Shown: positions 1-64,000 of the stretch, in pieces
Numbering within the stretch: the first letter of the stretch is position 1
Layout of the letters: every line of letters starts with the position of its first letter
From: Chloroflexota bacterium
GTDB lineage: Bacteria; Chloroflexota; UBA11872
DNA: 64,000 nt
Assembly (NCBI GenBank): GCA_026706485.1
Contig: JAPOYR010000004.1
Location: forward strand, 310,001 to 374,000
Direction of reading: 5' to 3'
The notes under the pieces: generated by a model
The model's database searches: none
The model's input: only the letters and a program-made list of their open reading frames with translations
What the model was told of the DNA's origin: nothing
Translations under genes and position numbers: made by a program

Positions 1-1
1 G

Positions 2-199
2 CGCGTCGCCGCCAGCGGTCGACTCTCAGCGGCCGAGGTTCAGGCCCGCCTGGCCATGCAGGCCGGCCCCGAGGAGAAGGCCGAGGCATTCCGCCGCCTT
101 CGTCCCGGGCGACCGATCGTGCGCCTCAACAACAACGGCTCGCTGGAAGAGCTGCGGACCCAGGTGACCGCCCGCTGGATCGACCTGCTGGCCGGCTAG
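2..199 (+). CDS. coaE: Dephospho-CoA kinase, C-terminal end (partial)
   Basis: The first reading frame is open from the window edge to a TAG and encodes the last 65 residues of a protein. The tail contains RPIVRLNNNGSLEELRTQV, which fits the end of dephospho-CoA kinase, where an '(I/V)..N.GSLEEL..QV' segment forms the last strand and helix of the P-loop kinase fold. CoaE phosphorylates dephospho-CoA in the last step of coenzyme A synthesis in the cytoplasm. The Walker A half lies outside the window, so the call rests only on the C-terminal motif. The stop overlaps the end of the convergent small gene by 3 nt. Confidence 0.65.
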   Translation, partial: RVAASGRLSAAEVQARLAMQAGPEEKAEAFRRLRPGRPIVRLNNNGSLEELRTQVTARWIDLLAG

Positions 200-378
200 T
201 CGCGCCCGATTTCGCTGGGAGCGTTGTCGGGTTCGGTTTCCTCGGAGAGGCGGCTGCGCCATTTGCCCCGCATATAGAACAGCGACAGGATTTCCTGCGG
301 CGAAAGTCCCTTGTTGGTCAGATCGCGGACTTCGCGGCGGATTCGATCGGATCGTTCGCGGGTGTCTTCCTGCCCCAT
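196..378 (-). CDS. Small hypothetical protein, 60 aa
   Basis: A 60-residue, highly charged, probably helical protein (MGQEDTRERSDRIRREVRDL at the start) with no membrane segment and no family I recognise. It converges on the end of coaE. The sequence reads like a real soluble protein and has few low-complexity shadows, but there is no other support. It could be a regulator-sized helical protein or a spurious ORF. Confidence 0.35.
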   Translation of the reverse strand: MGQEDTRERSDRIRREVRDLTNKGLSPQEILSLFYMRGKWRSRLSEETEPDNAPSEIGRD

Positions 379-502
379 CCTGTGGAACTCCCAAGCCTGG
401 TCGGCGGCACAGCCAGCGCGGCCCGATATTAGGGCGGCGCGCCGAGCGCCAGCAAGTGACGGCCCCGCCGCCCGTCGCGCGCTCGAACTGGGCGGTTTCG
501 GC

Positions 503-1567
503 CTAGTCCGACCACCCCAGCACGCGCGTCACGGCATCGAGGTCGGGGGGCGCCGCGATCGGGTCGTCGGACTCGCGCAGGGCCGTGTCCGGGTCTTTCA
601 GGCCGGAACCGGTGAGCACGCACACGACACGCTCCGCCGAGGCCGGACCGCCCGCCCGTCGTTGTAGCAAGCCGGCGATCCCGGCGGCCGAAGCGGGTTC
701 GACGAACACGCCCATCTCCTGGGCGAGCAGCCGATAGGCATCCGCGATCGCGGACTCGGGCACGGCTTCGATCGATCCGTCGGAGGCGTCGCGCGCCGCC
801 GCCGCCTCGTCCCAGTTGGCCGGATTGCCGATGCGGATGGCCGACGCCTGGGTCACGGGGTCGTCGATGGGATGCCCGAGCACCATCGGCGCCGCGCCCT
901 CGGCCTGGAATCCCCGGAGCACCGGGGTCTGCGTCGCCCGCCCGGCCTCCCGGTAGCCGACGAACCCACGCCAATAGGCCGCGATGTTTCCGGCATTGCC
1001 CACCGGCAGGTACAGCTCATCCGGCGCGTCGCCCAGCGCGTCCACGATCTCGAACGCCGCGGTCTTCTGCCCTTCCAGTCGATTCGGGTTGACCGAGTTG
1101 ACGAGTTCCACGCCGTCGCGTTCGGCCAGCCGGCGCACGATGGTCAGTGCGTGATCGAACGTACCGGTCACGGCCACGACCCGCGCGCCGAACATCCGGG
1201 TCTGCGCCATTTTTCCCGAGGCGGTGGAGTCGTGCGGCACCACGCACACCGTCGTCACCCCGGCGCGCGCTCCGTAGGCGGCGGCCGAAGCGGCGGTGTT
1301 TCCGGTTGAGGCGCAAATGAGCGCGCGCGCGTCTGCCTCCAGCGCCTTGGCCACGGCAACGACCATGCCCCGGTCCTTGAAGGACCCGGTGGGGTTGCAG
1401 CCTTCGAGCTTGAGCCACACCTCGCGAATTCCGGTTCGGTCTTCCAGGACCGGCGCACGGACGAGCGGGGTGCCGCCCTCGCCGATGGTGAGGTCCGGGG
1501 CGCTGCCCATGAAGGGCAGAAACTCGAGGTAGCGTTCAATGACGCCCGCGGGGACGCTCAGCGTCAT
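503..1567 (-). CDS. thrC: Threonine synthase
   Basis: Converts O-phosphohomoserine to threonine with PLP in the cytoplasm, the last step of threonine synthesis. The 354-aa length matches the shorter threonine synthase class. The PLP lysine lies in NPTGSFKDRGM (about residues 59-69). A glycine-rich phosphate loop follows (ASTGNTAASAAAYGARAG), and LPVGNAGN lies mid-protein. The ATG overlaps the stop of hom by 4 nt (ATGA), so hom and thrC are translationally coupled. No homoserine kinase (thrB) is seen in the window. Confidence is high from the fold-2 PLP motifs and the hom neighbour. Confidence 0.95.
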   Translation of the reverse strand: MTLSVPAGVIERYLEFLPFMGSAPDLTIGEGGTPLVRAPVLEDRTGIREVWLKLEGCNPTGSFKDRGMVVAVAKALEADARALICASTGNTAASAAAYGARAGVTTVCVVPHDSTASGKMAQTRMFGARVVAVTGTFDHALTIVRRLAERDGVELVNSVNPNRLEGQKTAAFEIVDALGDAPDELYLPVGNAGNIAAYWRGFVGYREAGRATQTPVLRGFQAEGAAPMVLGHPIDDPVTQASAIRIGNPANWDEAAAARDASDGSIEAVPESAIADAYRLLAQEMGVFVEPASAAGIAGLLQRRAGGPASAERVVCVLTGSGLKDPDTALRESDDPIAAPPDLDAVTRVLGWSD

Positions 1568-2865
1568 TCGAGCAGGTCTTCGATCCGGATCACGCTGGCG
1601 ACCTCCGGCACCACGTCAAGCGCGATGATGCGCTGGATCGCGGGCCGCCAGTCGGCCTCGCGGGCGTCGTGCGTGAGCAGCACCAGCTCGGCGCGGCGCG
1701 CATCGGGATCCACTTCCTTCTGCAGCACCGAGGCGATGCTGATCGCGTGCTCGCCGCAGATGGCCGCGATGCGCGCCAGCACGCCGGGGCGGTCCTTGAC
1801 CCAGAGGCGCAGGTAGTAGCGCGAGATCACGTCGTCCATCGGCACCACGCGCACCGGCCGGTCCAGGAGCACCGGAATCCGGTTGTGCGCCGCCCGGCGC
1901 ATGTTGTGACCGAGGTCGATGAGGTCGGAGACGATGGCGCTCGACGTGGGCTCGGGACCGGCGCCGCGCCCCATGAACATCGCGCGTCCCACGAGGTCGC
2001 CCGAAATGCGCACGGCGTTGTAGACGCCCTCCACCTGCCCCAACAGAAAGTCGCGCTGGACCAGCGCCGGATGGACGCGGGCTTCGATCGTGTCGCCGCG
2101 TCGCTTGGCAATCGCCAGCAGCTTGATGCTGTACCCCAGTTCCGCGGCGTAGGTGAAGTCGGCCTTGGTGAGCTGCGAGATGCCTTCCCGAAATACGTCC
2201 GCCGGAGCGACGCGGCCGCGAAAGGCCAGCGTGGCCAGAATCGCCAGCTTGAAGGCCGTGTCGTGGCCCTCGACGTCGTTGGTCGGGTCCGGTTCGGCGT
2301 AGCCCAATTCCTGGGCCTCGGCCAGCGCGTCGACATAGCTCCGGCCGTGCTCGGCCATCTGGGAGAGGATGTAGTTGGTGGTGCCGTTGAGAATGGCGTG
2401 CACTTCCTCGATCTCGTTGGCCGCCAGGTCCTGCCGAAACGGGCCGATGAGCGGGATGCCGCCGCCGACGCTGGCCTCGAAGTAGAGATCGAGTCCGCGG
2501 TCGGCCGCAAGCTGCAAGAGATCGACCCCATGGGCGGCCATGACCTCCTTGTTGGCCGTGACGACGTGCTTGCCGGCTTCGAGCGCGCGGCGCAGGTATT
2601 GCTGCGCGGGCTCGACGCCGCCCAGGACTTCAACGATGACGTCGACATTGGGATCGTCGATCACGGCCGCCGCGTCGGTGGTCAGGCGATCGGGGGGAAT
2701 CGAGGCGTCGCGCGGCTTGTTCGGATCGCGCACGAGTGCGCGCTGCACGGTGATCGGACGGCCCAGTTGCCGCTCGAGCATTTTGGCGCGCGCGTGAACG
2801 TGGCGCGCGACCGCCGAGCCGACGTTGCCAACGCCGAGGAGGCCGAGTCCTATCCCGCTGGACAT
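1564..2865 (-). CDS. hom: Homoserine dehydrogenase with C-terminal ACT domain
   Basis: Reduces aspartate semialdehyde to homoserine using NAD(P)H, at the branch to threonine and methionine. The N-terminus has the Rossmann fingerprint LGLLGVGNVGSAVARH. The middle has the family signature GYAEPDPTNDVEGHDTAFKL. The C-terminal ~85 residues (from about YYLRLWVKDRPGVLARIAAI) form an ACT domain, usual for threonine feedback inhibition. I chose the ATG at 2865 because the Rossmann motif starts 6 residues later and the 433-aa product is normal length. The frame stays open further upstream, but that part is an antisense shadow of the GNAT gene. The stop overlaps the thrC start. Confidence 0.95.
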   Translation of the reverse strand: MSSGIGLGLLGVGNVGSAVARHVHARAKMLERQLGRPITVQRALVRDPNKPRDASIPPDRLTTDAAAVIDDPNVDVIVEVLGGVEPAQQYLRRALEAGKHVVTANKEVMAAHGVDLLQLAADRGLDLYFEASVGGGIPLIGPFRQDLAANEIEEVHAILNGTTNYILSQMAEHGRSYVDALAEAQELGYAEPDPTNDVEGHDTAFKLAILATLAFRGRVAPADVFREGISQLTKADFTYAAELGYSIKLLAIAKRRGDTIEARVHPALVQRDFLLGQVEGVYNAVRISGDLVGRAMFMGRGAGPEPTSSAIVSDLIDLGHNMRRAAHNRIPVLLDRPVRVVPMDDVISRYYLRLWVKDRPGVLARIAAICGEHAISIASVLQKEVDPDARRAELVLLTHDAREADWRPAIQRIIALDVVPEVASVIRIEDLLE

Positions 2866-2945
2866 TCGTGGCTCACCCTGGCCCGCACCACCCAGACGGG
2901 AGGCGGCAAGGGGCAGAATACCCGCCAGGTGTGGCGCTGGGCGTG

Positions 2946-3563
2946 CTATCGGCTCCCCGGCGTCCGGTTTCCCGCGCGGCGACCGGCGCCATTGGCCGTC
3001 AGGCGGTGGGCAAAGCGCAGTCCCACGTCGTTCGAGGGGTAGTACTGCTCGTCGTAGCCCGTAAGCACGAACCCCGCCGCTTGGAGCATGCGAATGGCGG
3101 GAAAGTTGCGGGCTTGCACAGTGGTGCACAGGGCACGACGACCGCTCGCGCGAGCCGCCTCGACCGCCGCCCGCGCCAGGCGCGTACCCAGTCCGCCCCT
3201 GCGGGCGCGCTGGCGAACCGCCAACATCCAGAGGGTGTCCACGGCCCGCGGCGCGTCGGGCACGACCAGGACGAAGCCATCGACGCCGCCGCCGGCCTCG
3301 GCCACGATCAGGGATCCCTGCTTCGGCTGCGGCGGATCGGCCGATCCGCCCCACAGCGGATCGCGCAGGGTGATGGTGCGGGGAAGACGCACCTGCACGA
3401 AACCCACCATCGACACGTCGGACTGGGCGCTCGTCTGCAACTGCCACACATGGTCGGTCTCGTAGGACACGTCCATGGCCCAGCACGCCGCCCAATCCGA
3501 AGCCGTGCCGGGTCGCACGACGACGCGCGGACCGGAATCGCGGCTGCGGGCGGGACGACGCAA
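2946..3563 (-). CDS. GNAT-family N-acetyltransferase
   Basis: An acyl-CoA-dependent N-acetyltransferase of unknown substrate. The acetyl-CoA motif is visible as LWMLAVRQRARRGGLGTRLA (the R/Q-x-x-G-x-G/A loop). It is followed by AARASGRRALCTTVQARNFP and the family 'N..A...L...GF' element (NFPAIRMLQAAGF). A start before VVVRPGTASDW is required, because that is strand beta-1. A TTG at 3563 and a GTG at 3518 are the candidates, neither with a clear ribosome site. The frame stays open upstream to 3824, but that part runs through the direct repeat at 3564-3662 and is not expected to be coding. The gene abuts the repeat, so its original 5' region may have been altered by the insertion. Confidence 0.8.
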   Translation of the reverse strand: MRRPARSRDSGPRVVVRPGTASDWAACWAMDVSYETDHVWQLQTSAQSDVSMVGFVQVRLPRTITLRDPLWGGSADPPQPKQGSLIVAEAGGGVDGFVLVVPDAPRAVDTLWMLAVRQRARRGGLGTRLARAAVEAARASGRRALCTTVQARNFPAIRMLQAAGFVLTGYDEQYYPSNDVGLRFAHRLTANGAGRRAGNRTPGSR

Positions 3564-3662
3564 CGTGGCGTATTCGGGCTGCGGCGGGGGACGGGCGTTG
3601 TCGGCGGCCACGGTCCCCCAGGTCGAAACGGCACAGATGCAGATGGCCGATGGTACCCGGTG
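3564..3662. repeat. Left direct repeat flanking the SMC/nuclease island
   Basis: A 99-bp segment nearly identical to 6665-6762 in the same orientation. From about 3591 onward the match is perfect except for one base. The upstream part differs by a 1-nt length change and a few substitutions. It ends at the sequence tggtacccggtg in both places. The pair brackets the low-GC three-gene cassette. I see no integrase between them. Confidence 0.85.
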
Positions 3663-3805
3663 GCGGGGTGCTCCTGTGTTCGGAGCCCCGGCGAGGCTGA
3701 ACGATGGCACCAGGACCAGAGGTGGTCTGATATTCTCCTCATCCACAGATCGGCAAATGAGTGGCACTACACGCAGGTGCCCTGGACATAGAATGGGAGC
3801 AAAGA

Positions 3806-4006
3806 ATGCCAGACGATCAGGCAAGCCAGTCCTTCAGTCGAATGATCACCCAGCAATTGCCCCCGGAAACTAGAGAATTGTGGGCAGCAATGGCGGACTA
3901 CTTCGATCGAGACGGTCCCGAAGCGGTCAAGAACTACCTCGATGCCGAAAAAGACCGACGTGAAGGCAGGGTGAGAAGCCAGCTAGAGCAGTTTGAAGGA
4001 AGCTAG
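3806..4006 (+). CDS. Small acidic/charged protein, first gene of SMC-nuclease operon
   Basis: A 66-aa protein I do not recognise. It is helical and charged, with a Pro-Glu start of helix (QLPPETRELWAAMADYFDRD) and a Lys/Arg/Glu-rich tail (LDAEKDRREGRVRSQLEQFE). The ATG at 3806 is preceded by GGGAGC six bases upstream, which favours it over the earlier in-frame start at 3761. Its TAG shares one G with the GTG start of the ATPase gene, so the two are coupled. In SMC-type defence loci (for example Lamassu/DdmABC) a small accessory protein is often encoded with the SMC ATPase. A similar adaptor or regulator role here is inference from position only. Confidence 0.7.
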   Translation: MPDDQASQSFSRMITQQLPPETRELWAAMADYFDRDGPEAVKNYLDAEKDRREGRVRSQLEQFEGS

Positions 4007-6096
4007 TGTCGATGGCACGCGGATTCAGAGTTCAATGTGTTGAAATCGAGGGATTCAAGGGATTTGCGTCACCCCAGGTAGTTGACTTCAAGGGTCGCCA
4101 TGTGTTCCTGCTCGGGCAGAATGGCAACGGAAAATCCAGCATTGTGGAGGCCATTCGTTGGGGGCTCTTTGGCTCGGCATTTCGACCAAACGAAGTAGTA
4201 AGCAATCAGCACTATTCCGGAGATTGCCGCGTCACAGTCACGCTAGAGCGTGATCGCCAACTCTGGACACTTCAACGCACATTGAATCTAGGCGCTCGCG
4301 GCACTAGTGATCCTGTACTCACTGACCAACATGGCAAGCGTCGCAATATAAGAGAGATTATGCCTCAACTCGACTCTGTGGATGCTGGTGAGGGTACGCA
4401 TGTCATATTCGCGGCTCAGTCGGCACCTCTCCGTCGGCAACCGGAGGATCTCAATCCATTCGAAAAGACCGTCCTCAACTATCTCGGCCTAACGCACCCG
4501 CGGGGTTTGCTAAGTAACATTCAAGAGTTCTTGGTGGATCAATCGGAGGCTGAGCAAGATCTAGCCGAAGAACTTACGGAGGCTCGCGAGAGTCTGGATG
4601 GGCAGATAGCGGAAGAGCAGACTCGCATGAGCCAGATCATGAATGCTCCGCCTTGGGGCAATGAGCTTTCCCCATCAATGGCGGTTTCAGAACAGAAAGT
4701 TCGGCGTTTCATCGAAGACGTTACCGGTGAATCGCCGAGCGACGAACTGGATGGGGCGTCATTGGGCGCTTTGGTCGATAGCGCAGCACAGTCGCTCGAC
4801 GAGCGGCGCACTCACGACCAAGGGAATCTGGAGCAAGAGCGAGATGAGATAGCTGCTCAGAGGGGTGCCCTGGAAGCGTTGCGTGAGCTGCGGGCTGAGA
4901 TGAGAATGCAGGAGTCTGTAGTCGAGAAGACGCAGGCGGACTTGGAGTCGATCTTCGATGGTCTGACGCCCGTGGAGCTCAGATGCAAGCTAGAGCGTGC
5001 AAAAGACGCGGCCTCAACGGAATCGATAACGGGGCGCATCGTGCGCGATGCACTAGATTTGATCCGTCGCGGCGATGCGGCAGAAACCCTTTGCCCAGTA
5101 TGTAGTACTCATCACGACCGAGAAGCTCTCGAGTTTGCTCTGCAGGGCACGATCCAGAACTCCAATGAAGCGGTGATGTCATCGGTTGCCACACTTGAGT
5201 CTCGGGTTGCACAGTCTGAATCACTACAAGCGCGGCTTCAGGAACAAGAGTCTCGGTGCAATTCGCTGATGGATGATGTGAGCGCTGCCACGAGCGATCT
5301 TCATGCCGAAGATAGAGTCAAACTAGATAAGACACGCGACATTGGAGCGATTATCGCTAGCTATCTGGAGCGAGATTCGGAGATCGAAGGGCAGATCGAA
5401 AACCAAGACTCATGGTTCGAGCTGAAAGCGGCTCAACTAAACAGGCTTGAAGAAGAGAGTCGATTCCACCAAATCCAGACGCATCTGAACCGCTTGCAGA
5501 GAGAAAGACGGGAACTTACTAGAGTTATCGGATCTTATGGAGAGCTCGTCGCATTGGGAGAGTCGGTTCGTGCAATTGAAGAAGTTGTCAAATCTCGGCT
5601 AAGGGAGAAACTGGCGCAAAGCGTCCCTCGTGTGTCGGAGTTGCTTTCCAAGGCTTTCGGCGCACTAACGCAGCATCCATGGTATGACCGACTGATAATT
5701 GCCGAGTCCACACTTCCGCGACTGCAACTGCGGGTTTCCAGTAGTCAAGACTCGAATGGTAGAGAAGACCCGACGGGTGTGTTGAACGGGCAGGCAGAGA
5801 GTGCACTGCACCTCGTGCCGTATTTCGCGTTCAGCCAGACCGAGGATACTCCAACTGAAGTCTACCTCGTTATGCTAGACGATCCCACTCGAGCATTGGA
5901 TACAGCGCACATAAGGATCCTGGTCGATCGACTTCAAGAACTTGGACGTAACGTGCAACTTATCGTTGCCTCACAAGAGACGGAGCGCCTTGGGGAGATG
6001 ATACCGGAGGCATTTGATCAAGATAGCTACGCAATAATTGAGCCGGCAAATTGGTCGCCCAGCAGCGGGCCAAGCCTGGCAATCAGGTATGGATGA
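4006..6096 (+). CDS. Rad50/SbcC/SMC-like ATPase with zinc hook
   Basis: A 696-aa ABC-type ATPase of the Rad50/SMC class. The N-terminus has VEIEGFKGFASPQVVDFKGR, then a Walker A GQNGNGKSS (residues 37-45). Long Glu/Gln/Arg-rich coiled coils flank a CPVC zinc-hook motif (C363, C366). The C-terminal lobe has a signature-like LNGQAESAL (about 593-601) and a Walker B with D-loop, VMLDDPTRALD (D625-D626). The second acidic residue is Asp where Rad50 normally has Glu. Translation may start at the GTG at 4006 (overlapping the previous stop) or the ATG at 4012. GAAGGA at 3995-4000 suits the GTG. Gene composition is clearly less GC-rich than the neighbours, which suggests transfer. It probably senses or clamps DNA and controls the linked nuclease. 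Confidence 0.88.
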   Translation: MSMARGFRVQCVEIEGFKGFASPQVVDFKGRHVFLLGQNGNGKSSIVEAIRWGLFGSAFRPNEVVSNQHYSGDCRVTVTLERDRQLWTLQRTLNLGARGTSDPVLTDQHGKRRNIREIMPQLDSVDAGEGTHVIFAAQSAPLRRQPEDLNPFEKTVLNYLGLTHPRGLLSNIQEFLVDQSEAEQDLAEELTEARESLDGQIAEEQTRMSQIMNAPPWGNELSPSMAVSEQKVRRFIEDVTGESPSDELDGASLGALVDSAAQSLDERRTHDQGNLEQERDEIAAQRGALEALRELRAEMRMQESVVEKTQADLESIFDGLTPVELRCKLERAKDAASTESITGRIVRDALDLIRRGDAAETLCPVCSTHHDREALEFALQGTIQNSNEAVMSSVATLESRVAQSESLQARLQEQESRCNSLMDDVSAATSDLHAEDRVKLDKTRDIGAIIASYLERDSEIEGQIENQDSWFELKAAQLNRLEEESRFHQIQTHLNRLQRERRELTRVIGSYGELVALGESVRAIEEVVKSRLREKLAQSVPRVSELLSKAFGALTQHPWYDRLIIAESTLPRLQLRVSSSQDSNGREDPTGVLNGQAESALHLVPYFAFSQTEDTPTEVYLVMLDDPTRALDTAHIRILVDRLQELGRNVQLIVASQETERLGEMIPEAFDQDSYAIIEPANWSPSSGPSLAIRYG

Positions 6097-6610
6097 CGTA
6101 TCCAATAACAAGGCTACGGATTGCATTGAGGATTTGCGCCTGAGTGTTTCTCCGTCCGAATTCGGCTATAAGGTTCAGGCACTGGCCGCACATGTACTCT
6201 TGAGGTTGGAGTTCCAAGTCGAACAGGTCAATAGGTCAGGTCATCCAGATATCGTGGCGACCAGCGGTATGGAGACCATGTACTTTGAGATTGAGGCCCA
6301 GGTCGGGCGCCCACGGCGGCGAAAGTTGACCAAAGAAGACTTTAGGTCACTGACCGAGGTTCCCGGTAGTGTTGGATACTTTGCGCTAGCCATTCGCTTT
6401 CCCACGCCACGGTGGGTGGTGGTTCCTGCCGATCGCCTGAAACGCCGAGATGCATGTTCGAATGTGTTGTTGGAAGCGTTGAGCGATCCAGAGTTCTCTA
6501 AGGCGTGGACATCGGCGTATATTGAATTGCTGAGACAGCAGTGTGGGCGGATTAGGCGGGCGTCGTTCGCGACGCTACGTGGAAGAGCATTGGCGGGACG
6601 CGGCTTGTAG
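6089..6610 (+). CDS. Predicted PD-(D/E)XK-fold nuclease partner
   Basis: A 173-aa protein overlapping the ATPase gene by 8 nt. The start chosen is the ATG at 6089 (MDDVSNN). An amphipathic helix with E24 (SEFGYKVQALAAHVLLRLEF) precedes GHPDIVATSGMETMYFEIEA. This gives D54-x12-E67-I-E69, the spacing of a restriction-endonuclease-fold active site. The usual catalytic lysine is replaced by Glu, as in the ExE variant known from BamHI. A basic stretch (GRPRRRKLTKED) follows and could contact DNA. I find no other family match, and the nuclease assignment is a fold-level inference. In the operon it is the likely effector of the SMC-like ATPase. Confidence 0.7.
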   Translation: MDDVSNNKATDCIEDLRLSVSPSEFGYKVQALAAHVLLRLEFQVEQVNRSGHPDIVATSGMETMYFEIEAQVGRPRRRKLTKEDFRSLTEVPGSVGYFALAIRFPTPRWVVVPADRLKRRDACSNVLLEALSDPEFSKAWTSAYIELLRQQCGRIRRASFATLRGRALAGRGL

Positions 6611-6664
6611 ACCCAGACAACACGCTAGCGGTCCTGGCACGGACGTCACGGAATAACCGCTCCG

Positions 6665-6762
6665 CGTGGTGTAATCGGGCTGCGTTGGGGACGGACGTTG
6701 TCGGCGGCCACGGTCCCCCAGGTCGAAACGGCACAGATGCAGATGGCCGATGGTACCCGGTG
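6665..6762. repeat. Right direct repeat flanking the SMC/nuclease island
   Basis: Second copy of the 98-99 bp repeat at 3564-3662, same orientation, about 3.1 kb away. The last ~70 bp are identical apart from one base. The 5' part differs by a 1-nt indel and a few substitutions. It lies 54 bp after the stop of the nuclease gene and so closes the cassette. Confidence 0.85.
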
Positions 6763-6813
6763 CCGCGACCCGCCAATGTCATGTCGACCCAGCAATGTTG
6801 TATCGACCCCCAT

Positions 6814-6894
6814 GTCATTTCGAGCGAAGCGAGATATCAAAGGGACGGGGAACACGCACAACGTCCGTAGATTCCTCACTTCGTTCGGAATGAC
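6814..6894. repeat. REP-like palindromic intergenic repeat
   Basis: Opens with gtcatttcgagcgaagcgag and closes with cctcacttcgttcggaatgac, which are inverted relatives of each other. The same design recurs at 12027-12109 and 25425-25587. The rest of the 348-bp gap 6611-6958 holds the direct repeat and no gene I can support. Confidence 0.7.
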
Positions 6895-6958
6895 GGTTTG
6901 GGGGATTCGGAACGACGATTCGGGTGCGACTCCAAGTGATCGACGACCGCCAGCGCGG

Positions 6959-8131
6959 CTAGGCCCCACCCCGCTCGCGCAGCTCGGTCGACGAGATGTC
7001 GACCCCAACCTCCGAAGCGGGAATGGCCTCGAACATTTCGGCGGCGGACGGCGGCGCCCGCAAGTCATCGAGTCGTAACAGCCGTTCGCCCACGCGCCGC
7101 TCGGCCACATGAAAGCGGGCGCCCAGCTCACGCAACTCCGTCAAGGCCTGCGCCAGCGCCTCCGCGCCGCCGTAGTAGCGGGGCTCCAGGATGCGGGCCG
7201 CGGTGTCCGCGCCCACCGCGAACGCGGCGCCGGGCAGCAGGCGGGCTTTTTCGACGAATGTCGGCGCGCGCGTGAGCACCACCGGCGCTCGACCGCGAAA
7301 CTGCGGGAGCCGCGCGTCGAGCTCGGCGGCGGTGAGCGCCGGCTTGTCGACGTTCGTGATGGAGATTTCGTAGGCCACATTCCCGGACGCGCGGCGGCGG
7401 GCGGCTTCCAGCAGCGCGGCGTGGCCCTCGTGCAGCGGGTTGAACGACCCGGGCACCACGGCGCCGGGCACCGCTCCTCCCGCGCTCACGCGGCAGTCAA
7501 TGTGATCGACCGTGGCCCAGGGCTGCTCACCGCCCGCGATGACGTCCCGATAGTGCGCCAGCACGGTCGCGCCTGTCTGCAAGCGCTCATCCGAATGCAG
7601 CTCGATGTCGAATCCGCCGCCGACCATGGCCTCAGCCAGGGTGCCCAGAATGACGTGCTCGGCAATCGCCTCCTCTTCCGCCCGCGTGCGAGCGCTCTTG
7701 CGCAGCCGGACCCTCGCTTCCCAGCACTGAAAGCCGTCGACGACGGCGACGTGGATCCGGTGTGAGCCCTGGCGCTCGCGGTCGGTGACCAGGGCGGCCG
7801 TGGCGCCGAGCCCAAGCACCGGCGCATGGGGCGTCTCACGAAGCCGCAGCGCCCGCTCATACATGGCCCGCGCAAGCTCGCGCGAGGTTTCCGCCGAGCA
7901 GCGCGACGCCGGCTCCGCCCCAAGCAACTCCGTTAACGCGCGGCGTCCGTATGGCACCTGCGCCTCCAACACCGTGCGCGACGCGCCGGGACGGGTCAGC
8001 AGGCGTGGAATGACGCCGGATCCGCCGCCGGCGACCGCCAGCGCCACCATGGCTCGCGACGAGCGAATTGCGGCCACGGCCGCCTCCACCGCAGCGTCCG
8101 TGCTAGCCGACGTCCACGTAGACGCGGCCAT
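6959..8131 (-). CDS. CinA-like / NMNAT-type nucleotidyltransferase fusion protein
   Basis: A 390-aa two-domain protein. The N-terminal half resembles the CinA C-terminal (NMN deamidase) fold: MVALAVAGGGSGVIPRLLTR, then ASRCSAETSRELARAMYERA and LGLGATAALVTDRERQGSHR. The C-terminal half is a nucleotidyltransferase: VPGSFNPLHEGHAALLEAA is the (H/T)xGH nucleotide-binding site, and VDISSTELRERGG is the matching ISSTxxR motif. CinA makes nicotinate mononucleotide and NMNAT/NadD uses it, so the fusion could couple two NAD-salvage steps. The substrate is inferred, not shown. The ATG at 8131 overlaps the Rieske gene by 29 nt. Third gene of an amidohydrolase-Rieske-fusion operon. Confidence 0.75.
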   Translation of the reverse strand: MAASTWTSASTDAAVEAAVAAIRSSRAMVALAVAGGGSGVIPRLLTRPGASRTVLEAQVPYGRRALTELLGAEPASRCSAETSRELARAMYERALRLRETPHAPVLGLGATAALVTDRERQGSHRIHVAVVDGFQCWEARVRLRKSARTRAEEEAIAEHVILGTLAEAMVGGGFDIELHSDERLQTGATVLAHYRDVIAGGEQPWATVDHIDCRVSAGGAVPGAVVPGSFNPLHEGHAALLEAARRRASGNVAYEISITNVDKPALTAAELDARLPQFRGRAPVVLTRAPTFVEKARLLPGAAFAVGADTAARILEPRYYGGAEALAQALTELRELGARFHVAERRVGERLLRLDDLRAPPSAAEMFEAIPASEVGVDISSTELRERGGA

Positions 8132-8468
8132 CGGCGACGCGAGCGGGGTAGGTCCTCACGCGGGCGCGCTCGGACGCGTGGAGCGAGCGGCCGGTGCACA
8201 GGTCGTATTGCCAGCCATGCCAGGGACAGCGAAGCACGCGTGAATCCGGGTCGAGCACGATGGGCGCGCCGGCCCTGGCGGCGATGACGTGATGTCCCAG
8301 CGTGCCGCTCGATAGCCGCGCGCCTTGGTGGGCGCAGGTGTCTCGCAGGGCGTAGACCTCGTCGCCCCAGCGCACCACCACGATGGCGTGGCGTCCAACC
8401 TGCACGCGGCGTGCGCGGCGCTCGCCAAAGTCGGCGAGCGCCCCCACGTCATGCGCGGTCGAAGTCAT
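8103..8468 (-). CDS. Rieske [2Fe-2S] ferredoxin-type protein
   Basis: A 121-aa single-domain Rieske protein. Both cluster-binding boxes are intact: CAHQGARL (C-x-H) and CPWHGWQYDL (C-x2-H), separated by about 39 residues. There is no signal peptide, so it is cytoplasmic. Small Rieske proteins of this type act as electron donors to oxygenases or nitrite-reductase-like enzymes, and no oxygenase is adjacent. It overlaps the amidohydrolase gene by 20 nt and the downstream fusion gene by 29 nt, so the three are co-transcribed and probably coupled. Confidence 0.9.
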   Translation of the reverse strand: MTSTAHDVGALADFGERRARRVQVGRHAIVVVRWGDEVYALRDTCAHQGARLSSGTLGHHVIAARAGAPIVLDPDSRVLRCPWHGWQYDLCTGRSLHASERARVRTYPARVADGRVYVDVG

Positions 8469-9558
8469 AGAACGCCGCCGCGTTGCCGGACATGATCCCC
8501 TCGCGCACGTCGTCCGGAACGATGGACGGCACTGCCCGGTCGGGCGCGTCGAAGTCCCAGTGTGGGTAGTCGGTGGCGAACATCAGAAAGTCGTCGCGCC
8601 CGATCATGTCCATAATTTGCAAAAGGTGGCGCGGGTCGTCCGGCTCCTCCATCGGCTGCGTGGTGGCCCGGAAATGCTCCCGGATGTACTCGCTGGGCAG
8701 CTTCTTGAGCCACGGGACCTCGTCCCGCAGCCCCTTGTAGTTCTTGTCGAAGCGCCACATCAGCGCCGGCAGCCAGGCGAACCCGCCCTCGACCAGCGCC
8801 ACGCGCAGGTCGGGAAAGCTCTCGAACACGCCCTCGGCCACGAGGCTGAGCACCTGGGCCTCGAAGGCCTGCGGCATGCCCGTGTGGTCCTCGATGTAGA
8901 ACGACGGCCAGCCGGTGGCGGTGATGGGGCCGGGGTTGCCACCGAAGTGAATCCCCAGCGGCAGTCCCATGTCGCTGGCCGCGGCGAGGATGGGACGGTA
9001 TCGCCGCCGGCCGTAGGGCTCGACGGCGCGGACGATCAGGAGCACCTGCACGAATCGCGGGTCCCGACCGGCGCGGCGGATCTCGGCGGCGGCCGCGTCG
9101 GGGTCCTCGACGTTGACGACGATCGATCCACGCCAGCGGGGGTCGTGGTCCAGCCAGCGCGCGGCCGTCAGCTCGTTCACCGCGCGCGAGAGGTCGTTGG
9201 CGAAATCGAGATTGCGCAGCGACGACGCGACATACAGCGGGTTCAGAATGGCGGCGTCGATGCCCCAGCCGTCCAGCAGCTGGTCGCGGGCGAAGTCCGG
9301 ATCGCCGCCGGGCAAGCAGCCGCTGGGCGGGAACGAGTCGCGGCGCGCCGCATTCTCATAGAGGCGCGGGTAAATGTTGCCCCCCGGTCCCTCGAATCCG
9401 GATTGCTCGATGTAGGCATGCCAGCGCGTCGCCAGGAACGGCAGCAGCTCGTCGATCGAGTTGACGTAGTTGTGGACATCGGCGTCGATGAGCTTGAGTG
9501 GCGTCTTGGCCTGGTGGTCCGTGCGGGCTTCAGCTTCAGGTAGCGCGGTGGTGACCAT
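8449..9558 (-). CDS. Amidohydrolase-2 family metal-dependent hydrolase/decarboxylase
   Basis: A 369-aa TIM-barrel enzyme of the amidohydrolase-2 (ACMSD-like) group. The first metal site is LIDADVHNYV (D-x-H) near residue 25. Later elements are LPLGIHFGGNPG, VALVEGGFAWLPALMWRFDK and the distal FATDYPHWDFDAPD, which carries the usual C-terminal Asp. Relatives hydrolyse or decarboxylate aromatic ring-cleavage products, but the substrate here cannot be read from sequence. The ATG at 9558 has a good AAGGAGG site upstream. First gene of the operon with the Rieske protein. Confidence 0.88.
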   Translation of the reverse strand: MVTTALPEAEARTDHQAKTPLKLIDADVHNYVNSIDELLPFLATRWHAYIEQSGFEGPGGNIYPRLYENAARRDSFPPSGCLPGGDPDFARDQLLDGWGIDAAILNPLYVASSLRNLDFANDLSRAVNELTAARWLDHDPRWRGSIVVNVEDPDAAAAEIRRAGRDPRFVQVLLIVRAVEPYGRRRYRPILAAASDMGLPLGIHFGGNPGPITATGWPSFYIEDHTGMPQAFEAQVLSLVAEGVFESFPDLRVALVEGGFAWLPALMWRFDKNYKGLRDEVPWLKKLPSEYIREHFRATTQPMEEPDDPRHLLQIMDMIGRDDFLMFATDYPHWDFDAPDRAVPSIVPDDVREGIMSGNAAAFYDFDRA

Positions 9559-9694
9559 GGCGGGCCTCCTTGCCCCCGATGGTGAGCGCGGGCGGCGAGG
9601 TAGTCAAGACTCGTCGTGCATCGACCACCTTGTGCCCACTTCTGCGTGGCCCGGCAACTGCGGGAATTTAGGCGCCGGCGTGGATTGCCTTGTG

Positions 9695-10096
9695 TCAGAC
9701 AGACGGCACATCCGCCGCTTCCGCTGCGCCAGCCAACGCGGCGTCCAGCGTGGCCAGCGGCGCATCGTGTCGTCGCGCGAGAGCCAGATACACGGCGTCG
9801 TACACCGACAGGCGATGGGTCCGAGCGAGGGCGAGCACCTGATCGAGGTCTGGCTCCGCGGCAGTCTGGATCGGCAGCTCCGCCAGACCCGCCAGCCGGT
9901 CATGCACCCGGTCCGCGGCGATTCGGCCTCTCCGCTCGGCCGTCAGCAGCACGTTGCGCACCTCCAGGTGCCAGAGCGGCGGGACCAGACCGCCGCTCTC
10001 CTCGATCAGCGCGAGCGCCGCGTCCGCGCGTGGCTCGCGCCCGTCATCCAAGAGCCAGGCCGCAGCCACGGACGCGTCCAAGATCAGCGCCGTCAC
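9695..10096 (-). CDS. VapC-type PIN-domain toxin ribonuclease
   Basis: A 133-aa PIN-domain protein. Acidic residues sit in the expected places: D8 in LILDASVAAAWLL, E45 in LWHLEVRNVLL, the D in LSVYDAVYLALARR and the D in APLATLDAAL. VapC toxins are Mg2+-dependent RNases that cleave tRNA or rRNA when not bound by antitoxin. The GTG start at 10096 overlaps the stop of the upstream antitoxin gene by 4 nt. This pair looks intact, unlike the one at 46925-47279. Confidence 0.9.
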   Translation of the reverse strand: MTALILDASVAAAWLLDDGREPRADAALALIEESGGLVPPLWHLEVRNVLLTAERRGRIAADRVHDRLAGLAELPIQTAAEPDLDQVLALARTHRLSVYDAVYLALARRHDAPLATLDAALAGAAEAADVPSV

Positions 10097-10344
10097 GAGC
10101 GGTGGCCTTCGTGGCGGGCAGCCAGGATTTCCGCGGTGGACATCTCAATGCGCGGCCAACGGGCGCGACGCCGCCGGAAGCGGTCCACCGCCGCCTTGAA
10201 CTCCGCGCGCTCCTGTACTTCGGCTGGTATCAGGTGCGCCACTCGCCGTCCATGGCGAGTGATCGCGATCGACTCGCCGTGCTCCACGCTGCGCAGCAAC
10301 TCCGCCAGCCGCGCCTTGGCCTCGGTGGCTGCAACTTCACGCAT
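10093..10344 (-). CDS. Phd/YefM-type antitoxin
   Basis: An 83-aa antitoxin partner of the PIN toxin. The N-terminus has the Phd/YefM DNA-binding form: VAATEAKARLAELLRSVEHG, then ESIAITRHGRRVAHLIPA. The C-terminal basic/aromatic segment (FRRRRARWPRIEMSTAEILA) would wrap the toxin. I chose the ATG at 10344 because it begins just before the conserved A-T-EAKA element. An in-frame start at 10380 would add 12 residues. These antitoxins normally repress their own operon. No operator was identified. Confidence 0.85.
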   Translation of the reverse strand: MREVAATEAKARLAELLRSVEHGESIAITRHGRRVAHLIPAEVQERAEFKAAVDRFRRRRARWPRIEMSTAEILAARHEGHRS

Positions 10345-10419
10345 GGGCTTCCGTTTCAACCAGTGAATATAACCAGTCAATTATTCCACACGTCGCCCAA
10401 GCAGTCGGGCAGAGTTCGG

Positions 10420-11928
10420 CTATGCCAATCCGTAGATCACACCGTATTTGCGGGAAAGGTGGTCCATCAGGGCGTCGACGCCGATCGGCGCGCCCGTGAC
10501 CCGCTGCATCAGCTCAGCGGCCGTGAACACGCGGCCGTGGCGGTAGATCGAGTGCCGCAGCCAGTCGTGCAGCGTCGTCAGGTCGCCGCGGCGGATGCGT
10601 TCGGGCAGGTACGGCAGCGCGCGTTGAGCCGCGGCGAAGACCTGGGCGCTGATGAGGTTGCCCAGCGTGTAGCCCTGGAAACAGCCGCCGATGGTGCCGT
10701 GGAACCAATGCACGTCCTGCAGCACGCCGTCGCGGTCGTCCGGCGGCTCGACGCCCAGGTCGCGGGCGTAGCGGGCGCGCCAGGTCTCGGGCAGGTCGCG
10801 CACCTCCAGCCGCCCGTCGAGCAGCTCCAGCTCCAGGTCGAAGCGCAGCATCACGTGCAGGTTGTAGGTGACCTCGTCGGCATCCGTGCGAATCAGCGAT
10901 GGCTGCACGTAGTTGATCGCGGGGTAGAACACGTCCAGCGGAATCGATCCAAGTTGCTGCGGAAACGTCGCCTGCAGGTGCGCGTACTGCCCTTCCCAGA
11001 ATTCCAGGCCGCGTCCCACGAAGTTCTCCCAAAGCCGCGATTGGCTCTCGTGCATGCCGTTGGAGGCGCCGTCCCCCAGCGGCGTGCCCTCGAAAGCCGG
11101 ATCGACGCCCAGCTCGTAGAGCGCGTGGCCGGCCTCGTGCATGGCGCTGAAGAGGTGCTCGCCGAGGAAGTGCTCGTCGGCCCGCACGGTGATGCGCACG
11201 TCGTCCGAGGCGAAGGTGGTCATGAAGGGATGCGCCGTGTCGTCGATGCGCCCGCGGTCGAAGTCGAAGCCCATCAGCGCGACCACGTGGCGGGCAAAAT
11301 CGCGCTGGGCGCTGATCGGGAAGTGCTGGCGCACGGCGGAATCGTCATTCGCATCTGCGGCGGCGATCCGCTGTAGCAGCGGCACCAACCGCGCGCGCAG
11401 CTCCGCGAAGAGGACCGAAATCTCGCCTGCGGTCATGCCCGGGTCCTGGCGGTCGATCAGCGGATCGGCCACATGCTCCGCGTTTGGCGTGTAGCTCGAT
11501 AGCTGCCGGCTGAGGTCCAGCGTGCGTTCGAGCACGGGCCGGACGGCCGCAAAGTCGTCGGCGGGCCGTGCCTTGATCCAAGCGGCATACGAGGCCGCCG
11601 CGTGCTCCTCGAGCGCGGCGGCGAATTCGGCCGGCACGCGCACGTCGCGGTCGTAGTCGCGCCGCGTGACGCGGATCAGCGCGGCGTCGGGATGCTCCGG
11701 CGGCAAGCTGTCGGCATATGGCTGCAAGTCGTCGAGCAACGATCCGATGGCGGCGTCGGTGAATGCCGTATGCGCCAGCCGTTCCAGCGTGGCGATGTGC
11801 CGGCCGCGGGACGCCGCGCCCTTCGGGGGCATGTAGGTGGTCTGGTCCCAGTGCAGCACCGCCGCCGCCGCGCGCAGGTCGCCGACTTCGCGCAGCCGCC
11901 GGCGCAGCTCGTCAAGCTTTCGGTTCAA
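10420..11928 (-). CDS. M32 family metallocarboxypeptidase (carboxypeptidase Taq-like)
   Basis: A 502-aa zinc carboxypeptidase that removes C-terminal residues from peptides in the cytoplasm. The zinc-binding HEXXH lies in FSAMHEAGHALYELG. The family elements LHWDQTTYMPPKGA (N-terminal), MHESQSRLWENFVGR and IRTDADEVTYNLHV are all present, in the order and with the length (about 500 aa) typical of M32. No signal peptide. The gene stands alone, with a palindromic repeat in its upstream gap. Confidence 0.93.
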   Translation of the reverse strand: MNRKLDELRRRLREVGDLRAAAAVLHWDQTTYMPPKGAASRGRHIATLERLAHTAFTDAAIGSLLDDLQPYADSLPPEHPDAALIRVTRRDYDRDVRVPAEFAAALEEHAAASYAAWIKARPADDFAAVRPVLERTLDLSRQLSSYTPNAEHVADPLIDRQDPGMTAGEISVLFAELRARLVPLLQRIAAADANDDSAVRQHFPISAQRDFARHVVALMGFDFDRGRIDDTAHPFMTTFASDDVRITVRADEHFLGEHLFSAMHEAGHALYELGVDPAFEGTPLGDGASNGMHESQSRLWENFVGRGLEFWEGQYAHLQATFPQQLGSIPLDVFYPAINYVQPSLIRTDADEVTYNLHVMLRFDLELELLDGRLEVRDLPETWRARYARDLGVEPPDDRDGVLQDVHWFHGTIGGCFQGYTLGNLISAQVFAAAQRALPYLPERIRRGDLTTLHDWLRHSIYRHGRVFTAAELMQRVTGAPIGVDALMDHLSRKYGVIYGLA

Positions 11929-11942
11929 AGGTCCTCTCCTCC

Positions 11943-11987
11943 GTCATTCCCTCAGGTCCGTCATTCCCGCGAAGGCGGGAATCCACC
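11943..11987. repeat. Short intergenic palindrome (gtcattcccgcg type)
   Basis: Contains tcattcccgcgaaggcggga followed by atcca, an inverted repeat of a type widespread between bacterial genes. It sits immediately upstream of the M32 gene, next to a second, unrelated palindrome. A related copy is at 28134-28181. Confidence 0.6.
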
Positions 11988-12026
11988 CCGCCAGGACCCC
12001 GGCCGAAACCCCCAGCAACCGACTCC

Positions 12027-12109
12027 GTCATTCCGAGCAACGCGAGGAATCTAAGGCGCGCGGAGCCTGCACCAACGCCCTTGGATTCCTCACTGCGTTC
12101 GGAATGACA
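12027..12109. repeat. REP-like palindromic intergenic repeat
   Basis: Begins gtcattccgagcaacgcgag and ends ctcactgcgttcggaatgac. The two ends are inverted repeats of each other, giving a long potential hairpin. Same family as 6814-6894 and 25425-25587. Confidence 0.7.
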
Positions 12110-12123
12110 GGTCTCCTCTTCCC

Positions 12124-12948
12124 TCACCTGGCGGGAGCATCGGCCGCGTGGCTGTCCGCGGGCGAAAACGCGCGGGCGATCGCCGGCCACGGGTCATCCT
12201 TGATGACCTCCGCCGTGAACGGGTCGGTGACGCAAATCGACACCGCGCCGGCCTTCAGCGCCGCCGTCTCGTCGTCGTCGGTCCCGGGACCGTCGAATAT
12301 CCTGCCGTATTCCACGCGGACGGTGATCTGATCGCCGTCGACAATCGGATCCTCCGTCGGGCGAAGACCCGCGAACAACGTGAACGGCGCCGGCCGCGTG
12401 AGCCATACCGGCTCCGTGGCCGCGAATCCCTTGGGCGTGTTGATGTTTACCAGCAGCGGCTGTCGCAGCACGCCGTGCGCATGGGCCGCGGCGACGAATC
12501 GCGCCACCCCGGCGGCGATGGCCCGCTTGTCCTCCGGCGATTGCGGGGTGTGGGATATGGCGATGCCGGTGAACCCGCGATCGAGCGCCACGCGCGCCGC
12601 GCCCATGGTCCCCGAGCTCACATAGCCCTGCACGCCCGTGTTCCAGCCGGGATTGATGCCGGACACGATCACGTCCGGCTCGCCATCGAACCCGATGGCG
12701 CATCCCAGGGCCGCCAGGTTGGCCGGCGAAGCGTCCGCCGTGAAACCGGGAACATTCGTGCAGATGCCGTCCGGCGGCTCGGCGCGCTGCAAATGGAACT
12801 CGGGCGTGAGCGCAACGGACATCCCGGCGCCGCTGTAGTTGCGGTCCGGTGAGTAGACGCGCACCTCGCCCAGCGGCTCCAGCGCCTCCGCCAGCGCCCA
12901 CAGTCCGCGGTCCTGGATGCCGTCGTCGTTCACGACCAGGATTCTCAT
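12124..12948 (-). CDS. surE: 5'/3'-nucleotidase SurE
   Basis: A 274-aa nucleoside monophosphate phosphatase. The metal site starts at the N-terminus: ILVVNDDGIQDRGLWALAEA carries the paired Asp. YSGAGMSVAL supplies the conserved Ser, and VIVSGINPGWNTGVQGYVSS is the SurE Asn-containing loop. I set the start at the ATG at 12948, where the family N-terminus (MRILVVNDDG) begins. An upstream in-frame start would add 13 unrelated residues. Cytoplasmic, with roles in nucleotide pool or stress survival in other bacteria. Confidence 0.95.
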   Translation of the reverse strand: MRILVVNDDGIQDRGLWALAEALEPLGEVRVYSPDRNYSGAGMSVALTPEFHLQRAEPPDGICTNVPGFTADASPANLAALGCAIGFDGEPDVIVSGINPGWNTGVQGYVSSGTMGAARVALDRGFTGIAISHTPQSPEDKRAIAAGVARFVAAAHAHGVLRQPLLVNINTPKGFAATEPVWLTRPAPFTLFAGLRPTEDPIVDGDQITVRVEYGRIFDGPGTDDDETAALKAGAVSICVTDPFTAEVIKDDPWPAIARAFSPADSHAADAPAR

Positions 12949-13036
12949 GTCGCCGGTCCAAGGGTTTGCCCACACTGCCGGGCGCACAATAGCCGACCGC
13001 TAGAGCACAGGCTTACGAACTCGCTCCCAATCACTC

Positions 13037-14818
13037 CTAGGCCGGACTCGACGCTTCACCGCGAAGCAGCTGGAGGTCGCACAGCCGGCGGTAGTGGTCG
13101 TTGCGCTCGTAGAGCTCATCGTGCCGCCCGGCGTCCCGCACGCGCCCGTCGTCGAGGAAGACGATGCGGTCGGCTTGACGCACCGTGGCGAGCCGGTGCG
13201 CGATCACGAGCGTGGTGCGCCCGGCGGACGCCCGCTCCAGACCCTGCTGCACCAGCCACTCGGACTCGGCGTCGAGCGACGAGGTGGCCTCATCCAGGAT
13301 CAAGATCCGCGGGTCGCCCACGATGGCCCGAGCAATGGCGATGCGCTGCACCTGTCCGCCCGACAGCCGCACCCCGCGCTCGCCGATGTTGGTGTCGTAG
13401 CCGTGCTCCAGGGCGGTGATGAAATCGTCGGCGTTGGCCAGCACCGCGGCCCGGCGGATATCGGCCTCGGTAACGGTCTCGCGACCGAGCGAAATGTTCT
13501 GCGACACCGAGCCGTCGAACAGCGTGGCGTCCTGAAACACCACGCCGATGCCCTGGCGCACCGACGTCGCGCTGGCCTGCCTGATGTCCTGCCCGTCGAT
13601 GGCAATTTGGCCCGCGCGCGGCTGGTAGAACTTGAGCAACAGGCTGATGAGCGTGGATTTGCCGGCGCCGCTCGGTCCGACCAGGGCCACCCGCTCACCG
13701 GGCGAGGCGCCGAACGTCACCCGGTGTAGCACGTCGTCGTCGCCGTAGGAAAACTCGACATTCTCGACCTCGAGTTCTCCTCCCGACACATCCAATGCGC
13801 GGTCGGCCGCATCGTCGAGCTCTCGCGGGGTGTCCAGGAATCCGAACACCCGGCGAGCGGTGCCGAGCACAACCTGGATTTGGACGAAGTCGTTCAACGT
13901 ATTTCTCACCGGTCCTCCGACTTGCAGCAGGTATTGCCCCGAGGCCACCAGGAAGCCGACCGCCACCGTTCCGGCCACGACCGCGTCGGCCAGCAACGCC
14001 CAGATCGCGATCAACGCCGCCCAGTAGGCCAGGTGCGACATCTGCCCCAGGCTCTCGAGCAGCGCCACCCGAACGCGCGCCCGCCACAAACCACGGGTCT
14101 CGGTATCGAGCCGTTCGCCCGCCCACCCTTGCCGGTTGAAGGCCTTCACGTCGCGGGCGCCGCCAACCAACTCCGTCATCACCGCCGTGAGACGCCCCAT
14201 CGCACCCTGCACCCGCGCGCCGGCTGCCTGCGTCCGTCCCCTGACGCGGGTCGCCATCAGCGCGTGAATCGGCAGCGTCGCCACGGCGATCAGCCCGAGC
14301 CGCCAGTCGATGGCGAACATGATGACCAGGTACCCGGGCATCCGCAGCGCCTGCGCGAACAGCACCGATCCGGCGTGCAGGTAGACGGTGGAGATCACGG
14401 CCGCGTCGGCCGTGAGGTGCGACACGATGTCGCCCGTCCGTCGCCCGCGGAGAGCGCCGATGGGAATGCGCTGCGCCTGTCGCAGGATGTCTTGGCGCAT
14501 GCGTGACATCGCGCCCTCGGCCGCCCGCGTGTGGGCCCAATGCCCGAATACGGCGGCGATTCCGAGTCCGACGCCGCAGCCGGCGATCCCGAGCAGCGTG
14601 GGGATCAGCAGGCCGCGGTCTTGCTTACCGAACACGTCATCGATGAGGACGTGCAGCAGCCAGGGGCGCGTGATCATCACGGCGGAATTCCCCGCGGTCA
14701 CCGCCGCGGCAATCGCGTAGTCGAGACGCGACCCGCGCAGATACGCCCACAGGCGTGAGGCGATCGCCCAATCGGACAACGCTCGCGGCGCGTCCACGCT
14801 CGGCGCCGAGGCGATCAC
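13037..14818 (-). CDS. ABC exporter half-transporter (membrane + ATPase), second subunit
   Basis: 593 aa: an N-terminal six-helix type-IV exporter domain (about residues 20-320) fused to an ATPase domain. The ATPase has Walker A VGPSGAGKSTL, signature LSGGQVQRIAIARA, Walker B ILILDEATSSLD and the H-switch VIAHRLAT. It follows a homologous 594-aa protein with a 4-nt ATGA overlap, so the two probably form a heterodimeric exporter. Both ATPase sites keep the catalytic Glu, unlike heterodimers with one degenerate site. The substrate is unknown; lipids or drugs are common for this class. Confidence 0.92.
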   Translation of the reverse strand: MIASAPSVDAPRALSDWAIASRLWAYLRGSRLDYAIAAAVTAGNSAVMITRPWLLHVLIDDVFGKQDRGLLIPTLLGIAGCGVGLGIAAVFGHWAHTRAAEGAMSRMRQDILRQAQRIPIGALRGRRTGDIVSHLTADAAVISTVYLHAGSVLFAQALRMPGYLVIMFAIDWRLGLIAVATLPIHALMATRVRGRTQAAGARVQGAMGRLTAVMTELVGGARDVKAFNRQGWAGERLDTETRGLWRARVRVALLESLGQMSHLAYWAALIAIWALLADAVVAGTVAVGFLVASGQYLLQVGGPVRNTLNDFVQIQVVLGTARRVFGFLDTPRELDDAADRALDVSGGELEVENVEFSYGDDDVLHRVTFGASPGERVALVGPSGAGKSTLISLLLKFYQPRAGQIAIDGQDIRQASATSVRQGIGVVFQDATLFDGSVSQNISLGRETVTEADIRRAAVLANADDFITALEHGYDTNIGERGVRLSGGQVQRIAIARAIVGDPRILILDEATSSLDAESEWLVQQGLERASAGRTTLVIAHRLATVRQADRIVFLDDGRVRDAGRHDELYERNDHYRRLCDLQLLRGEASSPA

Positions 14819-16599
14819 GGCGTGTACGCCCTGCTAACGATATCCGCCCGCGCCTCGGTGATCGGTTGCATCTGCCGGTCGCACAGCTCGCGGTAGAGGC
14901 CGCAGCGGGCATAGAGCTCGCCGTGCCGTCCGACGTCCAGCACGCGGCCTTCGTCGAGCACGACGACCTGGTCCGCCTGGTGCACCGTGGACAGCCGGTG
15001 GGCGATCACCAGCGTCGTGCGGCCCTCGCGCGCGCGTTCCAGGCCCCGCAACACCAGGTGCTCGGCTTCGGCGTCGAGCGCAGACGTGGCTTCGTCGAGC
15101 ACCAGTACGCGCGGATCGCCGGCGATGGCGCGCGCAATGGCGATGCGCTGGGCCTGGCCGCCGGACAGGCGGAGACCCCGCTCACCGACCTGGGTGCCGA
15201 ATCCGTCGCGCGTGGCCTCGATGAAGTCGGTCGCGGCGGCGGTGGCGGCCGCCTGGGCACCCTCGCGCTGGCCGATGCCATCGCGTCCGAACCTGATGTT
15301 CTCGGCAATGGACCCGTGAAAGAGCACCGGATCCTGGAACACGACGCCCACGTGCCGACGCGTCTCCGTCGCGCTTGCGGCGCCAATTTCCTGCCCGTCA
15401 AGCCGAATTTCACCGGCGCTTGGCTGGAGGAACCGCAGCAGCAGGTTGACGACGGTCGACTTTCCGGCGCCGCTCGGGCCCACGATCGCCGTCGTCGAGC
15501 CGCCCGGAACCCGAAACGACACGTCCGTCAGCACCGGCGTCCCGGGCATGTATGCCGCGCTGACGCCGCGAAACTCGACATCGCCGCGGGTCGCGGTCAA
15601 CGGCTTGCCGTCGCCGGCGTCGTCCTCCGCCGGCGTGTCCAGAAAATCGAAGAGTCGCCGCGCGGCGCCGACCGCGTGCAAGAGGTCGACGTACGCCATG
15701 GTCATCGGGGTCACCTCTCGGTTGAGCCATGAGAGATACCCCGCCAGGGCCAGCGCAAATCCGATCGTCACCTCGCCGCCGAAGATCGGCTCCGCCAGCA
15801 CGAGGAAGATCGAGGCATAGGCGATCCAGAAGATGGTCGTGGTCACCCAGGTCCAGCCGCGGACGAATCCCTGATACACGCGCGCATCGCGCAACTCACG
15901 GAGCAGTCGCCGCAGGCGTTCCAGCGACCACGCCTGGCGATTGAAGGCGCGGATGTCGCGCATGCCGGCGATCAGTTCGGTGGCCAGGCCGCCCAGCTCG
16001 CCGGTGGCGTTTTGGACGCGCTGCGCCGAGCGCACGTGGTGCCCCTGGCGGAGCCGCGGCAGCAGCATGTACACGGGCACCAGCACCGCGGCGAGCACCC
16101 CGAAGCGCCAGTCGATCACCGCCACGACGATGACGATCCCGAGCACCGAAATGGCGGCGGAAAGTCCTCGGCCATAGGCGCGCTCGTAGGCCTCGGCGAT
16201 GGCGGCCGAGTCGGCGGTGAAGTGGGTCACCGTGTCGCCCGTGCGATGCCCTCGAAAGTAGGCCAGCGGCAGGCGCAGCACCTGGTCCATCAGCGCGCGA
16301 CGCAGGACGTTGGCGGCCTGCTCGCCCGCGCTCGTGAAGAGGTAGTTGGCGGCGACGTAGCCAGCCGACCCCGCAATGGCCAGCGCGCCGATGGCGATGA
16401 GCAGCGGCGGCAGCAGGCTCAGGTCGCCGCCGATGGCGACGTCGTCAACCAGGGCCTTGATGAGCAGCGGCGTCGGCAGCTCCGCGCCGACGGTCACCAG
16501 CGAGGCCAGCACGGCGCCCACCTGCGCTCGCCAGTGCGGGCGCAGATAGGACGCCATGCGGCGAGCCGTGCGAAGCACGTTCACAGGCTGCTGGCTCAT
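14815..16599 (-). CDS. ABC exporter half-transporter (membrane + ATPase), first subunit
   Basis: 594 aa with the same layout as its neighbour: transmembrane exporter domain, then ATPase with Walker A VGPSGAGKSTV, signature LSGGQAQRIAIARA, Walker B VLVLDEATSALD and VIAHRLST. The first membrane helices fall at about residues 25-45 and 60-85. It is the first gene of a two-gene operon and ends inside the start of the second. Resemblance to the downstream protein points to an old duplication. Substrate unknown. Confidence 0.92.
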   Translation of the reverse strand: MSQQPVNVLRTARRMASYLRPHWRAQVGAVLASLVTVGAELPTPLLIKALVDDVAIGGDLSLLPPLLIAIGALAIAGSAGYVAANYLFTSAGEQAANVLRRALMDQVLRLPLAYFRGHRTGDTVTHFTADSAAIAEAYERAYGRGLSAAISVLGIVIVVAVIDWRFGVLAAVLVPVYMLLPRLRQGHHVRSAQRVQNATGELGGLATELIAGMRDIRAFNRQAWSLERLRRLLRELRDARVYQGFVRGWTWVTTTIFWIAYASIFLVLAEPIFGGEVTIGFALALAGYLSWLNREVTPMTMAYVDLLHAVGAARRLFDFLDTPAEDDAGDGKPLTATRGDVEFRGVSAAYMPGTPVLTDVSFRVPGGSTTAIVGPSGAGKSTVVNLLLRFLQPSAGEIRLDGQEIGAASATETRRHVGVVFQDPVLFHGSIAENIRFGRDGIGQREGAQAAATAAATDFIEATRDGFGTQVGERGLRLSGGQAQRIAIARAIAGDPRVLVLDEATSALDAEAEHLVLRGLERAREGRTTLVIAHRLSTVHQADQVVVLDEGRVLDVGRHGELYARCGLYRELCDRQMQPITEARADIVSRAYTP

Positions 16600-16707
16600 C
16601 GTCCTCGGTGACTGCCCTCCTCGACCCGCCGGCGAGTCTGGCCGACCGCCAGGCCCGAAACAGGTCTCACTAGCGCTGGGGCAATTCCGGACGCACAGTC
16701 ACCGCCG

Positions 16708-18474
16708 CTAGCCGGCGGCATCGAAGCCGAGGGTGTCGTGCGCGCGCGACGCGACGACGGGCTGTACGGCGTCCAGGAAGGCGTCCAGGGACATGCCTTT
16801 GAGGTCCTCGCCGGTGCGCAGACGCACGGACACATGGCCCGCGGCGATGTCACGGTCGCCGGCGATCAGCATATAGGGCGCCTTTTGCAGCTGCGCGTCG
16901 CGGATCTTGCGATTCATGCGCTCGGACCGCGCGTCCAGCTCCGCGCGCAGGCCCGCGGCCCGCAGTTGCTCGACCACGCCCTGGCCGTATTCCGCGTGCC
17001 GGTCGGCGATGGGGATCACCACGGCCTGCACGGGCGAGAGCCAAACCGGGAACGCCCCGGCGAAGTGCTCGATGAGGATCGCCGTGAAGCGCTCGATCGT
17101 CCCCATGATGGCGCGGTGGACCATCACCGGGCGCTCGCGGCTGCCGTCGGCGGCCTCGTAGGTGATGTCGAACCGCTCCGGCAGATTGAAATCAACCTGG
17201 ATCGTCGTCAGTTGCCACGTGCGCCCGATGGCGTCGACCAGATGTACGTCGATCTTGGGTCCGTAGAAAGCCGCCTCGCCCGGCACGCGGCGGAACGGGA
17301 GGCCGTGGCGGTTCAACGCCTCGACCAGTCCCTGCTCGGCCAGCTCCCACAGCTCGTCGTCCCCGGCGTATTTGTCGCGGTCGTCGTCGGCTCGGACGCT
17401 CACGTCGATGGCGTAGTCCGAAAACCCGAACGTGCCGAGAATCATCTGGGTCAGGTCGATGACGCCGCTGACCTCGTCCACGAACTGGTCCCGGCGGCAG
17501 AAGATGTGGGCGTCGTCCTGCGTCATGCCGCGCACGCGCAGCGCCCCGTGCAGCGTACCCGAGCGCTCGTAACGGTAGACCGACCCAAGCTCGCCCAGTC
17601 GCAGCGGCAGGTCGCGGTAGCTGCGTGTGCCCGACGCGAAGATCTGCACGTGGAAGGGGCAGTTCATCGGCTTGTTGATGAACGTCTGGTTTTCCAGCTC
17701 CATCTCCGGGAACAGCCCGTCCGCGAAGAACTGCGTGTGCCCGCTCGTTTCCCACAGCTCCTTGCGGCCGATGTGAGGCGAGTAGACGAGGTCGTAGCCG
17801 CGCCGCCGGTGCTCGGCGCGCCAGAAGTCTTCCAGCGTCTCGCGAATGACCCCGCCCTTCGGATGCCACAGCACCAGGCCCGCGCCGACCAGCGGGTTGA
17901 AGGAAAACAGGTCGAGCTGGCGCGACAGCAGGCGGTGATCGCGCTTCTTGGCCTCTTCGAGCCGCTGCAGGTGCGCCTTGAGCTCGGCACGCGTCGCGAA
18001 GGCCGTGCCGTAGATGCGCTGCAACTGCGGTCGCCGCTCGTCCCCGCGCCAGTAGGCGCCGGCGATGGACAGCAGCTTGTACGCGCCGATCTGACCCGTT
18101 GACTCCACGTGCGGGCCGCGGCAGAGGTCGACGAACGGCCCGGACGTGTACGTGCTGAGCGTCTCGTCCACCGCCAGGTCGTCGATCAGCTCGACCTTGA
18201 AGGATTGGCCGTCCTCGCGAAACCGCTCAAGCAACTCTGAGCGCTCATGCTCGGCGTACTCGAAGGGGTAGTCCGCCGCCACGTGCTTGCGCATCAGCGC
18301 TTCGAACTGCTTCAAATCGTCGGGCGTGAGCGCGCGCGGGAGCAGAAAGTCGTAGTAGAAGCCCTCGTCCGTGGGCGGCCCGATGCCGAGCTCGGCGTCT
18401 GGAAAGACGTCGAGCACGGCTGTGGCCAGCACGTGCGCGGCCGAGTGCCGCATGCGGGAGAGCGTGTCGTTCAT
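16708..18474 (-). CDS. thrS: Threonyl-tRNA synthetase lacking the TGS domain
   Basis: Charges tRNA-Thr with threonine. The protein starts almost directly in the editing domain: HSAAHVLA near residue 10 and later DLCRGPHVEST. The class II core follows, with the zinc Cys in PMNCPFHVQIF, motif 2 around YRYERSGTLHGALRVRGMTQ and a C-terminal anticodon-binding domain (VQAVVIPIADRH onward). At 588 aa it is shorter than the usual ~640 because the N-terminal TGS domain is absent. No in-frame TGS coding is seen upstream. A GC-rich hairpin followed by a T-rich stretch sits in its leader (18519-18548). Confidence 0.95.
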   Translation of the reverse strand: MNDTLSRMRHSAAHVLATAVLDVFPDAELGIGPPTDEGFYYDFLLPRALTPDDLKQFEALMRKHVAADYPFEYAEHERSELLERFREDGQSFKVELIDDLAVDETLSTYTSGPFVDLCRGPHVESTGQIGAYKLLSIAGAYWRGDERRPQLQRIYGTAFATRAELKAHLQRLEEAKKRDHRLLSRQLDLFSFNPLVGAGLVLWHPKGGVIRETLEDFWRAEHRRRGYDLVYSPHIGRKELWETSGHTQFFADGLFPEMELENQTFINKPMNCPFHVQIFASGTRSYRDLPLRLGELGSVYRYERSGTLHGALRVRGMTQDDAHIFCRRDQFVDEVSGVIDLTQMILGTFGFSDYAIDVSVRADDDRDKYAGDDELWELAEQGLVEALNRHGLPFRRVPGEAAFYGPKIDVHLVDAIGRTWQLTTIQVDFNLPERFDITYEAADGSRERPVMVHRAIMGTIERFTAILIEHFAGAFPVWLSPVQAVVIPIADRHAEYGQGVVEQLRAAGLRAELDARSERMNRKIRDAQLQKAPYMLIAGDRDIAAGHVSVRLRTGEDLKGMSLDAFLDAVQPVVASRAHDTLGFDAAG

Positions 18475-18518
18475 GGGAGAGATCCTTCGTCAGGTAGGGA
18501 GCGGGCCGAACCCCGCCA

Positions 18519-18548
18519 AGAAAACAAAATCGCCCGGCGGTGCCGGGC
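18519..18548 (-). terminator. Hairpin plus T-rich run between obg and thrS
   Basis: On the minus strand GCCCGGC-ACC-GCCGGGC is followed by GATTTTGTTTTC. This is a good intrinsic terminator for the obg transcript. Because it lies in the 5' leader of thrS it could also act as an attenuator. Confidence 0.65.
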
Positions 18549-18663
18549 GCGGCCCCCGCGGCGCGGCACGCTGGCCGCGACATGGCGGGGGCTAGGTAGT
18601 GACGCGGATTTCACCCAGTGATGGGCGAGAGCTTCGGCTACAAATCACCATGGCGGGATGCTA

Positions 18664-19962
18664 TCACAGCCCCTCGGCCTCCCACTCGAACTCCAGCTCG
18701 CCGACCACAATTGTGTCGCCGGGCTCCGCGCCGGCCGTTTCGAGGCGCGCGGTGACGCCGCTGCGGTCGAGCCGGCGCTGGAAGTAGTCGACCGCGTCCT
18801 GGGTGTTCAGATTGAGTTGCCGCGCCAGCCGTTCGAGCGTCGGGTCGCGGATGACGTAGGCCCCGTCCTCGCGACGAAACAGCCGCGGGGCCTCGTGGAC
18901 CGGCTCGGGGCGCAGCACCGGCGGGGCCGTCGGCTGGGGACGCTCCGGCTCGGGTGCCTCGGCCAGCGCGCCCAGCGCACGTTGTACGAGCATCGGAATA
19001 CCCTCGCCAGTCGCCGCGGACACCGCCACCGGCTCGCAGGCGCGCTCGCGGCATGCCGCGGCAAAGGCGCTCCATTCGGCGCGAGACTCGGCAAGGTCGA
19101 TCTTGTTGAAGGCCACGATCTGCGGCCGCGACTCCAATCCGGCGCCGTGGCTTGCCAGCTCATGATTGATGGCGTCCAACGCCTCCATCGGCGGTCGCTC
19201 CAGCCCCGAGCCGTCAACGACGTGGATGAGCACCCGCGACCGCCTGGCGTGGCGCAGAAACTGAGCCCCGAGACCCGCCCCCTCGCTGGCGCCCTCGATC
19301 AGTCCCGGCAGATCGGCCACGACCATGTGCGTGTCGCTGGCCGCGACGACGCCCAGGACGGGCTGCAGCGTCGTGAAGGGATACGGCGCGACCTTCGGCC
19401 GGGCGTCGCTGATGCGCGTCAACAGTGAGGACTTACCCGCATTGGGCGCACCGACGAGACCGACGTCGGCGATCAACTCCAACTCCAGGCGCAGGTGGCA
19501 TTCCTCCCCGTCCGCGCCGCGCAGCGCAAGGTCCGGCGCCGTAAACCGCGACGACTTGAAGCGCGCATTGCCGCGCCCCCCCGAACCGCCGTGGGCGACC
19601 ACCTCGACCTGGCCGTCCTCGACCAGGTCGTGCAGCACCTGCGAGGCGGTGTCGTCATACACCACCGTGCCGAGCGGGACATCGATGGTCACGGGCTTGC
19701 CGTCGCGCCCCTGGCGCAGGCTGCGCTGGCCGGGCGCGCCGTTGCCCGCGATGAAGCGATGCTGGTATTGCAGGTGCGTCAGCGCATGCAAGTTTTCCCG
19801 CGCCCGGATCAGCACGTCGCCGCCGCGGCCGCCATCGCCGCCGTCGGGTCCGCCGAGCGGCACGTGCTTCTCCCGCCGGAAGCTCGCCGCGCCGTCGCCG
19901 CCGCGCCCGGCGCGCACGTAGACGCCGGCCTGGTCGAAGAAATTGGCGGTGGAATCAGGCAT
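18664..19962 (-). CDS. obg: Obg/CgtA GTPase
   Basis: A 432-aa ribosome-associated GTPase needed for large-subunit assembly and stress control. The glycine-rich Obg fold occupies about residues 1-158 (GGPDGGDGGRGGDVLIRARE). The G domain has G1 GAPNAGKSSLL, the switch region PYPFTTLQPVLG, G3 DLPGLIEGAS and G4 FNKIDL. The C-terminal ~100 residues, from about FRREDGAYVI, form an OCT domain. All key residues are present. Downstream is thrS after a 189-nt leader with a terminator. Confidence 0.96.
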   Translation of the reverse strand: MPDSTANFFDQAGVYVRAGRGGDGAASFRREKHVPLGGPDGGDGGRGGDVLIRARENLHALTHLQYQHRFIAGNGAPGQRSLRQGRDGKPVTIDVPLGTVVYDDTASQVLHDLVEDGQVEVVAHGGSGGRGNARFKSSRFTAPDLALRGADGEECHLRLELELIADVGLVGAPNAGKSSLLTRISDARPKVAPYPFTTLQPVLGVVAASDTHMVVADLPGLIEGASEGAGLGAQFLRHARRSRVLIHVVDGSGLERPPMEALDAINHELASHGAGLESRPQIVAFNKIDLAESRAEWSAFAAACRERACEPVAVSAATGEGIPMLVQRALGALAEAPEPERPQPTAPPVLRPEPVHEAPRLFRREDGAYVIRDPTLERLARQLNLNTQDAVDYFQRRLDRSGVTARLETAGAEPGDTIVVGELEFEWEAEGL

Positions 19963-20057
19963 GAGTCCGGCGCGGGTGCGGCGCAGGTCAATTCTGCCGC
20001 ACGAGATTCACCGAGGCGCCCGGCTAAACTCTGACCACGTCACGCCAAGGGAGACTC

Positions 20058-20759
20058 ATGCGCATCCTCGCCCTGGCCGCATCACCCGGCGACGCCGAGA
20101 TATGCTGCGGCGGCACGCTGGCGCGCGTGGTCGCATCACGGGGCGCCGTGGCGATCTGCACCCTGGCCAACGGCAACAGCCTGGGCAGTGATTTGCCGCC
20201 CCGCGAGCTGGCCGACGCGCATCGCGCCGAGGCGGAGGCTGCGGCCAAGTCCCTGGGCGCGGAACTCTTCTGGTTCGGCCACTCGGACTTCAGCGTGGCC
20301 AACGACGCCGTGACGCGGATGCAACTGGTCGAGGTGGTGCGGACCTTTCGGCCAAATGCGCTGCTCGCGCCGGCGTCAGTGGACGCACACTACGACCTGC
20401 GCGACATCTCGCGGCTGGCGCTCGACGCGACGCACCTTGCCGCCGCGCCAACCGCCCGCACCGAGCAGGACCCCCTCGACGCGCCGCCCGCGGTGTTCGC
20501 CTACGAGCCGCGATGGCTCGAGGGCTTCACGCCCGACACTTACGTGGACGTGAGCGACACGATTGACGCCAAGCAGGCGGCCATCGCGCACCTCAAGACG
20601 CTGGCGCAGTGGTACGTGACGCAGCGAGGCATCGACATCGCCGAGGCGGCCGAGACGGTGTCGGCGTACCGCGGCCTCCAGGCGGGCGTGGACTTCGCCG
20701 AGGCCTTTGCGGCGGCGCCAATTGCCGGCAGGTCGGCGACGACCCGAATCCTCCCGTAG
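20058..20759 (+). CDS. PIG-L/LmbE-like protein with degraded metal site
   Basis: A 233-aa protein with the PIG-L N-acetylglucosaminyl deacetylase fold: MRILALAASPGDAEICCGGT aligns with the family start, and SLGAELFWFGHSDFSV with the next strand. The family zinc motif AHPDDxE reads ASPGDAE here, so the zinc-binding His is Ser and the first (catalytic) Asp is Gly. The later HxxH-type site reads DAHYDLRDIS. Loss of these residues argues against normal deacetylase activity, or for a changed metal site. An AGGGAGACTC ribosome site precedes the ATG. The gene ends 10 bp before the helicase gene. Confidence 0.8.
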   Translation: MRILALAASPGDAEICCGGTLARVVASRGAVAICTLANGNSLGSDLPPRELADAHRAEAEAAAKSLGAELFWFGHSDFSVANDAVTRMQLVEVVRTFRPNALLAPASVDAHYDLRDISRLALDATHLAAAPTARTEQDPLDAPPAVFAYEPRWLEGFTPDTYVDVSDTIDAKQAAIAHLKTLAQWYVTQRGIDIAEAAETVSAYRGLQAGVDFAEAFAAAPIAGRSATTRILP

Positions 20760-20769
20760 CGGCAACCGC

Positions 20770-22695
20770 GTGAACGCACCGACCGACGGCCGGCGGTCGC
20801 TCGAACGGCTGTTCGGCGCTGGCGGCGCGCTGTCACGGTTGCTTCCCGGCTTCGAGACCCGTGCCTGCCAGCTTCAGATGGCCGACTTCGTGGAAGGTGC
20901 GCTCGCCGCCGGCCAGCATGCGCTCGTCGAGGCCGGCACCGGCACCGGCAAATCGCTGGCCTACCTGGCGCCGCTGCTGCGCTCGAAGTCGCAGGCCATC
21001 GTGAGCACCGCCACCAAGGCGCTGCAGGATCAGCTCTGGTTTCACGACCTGCCGCTGGCCGTCCGTCTCACGGGCGTGTCGCCGACCGTGGCGCGCTTGA
21101 AGGGCCGCGCGAACTATCTCTGCCTGCTGTCCCTGGATGCGCAGGCGCAAATGCCCGACGCGGCAATCGTGGGGCACATGCCTGAGGTGCGGGCCTGGGC
21201 CGACCGCACCACCAGCGGCGACATGGACGAACTGGGCGAGGGCGCGACGCCGGTGCTGCGCGCCGCTTTGACGCGCGGAATGGAGACTTGCGAGGGACGA
21301 CTGTGTCCCTTCGTGCGCGAGTGCTGGGCCGAAAAGGCGCGGACCCAGGCCGCCGACGCCCAGATCGTGATTACCAATCACCATCTCGTGCTGGTGGACG
21401 CCAAGCTCCGATCGGTGGGCGACGAGGACGGGACCGGCATGCCGCTTCCGCAGGGCGCGCCGGCGGTGCTCGACGAGGCCCACACGCTGGAGGACGCGGC
21501 AACCTCCGTCTTCGCGGCGGAGATTGACGCCGGCCGCGCCTCGCGCATGCTCAACACGCGGCGGGTCATCGACGCCGTCGGTCGCGGGCGCGCCGGGACC
21601 ATTCGGGCGGCGCTGGAGGCGTCCACGGCGGCGTTCGCCCAGGTCGAGCGCATGCTGGGCGCGGGCCGCTCGCCAATCCGGGAGGAGATCCCCGCAGGGA
21701 TCCGGCTGGCGGAGTTGGCGACCGACCTGGCCGAGGCGGTCGGTGAGGTTGCCGACGGTGAGGAGGGCGCCTGGCTGAGCCGCCGGCTGCGCGAGTTGGC
21801 GATGGACGCGGACCGCGTCTTTCGCGTCGGCGACCCGGATTGGGTGCACTTCGCGGAGCGGTCCGACGAGCGCGGCATCGTCGCGACCGCCGCCCCGATC
21901 GATGTGGCGTTGACGTTCAAGCAGCTGGTGGCCGACCGCCGGCAAGTGATCGGCACGTCGGCCACGCTCACGGTCGGCGGCTCGTTCGCCTATACGGCCG
22001 ATCGCCTGGGCCTGGCCGGTGCGGAGGGAATGGTGACCGAGCCGGCCTTCGACTACCGGCGCCAGTCTCTCTTGTATCTGCCGCGCGACATCCCCGAACC
22101 ACCGACGGGCGGTGGCGCCTCGGAGGCATACGCCGACGCCATCGCGGCCCGCATCGAGGCGCTGGTGCAGGCCTCGCGAGGCGGTGCCTTTTGCCTGTTT
22201 ACCAGCCACCGGGCGCTGCGCGACGCGTGGCGCCGGCTCTCGGGCCGGCTGGAATTCCCCGTGCTGCGCCAGGGCCAGGCGCCCACGCCCGTGCTGCTCG
22301 ACCAGTTCCGCGCGGCCGGCAATGCCGTCCTCTTCGGCACGCGGTCATTCTGGGAAGGCGTCGACGTGCCGGGCGAGGCGCTGAGCCTGGTCATCATCAC
22401 GCGCTTGCCCTTCGCCGTGCCCGACGATCCGGTCATTGCCGCGCGCACCGACCGTCTGCGGGCCGAGGGCCGGAACTGGTTCGGCGAGTTCGCCCTGCCG
22501 CGCGCCACGTTGCTGCTCAAGCAAGGCGTGGGGCGCCTCATTCGCTCGAGCCAGGACCGCGGCGTGGTGGCCATCCTGGATCGCAGGCTGACCACCCGCC
22601 GCTACGGCGCCCTGGTGCTGGACTCGCTGCCGCCCGCGCGGCGCACCGCCGAGCTGGCAGACGTCTACCGCTTCTTCCGGTCAGGCGGCCGCTAG
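20770..22695 (+). CDS. dinG: DinG/XPD-type superfamily 2 DNA helicase
   Basis: A 641-aa helicase of the DinG/YoaA group. Motif I is EAGTGTGKSLAYL, motif II is VLDEAHTLED, and motif VI is LKQGVGRLIRSSQDRG. Cysteines in NYLCLL, CEGRLC and ECW match the four-Cys pattern of the XPD-type iron-sulfur domain. These enzymes unwind 5'-tailed DNA, R-loops and damaged forks. I set the start at the GTG at 20770, which follows the previous stop. An earlier in-frame start would lie inside the PIG-L-like gene. Confidence 0.92.
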   Translation: MNAPTDGRRSLERLFGAGGALSRLLPGFETRACQLQMADFVEGALAAGQHALVEAGTGTGKSLAYLAPLLRSKSQAIVSTATKALQDQLWFHDLPLAVRLTGVSPTVARLKGRANYLCLLSLDAQAQMPDAAIVGHMPEVRAWADRTTSGDMDELGEGATPVLRAALTRGMETCEGRLCPFVRECWAEKARTQAADAQIVITNHHLVLVDAKLRSVGDEDGTGMPLPQGAPAVLDEAHTLEDAATSVFAAEIDAGRASRMLNTRRVIDAVGRGRAGTIRAALEASTAAFAQVERMLGAGRSPIREEIPAGIRLAELATDLAEAVGEVADGEEGAWLSRRLRELAMDADRVFRVGDPDWVHFAERSDERGIVATAAPIDVALTFKQLVADRRQVIGTSATLTVGGSFAYTADRLGLAGAEGMVTEPAFDYRRQSLLYLPRDIPEPPTGGGASEAYADAIAARIEALVQASRGGAFCLFTSHRALRDAWRRLSGRLEFPVLRQGQAPTPVLLDQFRAAGNAVLFGTRSFWEGVDVPGEALSLVIITRLPFAVPDDPVIAARTDRLRAEGRNWFGEFALPRATLLLKQGVGRLIRSSQDRGVVAILDRRLTTRRYGALVLDSLPPARRTAELADVYRFFRSGGR

Positions 22696-22724
22696 GACTG
22701 GGCTGCCCGCGGCCAGTGGCCTAA

Positions 22725-22776
22725 CCCCAATTCGTTCGCCCTGAGCTTGTCGAAGGGGCTTTTGAACGGATTGGGG
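22725..22776. terminator. Nested hairpin between convergent genes
   Basis: ccccaattcgttc pairs with gaacggattgggg (one mismatch). The loop holds the short repeat cgccctgagcttgtcgaagg, itself palindromic at its ends. Lying between converging dinG and the SIMPL gene, it may end both transcripts. There is no strong T-run, and the inner element belongs to a repeat type also hinted at 46322-46373. Confidence 0.5.
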
Positions 22777-22815
22777 TCAATTGATGCCATGGGTCCTGAC
22801 TTATTCTGAGGCCTC

Positions 22816-23616
22816 TTAGCTCTCCTCGGACTCGTCCTCCTCCGAGTCGCCGCCATCCATTTCGCCGTCCTCGTCCGGCAACTCGATGTCGAAGATGATG
22901 TTCACGGACACGCGAACCGTGAAGTCTCCGGGTGACACGGGCACGCTCCCGCTGGCGGACTCCAGCATGACCGCTCGCTCGACGCGGACCGATTCGGGGA
23001 AGCCACCGGAGATTTCGGCGATATGCCGGGGGCTGCCGACCGCGACGCCCAGCCGCTCGGCCAACTGCTCGGCCTTGGCGACCGCGTTGTCGACGGCCGC
23101 GTCCCGTGCAGCCTCTTCCAGCGATTGCGTGTCTTCCACGCCGAAGGAGATGCCGCGCACCGTGTTCGCGCCGGCCGCCAGCGCCGCGCCCAGCACGTCG
23201 CCCGTGCTGTCAATGTCCCGCACGCGCACGGAGATCTGGTTGACCACGTGGTAAAGGAAGTCACCGGTCGGGCCGTCTTTGTCATAGATCTGCTCGACCC
23301 ACATGTTGAAGCTGCGGGTCTGGATGTCGTCCTCGGAGACCTCCAGATCGGTCAGTGCCTCGATGACGCCTTGCATGGTCGAGGTGTTGTCGTCGATGGC
23401 GGTCTTTGGATCTTCGTCGATCGTCTCAACGCCGAGTTGGATATCGACGATATCGGGAGCCGCGGACGCCGCGCCGTCGCCGTTCACCGTGAGGGTGCGC
23501 GGCGGCTCTAGGTAGGACGTCCCGTTCGAGTCCGCGCCAACGACGGCGACGCTGCCGATGACGGCCGCCAGCGCCAGAATGGCGATGGCCAGGGTGACTC
23601 GTGCACGGTTCAACAT
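22816..23616 (-). CDS. Secreted/membrane-anchored SIMPL-domain (DUF541) protein
   Basis: A 266-aa protein with an N-terminal hydrophobic segment (VTLAIAILALAAVIGSVAVV) that acts as signal or anchor. The SIMPL domain follows: TLTVNGDGAASAAPDIVDIQ at its start, DIQTRSFNMWVEQ in the middle and AEQLAERLGVAVG near the end. The C-terminus is a strongly acidic tail (Asp/Glu/Ser-rich, last ~25 residues). SIMPL proteins are extracytoplasmic and of poorly known function, linked to oxidative stress or outer-surface stability. I chose the ATG at 23616 because the signal follows directly and AAGGAGC lies upstream. Confidence 0.88.
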   Translation of the reverse strand: MLNRARVTLAIAILALAAVIGSVAVVGADSNGTSYLEPPRTLTVNGDGAASAAPDIVDIQLGVETIDEDPKTAIDDNTSTMQGVIEALTDLEVSEDDIQTRSFNMWVEQIYDKDGPTGDFLYHVVNQISVRVRDIDSTGDVLGAALAAGANTVRGISFGVEDTQSLEEAARDAAVDNAVAKAEQLAERLGVAVGSPRHIAEISGGFPESVRVERAVMLESASGSVPVSPGDFTVRVSVNIIFDIELPDEDGEMDGGDSEEDESEES

Positions 23617-23796
23617 CTCCAGCTCCTTCGGCGGAAAACGGCGCGGCACCGTCCTGAAGAGAGTACGCCGAACGGTTCCACATCGTTCCCGCGCATGTGG
23701 GATACGCCACACAACGTTCCCACGGCCATTGGCACCGACGCGCGAAATGCGCACGCCGAGGCGCCGCGCTGCCGCTGATGTGCTAGGGCGTCGGAG

Positions 23797-24021
23797 CTAG
23801 CAGCCGCAGGAACCGCCGCAGCAGCTTGCACCCGCGTCATATGCGGGCGGCGACTCACTGCTGCCGGACGACGAGGCCCCAACCATGGCCAGCGCGTGGT
23901 AGATGCGGCGGACGCGCTTGCTGCGACAGGACGTGCAAACGACTGGACTCTCGTCGGTCATGCTGCGGCGGATATCGAACACGTCGCCGCACTTTTCGCA
24001 TTCGTAGGTGTAGGCCGGCAT
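23797..24021 (-). CDS. FmdB-type zinc-ribbon protein
   Basis: A 74-aa protein with the FmdB/CxxC_CxxC_SSSS regulatory-protein start MPAYTYECEKCGDVFDIRRS and the second pair VVCTSCRSKRVRRIYH, which together should bind one zinc. A Ser/Gly-rich linker follows, then a C-terminal Cys-rich tail (SCCGGSCGC) with five Cys that could bind metal. Members of this family are common and mostly uncharacterised. The start is the ATG at 24021, matching the family N-terminus. Confidence 0.85.
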   Translation of the reverse strand: MPAYTYECEKCGDVFDIRRSMTDESPVVCTSCRSKRVRRIYHALAMVGASSSGSSESPPAYDAGASCCGGSCGC

Positions 24022-24148
24022 GCAAGTCCTCAGCGCAGGTCCGTCGGCGCCAGAGTATACGCCGCACACGTGAAGTCGCTGGGGCGTGCCATGATGCCGC
24101 CTCGGAATTCGTGCGGGCCGCCGTTCGCGGGCGGTCGGGAAGGAGGCC

Positions 24149-24670
24149 ATGTGCATGGACCTGGAACGGTTCATACGTGACATCCCGGACTTCCCCAAGC
24201 CGGGAATCATGTTCAAGGACATCACGCCGCTGCTGCGGCATCCGGACGCGCTGCGCGAAGCCATTGACCAGCTCGCGGCGCCGTACCGCGAGGCGCCGCC
24301 GGACGCTTTGGTGGCGGTCGAGGCGCGGGGGTTCCTGTTTGCGGCCGCTGCGGCGGTGCAGCTGGGCTGCGGCGTGGTGCCGGTGCGCAAGCCGGGGAAG
24401 CTGCCCGCCGCCACCCACCAGATCACCTATGAATTGGAATACGGCAGCGATGCGCTGGAGATCCACCGCGACGCGCTGCAGGTCGGCGATCGCGTGGTGG
24501 TGATGGACGACCTGCTGGCGACCGGAGGAACCACGGCGGCGGCCGTGAAGCTCGTGCGTGAGCTGGGCGCCGAGGTGATCGGCAGCGCGTTCCTGATCGA
24601 GCTGGTGTTTCTCAACGGCCGAGCGCAGCTCGACGACCACCCCGTGCACAGCGTCATTCGCATCGAGTGA
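24149..24670 (+). CDS. apt: Adenine phosphoribosyltransferase
   Basis: Converts adenine and PRPP to AMP in purine salvage. The 173-aa length is normal. The N-terminus has IRDIPDFPKPGIMFKDITPL, characteristic of Apt. The middle has ALVAVEARGFLFAAA, and the PRPP loop is VVVMDDLLATGGTTAAA. AAGGAGG lies directly before the ATG. The stop overlaps the start of the downstream glycosylase gene (GTGA). Confidence 0.95.
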   Translation: MCMDLERFIRDIPDFPKPGIMFKDITPLLRHPDALREAIDQLAAPYREAPPDALVAVEARGFLFAAAAAVQLGCGVVPVRKPGKLPAATHQITYELEYGSDALEIHRDALQVGDRVVVMDDLLATGGTTAAAVKLVRELGAEVIGSAFLIELVFLNGRAQLDDHPVHSVIRIE

Positions 24671-25356
24671 CCCTGCCCTCGCCGGCGGAGCTGGCCGACC
24701 GGCTGGAGCCATTGCTGGACGCGCTGGCAGAGCACTTCGGCCCGCAGCGATGGTGGACCGACGCCGACCCCTTCGAGGTGATCGCCGGCGCGCTGCTGGT
24801 GCAGCACACGGCCTGGACCGGCGCCGCCAAGGCCATCGAGAACCTCCGAGCCGCCGGCGCGCTGTCGATCGGCGGCATCCTGGCGCTCGACGAACTCAGG
24901 TGTCAGGAACTGGTGCGCCCGAGCGGGTCCTTCCGCCAGAAGACGGCCAAGCTGCACGCCTTCGCCACGCACGTGCGGGAGGCGCACGACGGCGACCTGC
25001 ACCGCATGCTGCGCGCCCCAATGGAGTCGCTGCGGCGTGAGCTGCTCGGCATCTGGGGCGTCGGACCCGAAACCGCGGACGCCATCCTGCTCTACGCCGC
25101 GCGCCAGCCGAGCTTCGTGGTCGACACCTACACCCAGCGCGCGCTGGAGCGGCTAGGCGTCATTCCAAAGGCGGTGCCCCGGGCCTCGCTACGCGCGCTG
25201 CTCCTGGAGGCGCTGCCGCCGGATGCCTGGCAGCTCGCCGAGGCTCACGGACTCTTCGTACGGCTCGGCAAGGCGCACTGCCGCTCGACGCCCGACTGTC
25301 CATCGTGCCCTTTACTTATGGGCTGTCGCTATGGGAGTGGCGGGCGCTTGCGGTAG
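24667..25356 (+). CDS. HhH-GPD DNA glycosylase with Fe-S cluster (endonuclease III / MagIII-like)
   Basis: A 229-aa base-excision repair protein. The helix-hairpin-helix is LLGIWGVGPETADAILLYA, the catalytic Asp lies in FVVDTYTQRALERLG, and the C-terminal cluster Cys are in HCRSTPDCPSCPLLMGC. At the position of the endonuclease III lysine in GVG-x-K-T the sequence has Glu (GVGPETAD). That resembles MagIII-type 3-methyladenine glycosylases, which lack lyase activity. It is therefore more likely a monofunctional glycosylase than Nth. The GTG start is coupled to apt. Confidence 0.88.
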   Translation: MTLPSPAELADRLEPLLDALAEHFGPQRWWTDADPFEVIAGALLVQHTAWTGAAKAIENLRAAGALSIGGILALDELRCQELVRPSGSFRQKTAKLHAFATHVREAHDGDLHRMLRAPMESLRRELLGIWGVGPETADAILLYAARQPSFVVDTYTQRALERLGVIPKAVPRASLRALLLEALPPDAWQLAEAHGLFVRLGKAHCRSTPDCPSCPLLMGCRYGSGGRLR

Positions 25357-25424
25357 GCGGCTTTCATTCCCAATGCATCTCAACAGACGGCGAGTTTCAC
25401 GGCTGCAAACGGTCTCTCGAAGAT

Positions 25425-25587
25425 GTCATTTCGAGCGCAGCGAGAAATCTAAGGCGTTCCTTCTCCGACGCAGGGGTGAAGCTTTGCCGGCCCCGATCGT
25501 GATCTCGGCTCAAAGCGGGCCCGGCGGCGACCTACCGTCGAGACCATCTCATCGGCCGCGGATTCCTCGCTTGCGCTCGGAACGACG
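25425..25587. repeat. REP-like palindromic intergenic repeat (extended)
   Basis: Starts gtcatttcgagcgcagcgag and ends ttgcgctcggaacgacg, inverted relatives of each other about 160 bp apart. It fills most of the gap between the glycosylase and mrp, whose genes converge. The longer spacer sets it apart from the copies at 6814 and 12027. Confidence 0.65.
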
Positions 25588-25596
25588 GGCAAAGGT

Positions 25597-26670
25597 CTAG
25601 AGAACCGGCAGAGGCTCCGGCTTGGCGGCGTTGAGCTTGCTCAGTTGAGCCGTCATGTGCTGCGCGGCGTCGAAATACGCCGACCCGAGCGCGTCGCCGG
25701 CCCCCGACGCGGCGGGCGGTCGGCCCTGGTCGCCGCCCCTGCGGATGCGCGGGTCCAGCGGAATCTCGCCCAGCAACGGCACCCCCGCCGTCTCCGCGGC
25801 GCGCGCGGCGCCGCCGTGGTCGAAGATTTCGTGCCGCTCCTGGCAGTTGCCGCAGAGGAAGTAGGACATGTTCTCGACGACGCCGAGATTCGGCACGCGC
25901 AGCTTCTCGAACATGGCGATGCCGCGGCGCACGTCCTGCAGCGCCACTTCCTGCGGGGTGCTCACGATCACCGCGCCGGCCAGCGGGAGGATCTGTGCCA
26001 GCGACAGCGGGGCGTCGCCGGTACCCGGCGGCAGGTCCACGATCAGGTAGTCCAACTGGCCCCAGTCCACGTCCTCGATGAGCTGCCGCAGGGCCTGCGC
26101 CACCATGGGCCCGCGCCAGATCATGGCGGTGCCCTCGTCGGCCAGAAAGCCCATGGACATCACGGGAACGCCGTAGCCGTAGAGCGGCTGAATCTTGTCG
26201 TTGGCCAGAATCGGCCGCCCGTCGACGCCGAGCATGCCCGGCACGTTGGGGCCGTAGATGTCGGCGTCGAGAATCCCCACCCTGGCGCCCATGGCCTGCA
26301 GCGCGACGGTCAGGTTTACCGCCACGGTCGACTTGCCCACGCCCCCTTTGCCGCTCGCCACGGCGACGGTGTTCTTCACGCCCTGCAGCGGCTGACCGGA
26401 CTGGCCGAAGCCGGAATTCGCGGTCACGTTGCTGGACCACTCAATGTCGACGCCGCCGACCCACGGCAACCCCGCCAGCCGCTCGCGAACGGCTGCGTCG
26501 AGTGACTGCTTGACCGGTCCAAGCGGCACCGGCAGCACCAGGCCGAGTGCAACGGCGCCATCGGTGACCTGTACGTCGCGCGCGAGGTTGTATTCGCTAA
26601 ACGCCGCGCCCAGGAAGGGGTCGTGAATCGTGCGCAGCGCCTCGCGCACATCCGCCGTGGGCTGGTCCAT
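25597..26670 (-). CDS. mrp: Mrp/NBP35-type Fe-S cluster carrier ATPase
   Basis: A 357-aa P-loop protein that carries and hands over iron-sulfur clusters. An N-terminal MIP18 (DUF59) domain (VREALRTIHDPFLGAAFSEY) is followed by the deviant Walker A VASGKGGVGKSTVAVNL. LDADIYGPNVPGMLG is the Mrp signature, and the cluster-binding CxxC is YFLCGNCQERH. The C-terminus includes PLLGEIPLDPRIRRGGDQGR. Cytoplasmic. Other MIP18 proteins occur at 58878 and 60596, and a NifU-type scaffold at 35501. Confidence 0.94.
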   Translation of the reverse strand: MDQPTADVREALRTIHDPFLGAAFSEYNLARDVQVTDGAVALGLVLPVPLGPVKQSLDAAVRERLAGLPWVGGVDIEWSSNVTANSGFGQSGQPLQGVKNTVAVASGKGGVGKSTVAVNLTVALQAMGARVGILDADIYGPNVPGMLGVDGRPILANDKIQPLYGYGVPVMSMGFLADEGTAMIWRGPMVAQALRQLIEDVDWGQLDYLIVDLPPGTGDAPLSLAQILPLAGAVIVSTPQEVALQDVRRGIAMFEKLRVPNLGVVENMSYFLCGNCQERHEIFDHGGAARAAETAGVPLLGEIPLDPRIRRGGDQGRPPAASGAGDALGSAYFDAAQHMTAQLSKLNAAKPEPLPVL

Positions 26671-26729
26671 GCTGATTCCTGCGTGCCGCCGTTGGGATTT
26701 CCGGCCGGTTCTGGCAAGGCTAACGCGGC

Positions 26730-27851
26730 GTGACTTGGATGCCCAACAGGCCTGCCCGCCGTTCCAAGCGGCCGCCCACGCCTACACTGGTGCGGCCAAC
26801 CGCAATCATCGAGGGCACTCCGACGCGCGTCACCGTCATCGGTTCGGGGAGCTGGGGCACCACGCTGGCGGCGCTGGTGGCCGACGTTGGCGGCGCGTGC
26901 GTGCTGTGGGTGCACGACCCGGCCGAGGCCGACGCGATGGCGCGCCTCCGCGAAAACACGCGGTTCCTGCCCGGCATTCCGCTGCCCGACACGCTCACCA
27001 TCACCCACGACGCCGCGGCGGCGCTTGATGGCGCCGACGTGGTGGTACTGGCCGTTCCCATGCGGCGGCTGGCGGAGAACCTGGAGCGCTTGGGGCGCTG
27101 GTTGCCGCCGTCGGCCATTCTGGTCAGTGGCATCAAGGGCCTGGATCCGCCGACGGGCGCGCGCGTCTCCGAGGCCCTGGCCGAGCTGGTGGGCGGCGAT
27201 CTGACCGATCGCTTCGCGGTGGTTTCGGGCCCCAACTTCGCGCGTGAAATCGCCGCCCGCGAGCCGGCGGCCACGGTGGTGGCATCGGCAGACCCGGAAG
27301 TGGCGCGGACGGTCCAGCGGGCGTTGCGCGCGCCGTGGTTCCGCGCCTACACCAGCGACGACGTGATCGGCGTCGAGCTGGCCGGATCGCTCAAGAACGT
27401 CATCGCCATCGGCGCGGGCATGGCCGACGGCCTGCGCTCCAGCCAGAACGGCAAGGCGGTCTTGATGACGCGAGGGCTCGCCGAGATGACCCGCCTCGGA
27501 GTTGCCGCCGGGGCGAATCCCCTGACCTTCAGCGGCCTGGCCGGCGTGGGCGACCTGATTGCGACCTGCGGCAGCGCCAAATCCCGCAACCACTATGTGG
27601 GCAGCCAGCTGGCGCAAGGTCGGCCGCTGGACGAGATCACCGCGCAGATGGTGATGGTGGCCGAGGGCGTCGAAGCGGCGCGCGGGGCGCTGCGGCTCGC
27701 CCAACGTTTGCGGGTGGAAATGCCCATCGTCGAGCTGATGAACGTCGTGCTCTTCGAGGGCATGCCGGTTTCGGAAGCCGGCCAGCGGCTCATGGCCCGG
27801 GAGCCAAGCCACGAGCTCTGGGGGATTGGCGGGCAGGGGCAACAGTCGTAG
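26730..27851 (+). CDS. gpsA: Glycerol-3-phosphate dehydrogenase (NAD(P)+)
   Basis: Reduces dihydroxyacetone phosphate to glycerol-3-phosphate for phospholipid synthesis. The Rossmann motif VTVIGSGSWGTTLAALVAD lies about 34 residues in. VVSGPNFAREIA, the catalytic Lys region ELAGSLKNVIAIGAGMADGL and NGKAVLMTRGLAEMTRLG follow. The start is uncertain: GTG 26730, ATG 26739 and GTG 26790 are all in frame. The last gives 353 aa, closer to the family length, with no good ribosome site for any of them. Confidence 0.93.
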   Translation: MTWMPNRPARRSKRPPTPTLVRPTAIIEGTPTRVTVIGSGSWGTTLAALVADVGGACVLWVHDPAEADAMARLRENTRFLPGIPLPDTLTITHDAAAALDGADVVVLAVPMRRLAENLERLGRWLPPSAILVSGIKGLDPPTGARVSEALAELVGGDLTDRFAVVSGPNFAREIAAREPAATVVASADPEVARTVQRALRAPWFRAYTSDDVIGVELAGSLKNVIAIGAGMADGLRSSQNGKAVLMTRGLAEMTRLGVAAGANPLTFSGLAGVGDLIATCGSAKSRNHYVGSQLAQGRPLDEITAQMVMVAEGVEAARGALRLAQRLRVEMPIVELMNVVLFEGMPVSEAGQRLMAREPSHELWGIGGQGQQS

Positions 27852-27967
27852 GGCGAAGTGCTCACGGGCGTCCCCGCGACCATTTGCCTGGCAGTGACGT
27901 ACACTTGCCCCATAACGGGCACCGGCTGCCGGCCGGAATATCCCGAAACGCGAAGGGGGTGATCTGT

Positions 27968-28021
27968 ATGGGCGATGCCAGTCCGAAGGGTCCCCGAACA
28001 GAGAAGGTGCGCGCGAGCTAG
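27968..28021 (+). CDS. Possible 17-aa peptide with a strong ribosome-binding site
   Basis: ATG is preceded by AAGGGGGTGATCTGT, a near-perfect Shine-Dalgarno at good spacing, and encodes MGDASPKGPRTEKVRAS before TAG. Nothing else supports it. It could be a small protein, a leader peptide, or chance. It lies in the 514-bp gap 27852-28365, which otherwise holds only hairpins and palindromes. Confidence 0.25.
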   Translation: MGDASPKGPRTEKVRAS

Positions 28022-28076
28022 CGCGAGTCTTCGCCCGCGGCCAGCGGTCGCGGGCCTGATGTTCGGAGACGCAGAA

Positions 28077-28108
28077 ACGGTCCGCCGTCGAGCGGGCCGT
28101 TCCTGCTT
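28077..28108 (+). terminator. Hairpin downstream of the 17-aa ORF
   Basis: AACGG-T-CCGC, loop CGTCGA, GCGG-G-CCGTT, followed by CCTGCTT. The stem is strong with one mismatch, but the T-run is poor. It may end the gpsA or small-ORF transcript. Confidence 0.4.
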
Positions 28109-28133
28109 AAGCAGACCCTTGCGTGTCCCCTCC

Positions 28134-28181
28134 GTCATTCCCGCGAAGCCTGTCCCCGCGCAGGCGGGGAGCCGGAATCCA
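28134..28181. repeat. Short intergenic palindrome (gtcattcccgcg type)
   Basis: gtcattcccgcgaagcctg..caggcggggagccggaatcc forms an imperfect hairpin. It is related to the copy at 11943-11987. Confidence 0.55.
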
Positions 28182-28221
28182 GTCCGGTCGAACCAGTAGG
28201 CGCGCCGGGTGCTTCGGTAGG

Positions 28222-28320
28222 GGCGGGTCTCAGACCCGCCCGTTCGCGTTTACGCGAAGGCGGGCATCTAGCGGCCGCTGAGTCTAATGACCCACGGGTA
28301 GGGGCGGTTCGTGAACCGCC
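28222..28320. repeat. Two perfect short palindromes upstream of RidA
   Basis: ggcgggtctcagacccgcc (28222-28240) and ggcggttcgtgaaccgcc (28303-28320) are near-perfect inverted repeats, each preceded by gtaggg or taggg. They look like two members of one dispersed family rather than protein-binding operators. They lie just past the 3' end of the minus-strand RidA gene. Confidence 0.6.
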
Positions 28321-28365
28321 CTTATCTGGCTGTGGAAACGTCTTCCCATGCAGCCCGACCGGCCG

Positions 28366-28818
28366 CTATGCCTCCAGCTCGAACACCGCCTCGATCTCCA
28401 CCGGAATGTTCATCGGCAGCGTGCTCGTGCCCACGGCGGAGCGCGCATGGCGGCCCGCGTCGCCGAACACCTCGACCATCAGGTCGGAGCAGCCGTTGAC
28501 CACTCGGTGGGCTTGGTCCATGCCCGGCGCCACGTTCACGAACCCAACCACCTTGACGACCTGCCGCACCCGGTCCAGCGACCCGGCCGCCTGCCGCACC
28601 TGGGCCAGGATGTTCAGCCCGGCGGCGCGGGCCGCGGCAGCGCCCTGCTCGATCGTATATTCCCGGCCGATCTGCCCGCCGCCCCAATCCGGACCCGGCG
28701 GCTGCCCCGCGATCCACAGCTGCGCCCCGCTGCGAACCGCCGGCACATAGCCGGCCATCGGCCGCGGCGCGTCGGGGAGTTCGATGCCGAGTTCGGTCAG
28801 GCGTTCTTCAAATGACAT
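28366..28818 (-). CDS. RidA/YjgF-family protein
   Basis: A 150-aa protein of the Rid family (enamine/imine deaminase or related trimer). SGAQLWIAGQPPGPDWGGGQ is the N-terminal strand region, ARAAGLNILAQVRQAAGSLD the helix, and VVKVVGFVNVAPGMDQAHRV the following strand. The C-terminal RSAVGTSTLPMNIPVEIEAV replaces the usual 'R.a...~LP.~~~vEie' element and keeps the Arg. These features fit the YjgF_endoribonuc-like subgroup. Cytoplasmic. Exact activity unknown. Confidence 0.88.
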   Translation of the reverse strand: MSFEERLTELGIELPDAPRPMAGYVPAVRSGAQLWIAGQPPGPDWGGGQIGREYTIEQGAAAARAAGLNILAQVRQAAGSLDRVRQVVKVVGFVNVAPGMDQAHRVVNGCSDLMVEVFGDAGRHARSAVGTSTLPMNIPVEIEAVFELEA

Positions 28819-28873
28819 GCGCGCGCCTCTTCTCGCGGCCGTCCGCGGCCGGGCATTGTAGGCGCCGGCGTGC

Positions 28874-30094
28874 TCAGGGCAGCCAGGCTGTATTCAGGAG
28901 CGTGAGCCCGACAGTGGGCAAGAGCGACGTGGGCGCGAAACTCGCGGCGAGCAGTTGCACCGCGCTGAACGTCGTCCCGACGATGCCTAACGCAATCGCC
29001 ACAAGGCCGAGCGCCCAGGGTCCGGAAGCATGCGTCCGTCGCATGAGGAGCACACCCGCCCTCGCCGGCACCACACTTAGCGCAACGACGAGCAGCAGAA
29101 ACAGAAGAATCGCTACTCCAATATTCGGGAAATAAAGCAGCCACGTCCTCGGGAAATAAAGCATCCACGGGCCCGTAAGTAACGTAGATAGAAATGTAGA
29201 TACACAATAGGTGAATCCAATGACTGCAATCGCGATGATCACAAAGGCCAACGCTTGTACGTTGGAGATAGTCTTATTTCGGATCAATAAAATTCCGACA
29301 ATTATCGATGCCAATAGCATCACTACGATCAAAGCTATATCCACGGTCGTTGAGGCGTACCACCCTTCGAAAGTCGCAAGGGAAGTCGTGAGTTGAGAGG
29401 CTTTATGGATAGTTGCAATCATTCCCAGCACGATGACCACGATTCCGAGTGACCTCACGGGGGAGTCCCGTTTGCTTCGCAAGAAATGGAATCCCACGGC
29501 CGGGGGCACCACGGTTAGCGCCACGGTTTCGGCAATCAGAGCGGCTATGGGGACTGACATCTCCGAGTCGGAAGTTACCAACCAATGCACCAACCCAGCG
29601 CTGTGTGCCAACCCGACGGCTCCCAGCGTCATTACCATGAAACCCAGCGCCTGTTGACTCGTAAGTCCCTTTGTTCGCATCAACCGGACTCCCACTACTG
29701 CTGGCACGACACTCAGGGCTGCGACCAAGAGCACCGAGAAGGGTGAAACTGTCGGCAGAGCAAAGGCGAGCTCGGCGACAGCGTAGGCGGTGCCGATGAC
29801 GCCCACGGCGATGGTGATCAGGCCGAGCGACCAGGCGCCGGACGCACTCGGTCTTCGCATCAAGATGAGGCCCGCCGGTACCAGCGCCGCGGCAATCGCC
29901 ACGACCAGCACGGACCAGATAAGGGTGCGCAAATTGATGTAGGTGTCGAATAGTACGGGCGTCGAAGAGGCCGACACGCCAGGCCCGACCGCGAGCCGAA
30001 AGACCACCGAGGCCACGAGCGGAGTGAGCGGGAGGAGCGCCAGGGCGGCGACTAGGCCGATGCGCCTCAGTCGAGGCCCGCGTAGGCGTTCCAT
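28874..30094 (-). CDS. Polytopic membrane protein with five internal repeats
   Basis: A 406-aa, very hydrophobic protein of no family I know. After one N-terminal helix (VAALALLPLTPLVASVVFRL) the sequence repeats a two-helix unit about five times. Each unit has a helix ending in '(A/V)(L)SVVPA..GV.LMR', a short polar link often containing '(S/T)..A', and a helix 'LG(F/L)(V/I)...LG.(I/V)(G/A)T'. Copies lie near residues 60-115, 120-175, 180-240, 245-300 and 330-395. Units 3 and 4 are more divergent and more AT-rich than the rest. About 11 helices are predicted by eye. Confidence 0.7.
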   Translation of the reverse strand: MERLRGPRLRRIGLVAALALLPLTPLVASVVFRLAVGPGVSASSTPVLFDTYINLRTLIWSVLVVAIAAALVPAGLILMRRPSASGAWSLGLITIAVGVIGTAYAVAELAFALPTVSPFSVLLVAALSVVPAVVGVRLMRTKGLTSQQALGFMVMTLGAVGLAHSAGLVHWLVTSDSEMSVPIAALIAETVALTVVPPAVGFHFLRSKRDSPVRSLGIVVIVLGMIATIHKASQLTTSLATFEGWYASTTVDIALIVVMLLASIIVGILLIRNKTISNVQALAFVIIAIAVIGFTYCVSTFLSTLLTGPWMLYFPRTWLLYFPNIGVAILLFLLLVVALSVVPARAGVLLMRRTHASGPWALGLVAIALGIVGTTFSAVQLLAASFAPTSLLPTVGLTLLNTAWLP

Positions 30095-30166
30095 CGGCCT
30101 ATTGCGATCTTTGCGCCGTCAACGAGTGACGAAGGACCCAGTCAACGATCCCGTTGGGGACCACGG

Positions 30167-31210
30167 CTAGCCCCCACGGCAATCCAGCACGATCTTCCCG
30201 CCCTCGCCCGCCTTCGCACGGCGCACGCCAGTGACGGCCTCCGTGAGCGGCAGCACCTCGGTGACGATGGGCTCTAGGTCCAGCAGCGGCACGAGGTCCA
30301 GGGCGCGCTGGAACGTGTTGAGCCGGGTGTTGCTGCCCACGATGCGCAGCTCGTGTGAGAACAGGTCGTAGGGCTTGAGGTCGAACGTGGCCTCCGGATT
30401 GGCCAGGCTCAGCACCAGGATCGTGCCGCTGTCGCGCACGCTGTCGATGCAGGCCTGAAACGCCGGGTTCACGCCGGCGGCCTCGATGCAAATGTCGGCG
30501 CCCAGGCCGCGCGTGGCGTCGCGCACGGCCGCGGGCACGTCGTCCGTGGTCGGGTCCAGGATGACGTCCGCGCCCAGCTCCGCCACCAGGTCGCGGCGCG
30601 AGGGATGCGGCTCGCTCACCAGCACGCGGGAGGCGCCGCTGTGCTTGGCCATCTGCATGGCCAGCAGGCCGATCGGTCCGGCCCCGGCCACGAACACGAA
30701 ATCGCCGGCGCTGATGTCGATGCGGTCGAATCCGCGCAGCACGCAGCCCAGCGGCTCGGTGAGACTGACGAGTTGCGGGTCCAGGTGTTCCGGGAACCGC
30801 ACGACGTTGCGGTAGTCGACGACGGTGTACTCGGCCCAGGCTCCGCTGCCGCGCATGCCGCGCATGCTGGTGCAGAAATTCGTGATGCCCTTGCGGCAGG
30901 GCGCGCAGGTCTGGCAGGGCGTGCGCGGCTCGACGACCACGCGGTCGCCCACTTGAAGGTCCGGCACCGCACCGCCGACCGCCACGACCGTGCCGGTGAA
31001 CTCGTGGCCCGGCACCCAGGGCTGGTCGTAGTTGGGCAGCCAGGCGTCGAAGGTCCAGCCGTCCCAGTAGTGCAGGTCCGTGCCGCAGATGCCGCAAAAT
31101 GCCACGTCCACGGCCACGTCGGTGGGCTCGACGTTGGGAACCGGACGGGTCTCGATCCGCAAGTCGCCGGGTCCGTGGAGCACGGCGGCGGTCATCGTCG
31201 TCGGAAGCAT
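30167..31210 (-). CDS. Zinc-dependent alcohol/threonine dehydrogenase family (MDR) enzyme
   Basis: A 347-aa medium-chain dehydrogenase. The catalytic zinc site is CGICGTDLHYWDGW plus GHEFTGTVVAVGG. The structural zinc Cys are in PCQTCAPCRKGITNFC. The NAD-binding Rossmann motif is FVFVAGAGPIGLLAMQMAKH. Relatives include threonine 3-dehydrogenase and sorbitol/polyol dehydrogenases; the substrate is not evident. I chose the ATG at 31210 (MLPTTM). A later ATG at 31195 would start at MTAAVLHGP, also plausible. Confidence 0.9.
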   Translation of the reverse strand: MLPTTMTAAVLHGPGDLRIETRPVPNVEPTDVAVDVAFCGICGTDLHYWDGWTFDAWLPNYDQPWVPGHEFTGTVVAVGGAVPDLQVGDRVVVEPRTPCQTCAPCRKGITNFCTSMRGMRGSGAWAEYTVVDYRNVVRFPEHLDPQLVSLTEPLGCVLRGFDRIDISAGDFVFVAGAGPIGLLAMQMAKHSGASRVLVSEPHPSRRDLVAELGADVILDPTTDDVPAAVRDATRGLGADICIEAAGVNPAFQACIDSVRDSGTILVLSLANPEATFDLKPYDLFSHELRIVGSNTRLNTFQRALDLVPLLDLEPIVTEVLPLTEAVTGVRRAKAGEGGKIVLDCRGG

Positions 31211-31356
31211 CGCAAGGGCCTCGGATTCGGAGCCGTGCTGCAAGCTAGCCCGCAACCGCGGCGACGGCAACCGGCGGCGCGGCGGATGCCTGGCCAGGCA
31301 CCCTCGGTTACCATGACGCGGCGCGGCGAGCGCCTCGGGCCCCAGGGAGGCAACCC

Positions 31357-32382
31357 ATGTCTGACGAGCGCTCGGGCGCCATCGATTCCGCCATCGCGCA
31401 GATCGAGCGCAAGTTCGGCGCCGGCGCGGTCATGCGCATGGACGACCAGGCCCGCGACCCGATTCCGGTGGTCTCCACCGGCTCATTGAGTATCGACCTT
31501 GCCCTGGGTGTGGGCGGGCTACCGCGGGGCCGTGTGGTGGAAGTCTTCGGCCCCGAGAGCTCCGGCAAGACCACCCTGGCGCTGCATGCGGTGGCCGAAG
31601 CGCAGCGAGCGGGGGGGACGGCGGTGTTCACGGACGTGGAGCACGCGCTGGACCCGGCCTATGCCGAACAGCTCGGTGTCAACATCGCCGATCTGATCGT
31701 CTCGCAGCCGAACACCGGCGAGGAGGCGCTCGAGATCACGGACGTCTTCGTGCGCAGCAACGCCGTGGACATCATCGTCGTGGACTCGGTGGCGGCGCTG
31801 GTTCCCCGCGCCGAGATCGAGGGCGACATGGGCGACATGCAGGTGGGCTTGCAGGCCCGACTCATGTCGCAGGCCATGCGCAAGCTCACGGCCAACATCA
31901 ATCGCTCGCGCGCCATCGTCATCTTCATCAACCAGCTGCGCGAGAAGATCGGCGTCATGTTCGGCAATCCGGAGACTACGCCCGGCGGACGGGCCTTGAA
32001 GTTCTACTCTTCGGTGCGGCTCGATATCCGGCGCATTGGACAGATCAAAGTTGGCACCGAGAGCGTGGGCGCTCGCACGCGCGTGCGCGTGGTGAAGAAC
32101 AAGGTCGCGCCGCCCTTCCGCACGGCGGAGTTCGACATGATGTACGGCACCGGCATCTCGCGGGAGGGTGACCTGCTGGACCTCGGCGTCGAGCAGGGGA
32201 TCCTTACTAAGAGCGGCGCCCACTACTCCTACGACGGCACGCGGCTGGGCATGGGACGCGAAAACGCCAAGACGTTCCTGCGCGAGAACCCGGACCTGGC
32301 CGAACGAGTCGACCAGGCGGTGCGGGCGGCGACACTGGGCCCGGCCGCCGAGGACGAGGCGGTGGCGGCGGCCGCCGGGTAG
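31357..32382 (+). CDS. recA: Recombinase RecA
   Basis: A 341-aa strand-exchange and SOS co-protease protein. Walker A is [15 protein letters not shown], and the RecA signature region [20 protein letters not shown] is intact. Loop L1 contains the [20 protein letters not shown] segment. The N-terminal [20 protein letters not shown] with FGAGAVMRM is typical. AGGGAGG precedes the ATG. The C-terminal tail is short and only mildly acidic. No clear LexA box was recognised upstream. Confidence 0.98.
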
Positions 32383-32397
32383 GCGGCGCCGGCCAGC

Positions 32398-32832
32398 GTG
32401 GACGAAGACGGCCAGGGACCGGTTGCCGCGGCCGTCAACGGTGGGCATATGGACGAAATCGTCACCAGCACGGCGGCGCTGCTGGCACGACGGCATCGAC
32501 GGCCGCTCCTGCTGCTGAACGTGATCGAGGTCGGTCATCAGCAGCCGCTGGAAACCTCGGACGAGCAGGCGTTGGTCCGGGCCGAGTCGGTCCTGGCAGC
32601 CGCCCAGGAGCACGTGGGCGATCGACGCGTGAAGGTGCAAACCGAGGTGTGCCAGGCGCGCGCGGCTTCGACGGCGATCATCGCCGCGGCGCTGCGCCAC
32701 GACGCAGCCTCGATCGTGGTCGGCACGCATCGCTTTCTGGGACAGCACGAGTGCGACCTGGGATCCACGGCGACGCACGTGCTCCGCCAGAGCCCGATCC
32801 CGGTCACCGTGTGCTACGACCCGATCCGCTGA
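32398..32832 (+). CDS. Universal stress protein (UspA-type)
   Basis: A 144-aa single-domain Usp-like protein. PVAAAVNGGHMDEIVTSTAA starts the fold, HRRPLLLLNVIEV is beta-2, and SIVVGTHRFLGQHECDLGST carries a G-x3-4-G-x6-GS nucleotide-binding loop, followed by HVLRQSPIPVTV. The GTG start at 32398 lies 15 nt after the recA stop, and the next gene begins 3 nt after its own stop, so recA-usp-prs-like-ggt look like one transcript. Role inferred from family only. Confidence 0.8.
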   Translation: MDEDGQGPVAAAVNGGHMDEIVTSTAALLARRHRRPLLLLNVIEVGHQQPLETSDEQALVRAESVLAAAQEHVGDRRVKVQTEVCQARAASTAIIAAALRHDAASIVVGTHRFLGQHECDLGSTATHVLRQSPIPVTVCYDPIR

Positions 32833-32835
32833 CCG

Positions 32836-33819
32836 GTGGCTCTCCACGGAACGCGCTTGAGCATGCACGACAACGGGCTGATGGTTTTCGGCTGCCGCGG
32901 GCACCCCGTGCTCACCGAGGGCATCTGCCGCGAGGTGGGCTGCTCCCCGGGCGCCATGGAGACCTTCGAGTACGGCAACGACAACACCTTTGTCCGCGTG
33001 CTGGAAAACGTGCGCGAAGCCGATGTGTTCGTGGTCCAAACGGCGGGCCGGCCGGTCAACCAGTCGGTCATGGAGCTGTTCATCACCATCGACGCCCTGC
33101 GCCGCGCCTCGGCCGCGCGGGTCACGGCCGTCGTGCCCTATTTCCCCTACATGCGCTCCGACAAGAAGGACCAGCCGCGCGTAGCGATTACGGCGCGCTT
33201 GGTCGCCGACCTGCTGGCCACCGCCGGCGCCAACCGCGTGCTCACGCTGGACCTGCACGCCGAGCAGATCGGGGGATTCTTCAGCATCCCCAGCGACCAC
33301 TTGAGCGGAATGCCGCTGCTCACCCAATACTTCGAAGACCTGGGATTCGACGACCTCGTGGTCGTGGGCGATACCGGACGCATCAAGACCGCCAGCGAGT
33401 GCGCGCGGCGGCTGCGGGCGCCGCTCGCCGTGCTGGATAAGTTCCGCGACCCGCTCACGTCCGAGGTCATGGTTCGCGGGCTGGTCGGCGACGTGCGCGG
33501 ACGCACGGTGCTCTACGTGGAAGATGAGGTGGTCACCGGGCAGTCCATCCGCGAGGGCTTGCGCGAAATCCTGAAACAAGAGCCGCGCGCCGTATACGCT
33601 GCCTGCGTGCACCCGGTGTTCACCGACGAGGCTTACGAGATCGTGGACGCGTCGCCGCTGGAAGAAATGGTGGTGACCGACAGCATTCCACTCGACCCGG
33701 GCCGGCCCCAGGGCAAGATTCGCGTGCTGCCGGTCGCCCCCCTGCTGGCCGAGGCCATCCGGCGTATCCATACCGGCGAATCGGTGAGCGCCCTCTTCTC
33801 GGAAACGGCGGTGGCCTGA
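32836..33819 (+). CDS. Divergent ribose-phosphate pyrophosphokinase-like protein
   Basis: 327 aa with the overall PRPP synthetase plan: FEYGNDNTFVRVLENVREAD replaces the N-terminal 'F.DGE....~NVRG.DV' element. PYFPYMRSDKKDQPRVAITA corresponds to the catalytic flexible-loop Y-x-RQD(R/K) region, and LTLDLHAEQIGGFF to the DLH-x-QIQGFF motif. The usual PVVSPDxGG reads VVVGDTGRIKTA, and the C-terminal PRPP loop (normally DD.I.TGGT) reads VEDEVVTGQSI. It may make PRPP or be a Prs-like regulator or paralogue. The stop overlaps the ggt ATG by one base. Confidence 0.75.
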   Translation: MALHGTRLSMHDNGLMVFGCRGHPVLTEGICREVGCSPGAMETFEYGNDNTFVRVLENVREADVFVVQTAGRPVNQSVMELFITIDALRRASAARVTAVVPYFPYMRSDKKDQPRVAITARLVADLLATAGANRVLTLDLHAEQIGGFFSIPSDHLSGMPLLTQYFEDLGFDDLVVVGDTGRIKTASECARRLRAPLAVLDKFRDPLTSEVMVRGLVGDVRGRTVLYVEDEVVTGQSIREGLREILKQEPRAVYAACVHPVFTDEAYEIVDASPLEEMVVTDSIPLDPGRPQGKIRVLPVAPLLAEAIRRIHTGESVSALFSETAVA

Positions 33820-35507
33820 TGGATCCCGCGCGCACACACGTCTCGATCCAGAAGTCCGAGGTCGAAGGGTCGCGCGGACTAGTCGCCACCAAGCACCCCG
33901 AGGCCAGCGCAATAGCCCTGGACACGCTGCAGGCGGGGGGCAACGCGGTTGACGCGGCGGTGGCGGCGGCCTTCGCCGTCGGCGTGGCCGAGCCGTGGTC
34001 GAGCGGCATCGGCGGCGGTGGATATGCCGTCGTTGCCGGCCCAGCAGGCGCCGACGTGGTGGCCTTTCCCATGCAGTCGCCCGCCCTGGCCACGCCTGAC
34101 CGGTATCCGCTGGACGGCCGGGGCGCCCTGGGCGCCTTTCTCTGGCCGGGAGTGGTCGACGACGCGAACCTGATCGGCTGGTCGTCGATGTCGATTCCCG
34201 GCGCGGTCGCCGGGCTGGCACTGCTGCACGAGCGGCACGGCCGTCTGCCGTGGCGGGAGCTGGTCGAGCCGGCCGTCGCGCTGGCGCGCCGCGGCTCCCG
34301 GCTGACGTGGTTCGACCTGCTGCAAATGGGCCGGCACGCGGCTGCCGGGCAGCGCCGCGCGGAGCTGGGGCGCGTCTACTACGCCGACGGCGGCCCGCCC
34401 CGCGCCGACGTGGGCGAGGAGCCGGTGCTGGTGCAGCCCGACCTGGCCGACAGCTTGGACGCAGTGGCGCGCGATGGACCGGACGCCTTCTATCGCGGCG
34501 ATCTGGCCAAGGCCATCGTGGATGACTGCGTGGCCAACGGCGGCGCACTGCGCCGCGACGACCTGGCCCAGTACCGCGCCTGGGCGATGGAGCCGCTGGA
34601 AACGGCCTATCGCGATGCCACCGTCGTCACGCCCGGACCAGGCTGCGCGGGTCCGACAACCGTCGGCACGCTCAACGTCTTCGAGCAGGCGTACGACGGA
34701 GCCGGCACGCAGAAAGATCCGGACCGGCTGCATGCCTACATCTGGGCGTCGCGGCTGGCGCAGGGTGATCGGTTCCGGCACATGGGCGATCCGGACTTCG
34801 TCGACGCGCCCTGGGCCGAGTTGGTCGGCAAGGCGCACGCAGCGGCGCAGGCCGAGGCGATCGATCCGCAGCGCGCGCCCGTGTCGGCCGGTCCCGGCGA
34901 TCCCTGGGCGTACATGGCGGCCGACCGAGAGATGGAGCGCCTGAAGGGCGACTCGTCCACCACGCACCTGTGCACGGCGGACGGCGACGGCATGTTCGTG
35001 TCGCTGACCAACACGCTGGGCGGGGCCTGGGGGGCTGAGATCGTGCCGCGCGGCACCGGCATCTGCTGGAACGACGGCATGTGGTGGTTCGACCCGCGGC
35101 CGGGGCGCCCGAACAGCCTGCGGCCGCGCTCGTTCGGCCTCAGCAACATGACGCCCGCCATCGTCACGCGCGGTGGACGTCCGCTGCTCGCCGTCGGCGC
35201 GTCCGGCGGACGCCGCATCACGAACTGCGTCTCCCAGATCATTTCCCACGTCGTGGATCACCGGATGGGCGCGCAGGAGGCCATCGACGCGCCGCGCATC
35301 GACGCGAGTACGCCGTGGGTCACCGCCGACGCCCGCCTGGGCGACGCGGTGCACGAGGACCTGCGGGCGCGCGGCTGGGATGTGCAGGTGCCGCCCTATC
35401 CCGAGCAGTCGGCCTTCGCCAGCCCGGTGACGATCCTGGCCGGTCCGGACGGCTCGCTGCGGGGCGGGGTCGACATCTTCCACTCCGCCGAGGCGCGCGC
35501 GTGGTAA
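33819..35507 (+). CDS. ggt: Gamma-glutamyltransferase-family Ntn hydrolase
   Basis: A 562-aa Ntn hydrolase that cleaves gamma-glutamyl bonds after self-processing. The N-terminal ATKHPEASAIALDTLQAGGN and DAAVAAAFAVGVAEPWSSGI are the family elements. The processing site is SSTTHLCTADGDG, where the second Thr becomes the new N-terminus of the small subunit. LRPRSFGLSNMTPAIV and VGASGGRRI complete the active site. No signal peptide is seen, whereas many Ggt proteins are exported. Ggt relatives also include 7-ACA acylases, so the exact substrate is open. Confidence 0.9.
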   Translation: MDPARTHVSIQKSEVEGSRGLVATKHPEASAIALDTLQAGGNAVDAAVAAAFAVGVAEPWSSGIGGGGYAVVAGPAGADVVAFPMQSPALATPDRYPLDGRGALGAFLWPGVVDDANLIGWSSMSIPGAVAGLALLHERHGRLPWRELVEPAVALARRGSRLTWFDLLQMGRHAAAGQRRAELGRVYYADGGPPRADVGEEPVLVQPDLADSLDAVARDGPDAFYRGDLAKAIVDDCVANGGALRRDDLAQYRAWAMEPLETAYRDATVVTPGPGCAGPTTVGTLNVFEQAYDGAGTQKDPDRLHAYIWASRLAQGDRFRHMGDPDFVDAPWAELVGKAHAAAQAEAIDPQRAPVSAGPGDPWAYMAADREMERLKGDSSTTHLCTADGDGMFVSLTNTLGGAWGAEIVPRGTGICWNDGMWWFDPRPGRPNSLRPRSFGLSNMTPAIVTRGGRPLLAVGASGGRRITNCVSQIISHVVDHRMGAQEAIDAPRIDASTPWVTADARLGDAVHEDLRARGWDVQVPPYPEQSAFASPVTILAGPDGSLRGGVDIFHSAEARAW

Positions 35508-35749
35508 GCGGCGCTCCTGCGCCGGCGGTTGCGCAAGTCCTACAGCACGCAGCCGGGCAATTGGCCGTCGACGGCGGCGGGCTGCGCTATCGGGGCGCAA
35601 CGCCGGACGGCTACGTGCGGCTGCAACTCACCGGCGCCTGCGCCACATGCCCGCGCCGCATGATGACGCTGGACATCGCCATCGAGACGCCGCTGCGGGC
35701 CCTCGGTGCCGCGCGGGGCGTCGAGTTGCTGCCGTCGGCGTCGGCCTGA
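35501..35749 (+). CDS. NifU C-terminal-type Fe-S scaffold protein
   Basis: An 82-aa protein with the NifU C-terminal fold. The strand LRYRGATPDGYVRLQLTG leads to the cluster motif GACATCPRRMMTLDIAIETP, with the paired Cys (C-x2-C). It starts at a GTG at 35501, overlapping the ggt stop by 7 nt. It probably holds a transient [4Fe-4S] cluster for delivery to target proteins. Length and motif spacing fit NfuA/NifU-like single-domain proteins. Confidence 0.85.
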   Translation: MVSGAPAPAVAQVLQHAAGQLAVDGGGLRYRGATPDGYVRLQLTGACATCPRRMMTLDIAIETPLRALGAARGVELLPSASA

Positions 35750-35840
35750 CGGTTTGTCCGGTAACTTCCCAACCGGCGCGCCGCCGCGGACGTAGGGTCG
35801 GGAGAAGCCCACGGTCGTCGCCACGATTCGCGAGCGCCGC

Positions 35841-37310
35841 ATGAAGAGAACGCCCAGTCTTAGCCGTCGGGGACTGCTGACCGGCGCCGCAGCCGTTGCC
35901 CTCGGCAGCGGCGCGAGCGTGTTGCTGACTGCCTGCGGGGAATCGGCAGCAAGCGACGACACCCCCACGCCGTCCGCGAGCCCGGTAGCTCAAATTCCAG
36001 CGCCCACGACTGCCGCCGCAACGACGGAAGCCCAGTCACCCCCGCCTACGATCGCACCGCCGAGCACACCACCCCCGGCCACTCCCGCTCCGACCACCCA
36101 AGCGCCTGCTGCCACGGCAGCGCCCACCACAGCCGCGCCGGCGCCCACGGCGACGCCGGTTCAGGCGGCTGACATCGTCCTCGCCGATGGCGCCATCACC
36201 CTGCCGGGGAGCGTCGTCGCTCGACGCGAGCCGCGCCTGATCGCGCCAGAGTCGCATGACCGGGGACAGATCGAGATCTGGCGGTCGGGCGGATGGCAGA
36301 CCAACTTCGACCTCAGCGTGGTGTCCTACGGGGACATCCTTTCCGGCGGCGTGCCGCGCGACGGCATTCCGCCCATCGACAGCCCCACGTTCGTCGGCAC
36401 CGCCGAGGCCGATGCCTGGCTCGACGACCGCGAGCCGGTGGTGGTCTTCGGCGCCAACGGCGAGATTCGCGCCTATCCGCTCCAGATCCTGACCTGGCAC
36501 GAGATCGTGAACGACGTGGTCGGCGGACGACCCGTCGCCGTGACCTTCTGCCCGCTGTGCAACTCGGCGTTGGTATTCGACCGCGAGGTGCTCGGGGCCA
36601 CCATGCGCTTCGGCGTGTCGGGCAACCTGCGCAACAGTGACCTCATCATGTGGGACGACGTCACCGAGACCTGGTGGCAGCAGCTCACCGGCGAGGGCAT
36701 CGTGGGTGACTTGGCCGGGTACTTTCTCGACCCCCTGCCCGCGCAGCTCATTGGATACGGGGAATTCAAGGCGTCGTTCCCCAATGGGGTGGTTCTCGGA
36801 CGCGACACCGGCTTTCGCCGCGACTACGGCCGCAATCCCTACCCCGGCTACGACGCGGCCCGAGGCAGCCCGTTTCTGTTCCGTGGAGACCTGGACGACC
36901 GCTTGCGGTCGGGGGAGCGGGTGGTGGCCATTGAGCTCGGCGGTGAGGCCGTGGCCTACGCCTTCACCCATTTGCAGGACGTGAAGGTGGTCAACGACGT
37001 GGTCGGCAGCGTGCCGGTGGTCGTCCTCTGGTCACCGGACACGGCCAGCGCGCTCGACGCCCGCTCAATCGCCGACGCCAAGGCCGTGGGTTCTGGGGTG
37101 GCGTTTGGGCGCGAGGTCGCCGGCCGCACGTTGACGTTCGAGCCTGCGAACGGGGCCTTCACTGACCGCGAGACCGGCTCGACGTGGTCAATCTCCGGCG
37201 AGGCCGTGGCGGGAGCGCTGGAGGGCATCCAACTACCGCCGGTAGTTCACGCCAACCACTTCTGGTTCGCCTGGGCCGCGTTCTACCCCGAAACGCGCCT
37301 CGTCAAGTAG
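35841..37310 (+). CDS. Tat-type lipoprotein with DUF3179 domain
   Basis: A 489-aa exported protein. The signal has a twin-arginine motif (SLSRRGLLTG), a hydrophobic stretch and a lipobox LLTAC, so it should be lipid-anchored outside the cytoplasmic membrane. A Pro/Thr/Ala-rich spacer (about residues 45-110) follows. The DUF3179 domain includes PVVVFGANGEIRAYPLQIL, TWHEIVNDVVGGRPVAVTF and CPLCNSALVFDRE, the C-x2-C signature. The function of DUF3179 is unknown. It lies upstream of the heme A genes. Confidence 0.88.
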   Translation: MKRTPSLSRRGLLTGAAAVALGSGASVLLTACGESAASDDTPTPSASPVAQIPAPTTAAATTEAQSPPPTIAPPSTPPPATPAPTTQAPAATAAPTTAAPAPTATPVQAADIVLADGAITLPGSVVARREPRLIAPESHDRGQIEIWRSGGWQTNFDLSVVSYGDILSGGVPRDGIPPIDSPTFVGTAEADAWLDDREPVVVFGANGEIRAYPLQILTWHEIVNDVVGGRPVAVTFCPLCNSALVFDREVLGATMRFGVSGNLRNSDLIMWDDVTETWWQQLTGEGIVGDLAGYFLDPLPAQLIGYGEFKASFPNGVVLGRDTGFRRDYGRNPYPGYDAARGSPFLFRGDLDDRLRSGERVVAIELGGEAVAYAFTHLQDVKVVNDVVGSVPVVVLWSPDTASALDARSIADAKAVGSGVAFGREVAGRTLTFEPANGAFTDRETGSTWSISGEAVAGALEGIQLPPVVHANHFWFAWAAFYPETRLVK

Positions 37311-37439
37311 AAGGCGCGCCCTGGCGGTGAACGGTTGTGACCCGAACCTCGACCTACTGCGCTCCCGCTTGTACCGTGCGCCGCGGCTTATACGGTTGTC
37401 GGCCGCCACGACCGGCGCCGGCTCGTTACCCTTGCCCTG

Positions 37440-37640
37440 ATGCACACCCTTGGCTTTTGGCTCGTCGTCGGAATCCTCGCCGTCGTCGAGGCCGCCGTTA
37501 TCGTCACCGCGCTGCGCATGCGCGTGCGATCCACCGCGCCCCGCAGCGTCGTCGGCGGCCGCCCCGCCGAGATCTCGTGGACGCTGCTTCCGGCACTGCT
37601 GCTCGCGGTGCTGGTCCTGGTGTCGTACCAAGCCGGATAG
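37440..37640 (+). CDS. Small two-helix membrane protein resembling CoxB transmembrane region
   Basis: A 66-aa protein with two hydrophobic helices: GFWLVVGILAVVEAAVIVTA at the N-terminus and LLPALLLAVLVLVSY at the C-terminus. The second half (VGGRPAEISWTLLPALLLAV) looks like the second membrane helix of cytochrome oxidase subunit II, where '(E)..WT..P...L..~' is typical. It has no CuA domain. Its place directly before ctaA and ctaB suggests a role in the terminal oxidase, as a small subunit or assembly factor. That is inference. Confidence 0.7.
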   Translation: MHTLGFWLVVGILAVVEAAVIVTALRMRVRSTAPRSVVGGRPAEISWTLLPALLLAVLVLVSYQAG

Positions 37641-37653
37641 AAGCACAGGCCCC

Positions 37654-38541
37654 ATGAACGCCTCGGACAATCCACTCGCTGTTCACGTGCGCCGTGCCGG
37701 GCAGTGGGCCATGGGCGCCGCGGTGCTCACCATCGGACTCATCACCTATGGCGCCTGGGTGCGCGTGTCCGGGGCCGGCCTGGGATGTCCCGACTGGCCG
37801 CTGTGCGAGGGCGTGATCCTTCCGGAGCTCGAGGGCGCCACCGCCATCGAGTTCGGTCACCGCGTCTACGCCGGCGTGACCATGATCGCCACCGCGCTCG
37901 CCGCTTGGTACGGGTTCCGCGGCCGGGCCATCGACCCCCGAACCAACCGCCTGTTCCTGTGGGCGCTGGCGGCCATCGTCGCCCAGGCCGGTCTGGGGGG
38001 CGCCACCGTGCTCACCGAGCTGCACGGCATGGTGCGCCTGGCCCATCTCACCTTTTCCCTGCTCACCCTGGCCCTGCTGACCATCGGCGCGTTGCAAGCG
38101 CTGGGTTGGACCCGCGCGGCGCTGCCCGGCGTGCGGCGCACGCGGGCGCTGCTGGTCGCGACGGCCTTCGTGGTGCTCGTGGGAGGCTCCATCGTGGGCA
38201 CCAACTCCAGCGCCGGCTGCCCCACCCTGCCCCTCTGCGACGGGAGCGTAGGTGCCGAGAATCTGACCCTGCATATGCTGCATCGGGCCGCGGCCTCGGC
38301 GCTCCTGCTCACGTTTTTCTTTACCGCCTGGCAGGTCTGGCGGCGCGGGGGACTCGGTCTTCCCTTCACCTTGAGCCTGGCCGCGGGCCTCGTCTCTTCC
38401 GCGCAATTCGCCGTCGGCGTCACGTCCATCGCCATCGGCCTCTATCCCGAGCTGCGCGTGCTCCATCTGGCGTTCGCCACCCTGCTCTGGTGGGTCGTGG
38501 TCATTCATTTCGGTCTGGCGCTCCACCCGCGGCGCCGCTGA
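37654..38541 (+). CDS. ctaA: Heme A synthase (COX15/CtaA family)
   Basis: A 295-aa membrane enzyme that oxidises the heme O methyl group to make heme A for aa3-type oxidase. Two related halves are seen. The first contains TYGAWVRVSGAGLGCPDWPL with a Cys pair and the His region EFGHRVYAGV. The second has GTNSSAGCPTLPLCDG and HMLHRAAASALL. About eight helices are expected. The ATG at 37654 gives a normal N-terminus. The stop overlaps the ctaB start (TGATG). Confidence 0.92.
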   Translation: MNASDNPLAVHVRRAGQWAMGAAVLTIGLITYGAWVRVSGAGLGCPDWPLCEGVILPELEGATAIEFGHRVYAGVTMIATALAAWYGFRGRAIDPRTNRLFLWALAAIVAQAGLGGATVLTELHGMVRLAHLTFSLLTLALLTIGALQALGWTRAALPGVRRTRALLVATAFVVLVGGSIVGTNSSAGCPTLPLCDGSVGAENLTLHMLHRAAASALLLTFFFTAWQVWRRGGLGLPFTLSLAAGLVSSAQFAVGVTSIAIGLYPELRVLHLAFATLLWWVVVIHFGLALHPRRR

Positions 38542-39413
38542 TGCCCAACCTGGCGCGCCACTTCATCTCACTCGCAAAGCCCCGCATCGTCCTGCTGCTC
38601 GTCTTCACGGCCGCCGCCGGGATGTGGAAAGCCGCCGCCGGCAGCCCCGAACCTGCGGTATTGCTGGCCGTCGTGCTCGCCGGCGCACTGGCCGCCGCCG
38701 GGGCCAACATCATCAATCAGGGGTTGGAGCCCGACATCGACGCCCGGATGCGCCGCACCCGCGAACGCGCCGTGGCGTCGCGACGGGTCGGCCCGACCGC
38801 GGCCGTCATTGCCGGCGTGGCGCTAGTGGCGATCGCCGTCGTCGCCCTTGCGGTCACCACCAACCTCCTGGCCGCGCTGCTCACGCTCGCCGCGGCCGCC
38901 GTCTACGTCTTCGTGTACACCATCGGGCTCAAGCGCCGCTCATGGAACAACATCGTGATCGGCGGCGCCGCCGGCGCGTTCCCGCCGCTCATCGGCGCGG
39001 CTGCCGTGACAGGCCACGTCGACGCTGTCGGTCTTTACATGTTCGCGTTCGTGTTTTTCTGGACGCCGCCACACTTCTGGACGCTGTCGCTGGTTCTGCG
39101 CGACGACTACACCGCGGCCAGGATTCCGATGCTGGGGGCCATCGCCAGTCCTCGCGATACCGCCGTGCAGATCATGCTGTACATCCTGCTGCTGACGGCC
39201 CTGGCGTGGCTGCCGCTGGCCGCCGGCTACGGCGGGCTGGCGTTCGCCCTGGCGGCGACGCTGCTCGGCGCCTACTGGATGTATGCCTCCTGGCCCCTGC
39301 GCAACGGCGCCGGCTCCAAGCAGGCGTTGAGCGCCTACAAGTTCTCGCTGGTCTACCTCGCGCTGGTATTCCTGGTGCTGGCCGTCGAACCGATGCTGCC
39401 CTGGTATGCCTAG
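38541..39413 (+). CDS. ctaB: Protoheme IX farnesyltransferase (heme O synthase)
   Basis: A 290-aa UbiA-family membrane prenyltransferase adding farnesyl to heme B. The first Asp-rich motif is NIINQGLEPDIDARMRRTRE, and the second region is YTIGLKRRSWNNIVIGGAAG with AFPPLIG. VFFWTPPHFWTLSL is a typical CtaB segment. About nine helices are expected. It follows ctaA directly, so the pair makes heme A from heme B. The oxidase subunits themselves are not in the window. Confidence 0.95.
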   Translation: MPNLARHFISLAKPRIVLLLVFTAAAGMWKAAAGSPEPAVLLAVVLAGALAAAGANIINQGLEPDIDARMRRTRERAVASRRVGPTAAVIAGVALVAIAVVALAVTTNLLAALLTLAAAAVYVFVYTIGLKRRSWNNIVIGGAAGAFPPLIGAAAVTGHVDAVGLYMFAFVFFWTPPHFWTLSLVLRDDYTAARIPMLGAIASPRDTAVQIMLYILLLTALAWLPLAAGYGGLAFALAATLLGAYWMYASWPLRNGAGSKQALSAYKFSLVYLALVFLVLAVEPMLPWYA

Positions 39414-39476
39414 GCCGGGATCGGCATCGATCGAACAGGCGGTCGTCCCTGTCCAAAGATTCGGCGGAACGCCGGG

Positions 39477-40688
39477 TCACCCCCGCGATCTCGTCGCATA
39501 CCTGAGCGTTGCCACGATGGGCAGCGCGGCAAGGACGACCACGGCCGCCGCGAAGAACGGCAGGCCGGCCATGTCCTCGAACTGCCCGGCCAGTCGCCCG
39601 CTGCCGGCCGCACCGGCGGCGACGCCCAGCGAATACACCGCATAGAAGACCCCGAATACTCTCCCGCGGCGCCTGGGGCCGGTGGCTTCCGTGACCAACG
39701 CCGCCGCCGCCGGAAATACGAGCCCGTACCCGAGGCCGAAAACGGCCATTCCGATGGCAATTCCGGCATAGCCGGCGGACGTTCCGACCACGGCCAGCCC
39801 GGCGGCCACGCCAAAGAGCCCGACGATCAGAGGAATGAATCGTCCAATGCGATCGCTCGCGCCTCCAATGGGACTGGCCATCACCAGCATCGACACCAGC
39901 GCGTAGATCGCGAAGCTGACGCCGGATCGTGCGGCGGTCTCTCCTTGGTCTTCCAGCACGAGGGGCAGGTGCGTCACCAGGACGCCGACGCCAACGGTGA
40001 TGGCGAATTGCGCGGCATAGGCCGACCACAGCAATCGGCTGCGCCACAGGGCGGGAAGCGGCTCGGCGTCGCTTGCGAGGGTGCGCGAATCCGACGGGCG
40101 CCATGCCCTTCGCGACGTCGTCGCAAAGATGATGAGCGTAGCCATCACGAAGGCGCCGTCGGCCAGGAAGACGGCGTTCGCGCCCCACGCGTCGCGAAGC
40201 AGCCCGGCGGCCGGCGGTCCGATCATCGCCGGGATTGCGATCAGGGCGCCCGCAAGCGCCATCGCCCGCGCTCGCCGCTCGGTCACGGCGCGGTCGCCCA
40301 GGATGGCAAAAGCCCCGGGCGTCAGCGCGGCCGCCCCGAGGCCGTGGACCGCTCGCGCGGCCAAGAGCTGCTCCGGCGAGCGGACAATCGCGTAGCTCAG
40401 GACGGCCAGCGCCGTGATTCCCAGGCCGAGAAGCACTGGAAGCCGGCGCCCCCACCGGTCGAGGACGAACCCGGCCGCTAGGTTGCCGAAAAGATTCGTG
40501 ACCGAGTAGGCCGCGACGATCACGCCGACCAACGTGGCCGACGCGCCGAGGTCCCGAGCGTGCGGCGCCATGATCGGGAACTGCATGAAGAGATCGAAGA
40601 ACGCCGCCAGCACCACCATCCGCGCGGCCCAAGTGGCGTAGCGCGTGACGCCTTCGGAGTGGTTATTCGCGGAGTTCGCTGGTGCCAC
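39477..40688 (-). CDS. Major facilitator superfamily transporter
   Basis: About 403 aa, 12 helices. The MFS motif A between helices 2 and 3 reads GFVLDRWGRRLPVLLG, and its repeat in the second half reads GGASDRIGRFIPLIVG. The family's efflux-type segments (AARAVHGLGAAALTPGAFAI) resemble drug-efflux permeases. The start is uncertain: GTG 40688 gives MAPANSANN, ATG 40619 starts just inside helix 1, and the open frame extends to 40967. The substrate is unknown. Confidence 0.88.
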   Translation of the reverse strand: MAPANSANNHSEGVTRYATWAARMVVLAAFFDLFMQFPIMAPHARDLGASATLVGVIVAAYSVTNLFGNLAAGFVLDRWGRRLPVLLGLGITALAVLSYAIVRSPEQLLAARAVHGLGAAALTPGAFAILGDRAVTERRARAMALAGALIAIPAMIGPPAAGLLRDAWGANAVFLADGAFVMATLIIFATTSRRAWRPSDSRTLASDAEPLPALWRSRLLWSAYAAQFAITVGVGVLVTHLPLVLEDQGETAARSGVSFAIYALVSMLVMASPIGGASDRIGRFIPLIVGLFGVAAGLAVVGTSAGYAGIAIGMAVFGLGYGLVFPAAAALVTEATGPRRRGRVFGVFYAVYSLGVAAGAAGSGRLAGQFEDMAGLPFFAAAVVVLAALPIVATLRYATRSRG

Positions 40689-40890
40689 GGAGCGGATTTT
40701 CCGAAATCCTTCGACTAGGCCGCGAGTATGGCGAACTCGAGCTTCCGTGCCGGCGCCTCCGGAATCACACGACCAGTGATCCCCCGCCAAACCCGCCTGC
40801 TGGGTTCGATGGCACGTCTCCGCTTGCTTCAGCCGCGCGGTTGCGCTGCTAGCCTCTAGTCTAGGTCGAGACTCGGATCCCATCGCCCTC

Positions 40891-42747
40891 ATGGATTTCG
40901 CGCACGGGCGGTCGTCGGGACGGGCTTCCTTCAGCCCGCGCGAGTTCGCGCGCGCCCTCGGCGCCACCTTCGCCTATACGCCGCGCGTGATGGCCATGGT
41001 GTGGCAAACCAGTCCGGGGCTCACCGCGGGCGTAGCCGCCGTCACGGCGGTTCGCGCCCTCATTCCGGCGGCCACGATTTGGCTCACGAAGCTGGTGATC
41101 GACGCGGTCGTCGAGGCCATCGCCGTCGGCGGGTCGGGCGAATCGGTCAACCGCGTAGTCCTGCTGGTGGTAGTGCAGCTGGCCCTGGCGCTGGTCGGCA
41201 CGGCGCTCGATCACGGTGGCAACGCGCTGCAAGCGATGCTGGGCGACCGCTTCTCGAACCGGATCAACATCATGATCCTGGAAAAGGCCGAGACGCTGGA
41301 CCTGGCCTACTTCGAAGACTCGACGTTCTACGACATGCTGGAGCGCGCCCGCCGCGAGGCCAACATGCGCCCGACCGGGCTCGTCACCAACGTCTTTTCG
41401 CTGGCCGGCAGCTTCATTCAGCTTGTCTCGGTGGCGGCGCTGCTGGCGGCGCTCGCGTGGTGGATTCTGCTGGTGGTTGCGGTCACGTCCATCCCCTACC
41501 TCGGCGCCGACATGTGGTTCGCCCGCGCGCGCTACCGGATGAACTGGCGGCGCGCGCCCGACGCCCGCCGGCTCTGGTATCTGGGCTACGTGATGACGTC
41601 GGACGAGACGGTCAAGGAGGTGCGGCTGTTCGACCTGGGCGGCCATCTGCTGGACCAATACCGCCGCACCTTTGCCCGGTTCTACCGCGAGAATCGCAAG
41701 CTCACGCTGTCGCGCGAGAGCATCACCTTCGCACTGGGCATCGTGTCCGCGGGCACGGCGTCCGGGCTGTACATCTTCGTGGCGCTGGCCACCATCGCGG
41801 GGCGGCTGACGCTGGGCGACCTCACGCTCTATCACCAGGCGCTGGTGCAGACCCAGGAGCGGCTGCGGCGAATCTTCTCCGGCGTGAACTCGATGTATGA
41901 GGCCAACCTGTTTTTGACCAACCTGTTCGACTTTCTCGCCTTCGAGCCGACCATTCGCCCCGATCCGGGGCAACGACCGGTGCCGCGACCGATCCGCCAA
42001 GGGATGGCGTTTCACGACGTCCACTTCAGCTATCCCGGCGTGCGCGAGCCGGTGTTGCGCGGCATCGACCTCACCATCGACCGCGGCGAGACCATCGCGC
42101 TGGTCGGTGCCAACGGCGCGGGCAAGACCACCATCGTCAAGCTGCTCACCCGCCTCTACGATCCCTCGCGCGGACGGGTCACTTTGGACGGCGTGGACCT
42201 GCGCGAATACGACGTCGCCAGCGTGCGCAGCCAGATCGGGGTGACGTTTCAGGACTTCGTGCAGTTTCACGCCACGGCCAACGACAACATCGGCTACGGC
42301 AACCTGCCGCTCAAGGACGTGCGTTCCCTGGTGGAATCTGCGGCGCAACGCAGCGGCGCGGCCGAGACCATCGACGGGCTGCCCGACACCTACGACACCA
42401 CGCTGGGGCGCTGGTGGGGCGACGGCACCGAGCTTTCCGGCGGCGAGTGGCAGAAGATCGCGCTGGCCCGCGGCTACATGCGCGACGCCCAGCTGCTCAT
42501 CCTCGATGAGCCCACCGCGTCGCTCGACGCGCGCACCGAGTACGAAGTCTTCCAGCGATTCAGGGAGCTGACCTCCGACCACATGGCGGTGCTGATCTCG
42601 CACCGCTTCTCCACCGTGCGGATGGCCGACCGCATCTACGTGATCGAGGACGGGCGGGTGTCCGAGCACGGCACGCACGAGGAGCTGCTGGCCCGCGACG
42701 GAACCTACGCCACCTGGTTCGGCATGCAGGCGTCGGCCTATCGGTAG
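40891..42747 (+). CDS. ABC exporter (membrane-ATPase fusion)
   Basis: A 618-aa half-transporter probably working as a homodimer. The membrane domain spans about residues 40-340. The ATPase has Walker A VGANGAGKTTI, signature ELSGGEWQKIALARGYM, Walker B LLILDEPTASLD and the H-loop VLISHRFST. It differs from the heterodimeric pair at 13037-16599 in its Walker A (GANGAGKT) and its E-W-Q-K signature tail, typical of a separate exporter subfamily. No accessory gene is adjacent. Substrate unknown. Confidence 0.92.
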   Translation: MDFAHGRSSGRASFSPREFARALGATFAYTPRVMAMVWQTSPGLTAGVAAVTAVRALIPAATIWLTKLVIDAVVEAIAVGGSGESVNRVVLLVVVQLALALVGTALDHGGNALQAMLGDRFSNRINIMILEKAETLDLAYFEDSTFYDMLERARREANMRPTGLVTNVFSLAGSFIQLVSVAALLAALAWWILLVVAVTSIPYLGADMWFARARYRMNWRRAPDARRLWYLGYVMTSDETVKEVRLFDLGGHLLDQYRRTFARFYRENRKLTLSRESITFALGIVSAGTASGLYIFVALATIAGRLTLGDLTLYHQALVQTQERLRRIFSGVNSMYEANLFLTNLFDFLAFEPTIRPDPGQRPVPRPIRQGMAFHDVHFSYPGVREPVLRGIDLTIDRGETIALVGANGAGKTTIVKLLTRLYDPSRGRVTLDGVDLREYDVASVRSQIGVTFQDFVQFHATANDNIGYGNLPLKDVRSLVESAAQRSGAAETIDGLPDTYDTTLGRWWGDGTELSGGEWQKIALARGYMRDAQLLILDEPTASLDARTEYEVFQRFRELTSDHMAVLISHRFSTVRMADRIYVIEDGRVSEHGTHEELLARDGTYATWFGMQASAYR

Positions 42748-42875
42748 CGGACCCGCTTCCCAGCGGCTGCAATTGCTGCGAAAATGACCAAAATGCGGCG
42801 GGGACTCAGCGATGCGCGGGTCGCCGGACGCGGCGGAGGGATCGAGTTGACGAGTAACCGGCTTGCGGCAGCCAA

Positions 42876-43202
42876 ATGACGCCGGAGCTGATCGGCATTC
42901 TGAGCGTGGGCGCTGCCCTGGCGACCCTCAACCTCGCCGTCGCCGCCTGGCTGCGCGCCGACATCAGAGATGTGCGCACCGAAGTCCACGCCGTACGGAC
43001 CGAGTTGAAGACTGATATCCACACCGTGCGGACTGAGTTGGGGGCCGAGATTCGTGAATTGCGGACGGACGTGCACGGACTGGACCAACGGACGTCGCGC
43101 ATCGAAGGCGTGATCGAAGGACTGTTCGTCGGCATGAACGGGCGCGGGCGCGCGACACCGCGAAGTGCAGGACAGGAACGCGGCGAGGAAGAAGCGTCCT
43201 GA
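42876..43202 (+). CDS. Membrane-anchored short coiled-coil protein
   Basis: A 108-aa protein: an N-terminal membrane helix (LIGILSVGAALATLNLAVAA), then a repetitive coiled coil in which 'R(T)E(V/L)...(V/I)RTEL..(D/E)I' recurs (DIRDVRTEVHAVRTELKTDI, HTVRTELGAEIRELRTDV). A Gly/Arg-rich tail follows. Such small anchored coiled-coil proteins are frequent next to unrelated genes and have no assigned function. The ATG and composition look genuine. Confidence 0.65.
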   Translation: MTPELIGILSVGAALATLNLAVAAWLRADIRDVRTEVHAVRTELKTDIHTVRTELGAEIRELRTDVHGLDQRTSRIEGVIEGLFVGMNGRGRATPRSAGQERGEEEAS

Positions 43203-43306
43203 CGGTGGTCGACGCGCGCTCCTTCGTCTGAGGAAAAGAGCCCCGTTTTGTGGGCGACGGCGGCGGCCCGTACGATCGCGGCAGCTACTGCCGCGGGAGA
43301 TGTGTC

Positions 43307-43774
43307 ATGTCTGAGACGGAGACGTTGAAAGTGGGCGACGAGGCACCGGACTTCGAGCTTCCGACGGCCCCCAGGGACGCGGAGCCGTTCAAGCTGAGCG
43401 ACCATCGCGGGTCGACGGTGGTCATCAACTTCGTGCCGGCGGCGTTCTCGCCGGTGTGCAGCGACCAGCTCCCGATCATCCAGGAGAAGCTCGGCGGGCG
43501 CGAGGGGACCGTGACGGTCGCGATCTCCACGGACAACACCTGGACGCTCAAGGCCTGGGCCGAGCAGTCGGGTGTGAGCTATCCGGTGCTGAGCGACTTC
43601 AACCCGCTCGGAGCGACGGCGAGCGCCTACGGGGTGCTCATCGAGGACATGAACATCGCCAACCGCGTGATCGTCGTGGTCGACGATGACGGCAAGGTCG
43701 CGCACATCGAAACCGCCCCAGAGGTGGCCGAGTTGCCCGACTACGACCCCGTGATGGCGTGCCTATCGGGCTGA
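43307..43774 (+). CDS. Peroxiredoxin (AhpC/TSA family)
   Basis: A 155-aa thiol peroxidase. The peroxidatic Cys lies in FVPAAFSPVCSDQLPIIQ, where the usual P-x3-T-x2-C has Ser in place of Thr. The N-terminal VGDEAPDFELPTA is the family start. AISTDNTWTLKAWAEQSGVS and YPVLSDFN follow. It reduces peroxides with electrons from a thioredoxin-like donor. The ATG at 43307 has GGGAGATGTGTC upstream. The stop is followed by an intrinsic-type hairpin. Confidence 0.92.
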   Translation: MSETETLKVGDEAPDFELPTAPRDAEPFKLSDHRGSTVVINFVPAAFSPVCSDQLPIIQEKLGGREGTVTVAISTDNTWTLKAWAEQSGVSYPVLSDFNPLGATASAYGVLIEDMNIANRVIVVVDDDGKVAHIETAPEVAELPDYDPVMACLSG

Positions 43775-43831
43775 AGTCCGGGGGCGGCAGTTGCCGCGGA
43801 CGAGCATCCCGCTCTTGGCGACAAAAGGCCA

Positions 43832-43855
43832 GAGGCCACCCGGGGGTGGCCTCTT
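43832..43855 (+). terminator. Intrinsic-type hairpin after the peroxiredoxin gene
   Basis: GAGGCCACCC-(gg)-GGGTGGCCTC is a perfect 10-bp inverted repeat followed by TTCCC. It is a strong stem with a weak T-run, located 58 bp after the stop codon. Confidence 0.6.
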
Positions 43856-44001
43856 CCCAGCCGCCGAAGCAACTGGGGGAATCGCCCTAACGGTCTTACC
43901 GTCCCTGAAGGCTTGTCAAGAATTCGTCAGTCGGAGTGCCCGTTCTGGCGCCCGGTGCGTCACAATCGGGCCAGTGAGTCCGCATTGAACGGAGGACGTT
44001 C

Positions 44002-44757
44002 GTGAGATTTCCGAATCCGGTCTTGGCCACGCTGCGCCGAGGCGAAGTGTCCATTGGCTCCTGGCTCAACCTGGCGTCGCCGCTGGCGGCCGAGGTGATG
44101 GCGGTGGGCGGCTGCGAGTGGCTGGTGATCGACGCCGAGCATGCGCCCTGGGACCTGGGGATGATCACGGAAGGACTCCGGGCCATCGAGTCGCAGGGAT
44201 GCGTGCCGCTGGTGCGTCCCTGGACCAACGACCCGGCCTGCTTCGGACAGATCCTGGACGCCGGCGCCATGGGACTGGTGGTACCGCACGTGAGCACGGT
44301 GGAGCAGGCCGAGGCCATCGCCGAAGCCGTGCGCTATCCGCCCCGCGGGCACCGCTCGGCGGGAACCTCTCGCGCCACCATCGACCGCGCCTGGTCCGCG
44401 CAAGCCAACGACAACCTGATCATTTGCCCCCAGATCGAAGACCTGGAGGGCGTGGCCAACACCCAGGCGATCATGGAGGTCGACGGCATGGACGTGGCCT
44501 ACATCGGGCCGTCCGATCTGGCTCTGTCCATGGGCCTCACCAGCGCCGACATGTTCACGAACGCCGATCACGCGGCCGCCATCGCCGGAGTCCTGGCGGG
44601 GGCGCAGGCCGCCGGGAAGCCGGCCGGACTGCCCGCGCCCACCGTGGAGCGGGCCCGTCAGCTCATCGATCAGGGATTCACGATGATCGACTACTCGAGC
44701 GACTACCGCATTCTGCAGGCCGCGCTGGCTGAGCAACTCGCCGCGGTGCGGGCCTGA
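44002..44757 (+). CDS. HpcH/HpaI-type aldolase
   Basis: A 251-aa class II aldolase cleaving or making 2-keto-3-deoxy sugar acids or related compounds. SIGSWLNLASPLAAEVMAVG is the N-terminal phosphate-binding strand and loop. WLVIDAEHAPWDL holds the catalytic His. The metal ligands are expected in CPQIEDLEGVANTQ (Glu) and VAYIGPSDLALSMG (Asp). The GTG at 44002 follows GGAGG. The stop overlaps the dehydrogenase ATG by one base, so the two enzymes are co-expressed and may act in one carbon pathway. Confidence 0.9.
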   Translation: MRFPNPVLATLRRGEVSIGSWLNLASPLAAEVMAVGGCEWLVIDAEHAPWDLGMITEGLRAIESQGCVPLVRPWTNDPACFGQILDAGAMGLVVPHVSTVEQAEAIAEAVRYPPRGHRSAGTSRATIDRAWSAQANDNLIICPQIEDLEGVANTQAIMEVDGMDVAYIGPSDLALSMGLTSADMFTNADHAAAIAGVLAGAQAAGKPAGLPAPTVERARQLIDQGFTMIDYSSDYRILQAALAEQLAAVRA

Positions 44758-45797
44758 TGGGCGCGGAGGGCGGCGTGAGCTACCTGACCACCGAGAAGGT
44801 CGCCGTGATGGGCGCGGCGGGCGCCGTGGGATCCAACCTCGTTCAAGCCCTGATCTCCACCGGCACGGCCAACACCGTCGCCATGTACGACCCCTACGGA
44901 CCGGGCCTGGCGGGTGCGGCCGAGGAGATTTACCACTGCGCCTTTCCCGAGGCGCAAGTGACCTGGACGACTGACGCGGGCGAGGCGCTGGACGGCGCGG
45001 CCTTCGTGCTCAGCTCCGGCGGCGCGCCGCGCCGCGAGGGCATGACGCGCGAGGACCTGCTGCGCGGCAACGCCGAGATCGCCGCGCAGCTGGGGAAGGA
45101 CATCAGCCAGCACGCACCCGAGGCCAAGCTGGTGGTCATCGTCTTCAACCCGGCGGACGTCACCGGCCTGGTGACCCTGGTGCACTCGGGCCTGCCGCCG
45201 CAGCGCGTCACCACGCTGGCGGCGCTGGACAGCACCCGTCTGCAGACGCGCCTGGCGCAGCATTTCGGTGTGCCGCAGCACCGGGTGTACGGCTGCCGCA
45301 CCTACGGCGGGCACGGCCAGGAAATGGCGCTCTACAAGGGCGCGATCCAGATTGACGGGGTGCCGCTCAACGACATCGTGAACGACGGGGCCGAAGCCAA
45401 CGGCGTGGGGTTGGACGCCGACGGCTGGCAGGCGATCCGCGAGCACGTCCTCGGCGGCGGCGCGCGCGTCATCAAGCTGCGGGGACGGTCCTCATTCCAG
45501 TCGCCGGCGCACCTCACCGCGATGATGGTGCGGGCCGCCTGCGGCGGCGAGCCGTTCGAGTGGCCCTGCGGCGCATTCGTCACGGGCGAGCCGTACGCCA
45601 ACGTCATGATGGCCATGCCCACCACGCTCGGTCAGGGCGGGGTTGCCTGGCGGCTGCCCGAAGGCGACGCGGACGAGCGGGCGGAACTCGACGCGGCCTA
45701 TGCGCACCTCCAGCACCTGCGCGACGAGACGATCGGCATGGGCCTAATCCCGGCCGTCGCCGATTGGGGCTCGGTGAACCCGCACCTGGCGGGCTGA
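44757..45797 (+). CDS. mdh: Malate/lactate dehydrogenase family enzyme
   Basis: A 346-aa NAD-dependent 2-hydroxyacid dehydrogenase. KVAVMGAAGAVGSNLVQALI is the Rossmann loop. The mobile loop GGAPRREGMTREDLLRGNAE has Arg at the substrate-determining position, which favours malate over lactate. DSTRLQTRLAQHFGV and the catalytic His in YGGHGQEMAL are present. The window also holds an HpcH aldolase immediately upstream, overlapping by one base. The exact substrate is not certain. Confidence 0.85.
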   Translation: MGAEGGVSYLTTEKVAVMGAAGAVGSNLVQALISTGTANTVAMYDPYGPGLAGAAEEIYHCAFPEAQVTWTTDAGEALDGAAFVLSSGGAPRREGMTREDLLRGNAEIAAQLGKDISQHAPEAKLVVIVFNPADVTGLVTLVHSGLPPQRVTTLAALDSTRLQTRLAQHFGVPQHRVYGCRTYGGHGQEMALYKGAIQIDGVPLNDIVNDGAEANGVGLDADGWQAIREHVLGGGARVIKLRGRSSFQSPAHLTAMMVRAACGGEPFEWPCGAFVTGEPYANVMMAMPTTLGQGGVAWRLPEGDADERAELDAAYAHLQHLRDETIGMGLIPAVADWGSVNPHLAG

Positions 45798-45804
45798 CGC
45801 GGGG

Positions 45805-46263
45805 TTAGCCGTAGGTGCGCATCAGCTCTTCGGGCGTGAGGCGGCCGGCGTTGGTGGCCGAGTAGACGGCCGCCTCGACGCGGCGGTTGGCATCCAGCAC
45901 AAAGGCCGTGGCCTGGAAGGCGCGGCGGCGCTCGAAACGGTAGGCGCCCACCGCGTCGAGGGCGTCGGGGTAGGCAAGCTCGCCCACCAGCGGGAACTCG
46001 AGCCCCAGGCGCTCCGTCAGCGCCGCAATGTCCTCACGCGGGTCGACCGAGAGTCCCACCACGTCAACGCCGATCGCGTCAAGGGTGTCGAGCAACCAGT
46101 TGTAGCCGGCCAACTGCCGGCGACAGTGCGATCACCAGTGGCCGCGGTAGAACAGCAGTGCCGTGCGTCGATCCCCAAGGTCGTCCGGCACGCGGAACGG
46201 CGTCCCGTCGCCCAGCACGCCCGCTAGCGTTGGAAACGCATCGCCGAGGTTGAGTCGTGCCAT
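45805..46263 (-). CDS. Redoxin with in-frame UGA: probable selenoprotein
   Basis: Reading through one TGA gives a continuous 152-aa AhpC/TSA-type redoxin, starting at the ATG at 46263 with GGGGAG upstream. The TGA (46134-46132, codon 44) falls in LLFYRGHW-U-SHCRRQLAGY. There the redoxin family has RGxWCPxC, so UGA replaces the first active-site Cys of a C-x2-C pair. A SECIS-like hairpin lies just downstream (46101-46125). The rest of the fold is intact on both sides (LGDAFPTLAGVLGDGTPFRV before, VVGLSVDPREDIAALTERLG after), with no frameshift. It most likely reduces peroxides or disulfides. A glutaredoxin is encoded divergently nearby. Confidence 0.82.
46101..46125 (-). promoter_or_regulatory. 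Putative bacterial SECIS hairpin
   Basis: On the mRNA strand UGU-C-GCCGGC-AGUUG-GCCGGC-U-ACA forms a 6-bp GC stem plus 3 bp after a single C/U mismatch. The 5-nt loop has G at its second position. The loop starts 16 nt after the UGA. These features fit bacterial SECIS elements read by SelB. Confidence 0.65.
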
Positions 46264-46321
46264 GTCGATGCTCCCCTTTCGTTCGCGCCAGTATGACCGA
46301 CGGCGGCAGAGCCACCAGCCA

Positions 46322-46373
46322 TTCGTGGTGAGCCATTCGGCAAGCTCAGGGCAGGCTCTGTCGAACCACGAGC
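46322..46373. repeat. Imperfect inverted repeat upstream of the glutaredoxin
   Basis: ttcgtggtgagc at the left and ctctgtcgaaccacgag at the right are inverted relatives, with gcaagctcagggcaggctct between. It is related to the 'cttgtcgaa' repeat at 22725-22776. It lies between the divergent redoxin and glutaredoxin genes, where promoters would also be expected. Confidence 0.55.
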
Positions 46374-46463
46374 GGATTCCCCACCATTACCGACCACGGC
46401 CCCGATTTGACACAATTGGGCGACGACCTTCCCGGTCCGCCGGGACTTTCCTGGAGACAACCC

Positions 46464-46811
46464 ATGGCATCACAGTCGACACCCGAGATCGTCGCCTATC
46501 TGAAGCCCGTCTGCGGCTGGAGCGCCGGCGTCCGCGCCGTCCTCGACAAGTACGACCTCGGCTACGAGGACAAGGACATCATCAACAGCCCGACGAACTA
46601 CCACGAGATGGTGATCAAGAGCGGTCAGCCGCTGTCGCCCTGCGTGGTGGTCGACGGCCGCATGCTGGCCGACGTCAGCGGCGAAGAGGTCGAAGCCTGG
46701 CTCGCCGACAAGGGCTACATCGCCAAGAACAACCTGCCCACGCCGGTCCCCATCGACCGCGCCTGCGCCGACGAAGTCCACGCCGCCAATGTCACGTTCG
46801 AGGACCTGTAG
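46464..46811 (+). CDS. Glutaredoxin-domain protein (CxxS type)
   Basis: A 115-aa protein with a glutaredoxin-like start: EIVAYLKPVCGWSAGVRAVL. The active site reads C-G-W-S, a monothiol-like variant. YEDKDIINSPTNYHEMVIKS and the cis-Pro region SPCVVVDGRMLADVSGEEVE match the fold. A ~35-residue C-terminal extension follows. The ATG at 46464 has CTGGAG upstream. It is divergent from, and possibly functionally linked to, the UGA-containing redoxin. Confidence 0.82.
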   Translation: MASQSTPEIVAYLKPVCGWSAGVRAVLDKYDLGYEDKDIINSPTNYHEMVIKSGQPLSPCVVVDGRMLADVSGEEVEAWLADKGYIAKNNLPTPVPIDRACADEVHAANVTFEDL

Positions 46812-46924
46812 CGCCACCATTCCCGCTCCAAGTCGCCGGTTCCGGTGGGAGTCTTGAGCTAGAGAAGGTGAATTCGTTGGCCTGGCACACAGCGGGAGTG
46901 CTGTAGCGCTTGGTAGCGTTGCGG

Positions 46925-47188
46925 ATGAAGACCATCACAGTGTCGGTTGATGAGAAGACCTACCGGCTTGCCTGTGCCAAGGCGGCAAAGCACGGAACGT
47001 CAGTTTCGGCGCTGATGCGCGACTATCTGGTGACCCTGGTGCAAGGGCAAGTGATCGAGACGGAGTTCAACCGCCTGCGTCGACTGCAGGATCAGACGCT
47101 GGCCGCCATCCACGCACGCGGCGGCGGTTTGCGGGTGGCGGACAACCTCCCCCGCAGCGACTTGCACCGGCGCGATGCGCTTCGTTGA
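46925..47188 (+). CDS. Ribbon-helix-helix antitoxin of a decayed VapBC pair
   Basis: An 87-aa protein. MKTITVSVDEKTYRLACAKA followed by HGTSVSALMRDYLVTLVQ is a ribbon-helix-helix (CopG/Arc-type) DNA-binding N-terminus. The C-terminal part would contact the toxin. I chose the ATG at 46925. The downstream toxin gene, overlapping its 3' end by 14 nt, is broken, so this antitoxin may now be an orphan. Confidence 0.75.
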   Translation: MKTITVSVDEKTYRLACAKAAKHGTSVSALMRDYLVTLVQGQVIETEFNRLRRLQDQTLAAIHARGGGLRVADNLPRSDLHRRDALR

Positions 47189-47279
47189 TTCGAACGTTCT
47201 GATCTACGCGGTCAGCGCCGCGGCCGGAGACGCGCAAAAATTCGCCGCGCGCTGGATGCACTGGCCGTGCGGCCGGCCC
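47175..47279 (+). pseudogene. Truncated and frameshifted VapC-type PIN toxin
   Basis: The first codons encode MRFVDSNVLIYAVSAAAGDA, a clear PIN-domain start with the catalytic Asp. After the A5 run at about 47236-47240 the frame loses similarity. The +1 frame then reads IRRALDALAVRPA, which looks like the expected next helix, so a 1-nt frameshift is likely. Recognisable toxin sequence stops where the convergent pheT ends at 47280. The toxin is therefore dead. Confidence 0.65.
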
Positions 47280-49802
47280 TCAGCCCCGCAACTCCGCGCC
47301 CAACCGGTGCTGGAGCGCTCGGACGACGCGGTTGTGCGCCTTGTCCGCTTCCTTGTCCGTGAGCGTCCGGTCCGGCGCCGCATAGCTGAGCGCGTAGGCG
47401 AGGCTGCGCTTGCCGGCGGCGATCTGCTCGCCGCGGTACTCGTCGAACATTCGCACCGAGGCCAACAACGGACGCCCCGCGCGCTGGATCGTCTCCAGCA
47501 CCTCGGCTTGGGCCACGGCCTCGTCGACGACGACGGCCACGTCACGCAGCGCGGCGGGATACTCCGACCACGCCGTGAACGACGGCGGGCCGGCCGACGC
47601 GTCTCGCAGCGCGCCCACGTCCACCAGCAGCGCCCAGGCGCGTTCGTCCAGGTCATAGGCCGCGGCCACCTCGGGCTCGATGGCGCCGTAGGCGGACAGC
47701 GTCCGACCCGCTTGCGTTGCTGCCGCCGCCTGCCCCGGCGCGAACGTCGGGTGCTGGACCTCCTCGTGGCTGACCGTGGACAGGTCGACGCCTGACCGCG
47801 CCAGCAATTCGTCGACGAGTCCGCGAACGAACGGAAGCTCGACGGTCGCGGTTTCGTCCCAGCGCCCGGCGCTGACGCGCTCGCCGATCACCGCCGTCAG
47901 CAGCAGCGGCTCCTCCGGCAGATCGTCGGGGCGCGGCAGGAACGTCGGCTGGCACTCGAAGAGCAGCAGATCTCGGTCGGTATGACGGCGGTTGGCGCGC
48001 AGGGTTTCCAGCATCGTCGACAGGCCGGTGAGCCTGAGCGTCGACTCATCCGACGACAGCGGATTGCGGATCGCCAGCGGCGCTCGATGCAACGGCAGCA
48101 GCCGGTCGGTGAGCGCGCGCCCGGCGTCGTTCATCGCGGAACGGTGAATCATTTCCCAGGTCTCGGGGTCGCCCAGCGGCGTTTCCGGATCGGCGTCCAG
48201 CAGGTCCGGCGACACCAGTCGCGCCAGCCGGGCCTCGCTCGTGAGCGCATAGGTTACGCACTCGGTGAATCCAAGGCCGACCATCACGTCCCGCAGCTCG
48301 TCGTCGCGCGGGTCAAGCTCGCCCGGCACCACGTCCGTCACGCCGCCGGTGGGCAGCGTATTCGGTATGCGGTCATAGCCGAGCAGGCGCGCGACCTCTT
48401 CCACCACGTCGGCGGGCGTCGTCACGTCGCGGCGCCAGAATGGCGGCTGGACGTGCAGTACGTCGTCGAACTCGGTCACGTCGAAGGCCAGCGCTTCGAG
48501 AGACCGCCGCACTTCGGAGCGTTCGTAGACCAGGCCCATCAGGCGCCCGATGCGGTCGAACTCGAGCGAAACGGGCTCGGGTTGGCTCGGCGCCGGATAG
48601 GCGTCCGCCGACAGGAACTCCCCGAGTCCCGCGCCGATCGTCTCGATGAGCTGCACGCAGCGTCGCAGCGCGGGTTCAGTGAGCTCAGGGGGCAGGTCTT
48701 TCTCGAACCGGCGCGAGGCCTCGCTGCGCAGCGCCAGCCGATGCGCCGTGCGGCGAATGCTCACAGGATCGAAGGTTGCCGACTCCAGCAGCACCGTCGA
48801 CGTGGCGTCGGTGACCTCCGTGGCCAACCCGCCCATCACGCCCGCCAGCGCCACCGGGCCTTCGCCGTCCACAATGCAGAGCGTCTCGGCGGTTAGCTCC
48901 CGGTCCTGGCCGTCCAGCGTCACCAGCCGCTCTCCGGGCCGGGCCGTGCGGACGCCGATCATGCCCCCGCGGATGGTGTCCCAATCGAACGCGTGCAGCG
49001 GCTGCCCGGTTTCCAGCATCACGTAGTTCGTCACGTCCACGATCGTGTTGATCGGCCGCATGCCCGCCAGCTCCAGCCGCTTGCGCAGCCACGTCGGCGA
49101 CTCGCCCACCTCCACGTCGCGCACGAACGCCGCCGAATAGCGGGCGCAGAGCGCCGGATCGTCGATCTCCAGGTGCACCGAGGGCCACTGCTCGCCGTCG
49201 CTCGCCCGAGCGTCGGGAATTGGCGAGCGGACCTCGGCGCCAAAGAGCGCGGCGGCCTCGCGCGCGATGCCCAGCACCGAGAGGGCGTCCGGGCGGTTGG
49301 CCTTGAGCTCGAATTCGATCACCTCGTCGCCCAGGACCTCGGTCAAGGGCCGACCGACCGGGGCGTCGGGCTCCAGGATCAGGATGCCCTCGTGGTCGTC
49401 GCTCAGCCCCAACTCGCGGTTCGAGCACAACATGCCGCGAGAGACGACGCCGCGAATCTTGGTCGGCTTGAGCTCCTTCAGCCGCGGCTCGTCCGAGTAG
49501 GCGTCCCACAGCCGCGCGCCCTCATGCGCAAAGGCGATCCTGTCGCCGACCGCGAAGTTCCACGCGCCGCAGACCACTTGGATCTCGTCGGCGCCGGTGG
49601 TCACCGTCGGCAGGTTGAGCCGGTCGGCGTTCGGATGCGGGTCGATTCGCACGACCTCGCCCACCACCACCCGGTCCCAGTGCTCGCCGGCGCGGTGAAT
49701 CTCGGCGACCTCGAACCCAGCGTCGGTCAGCCGCCGCGCGGCCTCGTCAACCGGCGCGCTTACGCCCGAAAGCTCGCACAGCCACTCGTAGGGCACTCGC
49801 AT
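47280..49802 (-). CDS. pheT: Phenylalanyl-tRNA synthetase beta subunit
   Basis: An 840-aa beta subunit of the (alpha-beta)2 enzyme. The N-terminal MRVPYEWLCELSGVSAPVDE and the EMAP-type tRNA-binding domain (VVVGEVVRIDPHPNADRLNL) are followed by a B3/4 editing region. The B5 domain comes next (DVVEEVARLLGYDRIPNTLP), then a pseudo-catalytic core. A C-terminal FDX-ACB anticodon domain ends it (FTAWSEYPAALRDVAVVVDE). Full family length. It starts 3 nt after the pheS stop, giving equimolar expression. Confidence 0.97.
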   Translation of the reverse strand: MRVPYEWLCELSGVSAPVDEAARRLTDAGFEVAEIHRAGEHWDRVVVGEVVRIDPHPNADRLNLPTVTTGADEIQVVCGAWNFAVGDRIAFAHEGARLWDAYSDEPRLKELKPTKIRGVVSRGMLCSNRELGLSDDHEGILILEPDAPVGRPLTEVLGDEVIEFELKANRPDALSVLGIAREAAALFGAEVRSPIPDARASDGEQWPSVHLEIDDPALCARYSAAFVRDVEVGESPTWLRKRLELAGMRPINTIVDVTNYVMLETGQPLHAFDWDTIRGGMIGVRTARPGERLVTLDGQDRELTAETLCIVDGEGPVALAGVMGGLATEVTDATSTVLLESATFDPVSIRRTAHRLALRSEASRRFEKDLPPELTEPALRRCVQLIETIGAGLGEFLSADAYPAPSQPEPVSLEFDRIGRLMGLVYERSEVRRSLEALAFDVTEFDDVLHVQPPFWRRDVTTPADVVEEVARLLGYDRIPNTLPTGGVTDVVPGELDPRDDELRDVMVGLGFTECVTYALTSEARLARLVSPDLLDADPETPLGDPETWEMIHRSAMNDAGRALTDRLLPLHRAPLAIRNPLSSDESTLRLTGLSTMLETLRANRRHTDRDLLLFECQPTFLPRPDDLPEEPLLLTAVIGERVSAGRWDETATVELPFVRGLVDELLARSGVDLSTVSHEEVQHPTFAPGQAAAATQAGRTLSAYGAIEPEVAAAYDLDERAWALLVDVGALRDASAGPPSFTAWSEYPAALRDVAVVVDEAVAQAEVLETIQRAGRPLLASVRMFDEYRGEQIAAGKRSLAYALSYAAPDRTLTDKEADKAHNRVVRALQHRLGAELRG

Positions 49803-49805
49803 GAG

Positions 49806-50828
49806 CTAGTGGAACTGCCTGAGGAACCGCAGGTCGTTGCGGTAGAAGCTGCGGATGTCGGTAACACCGTATTTCAGCATGGCGATGCGCTCCACGCCCA
49901 TGCCGAAGGCAAAACCCTGATACACCTCGGGGTCGTAGCCCACGTTCGCAAGCACCGTGGGGTGCACCATGCCGGCGCCCAGAATCTCGATCCAGCCGCT
50001 GCCCCCGCAGACTGAGCAGCCGCCGCTGTCGCAGGCGTGGCAGGACATCTCGGCCTCGGCGCTGGGCTCGGTGAAGGGAAAATAGCTGGCGCGAATCCGC
50101 AGCTCGCGGTCCGGACCGAACATCGCCCGCACGAAGTGCGTTAGCGTGCCCCGCAGGTCCGCCATGGTGATGTGTTCGTCGATGGCCAGCCCCTCGACCT
50201 GCATGAACTCCGACTCATGCGAGGCGTCGCGGTTCTCATAGCGATAGACCTTGCCCGGCACGATCACGCGCACCGGCGGGCGCACCTGCTCCATCACGCG
50301 GGCCTGCACCGGCGAGGTGTGAGTCCGCAGCAGCAAATCGCCGGGCCGCGCTTGTTGCTGGAGGTGGAAGGTGTCCCACATGTCGCGCGCCGGGTGGTCG
50401 GCGGGAATGTTGAGCAGCTCGAAGTTGTAGCGGTCCCACTCCACCTCCGGTCCGCTGACGGCGCGGAAGCCCAGCGGCGCAAGCACCGCGCGAATCTCAC
50501 GCAGCGTGCGCGTCAGCGGATGCAACCGGCCCAGGCGCACCGGATAGCCGGGCATGGTGACGTCCGTGTCGGATTCATGGACGCGACGGCTCAGGCGGTC
50601 GCGGCGGGCGGTGAGCGCTGCTTCGAGGTCCTGGCGCGCGGCGTTGGCGGCCTGCCCCGCGGCCCGGCGCTCCTCCGGTGGCAAATCACGAATCGACCGC
50701 AGGATGCCAGTGAGCGCGCTGCGCCGTCCCAAGTGCGCCACGCGCCAGGCTTCCAACGCCGCGTCGGAGCCGGCCTGCGCCAGCTCGGCCCGCGCCTCGG
50801 TCAGCAACTCGTCAATGCGCTCGCGCAC
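49806..50828 (-). CDS. pheS: Phenylalanyl-tRNA synthetase alpha subunit
   Basis: A 340-aa catalytic subunit. It has an N-terminal coiled coil, then the class II core: RTHTSPVQARVM, GKVYRYENRDASHESEF (motif 2) and GFAFGMGVERIAMLKYG (motif 3). The CHACDSGGCSVCGGSGWIEI segment is the usual Cys-containing insertion. I set the start at the GTG at 50828 because longer in-frame starts run back into the methyltransferase gene. It overlaps that gene by 17 nt. Confidence 0.95.
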   Translation of the reverse strand: MRERIDELLTEARAELAQAGSDAALEAWRVAHLGRRSALTGILRSIRDLPPEERRAAGQAANAARQDLEAALTARRDRLSRRVHESDTDVTMPGYPVRLGRLHPLTRTLREIRAVLAPLGFRAVSGPEVEWDRYNFELLNIPADHPARDMWDTFHLQQQARPGDLLLRTHTSPVQARVMEQVRPPVRVIVPGKVYRYENRDASHESEFMQVEGLAIDEHITMADLRGTLTHFVRAMFGPDRELRIRASYFPFTEPSAEAEMSCHACDSGGCSVCGGSGWIEILGAGMVHPTVLANVGYDPEVYQGFAFGMGVERIAMLKYGVTDIRSFYRNDLRFLRQFH

Positions 50829-51630
50829 TCGGGTCCTTATTCGTGGAATCGGCCGCGCGCTGCCGCGCGGCCTCGAACAGGATAACGGCGGCCGCGGCGG
50901 CCGCGTTGAGCGATTCAATCTCGCGCTGCATCGGCACGCGCACGGCGGCGCGGCTCGCGGCGCGCCAGGCGGGCGAAACACCCGCCGATTCAGCTCCCAC
51001 GATCAGTCCGCAGGCGCCCGTCCAGTCGATGTCGTGGTAGGTCAGCTCGGCGTCGGCGCTGGCCGCGTACAGATCGGCCTCGGCGTCGAGCGACTCGAGG
51101 TTCGCCGGTTCGGCCGCTTTCCGAATGGGCACGCGAAACTGTCCGCCCGCGCCCGCCCGCATGGCCTTGGGACCGTAGGCATCCGCCGTACCCGGGGTGC
51201 AGATCACGCCCGTCGCGCCCGCCGCGGCGGCGCTGCGAACCATGGCGCCGACGTTGCCGGGGTCTTGCACGCCGTCCAGGACCAGGAGCAGCGCGGGGCC
51301 CGAAACCGGCGGAGGGTCCGGCGCGGCGATCACCGCGAGCACGCCTTGTGGTGTCTCGGTATCGGCGACGGCGTTGAATACCCCGTCGGTGCAACGGCGC
51401 ACGGAAACTCCCTGCGCTGCGGCCTCGTCGACAACTGCCGCGGCGGCTGGTGATGGGTCCTCCACGCACAGCACCGACTCAACTACGCCCGCATGCAACG
51501 CCTCGGCCACGAGCTTCGGTCCCTCGACGACCGTGTGGCCGGCGCGGCGGCGCGCGCTCCCGCGCTGGAGGGAACGCACATGGGCAACCGTCGGGTTGCG
51601 GACACTGCGGATGACCGGCGCCGGAGCCAC
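50812..51630 (-). CDS. SpoU/TrmH-family RNA 2'-O-methyltransferase
   Basis: A 272-aa SPOUT methyltransferase. An N-terminal substrate-binding region (SVRNPTVAHVRSLQRGSARR) precedes motif 1 DGVQDPGNVGAMVRSAAAAG, motif 2 CGLIVGAESAGVSP and motif 3 VPMQREIESLNAAAAAAVIL. These bind S-adenosylmethionine through a knot. The target is probably 23S rRNA or tRNA and cannot be fixed from sequence. In many bacteria this gene sits between rplT and pheS, as here. Confidence 0.92.
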   Translation of the reverse strand: MAPAPVIRSVRNPTVAHVRSLQRGSARRRAGHTVVEGPKLVAEALHAGVVESVLCVEDPSPAAAAVVDEAAAQGVSVRRCTDGVFNAVADTETPQGVLAVIAAPDPPPVSGPALLLVLDGVQDPGNVGAMVRSAAAAGATGVICTPGTADAYGPKAMRAGAGGQFRVPIRKAAEPANLESLDAEADLYAASADAELTYHDIDWTGACGLIVGAESAGVSPAWRAASRAAVRVPMQREIESLNAAAAAAVILFEAARQRAADSTNKDPSARAH

Positions 51631-51643
51631 GGCCCCACCGCGC

Positions 51644-51997
51644 CTAGGCGGCGGCTTGCGCCGCCTTCACCAGGTCTTCGAAGGCCTCGGGCTCGTTGAG
51701 CGCCAGGTCCGCCAGCACCTTGCGGTCGAGGTCGATGTTGGCCCGCCGCAGCCCGTGCATGAACTGGCTGTAGGTCATGCCCAGGGCGCGAGCGCGCGCG
51801 TTGATGCGAAGGATCCAGCCGCGCCGCATGTCGCGCCGCCGCGTGCGCCGGTGGGCGTAGGCGTACTGCCGCGCGTGCATCAGGTCTTCGTGGGCGGCCT
51901 TGAACTGACGGCTGCGCGCGCCCTTGTGGCCCCGCACCGCCTTGAGAACGCGGCGGCGGCGCTTGCGGCTGGCAACGCTGCGCTTCACTCGTGCCAT
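51644..51997 (-). CDS. rplT: 50S ribosomal protein L20
   Basis: A 117-aa L20. MARVKRSVASRKRRRRVLKA and YAHRRTRRRDMRRGWILRIN are diagnostic, and the C-terminal LDRKVLADLALNEPEAFEDL is also typical. It binds 23S rRNA early in 50S assembly. In many bacteria L20 represses the rpmI-rplT operon. It follows rpmI by 12 nt. Confidence 0.98.
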   Translation of the reverse strand: MARVKRSVASRKRRRRVLKAVRGHKGARSRQFKAAHEDLMHARQYAYAHRRTRRRDMRRGWILRINARARALGMTYSQFMHGLRRANIDLDRKVLADLALNEPEAFEDLVKAAQAAA

Positions 51998-52009
51998 CGA
52001 CGATCCGCT

Positions 52010-52204
52010 CTATCCGGCGAGCAGGCGCTTGGCCTGCTTGAGCTGACCGCCGGTGATGGGCTGCTCGTGGCCCTTGCTGCGGCGGGCACGGCTGCTCTTC
52101 TTGCGCCGCAGGGTCTGCGCCGTGCTCTTGGCGCACGTCACCTTGCCATTGGCGGTTTTTCGCAGCCGCTTAACGGCGGCTTTTCGTGTTTTGAGTTTTG
52201 GCAT
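52010..52204 (-). CDS. rpmI: 50S ribosomal protein L35
   Basis: A 64-aa L35: MPKLKTRKAAVKRLRKTANG at the start, and SSRARRSKGHEQPITGGQLK near the end. It is the first gene of the rpmI-rplT-methyltransferase-pheS-pheT set. infC, which often precedes rpmI, is missing here: the LRR lipoprotein genes lie upstream instead. Confidence 0.97.
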   Translation of the reverse strand: MPKLKTRKAAVKRLRKTANGKVTCAKSTAQTLRRKKSSRARRSKGHEQPITGGQLKQAKRLLAG

Positions 52205-52345
52205 AGGACAACAAAACCGCGGCGCTGCACGCCGCGATGCTTCAGGGTAGCACGGGCCGGCCGTCTGGCCCTCGTCGAATCTTTGTCACGTCCGAACTAT
52301 AGAAGCGGAAGGCGGGCCGCCGCGCCAAGTCAATCCACAGCGTCC

Positions 52346-55300
52346 TTAGGGGTTGGGCACTTCGAAGCGGAAGCCCTCGATGTCGATGTCAAGGTCTACC
52401 AGGCTCGGGTCGATGTCGAAAACCACGGCAATCGTGGCCGTCAGTCCGCCGGGCACGGCCTCGACCAGGAACAGCGGGCGGCCTTCCACTGCTGTCGACG
52501 GCATGGCGATAAGCGCATTGACTCCCGCCGTGTCCACGGCGATTTCGCTGCCGCCCGGCTCGATCAGCAGGATATTCGTCTTGGAGATCACGACGTTCCC
52601 GCCGTCGTTGGTGTTGCGGAACGTGATCGTCACGACCAGGAACAAGCCGCTCTTGGGCCGAAACGCCGAGCCGTGAACCTGCGCCAACTCCTCCAACCGC
52701 TGCACCGAATCCAGCGTGACCTCCAGCCCGTCATCCCCAAGCCGCGTGTCCCCCACCGTGGGAAGGCCGGTGGGCGACTCGGCGGATTGCGCCACGCCTT
52801 CGGGCGTGGCCGCAGCCGTGGCCTCACCCTCGGTTTCAGCCTCTGTTGCTTCGTCGACATTGCGATCGACCGCGAGCGTCGCGACTTCTTGACCCTCGCT
52901 CCCCCCGCAGAACGGCAGCCCGAGTTCGGCAATGTCACTGACTTCGGCAGTGCGCAGAGCCTCAGGTATGCACCCGGTGAACTGGTTGCCCCCGCCGAGA
53001 AACAGCTCTCGCAGGTTCACCAGGCGCCCCAGCTCCGGTGGTATCTGCCCACTCAATTGATTCCATCCGAGGTGCAGCCATTCCAGGTTGGTGAGACGTC
53101 CAAACTCGGCCGGGATCATCCCCTGCAATTGATTTCCACTCAGCGACAGGGCTTTCAAGCCGGGGAGGTCGCTCAGCTCCGGCGGGATCGCTCCCTGCAG
53201 TTGATTCCCACCCAGCCACAGAGTGGTCAATCTGGCGAGGTCGCTCAGTTCCGGCGGGATCGGCCCGCTGAGTTGGTTCTCGTGAAGCACCAGTTCCAGC
53301 AGATTGGCAAGTCGACCCAACTCGGGTGGTATCGGCCCGGTCAGCTGGTTGTCCTCAAGCGACAGCCGCTGCAGAGCGTCGAGACCTTCCAGGGCCGGCG
53401 GGATCTCCCCGCTGAGCTGATTGGCGCCAAGACTCAGCGTCGCGAGGCTCGATAGCTGGCCCAACTCGGGTGGAATTGCTCCGGACAGCTGGTTGCGGCC
53501 CAGGTAGAGGTGAATCAGGTTGGCGAGGCTGCCCAACTCTGTCGGAATTGCCCCTTCTAACTGGTTCTCCGAGAGAATCAACTGAATCAGGTTGGCGAGC
53601 CGGCCCAGCGAGGCCGGGATCTCCCCAGACAGCTGGTTGCCACGGAGGCTCAGATGTTGCAGATCGGTCAGGTTGCCGATTTCGGACGGGATCGGCCCGC
53701 TAAGCTGGTTCCAATCTAGGCCCAATTCGTTCAGGTTGCCGAGACGGCCCAACTCAGCGGGGATCGGCCCGCTGAGTTGATTCTGGTAAAGCCGCAGCAC
53801 TTCCAGATTTGCAAGGTTGCCCAACTCAGGCGGGATCGTCCCGCTCAATTGGTTTTGGTGTAGCCGCAGTTCCTTCAGATTCGCAAGATCGCCCAACGCA
53901 GGCGGGATCGGCCCGCTGAGCTGGTTGTCCTTGAGTTCCAGTCTCACGAGTCTTGTCAGGCGACCTAGTTCGGGCGGGATGGGCCCGCTCAGTCGGTTCA
54001 TCCAAAGCGCCAGCACTTCGAGCTTTGAAAGATTGGCCAGCTCAGCCGGGATGGTCCCGCTGAGTTGGCTATTCGGCAGCGACACTGCCGTAACTCGTCC
54101 ATCGACCGTAGAGACGCCACGCCAGAATTCGAGTGGCGCGTCGCTCAGCCAGTTGTTGTTGTTCGTCCAATTCGGTCCATCGGTCGCGTGATAGAGCGCG
54201 ACCAACGCTTCTCGATCAGTGGCGGGTCCCAGCGTCAGAGCCGTTTCTGGCTCGGGTGTCGGCGTCGATTCGGGACTCGAGCTTCCGCTCGCCCCACAAA
54301 ACGGCAGCCCGAGTTCCCCAGCGTCGCTGTCCTCGATGTCTTGCCAAGCCGCGGGGATGCACCCGGTGAGCTGGTTGCCACCGGCGAGACGCAGATGCGT
54401 GAGTTCCTCGAGCCGGCCCAATTCGGTCGGAATTGTTCCGCCGAGCTGGTTCGACCCGAGGGTAAGCACCTTCAAGTTTGAGAGTTGGCCCAATTCGCGC
54501 GGGATCGGTCCCGTCAGCTCGTTGTCGAGGAGCTCCAGGTTTTGCAGCTTGGACAGACTTCCCAACGCGGCCGGGATCATGCCACTGAGTTCGTTGAACG
54601 CGAGACTCAGGGCCGTCAGGCTGGCGAGTTGGCCCAACGCCGGCGGAATTGCGCCGCTGAGCTGGTTCGATCCGAGCCCCAGCACTTCGAGGTTGGAGAG
54701 GTGAGCCAGCCCCGGTGGTATTGCGCCGGTGAGATCGTTGGCCCCGAGATCCAGTGCGATCAGATTGGAGAGGCGGCCCAGCTCGGGCGGGATCGGTCCA
54801 GTCAATTGGTTGAAGAAAAGCCCGATCCACTTCAGATTGGCGAGATCGCCCAGCGCCGGCGGGATTGTTCCCTCAAGCTGGTTGAGGGAAAGCTCCAGCA
54901 ATTCCAGCTTGGTCAGGCGGCCCAACGCTGGCGGAATGGCTCCGGTGAGCCGATTGCCGATCAGGTTCAGCGCTTGCAGGTTTGCGAGGTCTCCCAGTTC
55001 AGGCGGCACGGCTCCGGTGAGTCGGTTGCCGCCGAGCCAGAGATGCGCCAAGTTGGCCATACGGCTCAACTCAGGTGGAATTGGCCCGCTGAGTTGGTTC
55101 TGGCGAAGGTCCAGCACGAGCAAGCTGGAGAGTTGGCTCAGTGCGGGCGGGATATCACCCTGCAACCGGTTGTCGGAAAGCTGCAGCTGCGTGACCCGGC
55201 TGTCGAAATCGGTCGTGACCCCATGCCATTCATCGAGCGGCGCCACGCTCAGCCAGTTGCTGTTGTTGGTCCAATTCGGTCCGTCCGTGGCGTGGTAGAG

Positions 55301-55774
55301 CGCGACGAGCGCCTCTCGATCCCTGGCAGCGGTGGACGCGGGCGCCGCGGTCGGCGCTTCCGTCGGGTCCGGCGTGGGGGTTGCCGCAGGCGCGACGCTG
55401 GGCGTCGGTGTTGGATCAGGCGTAGGCGTCGGGCTTCGGCCGGGCGTGGGAGTTGGCGACGGAGCGACCGACGGGGTTGGCTCGGGAGTCGGGTTGGGCG
55501 AAGGGGTGACCGTTGGCGTTGACGTTGGTTCCGGCGCTGGCGCCGGAGTTGGCGGAACCGTGGATGCGGGAGCCGGCTCAGGTGTGGAAACGGGCGTGGC
55601 CGGCTGCGCCGGGGCTGTCGTCGGTGCTGAGTCGGGCCTCTCAGCCGTGTCCGCTGGCGCGTCGCACGCGGCCGCCATGAACGCGAATGCGAACAGGAGC
55701 ATCAACGCGGTGGCCCGGATCGTCGTTGGCAGCGCCCCCCACGGAGCCCGTCGCACGCCGGCCCTCCCATCCAT
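52346..55774 (-). CDS. Giant leucine-rich-repeat lipoprotein with DUF4352-like C-terminal domain
   Basis: 1142 aa. A signal with lipobox (FAFMAAAC) leads into a Pro/Thr/Ala-rich stalk (about residues 40-145). Two 24-residue LRR blocks follow, of about 12 and 16 repeats with consensus NQLSGPIPPELG.L.NL..L.L. Each block opens with an N-cap of the type ALVALYHATDGPNWTNN plus WHGVTTD, and closes with a Cys-containing cap (GCIP..., LGLPFCG). A linker leads to a C-terminal beta domain (KSGLFLVVTITFRNTNDGGN) of DUF4352 type. Probably displayed on the cell surface for binding. ATG 55774 was chosen over the TTG at 55780. Confidence 0.85.
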   Translation of the reverse strand: MDGRAGVRRAPWGALPTTIRATALMLLFAFAFMAAACDAPADTAERPDSAPTTAPAQPATPVSTPEPAPASTVPPTPAPAPEPTSTPTVTPSPNPTPEPTPSVAPSPTPTPGRSPTPTPDPTPTPSVAPAATPTPDPTEAPTAAPASTAARDREALVALYHATDGPNWTNNSNWLSVAPLDEWHGVTTDFDSRVTQLQLSDNRLQGDIPPALSQLSSLLVLDLRQNQLSGPIPPELSRMANLAHLWLGGNRLTGAVPPELGDLANLQALNLIGNRLTGAIPPALGRLTKLELLELSLNQLEGTIPPALGDLANLKWIGLFFNQLTGPIPPELGRLSNLIALDLGANDLTGAIPPGLAHLSNLEVLGLGSNQLSGAIPPALGQLASLTALSLAFNELSGMIPAALGSLSKLQNLELLDNELTGPIPRELGQLSNLKVLTLGSNQLGGTIPTELGRLEELTHLRLAGGNQLTGCIPAAWQDIEDSDAGELGLPFCGASGSSSPESTPTPEPETALTLGPATDREALVALYHATDGPNWTNNNNWLSDAPLEFWRGVSTVDGRVTAVSLPNSQLSGTIPAELANLSKLEVLALWMNRLSGPIPPELGRLTRLVRLELKDNQLSGPIPPALGDLANLKELRLHQNQLSGTIPPELGNLANLEVLRLYQNQLSGPIPAELGRLGNLNELGLDWNQLSGPIPSEIGNLTDLQHLSLRGNQLSGEIPASLGRLANLIQLILSENQLEGAIPTELGSLANLIHLYLGRNQLSGAIPPELGQLSSLATLSLGANQLSGEIPPALEGLDALQRLSLEDNQLTGPIPPELGRLANLLELVLHENQLSGPIPPELSDLARLTTLWLGGNQLQGAIPPELSDLPGLKALSLSGNQLQGMIPAEFGRLTNLEWLHLGWNQLSGQIPPELGRLVNLRELFLGGGNQFTGCIPEALRTAEVSDIAELGLPFCGGSEGQEVATLAVDRNVDEATEAETEGEATAAATPEGVAQSAESPTGLPTVGDTRLGDDGLEVTLDSVQRLEELAQVHGSAFRPKSGLFLVVTITFRNTNDGGNVVISKTNILLIEPGGSEIAVDTAGVNALIAMPSTAVEGRPLFLVEAVPGGLTATIAVVFDIDPSLVDLDIDIEGFRFEVPNP

Positions 55775-55776
55775 AC

Positions 55777-57597
55777 TCAACTCGCCCCACAGAATGGCAA
55801 ACCAAGCCTGTCGAGGTCGCTCTCCTCGAGGTCTCCCAACCCCTCGGAGATGCAGCCCGTGAACCGGTTATACGCAAGCTCGAGCGACCGCAGATTCGAG
55901 AGTTGGCCAAGCTCAGGCGGAATCGGTCCACTGAGATGATTGCGGTCGAGCCGCAGGTGCTCCAGCTGGCCGAGGCGGCCGAAGTCGGACGGAATCGGCC
56001 CATGCAGCCGGTTCCCCGCAAGAACCAGAACGCGCAGGCTGGACAGACGGCCGAGCTCGGGCGGGATCGGACCACTGAGTTGATTCTCTGCGAGCGCTAG
56101 CGCCGTCACGCGACCGCTGGCATCCGTAGTGACCCCGATCCATTCGCCGAGGGGCGCCCCGCTGAGCCAGTTGGTGCTGTGCACCCAATTGGGCCCGTCG
56201 GTCGCGCGATAGAGCGCGACCAGTGCCGCGCGGTCGGCGGCGATGGCGGCTCGCAGTCCCCCGGCCGACGCCGGATCCGCAACGGCGCAGAACGGCAATC
56301 CGAGCTCTTGGAGGTCGCTGCGCGGTAGCTCGGCCAAGGCCGCGGGCATGCATCCGCTGAACTGGTTGCCACCGGCGAGGCGCAGCGACGTCAGTTTGGT
56401 GAGGCGACCGAGTGCGGCAGGAATGGCTCCCCGCAACTGGTTGTCGCTCAGCCACAGCTCGTCCAAATTGGCCAGGCGGCCGAGTGCAGAAGGAATCGCC
56501 CCGCTGAGCTGGTTGTCGCGGAGGTCCAGCCCGACCAGGCTTGCAAGCTGGCCCAATTCGGGCGGGATTTGCCCGCTGAGTCGATTGTCTCTGAGGTTCA
56601 GCCCGACCAGATTGGAAAGCTGTCCCAGTGAGGGCGGAATCGGCCCGCTGAGCTGATTGGAACCGAGCCCCAATCCGTACAGCTCGGTGAGTTGCCCCAA
56701 TTCGGGCGGGATCGGCCCGCTCAACCGGTTGCGGGAGACATCCAGCTCTTGCAGGTGGCTCGGCTGACCCAACTCCGGCGGGATCGGCCCGTCCAGTCGA
56801 TTTCCACCAAGATCCAAGAGTTCCAGGTTGGCGAGCTGGCCCAACTCCGGCGGAATCGTCCCGCTCAGCTGGTTGTCCCGCAGGACCAGCCCAGCCAGTC
56901 TTGAGAGTCGACCCAGTTCGGGCGGGATCGGCCCCTGCAGTTGGTTCCCACGAAGATCCAGGAGTTCCAGGTTGGCGAGCTGGCCCAACGCAGGCGGGAT
57001 CGCTCCGCCCAACCGGTTGAAGCGAATCTCGAGCCGTCGCAGCCGGGAGAGATTGCCAAATTCCGGCGGAATCTCCCCGCTAAGTTGGTTCCCAGAGAGC
57101 CACAGCGCTTCCAGACGTCCGAGGCTTCCCAGCGCGACCGGTAGCTCGCCGATCAGTTGATTGTCTTCGAGCGCCAGCCGCGTGACGCGGCCTGTTCGAT
57201 CCGTGACCACGCCGTGCCATTCACCGAGCGGCGCGTCACTCAGCCAGTTGGCGGTGTTCGCCCAGTTCGGTCCGTCGGTCGCGTGATAGAGCGCGACCAG
57301 CACCTCCCGGTCTGGGTTCAGAGCGGGCGCGGGCGTGGCGGTCGGCGCTGCCCTAACGCTGGGCGTTGGGGTCGGTGGCGGTGCGCCGGCCGGAGTCGGG
57401 GCTGGGTCGGGTGACGGAGCGGGCGTGGCAGTCGACACTGCGGCCCGGTCCGCCGTGAGAACGGGTGTGGACGGCTCGGCCAAAGCGTGCGTCGGCGCCG
57501 CGCCCGCGGTCGCAGGCGCATCCGCCGGCGCGTCGCACGCCGCCGCCATGAGCGCCCATGCGACCAGGACCACGAGCGCAGCGGGACGGATGGTCAT
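55777..57597 (-). CDS. Leucine-rich-repeat lipoprotein, paralogue of the downstream gene
   Basis: 606 aa. Signal peptide with lipobox (ALMAAACDAPAD) and a Pro/Thr-rich stalk, then two LRR blocks of about 12 and 4 repeats. Each block has the same N-cap (ALVALYHATDGPNWANT, ALVALYRATDGPNWVHS) and Cys cap (GLPFC). It ends after the second cap, so it lacks the DUF4352-like domain of its neighbour. The stop lies 2 nt before that neighbour's ATG, so the pair arose by tandem duplication and forms one operon. GGGAGG precedes the ATG at 57597. Confidence 0.85.
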   Translation of the reverse strand: MTIRPAALVVLVAWALMAAACDAPADAPATAGAAPTHALAEPSTPVLTADRAAVSTATPAPSPDPAPTPAGAPPPTPTPSVRAAPTATPAPALNPDREVLVALYHATDGPNWANTANWLSDAPLGEWHGVVTDRTGRVTRLALEDNQLIGELPVALGSLGRLEALWLSGNQLSGEIPPEFGNLSRLRRLEIRFNRLGGAIPPALGQLANLELLDLRGNQLQGPIPPELGRLSRLAGLVLRDNQLSGTIPPELGQLANLELLDLGGNRLDGPIPPELGQPSHLQELDVSRNRLSGPIPPELGQLTELYGLGLGSNQLSGPIPPSLGQLSNLVGLNLRDNRLSGQIPPELGQLASLVGLDLRDNQLSGAIPSALGRLANLDELWLSDNQLRGAIPAALGRLTKLTSLRLAGGNQFSGCMPAALAELPRSDLQELGLPFCAVADPASAGGLRAAIAADRAALVALYRATDGPNWVHSTNWLSGAPLGEWIGVTTDASGRVTALALAENQLSGPIPPELGRLSSLRVLVLAGNRLHGPIPSDFGRLGQLEHLRLDRNHLSGPIPPELGQLSNLRSLELAYNRFTGCISEGLGDLEESDLDRLGLPFCGAS

Positions 57598-58079
57598 TGG
57601 CCATGCCTCCCGAGGAGGCGACTGCGCGGCGAGACGCTCCGCTGGTGTCCGCGGGCGGCTGTCCCACCGCGTTAGCGCGTGCAAGCATCGCCGAAGCCCA
57701 GGTGACGGGCAATCGTCGGCGCTGCCAAGTCACCGGAGCAGACCAGTCTCGATGCCTCGGGCGGACACGTGGCGCACCGCGCGTATCCGTGCTCGGGTCG
57801 ACGCAAGATTCAAGTGTCCGGTGGCCTTTGCCTAGTCCCTTGAGCGGAGGCTGGAGGTCGAGCCCGATCCCCTCTCCCTCGAAGGCAAAGGGCCAGGGAA
57901 TCGGGCATCCGAGGCTTGCGAGCGCGTGCCGTCCACTTCTGCAACCGTCTCCGTCCGCCGGAACGACGGGGGATTGCGGGGTGGTGACCGGGCTCACCGA
58001 TGCCGTGCGGTAAAGTCGCCGGAACGGGAGGCCGGCCGCCGCGTTGTCGCGCGCCGCGATTCCCCGCTCAACGCGCCTC
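57598..58079. other. 482-bp gap between divergent LRR and phosphoesterase genes
   Basis: No gene I can support. It should hold the promoters of the leftward LRR operon and the rightward phosphoesterase. There are GC-rich stretches and a short inverted element around gcccgatcccctctccctcg..gggccagggaatcgggc (57861-57907), but no motif I can name. The last ~50 bp are repeated before the dead copy at 60234. Confidence 0.4.
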
Positions 58080-58808
58080 ATGCACATTGCCGCATTCGCC
58101 GATGTCCACGCCAATCTGACCGCGCTGCGCGCGGTGCTGCGGGACATCGACGACCACGGGCCCTTCGATCTGATCGTGTCCAACGGCGATCAAATCCTCG
58201 GCGGGCCGCGTCCGCTCGAGACCTGGCGGGAGCTCGAGCGGTCCGGCGCCTATTGCCTGCGCGGCAACACCGAGCGCGATCTGGGCATCGGAAAGTTCCC
58301 ACCAGCGCCCGCCGGCGGCCAATGGCGCGACCGCATCCTCGAGGTGTTCGACTGGACCATGGGCGCGGTGCCGGAGGATGTCCGCGCGAGGGCAGCCGGG
58401 CTGCCGCAGCGACTCGACCTGAGCATCGACAACGGGCCCCTGCTGGTCATCAGCCACGCCAATGGCGTCAATCTGGACGACTTCATGTGGCCGGATACCG
58501 ATCCGTCGGAGCTTGACCGCTTGACCGGGACGCCCCCGCCGGCGTTGCTGGTCGTCGGGCATATCCACGCCCCGATGGACCTGAAGGTCGGGCCGACCCG
58601 CGTGCTGCGGGCGGGCAGCGTGGGCTTGATGTACGAAGCCAACGCTTACAACCAGGCCCATTGGACCGAGATCACCTGGGATGCGCCGCGACGCGCGTGG
58701 ACGGCCCAGCCGCATGCCGTGACCTGGGACCACACCGCCGAGATCGCCGCGGGCCGCGCGGTTGGATATCCGGGCACGGAAATCCTGCCGGGATACGAGC
58801 GCGCCTAG
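58080..58808 (+). CDS. Calcineurin-like metallophosphoesterase (YfcE/MJ0936-type)
   Basis: A 242-aa phosphodiesterase-type protein. Metal-binding motifs: FADVHANLTALRAVL (D-x-H), VSNGDQILGGPRP (GD), LRGNTERDLG (GN-x-E/H), LVISHANG (H) and VVGHIHAPM (GHxH). All are in order. Relatives cleave phosphodiesters; the substrate is unknown. The start is the ATG at 58080, at the conserved N-terminus. It heads a three-gene block with the MIP18 and membrane genes that was duplicated downstream. Confidence 0.88.
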   Translation: MHIAAFADVHANLTALRAVLRDIDDHGPFDLIVSNGDQILGGPRPLETWRELERSGAYCLRGNTERDLGIGKFPPAPAGGQWRDRILEVFDWTMGAVPEDVRARAAGLPQRLDLSIDNGPLLVISHANGVNLDDFMWPDTDPSELDRLTGTPPPALLVVGHIHAPMDLKVGPTRVLRAGSVGLMYEANAYNQAHWTEITWDAPRRAWTAQPHAVTWDHTAEIAAGRAVGYPGTEILPGYERA

Positions 58809-58822
58809 CGGGCGTCTTGTTC

Positions 58823-59782
58823 GCGCGGGCGAGGGCTGCGATGCTTGCGCATGAGAGGCATCTCGCACGAGGCGACGATGAGCGCACCCTTGGCGGAAGA
58901 AACGATTCGCGACGCTTTGCGCGAGGTGATCGACCCCGAGATTGGCATCAACATCGTGGACCTGGGACTGATCTACGAGATCGAGCTGGCCTCCGCCGAG
59001 TCCGATGCCCACGACGTCTCGGTCACAATGACCCTGACGACGCCCGGATGCCCGGCCGGACCGCAAATCCTGCAGCAGGTGAAGCAGGTGGTGGAGGCGG
59101 TGCCCGGCGTGAGCAGCATGGATCTCGATCTCACGTTCAGCCCCTTGTGGAACGAGGAGATGCTGAGCGAGGACGTCCGCTGGATTCTGGGCCGGTAGCG
59201 CCAAGGTGGGGCGTGGCGCGCTCTGGCGTTGGGCGTGGGAGCCGCTCCTGACGCTGAGGTCGTGCGGGTTGCGGCGCGGGCGGCTCTATGCGGCGTGGAT
59301 CGCGGTGCATGGCGTGCTGGCGGTGCTGCCGGCCATCACCCGCGGACGTCTCGACTGGCCGCCACTCAATGCCTGGGAGATGCCCGTGCAAGTGCGACCT
59401 GGGGGGGGCGTGCCGATCACATACTGGGTGATCCCCCTGGAGGCGAACTATGAGGGCACGCCGCTCAATACCTATTCGATCGTGCTCTGGAGCATGGTGG
59501 CCGCCTTGGCGCTTGCCCAAGTGGTCCGACCGGCCGCCGGCCGTCGCTGGCTCTGGCTGTCCGGCTGGATTTGTGCTGGGGGCCTCGCAGCGCTGATCGC
59601 GGCGGAGGAACATTACGATTGGAAAGGCTCTCTCGGTAGCCAAGTCCAATGGTTCGAGTTTGTTTCCTCCACGGTGCGCTGGGAGGTTGTCGTCGCGCCA
59701 TTCGCAGCCCTGCCAGTAGCTTTAGCGGGCAATGTGATCTATCGGTCGGTGTCGAGGCTTCCTGCATTGGCCATGCTGTCTG
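58823..59782 (+). repeat. Tandem duplication, copy A identical tract (960 bp)
   Basis: Matches 60541-61500 base for base as far as I can read, offset 1718 bp. It covers the whole MIP18 gene and the first ~190 codons of the membrane gene. Outside the tract the two copies differ by several percent or more. This implies recent gene conversion within an older duplication. Confidence 0.85.
58878..59198 (+). CDS. MIP18/SufT/PaaD-type Fe-S assembly protein (copy A)
   Basis: A 106-aa protein with the DUF59 fold. IRDALREVIDPEIGINIVDL is the family start (DPE-x-G-x-N/D-IV-x-LGL). TMTLTTPGCPAGPQILQQVK holds the reactive Cys. SPLWNEEMLSEDVRWILG closes the fold. SufT-like members help mature Fe-S proteins; others act in phenylacetate oxidation. 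The ATG at 58878 follows GAGG. Identical to the protein at 60596. Confidence 0.88.
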   Translation: MSAPLAEETIRDALREVIDPEIGINIVDLGLIYEIELASAESDAHDVSVTMTLTTPGCPAGPQILQQVKQVVEAVPGVSSMDLDLTFSPLWNEEMLSEDVRWILGR

Positions 59783-60003
59783 TAGCCGCATGTATTTTTG
59801 CTATTGCCAGCTTAGCTCATGAAATCGTTCAGTATAACTTGTGGATGGATCTCCTAGAAGAAGGATCGGAAATGCTACTTGGAGCTGTACTTGCCGTGAT
59901 ATTGTACGAGCTGCTTATGCGATACTATATTGAGGTTAAGCACGAAGGCTCGCGGATAGGAGCATTAGCAGCACTAAGACGCCGATGGCGCGGCCAAGCG
60001 TGA
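59206..60003 (+). CDS. Polytopic membrane protein (copy A)
   Basis: A 265-aa protein with about six hydrophobic helices (AAWIAVHGVLAVLPAI, YSIVLWSMVAALALAQVV, WICAGGLAALIAAEEH, VVVAPFAALPVALAGNVI and two near the C-terminus) and no family I recognise. The last ~70 codons (from about 59783) are clearly more AT-rich and differ from copy B. The start sits just after the MIP18 stop. The function is unknown. Confidence 0.7.
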   Translation: MGRGALWRWAWEPLLTLRSCGLRRGRLYAAWIAVHGVLAVLPAITRGRLDWPPLNAWEMPVQVRPGGGVPITYWVIPLEANYEGTPLNTYSIVLWSMVAALALAQVVRPAAGRRWLWLSGWICAGGLAALIAAEEHYDWKGSLGSQVQWFEFVSSTVRWEVVVAPFAALPVALAGNVIYRSVSRLPALAMLSVAACIFAIASLAHEIVQYNLWMDLLEEGSEMLLGAVLAVILYELLMRYYIEVKHEGSRIGALAALRRRWRGQA

Positions 60004-60233
60004 CGAGCACGAACTCCCCCGGCTGGGCGCGCGCGTAGCGCACAACCCGAGGCCGCTGGACGCGCGGCCGGCGCGAGTGCCCCCGGCGCCGCAGCACCTT
60101 GCCCACCGTCGCGGCGGGGCGGCCAGCAGGGCCCAGCGTGACCGGTCCGGCGCGGCTGCGCTGGCGCGCCGCGAGGATCTCCACGACTGCCGCTGCGTCC
60201 TCGCGCGCCGCGATTCCCCGCTCAACGCGCCTC
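60004..60233. other. Remnant segment between duplicated blocks
   Basis: The minus strand just past the membrane gene still encodes FVLVTLGRAIGVLVLLMLLS, matching the end of the membrane protein at 61657-62433. A 3' stub of that gene therefore remains here. The last ~50 bp (cgcgccgcgattccccgctca) match the segment before the intact phosphoesterase. No live gene seen. Confidence 0.6.
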
Positions 60234-60526
60234 ATGCACATGGCCGTCGTTTCCGATGTCCACGCCAACCTGACCGCGCTGCGCGCGGTGCTGCGGGACA
60301 TCGACGCCCGGGCTCGCTTCGATCTGATCGTGTCCGATGGCGACTAGATTCTGGGGCGCCGCGACCGCTGGAGACCTGGCGGGAGTTGCAGCGCATCGGC
60401 GCCTGTAGCCTCTGCGGCAACACCGAGCGCGATCTCGGAACCGGTGAGTTCCCGCCCACGCCCGCGGGCGGCCGCTGGCGCGACCGCATCCTCGGTGCAT
60501 TTGACCCGGAGTACGAGCGCGCGTAG
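60234..60526 (+). pseudogene. Dead copy of the metallophosphoesterase
   Basis: Begins like the intact gene (MHMAVVSDVHANLTALRAVL) but reaches a TAG after LIVSDGD, where copy A has Q. A shifted stretch resembling the next segment follows. It then jumps to the last residues (YERA), missing more than half of the protein. An in-frame stop, a frameshift and a large internal deletion are all visible. Confidence 0.88.
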
Positions 60527-60540
60527 TGGGCGTCTTGTTT

Positions 60541-61500
60541 GCGCGGGCGAGGGCTGCGATGCTTGCGCATGAGAGGCATCTCGCACGAGGCGACGATGAG
60601 CGCACCCTTGGCGGAAGAAACGATTCGCGACGCTTTGCGCGAGGTGATCGACCCCGAGATTGGCATCAACATCGTGGACCTGGGACTGATCTACGAGATC
60701 GAGCTGGCCTCCGCCGAGTCCGATGCCCACGACGTCTCGGTCACAATGACCCTGACGACGCCCGGATGCCCGGCCGGACCGCAAATCCTGCAGCAGGTGA
60801 AGCAGGTGGTGGAGGCGGTGCCCGGCGTGAGCAGCATGGATCTCGATCTCACGTTCAGCCCCTTGTGGAACGAGGAGATGCTGAGCGAGGACGTCCGCTG
60901 GATTCTGGGCCGGTAGCGCCAAGGTGGGGCGTGGCGCGCTCTGGCGTTGGGCGTGGGAGCCGCTCCTGACGCTGAGGTCGTGCGGGTTGCGGCGCGGGCG
61001 GCTCTATGCGGCGTGGATCGCGGTGCATGGCGTGCTGGCGGTGCTGCCGGCCATCACCCGCGGACGTCTCGACTGGCCGCCACTCAATGCCTGGGAGATG
61101 CCCGTGCAAGTGCGACCTGGGGGGGGCGTGCCGATCACATACTGGGTGATCCCCCTGGAGGCGAACTATGAGGGCACGCCGCTCAATACCTATTCGATCG
61201 TGCTCTGGAGCATGGTGGCCGCCTTGGCGCTTGCCCAAGTGGTCCGACCGGCCGCCGGCCGTCGCTGGCTCTGGCTGTCCGGCTGGATTTGTGCTGGGGG
61301 CCTCGCAGCGCTGATCGCGGCGGAGGAACATTACGATTGGAAAGGCTCTCTCGGTAGCCAAGTCCAATGGTTCGAGTTTGTTTCCTCCACGGTGCGCTGG
61401 GAGGTTGTCGTCGCGCCATTCGCAGCCCTGCCAGTAGCTTTAGCGGGCAATGTGATCTATCGGTCGGTGTCGAGGCTTCCTGCATTGGCCATGCTGTCTG
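60541..61500 (+). repeat. Tandem duplication, copy B identical tract (960 bp)
   Basis: Partner of 58823-59782. The first mismatch on the right is at 61501 (c versus t at 59783), and on the left at 60540 (t versus c at 58822). Confidence 0.85.
60596..60916 (+). CDS. MIP18/SufT/PaaD-type Fe-S assembly protein (copy B)
   Basis: A 106-aa protein identical in sequence to the one at 58878-59198, with DUF59 motifs (DPEIGINIVDLGL and TTPGCPAGPQ). Its former upstream partner, the phosphoesterase, is dead in this copy. The gene itself has no damage. It is therefore a second source of the same protein, kept identical by recent gene conversion or duplication. Confidence 0.88.
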   Translation: MSAPLAEETIRDALREVIDPEIGINIVDLGLIYEIELASAESDAHDVSVTMTLTTPGCPAGPQILQQVKQVVEAVPGVSSMDLDLTFSPLWNEEMLSEDVRWILGR

Positions 61501-61724
61501 CAGCCGCATGCTTTTTCGCTTTTGTCACCTTGTCTCATGACATAGGCGCGTCTAATAACCTGTGGATAGATCTCATAGAAGAAGGGTCAGAAATGACGCT
61601 TGGGGCTATTCTTATCGTGATACTATACGAGCTGCTTATGCGATACTATATTGAGGTTAAGCATGAGGACTCGCCGATAGGAGCATTAACAGCACTAAGA
61701 CGCCGATGGCGAGGCCAAGTGTGA
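60924..61724 (+). CDS. Polytopic membrane protein (copy B)
   Basis: A 266-aa paralogue of the protein at 59206, identical for about the first 193 residues and then divergent (FFAFVTLSHDIGASNNLWID versus IFAIASLAHEIVQYNLWMD). The reading frame and length are kept, and both end in a similar '...ALRRRWRGQ' tail. The 3' end overlaps the convergent gene at 61657 by 68 bp. Function unknown. Confidence 0.7.
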   Translation: MGRGALWRWAWEPLLTLRSCGLRRGRLYAAWIAVHGVLAVLPAITRGRLDWPPLNAWEMPVQVRPGGGVPITYWVIPLEANYEGTPLNTYSIVLWSMVAALALAQVVRPAAGRRWLWLSGWICAGGLAALIAAEEHYDWKGSLGSQVQWFEFVSSTVRWEVVVAPFAALPVALAGNVIYRSVSRLPALAMLSAAACFFAFVTLSHDIGASNNLWIDLIEEGSEMTLGAILIVILYELLMRYYIEVKHEDSPIGALTALRRRWRGQV

Positions 61725-62433
61725 TGAGCACGCTCTGCCCGGCGGTATGCCGGAAGACGCCTCGCCAGTGACCGGATTCCTGGACCCTCCAGGCGGCAGC
61801 CACGGCAAAGACGATGAGAAGGCCCCATAGCACGGCGTCCACAATGAGGAATAATCGCCACGGGTCGGCCGTGACGAGGTGTTCCAGCACGCGACCGCCT
61901 CGACCGGTCCAAAAGGGCCGCATGGCAAGGTCAAGATGCGCGCGAGAGGCATCGCCATTAATCGACACCTGACCAGCCGGATTCATGTCCGAGCCGGTGA
62001 TGCCAAAGAACACAAACGGCGGCGGGCTACTGAGGACGGTGAGTTCAAGGATGTAGAGCGTTCCACCGCTGTCGGGAATCGGCGCGAATCGAATCTCGAG
62101 CGGGGCGCCGGCCGTCGATTGGTCGAGGACTCCAATGCGGCTTTCGCGGATCGCAGCGTCCGCCCCGTGGGGAATCACGCGTGCAAGCACGTCGCCCACC
62201 GTCCCCGTGCTTTCGCCTTCGATCTTGGCCCATACGTCGATACGGGACAAATAGTCATGTTGGACTCGAAACGGCTGCGTCACAAACGAGACTGGACCGG
62301 CGTAAAAGCCGTGGCGAACGTCATTCCACTCGTCCGCTTGACGCTCGAATTCGGCAAAGAGTGCGACGCCGGCGACGGTACAGAAAGCGACTACAACGCC
62401 CAGGCTGAGGAGTGCCCGTGGACGGCGGCGCAT
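61657..62433 (-). CDS. Membrane protein with extracytoplasmic domain
   Basis: A 258-aa protein: an N-terminal helix (ALLSLGVVVAFCTVAGVALF), a ~150-residue soluble domain (beta-rich: DYLSRIDVWAKIEGESTGTV, APLEIRFAPIPDSGGTLYIL), then two C-terminal helices (LFLIVDAVLWGLLIVFAVAA and LGLAIGVLVLLMLLSA). I do not recognise the family. Chosen start: ATG 62433. The C-terminal coding end overlaps the convergent membrane gene, and a degraded copy of that end persists at about 59936-60030. Confidence 0.7.
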   Translation of the reverse strand: MRRRPRALLSLGVVVAFCTVAGVALFAEFERQADEWNDVRHGFYAGPVSFVTQPFRVQHDYLSRIDVWAKIEGESTGTVGDVLARVIPHGADAAIRESRIGVLDQSTAGAPLEIRFAPIPDSGGTLYILELTVLSSPPPFVFFGITGSDMNPAGQVSINGDASRAHLDLAMRPFWTGRGGRVLEHLVTADPWRLFLIVDAVLWGLLIVFAVAAAWRVQESGHWRGVFRHTAGQSVLITLGLAIGVLVLLMLLSASPHA

Positions 62434-62558
62434 GGCGCTCAGGATACAGCACACACGCAGCCACGCGGGGTGCGACGCATGGCGCGGACACGCGTGGCAG
62501 ACATGCCCCAGGCGGTAGCTGGACGCCGAGCGCCGGGTCTGCGCCACCACGGTCCGGC

Positions 62559-63305
62559 ATGAGCGCGCGGCGCGCGACCCGGCTCAGCTTCACCAAGCTG
62601 TCGCTCTTCGAGTTTTGCCCCACGGCCTATCGCTATCGCTACGTCGAGCGCGTGCCGATGCCCTTCGTGCCGCGGATCGTCGTGGGCGCGATCGTGCACA
62701 CGGTGCTCAACCGGCTCTTCGAGCGGCTGCAGCAACGGCAGCAAGTCGACAAGGGTGTCCTCGACCGTTTGCACGCGGACTACTGGAACGATGCGCCGCA
62801 GCTCGACCGTGAGCGGTTTCCTGACATGTGGCGGGACGGACAAGCGTTACTGGACGGGTATTGGTCGGCCAACCACGCCGATCTCGGCCAACCGGTGCTG
62901 CTCGAGTCGCGATTTCGGTTTCGTCCAGATCCCGAGGCCCGGTATTCCATCGAAGGCGTGATCGATCGGGTGGACGAGACCCCATCAGGCGCGGCAGTCA
63001 TCGACTACAAGAGCGGTCGCCGCCCGGAGCGGCTCCCGGACCGCCTGCGCGCGCAGCTCCACACCTACGCGCTGGGCGTGGAGCAGGTGCACCAGCGCCG
63101 CGTCGAGCGCCTGGACGCCTATTTCCTGGCTGACAACGCCGCCATCTCGGTGGAACCGGACCCCGACTACGGCCACGCGTTGCTGGATCGCTATGCAAAC
63201 ACGGCGGACCGGGTCGAGGCCGGCAGTTTCACCGCCACGCCCGGGCCGCACTGCGCCTGGTGCGACTTCCGTGACCGGTGTCCGTTCCGCGCGACGGATG
63301 CCTAG
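62559..63305 (+). CDS. RecB/Cas4-type PD-(D/E)XK nuclease with Fe-S cysteines
   Basis: A 248-aa nuclease. RLSFTKLSLFEFCPTAYRYR contains the first Cys. The active site is SIEGVIDRVDE (D) and AAVIDYKSGRRPE (D-x-K), with QLHTYALGVEQVH as the QhxxY motif. HCAWCDFRDRCPF supplies three more Cys, giving a four-Cys cluster site as in AddB and Cas4. No CRISPR array or AddA is nearby, so it may work in DNA repair. The start is the ATG at 62559. Confidence 0.9.
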   Translation: MSARRATRLSFTKLSLFEFCPTAYRYRYVERVPMPFVPRIVVGAIVHTVLNRLFERLQQRQQVDKGVLDRLHADYWNDAPQLDRERFPDMWRDGQALLDGYWSANHADLGQPVLLESRFRFRPDPEARYSIEGVIDRVDETPSGAAVIDYKSGRRPERLPDRLRAQLHTYALGVEQVHQRRVERLDAYFLADNAAISVEPDPDYGHALLDRYANTADRVEAGSFTATPGPHCAWCDFRDRCPFRATDA

Positions 63306-63308
63306 CGC

Positions 63309-64000
63309 TCAGCCCGCGCGGCCGTTGCCGTTCGCGGTGAAACAGGTGCCCGCGGCGCAGTAGTGGTCGCGGATGTGGGCCTCGAACTCGTCGCGGAAGC
63401 GGCTGGCCGCGCCGCGCACCGGCTGATGCGCAAAGTGCCCCAGCCCGCAGAACGACGCCATCATGCTGGCGCCCAGTTCCTCCAGCAGGTCGAGATCATC
63501 CATCGTGCCCTGGCCGTGCATGATGCGCTCGCAAATCTGGACCAGGTTGGGCGTGCCCTCGCGGCAGGGGATGCAAAAGCCGCAACTCTCGTCCTCGAAG
63601 AACAGCGCGTCTCGGTAGGCCGCGTCGACCATGCAGGCGGTCTCGTCGAACACCACCACGCCGCCGGTGCCCATGATCGTGCCCAGCTCGGCCATGGACT
63701 TGGGCTCAAGCGACGCGTCGATCTCGGCCGGGGTCAGGGGCGCGGACGACGCTCCGCCGGGCTTGAATCCCTTGAGAGTCCGCCCCTCCGGCACGCCGCC
63801 GCCGTGATCCATGATCACCTCACGGGCCGAGACGCCCAGGGGCAGCTCCACGCAGACAGGGTTCACCACGTTGCCCGAGAGGCAATACATCTTGGTGCCC
63901 GCCGCGTCGCCGATGCCGAGGTCCTTGAACCACTCGGCGCCCTTCATCACGATGGCGGGCGCGGCGGCCAGCGTCTCGACGTTATTGATCGCGGTCGGCA
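63309..64000 (-). CDS. nuoF: NADH dehydrogenase NuoF-type subunit (C-terminal part)
   Basis: The partial gene runs off the window. The visible part starts with PTAINNVETLAAAPAIVMKG and covers the SLBB domain (VNPVCVELPLGVSAREVIMD). The N3 cluster motif follows in DESCGFCIPCREGTPNLVQI, with the fourth Cys in MASFCGLGHFA. NuoF passes electrons from FMN to the Fe-S chain of complex I; HoxF/FdhB relatives share this part. A short extension follows the last cluster ligand. High confidence for the 51-kDa family, less for which complex. Confidence 0.9.
   Translation of the reverse strand, partial: PTAINNVETLAAAPAIVMKGAEWFKDLGIGDAAGTKMYCLSGNVVNPVCVELPLGVSAREVIMDHGGGVPEGRTLKGFKPGGASSAPLTPAEIDASLEPKSMAELGTIMGTGGVVVFDETACMVDAAYRDALFFEDESCGFCIPCREGTPNLVQICERIMHGQGTMDDLDLLEELGASMMASFCGLGHFAHQPVRGAASRFRDEFEAHIRDHYCAAGTCFTANGNGRAG

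Follow-up and report, generated by a model that had tools for sequence, protein, structure and literature searches.

Peroxiredoxin (Prx)-like proteins in which a UxxC motif (U, selenocysteine [Sec]) replaces TxxU were reported from Sargasso Sea data (Zhang et al. 2005, PMC1088965), and a "Prx-like thiol:disulfide oxidoreductase" was described in bacterial genomes shortly afterwards (Zhang et al. 2006, PMC1794560). A 2026 review lists both a PF00578 UxxC family and a PF08534 UxxC redoxin family (PMC13188914). Here we analyze a predicted selenoprotein gene of this general type in a stretch of 64,000 nucleotides from a Chloroflexota bacterium, referred to below as the window. The source genome is a metagenome-assembled genome (MAG) of 3.37 Mb in 13 contigs and is 98% complete. 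A preliminary description, made from the letters of the window, had proposed the gene at positions 45805 to 46263. These coordinates were retained; the strand, which that description lacked, is minus, and the plus strand at these positions translates to nonsense. The frame runs from the start codon ATG (46263-46261) to the end codon TAA (45807-45805) and would encode a product of 152 amino acids with Sec at residue 44. Its parts are as follows.

45805-46263, minus strand: predicted selenoprotein gene, Prx-like (AhpC/TSA-fold) UxxC redoxin (basis: Pfam match across the TGA; dN/dS)
46132-46134, minus strand: predicted Sec codon UGA, codon 44, first position of U-S-H-C (basis: 19/19 orthologs; Cys homologs)
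46123-46125, minus strand: codon of Cys47, the second UxxC residue (basis: alignment with the peroxidatic Cys of ordinary peroxiredoxins)
46271-46277, minus strand: ribosome-binding site AGGGGAG, 7 nt upstream of the ATG (basis: sequence; conservation)

The frame contains one internal stop, the TGA at 46134-46132, in the context LLFYRGHW-U-SHCRRQL. Reading through it yields an uninterrupted redoxin, as had been proposed: the Pfam domain AhpC-TSA (PF00578) matches residues 7 to 130 on both sides of the TGA with 54.6 bits (cut-off, 26). The match to PF08534 is barely over its cut-off (28.5 versus 26.6 bits), and the profile of the SelL-related redox protein (NF040769) gave 17.3 bits, below the curated cut-off of 120. 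The ribosome-binding site is intact, again in agreement with the preliminary description, and is also kept in the same-genus relatives L025, L026, and L028. For this locus, the standard list of open reading frames (translation table 11) holds a 102-amino-acid C-terminal frame starting from TTG 46113 and nothing else, which bears out the expectation that ordinary gene callers would split or miss the gene.

Taken at face value, that list would fit a different history: a pseudogene in decay, broken by the TGA as a nonsense mutation, or a C-terminal part that is a short gene in its own right. Conservation among relatives speaks strongly against it. A search of the bacterial family (f1) recovered 19 genes in 18 of the 19 genomes, the negative genome being 76% complete. 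The TGA at codon 44 is the sole internal stop in all 19 orthologs, which are 61 to 97% identical. Between congeners, dN/dS is 0.03 to 0.09 upstream of the TGA and 0.05 to 0.06 downstream, about 0.05 on both sides, and this similar constraint before and after the TGA suggests that the two halves behave as one protein. An identical TGA in every ortholog, purifying selection on both sides, no other disruption, the occurrence of the TGA in many other phyla, and the presence of a Sec machinery make a pseudogene or a separate short gene highly improbable, and the earlier judgment that a simple nonsense mutation was disfavored is upheld. TGAs at scattered positions or frameshifts in the same gene, named beforehand as signs that would count against Sec, were not found in the close relatives, where the TGA lies at exactly codon 44. 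An error of sequencing or assembly for TGC or TGT might be suspected given that the genome is a MAG, but the codon is identical in 18 genomes that were assembled separately and come from several sequencing projects, and such an error is hardly credible.

Two observations on the family genes were made in passing. Congener dS is lower downstream of the TGA (0.16 to 0.23) than upstream (0.31 to 0.64) across the coding sequence (45808-46263), in a region wider than the hairpin described below. One MAG (G002) carries two Sec redoxin copies, one per genus type (C47:26084-26539 and C8:1776-2225; 97% and 62% identical), of which the second is on a short contig and may reflect a binning error.

Beyond the family, a wider scan, limited to a single genome for each species, returned 80 loci. 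The nearest belong to Chloroflexota MAGs, followed by SAR202/Dehalococcoidia, and the others fall in Gemmatimonadota, Acidobacteriota, Nitrospirota, Myxococcota, Pseudomonadota, and Thermodesulfobacteriota (one Desulfobacterales MAG). Several of the closest Chloroflexota MAGs bear isolate names that we take to come from sponge studies. Across the distant homologs, which span at least seven phyla, most have TGA at this codon and a few have Cys; TGY replaces TGA in Ktedonobacter and in a few Dehalococcoidia-like MAGs. Aligned with these Cys-containing redoxins, Sec44 stands opposite their Cys, so that the TGA occupies the first active-site Cys of the family, as the preliminary description had stated. 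At least 4 changes between Sec and Cys are needed to explain the tree of 71 Sec and 12 Cys rows (83 in all). Because the search patterns included LLFYRGHW, the share of Sec holds for that subfamily, not for AhpC/TSA proteins in general.

Two loci of the scan are unusual. A contig labeled Klebsiella pneumoniae (MAG) encodes a UxxC redoxin (L104:2992-3459) that clusters with sequences from proteobacterial and Myxococcota MAGs, and the species label is probably wrong. In a Chloroflexi MAG homolog (L147:3085-3087), the TGA replaces the conserved Trp codon and is followed by an intact C-S-H-C (YRGH-TGA-CSHC); a search for a convincing SECIS hairpin after this TGA found none. The L147 TGA is either a nonsense mutation, an error, or an unusual UCxxC form.

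The preliminary description had suggested a search of the genome for selA, selB, selD, and tRNA-Sec, and all four are present; a lack of this machinery, the other sign named beforehand as counting against Sec, was thus not found. SelA (414 bits), SelB (289 bits; cut-off, 242), and SelD (375 bits) are encoded, and the tRNA-Sec has the anticodon TCA (70 bits, with ARAGORN in agreement). On the other side of the balance, the genome is a MAG in 13 contigs, and the machinery genes are located on C1, C11, and C12, apart from the redoxin gene on C4. In SelD itself, the usual Sec/Cys site is encoded by a TGA (SPGAG-U-ACK, corresponding to GUxCK). Every one of the 19 family genomes encodes SelA, as do 320 of 400 genomes across the phylum. 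As a correlate within the phylum, the presence or absence of SelA was discarded as uninformative, the 320 positive genomes including Ktedonobacteria with the Cys form.

Recoding or near-cognate read-through might instead place Trp, or some other standard amino acid, at the TGA. An in-frame TGA alone would allow this, and nothing points to it specifically. Homologs have Cys at the position, directly preceded by a Trp codon (TGG), TGA is likely the end codon of several orthologs of the redoxin gene, the genome has a tRNA-Sec, and a SECIS-type hairpin follows the codon, all of which render standard decoding extremely improbable.

The hairpin lies just past the UGA.

46101-46125, minus strand: predicted bacterial SECIS element (basis: geometry rules; covariation; loop codon bias)

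Its inner stem of 6 bp pairs 46121-46116 with 46110-46105 around the loop AGUUG (46115-46111), and an outer stem of 3 bp pairs 46125-46123 with 46103-46101. The distance from the UGA is 10 nt to the 6-bp stem, 6 nt to the structure including the outer 3 bp, and 16 nt to the loop. The hairpin of 6 plus 3 bp with loop AGUUG, as first described, is thus present and has the geometry of a bacterial SECIS (bSECIS) element, while its start at 10 nt is correct for the 6-bp stem and the outer pairs already begin at 6 nt. The published bSECIS model specifies a loop of 3 to 9 nt, a stem of 4 to 16 bp, and a distance of 16 to 37 nt from the UGA, with a G in the first two loop positions and a minimum free energy of at most -7.5 kcal/mol (PMC13188914). 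The window hairpin, with a folding energy of -15.1 kcal/mol, satisfies all of these rules. The folding of this one sequence was nevertheless rejected as proof of a SECIS element: the rules in their simple form are passed after 183 of the 1,418 TGAs in the window (12.9%), an equally stable hairpin follows 3.2%, and the z-scores are weak (-1.6 to -2.1 against shuffles and -0.6 against synonymous recoding). The window is G+C rich, and 95 of its TGAs lie in long open frames, with over 40 codons open ahead of the TGA and over 100 beyond it. The fold check proposed earlier therefore succeeded as to the rules but was not significant by itself; significance came only from comparison, which shows a TGA without exception among the orthologs and a conserved hairpin.

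The stem reads GCCGGC/GCCGGC in one of the two genera and GGCGRC/GUCGCC in the other, and compensatory replacements of C-G by G-C and of G-C by G-U or A-U preserve its pairing. Paired stem cells make up 77.7% of the total in 65 distinct Sec sequences, compared with 46% in Cys genes, 63.5% in shuffles (maximum, 69.2%), and 24 to 53% in slid registers. At least 5 of the 6 pairs form in 54 of the 65 Sec genes, when a loop of 4 or 5 nt is allowed, versus none of the 8 Cys genes. The mean z-score against synonymous recoding is -0.78 for Sec genes versus -0.13 for Cys genes (one-sided P = 0.035). The Leu codon in the loop is TTG or TTA in 59 of the 65 Sec genes versus 129 of 731 other Leu codons of these genes (18%; Fisher P = 9e-34); these P values overstate independence because the compared sequences are related, but the direction of the loop-codon bias is clear. 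Judged by the stem pairing and this codon bias, the stem arms and the loop UUR look selected as RNA.

Collectively, a frame with a single UGA, a full Sec machinery, a conserved UGA, and a conserved SECIS-type hairpin argue that the UGA at codon 44 is almost certainly read as Sec and that the gene encodes a selenoprotein. SelB carrying Sec-tRNA-Sec would bind the hairpin that starts 10 nt past the UGA, and Sec would be inserted at residue 44 in place of termination.

The read-through protein was modeled with AlphaFold on an alignment of 40 sequences (pLDDT, 91.5). The closest structures to the model are peroxiredoxins of the Bcp/PrxQ type, with Bcp4 at a Z score of 21.5 over 149 residues (1.8 Å, to the predicted model). 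Some 2 kb from the selenoprotein gene, the window encodes a second AhpC/TSA protein (43250-43774), an ordinary peroxiredoxin with the motif PAAFSPVC and no TGA. In the alignment of the two, Cys47 corresponds to the peroxidatic Cys, and Sec44 falls on the Ser/Thr three residues earlier, so a UxxC motif is present where peroxiredoxins have TxxC or TxxU. Both the fold and the position of Cys47 are consistent with an enzyme acting mainly as a peroxidase, in which Cys47 or Sec44 would reduce peroxides and the other residue would resolve. Against this, the peroxide-activating residues are replaced throughout the 40-sequence alignment: an invariant R40 occupies the Pro position, U44 the Thr/Ser position, and A or P (A118 here) that of the catalytic Arg. 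The canonical peroxiredoxin set PxxxT/SxxC plus the catalytic Arg was accordingly not found in these sequences, which share with peroxiredoxins the fold and Cys47 alone. The spacing U-x-x-C is, moreover, typical of thiol:disulfide oxidoreductases. A peroxidase is a possibility that we take seriously but do not favor.

A peroxiredoxin scaffold that combines a thioredoxin-like UxxC pair with the loss of the peroxide-activating residues points instead to a selenol-based thiol:disulfide oxidoreductase, which the motif and the modeled fold make the probable role. Such an enzyme would have a thioredoxin-like U-x-x-C center where the first active-site helix of the peroxiredoxin fold begins. Sec44 would be the attacking nucleophile and would form a selenenylsulfide with the resolving Cys47, after which a thioredoxin- or glutaredoxin-like donor would reduce Sec44 again. 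Motif and fold are likewise the basis for proposing this electron donor. The two adjoining genes are as follows.

46461-46811, plus strand: glutaredoxin-family protein (CGWS), divergent neighbor (basis: Pfam Glutaredoxin, 34.7 bits; synteny)
44757-45797, plus strand: lactate/malate dehydrogenase family protein, convergent neighbor (basis: synteny within family f1)

Both genes adjoin the selenoprotein gene in 17 of the 17 loci of the family examined, and the glutaredoxin-family protein is a possible electron donor or partner of the redoxin.

Elsewhere in the source genome, a locus (L054; G000:C11:505498-509677) encodes three tandem lipoprotein-like redoxins with a Pro/Thr-rich linker and the motif FYRAFW-U-x-x-C. 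Each has an in-frame TGA with a CAGCUC-GUG-GAGCUG hairpin 15 nt downstream, and TGA-bearing relatives occur in other genomes of the family. These tandem redoxins are probably further selenoproteins.

We tentatively suggest, as an idea that may well prove wrong, that the LLFYRGHW-U-x-x-C redoxins constitute a distinct subfamily of at least seven phyla, in which Sec is usual, Cys is derived, and the hairpin loop lies within a near-fixed Gln-Leu pair (CAG-TTR). If this is true, they would represent a Sec-first family of redox enzymes that gene annotation systematically truncates. Codon-level conservation of the SECIS loop extends across phyla and could be used in searches for more such genes. An enzyme found in 18 of 19 genomes of a family is easily missed, because the calling of open reading frames with the standard code truncates or splits its gene. 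The locus leaves knowledge of the mechanism of Sec insertion unchanged, and it is a well-supported addition to the selenoproteins of those Chloroflexota that are related to MAGs from sponge metagenomes.

Compared with described systems, the gene is less exceptional than the preliminary description implied, because Prx-like UxxC selenoproteins are already described; they have been known since 2005, and the window gene adds a member to a known kind. As judged from its sequence, the predicted protein has the features of the Prx-like thiol:disulfide oxidoreductase family (PF00578, UxxC), with which it shares a Prx-like fold, Sec as the first residue of UxxC, and a bacterial SECIS element directly downstream. 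It also resembles, by listing, the Redoxin family selenoprotein (PF08534, HEU0032618.1; PMC13188914, Table 1), likewise a UxxC redoxin. The Sec-containing peroxiredoxins (TxxU) have the fold in common with the window protein, but their Sec replaces the peroxidatic Cys, at the position of Cys47, whereas the Sec of the window protein stands three residues earlier. The Cys homologs of Ktedonobacteria (L070 to L073 and Ktedonobacter racemifer L101) share the fold and the motif RGHW-C-P-x-C and are 36 to 39% identical over nearly the full length, yet they have a Cys codon in place of the TGA and lack the downstream hairpin stem. A literature search of incomplete coverage found no description of this subfamily for sponge-related Chloroflexota. 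Going by description, two features would distinguish the window gene from the known Prx-like UxxC selenoproteins, whose reference sequence is WP_010940744: its subfamily, LLFYRGHW-U-x-x-C-RRQL with U-S-H-C and an AGUUR loop, and its host, a member of the Chloroflexota related to sponge-metagenome MAGs.

What the first reader, a model, noticed from the sequence alone, without database searches (positions are those of the whole stretch)
52346..57597. Tandem LRR lipoproteins with DNA-level 72-bp repeat arrays
Two neighbouring lipoproteins carry 44 or so 24-residue LRRs in four capped blocks. The high similarity between repeats makes slippage and unequal crossing-over likely. Block sizes (12+16, 12+4) probably vary among strains. 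The blocks look like plant-type LRRs with Cys caps, suggesting a surface recognition role, possibly towards hosts.
Basis: partly seen in the sequence, partly recalled or inferred. Interest (0 to 1): 0.5.

Follow-up and report, generated by a model that had tools for sequence, protein, structure and literature searches.

The report
Paired leucine-rich-repeat surface lipoproteins
Two neighbouring genes of an uncultured, probably sponge-dwelling bacterium encode what look like surface-anchored proteins built from plant-receptor-like leucine-rich repeats; across related species the first gene keeps its repeat order while the gene beside it is missing or replaced, so the locus looks like one constant and one changeable recognition protein rather than a slipping repeat array.

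Summary
The two genes are real. They hold 44 plant-type 24-residue LRRs: 12+4 in the first gene of the operon (B, 55777-57684, minus strand), 12+16 in the second (A, 52346-55780). The claim of strong DNA-level repetition fails: 40 repeats (capping ones left out) average 60% identity, never above 75%. In the six genomes of the genus, B keeps 12 repeats in block 1 (6 of 6); 65 of 66 of these repeats best match the same position in another species; block 2 has 4 repeats in 5 of 6. B's ligand-facing (concave) positions look more constrained than its other exposed positions. The variable part is gene A: no clear orthologue was found in the five relatives, and its place holds different LRR genes (3 of 5) or none (2 of 5). 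One such gene does carry recent repeat duplications (98.6% and 93% identical). The sister genus lacks LRR genes at this place (0 of 7). Two of five named relatives are sponge MAGs by bin name. Best reading: a surface recognition/adhesion pair, constant (B) plus accessory (A), from a large LRR repertoire like those reported in sponge symbionts. Known kind, with a testable evolutionary pattern. Surface display, ligand and host role are inferred.

The parts
55777..57684 (-). Gene B (first of the operon): lipoprotein-like, LRR blocks of 12 and 4; ORF as listed, likely ATG start at 57597
   Evidence: Pfam LRR_1 E 7.4e-58
56323..57186 (-). Gene B block 1: 12 LRRs (288 residues), preceded by N-cap 57187-57318 and followed by the rest of its C-cap 56287-56322
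   Evidence: 12 repeats in 6 of 6 genus genomes
55822..56109 (-). Gene B block 2: 4 LRRs, own N-cap 56110-56235, rest of C-cap 55789-55821
   Evidence: 4 repeats in 5 of 6 genus genomes, 6 in G003
52346..55780 (-). Gene A (second): lipoprotein-like, LRR blocks of 12 and 16 and a C-terminal domain; likely ATG start at 55774, two bases after gene B's stop
   Evidence: Pfam LRR_1 E 6.7e-83
54332..55195 (-). Gene A block 1: 12 LRRs, N-cap 55196-55321, rest of C-cap 54296-54331
52943..54094 (-). Gene A block 2: 16 LRRs, N-cap 54095-54217, rest of C-cap 52907-52942
52349..52771 (-). Gene A C-terminal domain, weakly DUF4352-like (E 0.015, 16.0 bits, below the 25.9-bit cut-off); matched by parts of 423-429-aa open frames elsewhere in all six genus genomes
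52216..52238 (-). Terminator-like hairpin between gene A and the genes read as rpmI-rplT (10 pairs); the scan found 6 sites in the region against 5.0 expected, so weak on its own

Best explanation
The pair encodes cell-surface lipoproteins: a lipid-anchored Pro/Thr-rich stalk holds two curved LRR solenoids in line away from the membrane, and the concave beta-sheet faces bind extracellular protein or glycan ligands. Gene B is the constant member: one binding shape kept in register across the genus. Gene A is an accessory member, one of many interchangeable LRR proteins that are gained, lost, fused to other domains and lengthened by occasional tandem duplication. In the likely sponge habitat the probable role is adhesion to, or recognition of, sponge matrix, sponge cells or neighbouring microbes. 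Shown: architecture, operon layout, orthology of B, conservation pattern, differing gene content at A's place. From a model: solenoid fold. Inferred: surface exposure, ligand binding, direction of gene gain or loss, sponge-related role.
For: Lipobox-like leader and stalk by inspection. AlphaFold model of B's 513-residue LRR part: mean pLDDT 84.9, pTM 0.66, with a second short strand after the main strand in most repeats. Sequence and fold matches lead with plant receptor-kinase ectodomains: GSO1, MIK2, FLS2; MIK2 (TM-score by query 0.56-0.63), ERL1 (0.52-0.59), FLS2 (0.44-0.48). B is present in 6 of 6 genus genomes, at 72-80% identity in the five relatives; 65 of 66 block-1 repeats in register. 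Concave positions 27 of 55 invariant against 21 of 88 other exposed positions (Fisher p 0.003); w 0.26 against 0.48, bootstrap of the difference -0.44 to -0.01. Concave/other ratio 0.46 (0.32-0.67) for B against 1.13 (0.78-1.54) over 37 runs from other LRR genes. Gene A: long LRR matches (over 350 residues) in the other five genomes are 50-58% identical, apart from one at 64% in G005 that includes the C-terminal domain, and its place holds other LRR genes or none. LRR hits per genome 21-76 in the genus.
Against: No expression, localisation or ligand data. Lower w at concave positions could be structural: in a second conserved LRR gene the concave/other ratio was 0.85 in this genus (not significant) but the deficit was significant in the sister genus. 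The pN difference in gene B alone is not significant over all repeats (8% of bootstraps at or above 0). G005's LRR gene with an A-like C-terminus might be a diverged, moved orthologue of gene A, which would make A less of a newcomer. Sponge origin rests on bin names of two relatives; the window's own habitat is unknown. Only six genomes, one per species. The model's linker and second N-cap have pLDDT mostly below 60.
Confidence: 0.6

Rival explanations
1. Contingency locus: slippage and unequal crossing-over at near-identical 72-bp repeats change repeat number among strains and so switch or tune surface binding.
For: A different gene at the same place in relative G003 has repeat pairs 98.6% (lag 144 bp) and 93% identical (lag 72 bp); its apparent orthologue in G005 has 8+11 repeats against 9+12. 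Gene B block 2 has 6 repeats in G003 instead of 4. G004 repeat 5 best matches another species' repeat 10 (0.89), and repeats 5-6 look replaced in G001 and G004 without a change in number.
Against: In the window's own genes repeats are at most 75% identical and no exact direct repeat exceeds 28 bp. B's repeat number and register are conserved between species. A second LRR gene keeps 10 repeats in 11 of 11 genomes of two genera.
Confidence: 0.12
2. Eukaryotic-like mimicry proteins that blunt uptake by sponge amoeboid cells, rather than adhesins.
For: LRR proteins are counted among eukaryotic-like repeat proteins of sponge symbionts (PMC8163846, PMC6306507, PMC9531527; passages); the first two cite work in which repeat proteins (ankyrin type) of sponge symbionts changed phagocytosis.
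Against: The cited phagocytosis work is on ankyrin-repeat proteins; I saw none on LRR lipoproteins. A lipid anchor fits surface display better than delivery into host cells. Not excluded, and it overlaps with the main reading.
Confidence: 0.18
3. Structural or cell-cell (biofilm) surface proteins with no host ligand, kept because they hold symbiont aggregates together or bind the cell's own envelope.
For: Conservation of B's concave face fits a ligand that does not change, such as a self component.
Against: Differing neighbour genes and uneven change at concave positions in other LRR genes of the genus fit varied outside ligands better; indirect.
Confidence: 0.1

Closest known systems
Plant LRR receptor-kinase ectodomains (GSO1, MIK2, FLS2, ERL1)
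   Same: 24-residue LxxLxLxxNxLxGxIPxxLGxLxx repeats; leading PDB matches by sequence and by fold; the W.GVT.D...RV element at the end of gene B's second N-cap aligns with the GSO1 cap, weakly (7.2 bits)
   Different: No kinase or transmembrane part in the window genes; lipid anchor instead; N-caps without cysteines; two capped blocks per protein; bacterial
Eukaryotic-like LRR proteins of sponge symbionts, including Chloroflexota
   Same: LRR proteins in sponge-associated bacteria, Chloroflexota among them (PMC6306507, PMC8163846, PMC9531527; passages only)
   Different: The passages seen report presence and enrichment of LRR proteins; they do not describe this operon, its constant/variable split or selection on the binding face (full texts not read)
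LGR proteins of Protochlamydia amoebophila (PMC2216083; title and start of abstract in a search listing)
   Same: Bacterial LRR proteins whose evolution is described as concatenation of repeats
   Different: Obligate intracellular bacterium; relationship to these proteins was not tested
Leptospira LRR proteins, including the LIC_11051 fibronectin-binding family
   Same: Bacterial LRR proteins; PDB entries LIC12759, LIC11098 and LIC10831 match gene B
   Different: NCBIfam score far below the family cut-off (198.1 against 1000 bits for gene A), so only the repeat is shared

Membership tests
Plant-specific LRR class | 24-residue repeats with GxIP and LGxL motifs | tested here: met
   the capping repeat of three of the four blocks has a one-residue insertion (GGN)
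Plant-specific LRR class | second short beta-strand after the main strand | tested here: met
   AlphaFold model, strands such as 143-145 and 150-153; a model, not a structure. That this strand marks the class is recalled
Plant-specific LRR class | Cys-paired N-terminal cap | tested here: not met
   all four N-caps lack Cys. Pfam listed no LRRNT family for gene B's two N-caps at E up to 5 or for either whole protein at E up to 0.001; gene A's N-caps were not scanned apart. That plant caps carry a Cys pair is recalled; one of the two is visible in GSO1
Bacterial lipoprotein | signal peptide with lipobox and +1 Cys | tested here: met
   by inspection (MAAAC in both); no predictor available
Phase-variable tandem-repeat contingency locus | near-identical repeats at DNA level | tested here: not met
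   window genes: mean 0.595, max 0.75. A gene at the same place in G003 does have such repeats
Phase-variable tandem-repeat contingency locus | repeat number varies between strains | tested here: inconclusive
   between species: gene B block 1 fixed 6 of 6, block 2 is 4 in 5 of 6; strains of one species were not available
Sponge-symbiont eukaryotic-like LRR proteins | encoded by a sponge-associated bacterium | tested here: inconclusive
   2 of 5 named relatives have jk18x bin names, the style used for Caribbean Ircinia MAGs; COS3 and RHO3 bins look like Coscinoderma and Rhopaloeides (inference); source of the window unknown
Sponge-symbiont eukaryotic-like LRR proteins | acts on the host | not testable with these tools
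   needs binding or uptake assays

The most novel reading that the evidence does not exclude
The genus carries a bacterial counterpart of a constant-plus-variable receptor set: one LRR lipoprotein (B) whose binding face is preserved across species, beside an exchangeable LRR slot and a genome-wide repertoire, some blocks of which change mainly at ligand-facing positions (for example 26 of 40 concave against 16 of 64 other exposed positions changed in one 8-repeat block), as described for plant resistance genes (recalled). Such a repertoire could set which sponge or which neighbours a symbiont species binds.
Probability: 0.25. Interest if true: 0.7.

Novelty: new member of a known kind. Interest (0 to 1): 0.4.

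Why it matters
LRR proteins are reported as enriched in sponge symbionts, but what they bind is not known from anything I saw. A conserved member (B) with a fixed, constrained binding face is a concrete bait for finding a ligand, and the changing neighbour gives a natural contrast. It also tempers a common inference: long LRR arrays are not automatically slippage-prone; here repeat-by-repeat orthology is kept across species while neighbouring genes differ.

Tried and rejected
Slippage at the window's own repeats: rejected on DNA identity, exact-repeat length and positional orthology. Gene A as a duplicate of gene B: no shared register between any two blocks (permutation p 0.41-0.80). Adjacent repeats more alike than distant ones: only weak signals (gene A block 2 lag 1 p 0.023, gene A block 1 lag 3 p 0.034; the other seven of nine lag tests not significant). 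A named effector, internalin or adhesin family: each NCBIfam match listed for genes A and B lies far below its cut-off. Plasmid or phage carriage: the query (101 aa, gene B's second N-cap with flanks) had no match in either collection at E 1e-5; gene A and the rest of B were not searched there. RNA element in 51000-59000: no Rfam match at E up to 1. Sigma-70 promoter in 51600-58200: none found.

Positive selection: the neighbour gene pair G003/G005 first gave concave w 1.41 against 0.24 for gene B in the same two genomes (9 repeat pairs that I picked for clear orthology, 11 for gene B). On the 7 repeats of its longest run w is 1.40 but rests on 2.5 synonymous differences; with dS from all sites it is 0.50 (0.32-0.94) against 0.23 (0.09-0.40) for gene B. 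I therefore do not claim w above 1. The largest accessory value (w 1.70, 0.97-3.73; 1.16 with all-site dS, 0.70-1.76) also does not exceed 1 with confidence, though its concave/other contrast is strong (p 8e-5 among 37 runs); another run shows the opposite at p 0.03. Over 37 accessory runs the ratio is 1.13 (0.78-1.54), with 22 of 37 showing more amino-acid change at concave positions. Filters: ORFs with at least 5 pattern-matched repeats from the stretches I had fetched (61 ORFs), runs of at least 5 repeats with each pair at 68% identity or more and a mean of 75% or more, each repeat used once per partner genome, remnants of fewer than 3 repeats dropped; the identity floor removes the most diverged repeats, and runs sharing genes are not independent.
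Full report
The object. The window lies in a 3.37-Mb assembly (G000:C4:310001-374000) whose named relatives are Chloroflexota MAGs. On the minus strand two genes follow each other. Gene B (ORF 55777-57684, likely ATG 57597) ends two bases before the likely ATG of gene A (55774; ORF 52346-55780), so they read as an operon. Upstream and divergent is a metallophosphoesterase-like gene (58044-58808, Pfam Metallophos_2 E 9.4e-12). Downstream, in the same direction, come genes that I read as rpmI and rplT, then a SpoU-type RNA methylase, pheS and pheT (the names rpmI, rplT, pheS and pheT are from inspection).

Anatomy. Both proteins start with a hydrophobic leader ending in MAAAC, then a Pro/Thr-rich stretch. 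Gene B has a 12-repeat and a 4-repeat block, gene A a 12-repeat and a 16-repeat block: 44 LRRs. Each block has a Cys-free N-cap and a C-cap with two cysteines 21 residues apart; with the lipobox Cys these are all the cysteines there are. Gene A adds a C-terminal domain, weakly DUF4352-like. Stretches that match it occur in 423-429-aa open frames in all six genomes of the genus (71-73% identity in the five relatives, 66% in the own genome), and the own-genome match is 79% identical at DNA level. So gene A may be a fusion of LRR blocks with a domain copied from such a protein (inference).

Is the DNA repetition strong? No. Among 40 repeats (the capping repeat of each of the four blocks left out), mean pairwise DNA identity is 0.595 and the maximum 0.75; identity between blocks is about that within blocks; four-fold degenerate sites in shared codon boxes agree at 0.497 within blocks and 0.487 between, against 0.379 expected from codon usage. 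The longest exact direct repeat in the region is 28 bp, so a short-read assembly should not have confused the repeats (inference). The other DNA matches in the own genome are 63-79% identical, apart from a 42-base match at 86%.

Comparison with relatives. The genome search gave five other genomes of the same genus and seven of a sister genus (a later genus search with a limit of 50 again gave six in all). Stretches around pheT were fetched for 18 genomes. The place between the metallophosphoesterase gene and rplT holds LRR genes (at least 3 pattern-matched repeats) in 6 of 6 genus members, and the stretch holds none in 7 of 7 sister-genus genomes and in the 5 more distant ones. In 6 of the 7 sister-genus stretches both flanking genes lie close together; in G006 the metallophosphoesterase gene was not found. 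Gene B is present in all six genus genomes, at 72-80% identity in the five relatives, where pheT is 91-95% identical. Block 1 has 12 repeats in 6 of 6; block 2 has 4 in 5 of 6 and 6 in G003 (counted by me from the sequences printed; the automatic counts are lower in places because the pattern missed irregular repeats). For 65 of 66 repeats of block 1 (repeats 1-11 in six genomes) the best match in the other five species is at the same position; the exception is G004 repeat 5, close to repeat 10 of G000. Pair by pair, the best match is the same position in 7-11 of 11 repeats, and repeats 5-6 look replaced in G001 and G004.

The second place is different. G000 has gene A (12+16); G002 has a one-block gene of 12; G003 and G005 have a two-block gene (9+12 and 8+11); G001 and G004 have none. 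G005 has a further LRR gene, with a C-terminus like gene A's, on the other side of gene B, and ORFs resembling a DNA methylase and a transposase (names from inspection) between the LRR genes and rplT. A search of the genus with gene A gave no clear orthologue: long LRR matches (over 350 residues) in the other five genomes are 50-58% identical, except one of 64% over residues 759-1144 to that further G005 gene, which might be a diverged and moved relative of gene A. In G003 the two-block gene has repeat pairs 98.6% and 93.1% identical, which shows that tandem duplication does operate in this family, though not visibly in the window.

Selection. With Nei-Gojobori counts on gene B block 1 (11 repeats, six genomes, 15 pairs), w was 0.06 for scaffold positions, 0.26 for concave positions (2, 3, 5, 7, 8 of each repeat) and 0.48 for other exposed positions (the assignment of positions to the concave face is from recalled LRR structure). 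Bootstrapping repeats gave a w difference, concave minus other, of -0.44 to -0.01; the pN difference alone spans zero. Invariant columns: 27 of 55 concave, 21 of 88 other (Fisher p 0.003). A control LRR gene has 10 repeats, without gaps, in 11 of 11 genomes examined of both genera (alignment); its repeats match the same position in 99 of 99 cases when all other genomes are allowed, and in 41 of 54 when the genus is compared only with the sister genus. Its concave/other ratio is 0.85 in this genus and shows a significant deficit in the sister genus (0.13 against 0.29), so some of the constraint may be general. Over 37 runs from other LRR genes the ratio was 1.13 (0.78-1.54), against 0.46 (0.32-0.67) for gene B. 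So gene B's binding face is conserved more than that of the other LRR runs that could be compared. Individual accessory blocks vary widely; the clearest has 26 of 40 concave and 16 of 64 other positions changed (p 8e-5 among 37 runs), but no w was shown to exceed 1.

Fold and relatives. AlphaFold gave a solenoid model of gene B (513 residues, alignment of five; pLDDT 84.9, pTM 0.66; linker and second N-cap poor). The 50 PDB matches that Foldseek listed are plant receptor ectodomains, and the leading phmmer hits are too. Bacterial LRR families in NCBIfam match only through the repeat, far below cut-off. A query of gene B's second N-cap with flanks (101 aa) was found in 25 of 201 Chloroflexota genomes, 9 of 133 genera; 22 of the 25 are in this class, 14 of them in this family (at most 24 candidates per genome were scored, so match counts per genome are lower bounds).

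Habitat and literature. Five named records carry related pheT genes, four of them of the same genus. Two have jk18x bin names; PMC9531527 (passages) uses that style for Caribbean Ircinia sponge MAGs and reports LRR among enriched eukaryotic-like proteins. COS3 and RHO3 bins may come from Coscinoderma and Rhopaloeides, two hosts in PMC8163846 (passages), but I did not confirm this; a search that asked for three of six terms listed two papers, neither with the accession prefixes, and would have missed a paper holding a prefix alone. PMC6306507 (passages) found LRR genes only in the Caldilineae and SAR202 genomes among its six sponge Chloroflexi genomes. Searches for selection on bacterial LRR binding faces in symbionts (5 papers) and for Chloroflexi LRR lipoproteins with tandem duplication (10 of 108 listed) showed no paper on this locus among the titles listed; I read none of those papers, and most subscription journals are not in that library.

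Verdict. Surface recognition is the best functional reading, not demonstrated.

Noticed in passing
window 58035-61740: A direct duplication of roughly 1.7 kb beside the LRR genes: FeS_assembly_P (DUF59-type) protein 100% identical in both copies, a 265/266-aa unassigned protein 93% identical, and a partial second metallophosphoesterase copy at 76-79%.
   Followed up: partly
L062 (G000:C4:117500-129500), ORF 6378-9038 minus, against L094: A 19-repeat LRR gene in which one 8-repeat run differs from its relative in G003 mainly at concave positions (26 of 40 against 16 of 64), while another 8-repeat run does not: candidate for diversifying selection.
   Followed up: partly
G000:C4:118900-127900 and G000:C8:161200-168300 (L062, L063): Large clusters of LRR genes with up to five blocks per protein (10, 8, 13, 6, 12 repeats by pattern count).
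   Followed up: partly
L068 and its relatives in L074-L083: An LRR protein with an unassigned N-terminal region of about 300 residues and exactly 10 LRRs in 11 of 11 genomes of two genera.
   Followed up: partly
L045 9961-12331 (G005): ORFs resembling a site-specific DNA methylase and a transposase lie between the LRR genes and rplT; in the other five genus genomes the last LRR gene ends within about 400 bases of rplT. A possible route for gene turnover. Names from inspection.
   Followed up: no
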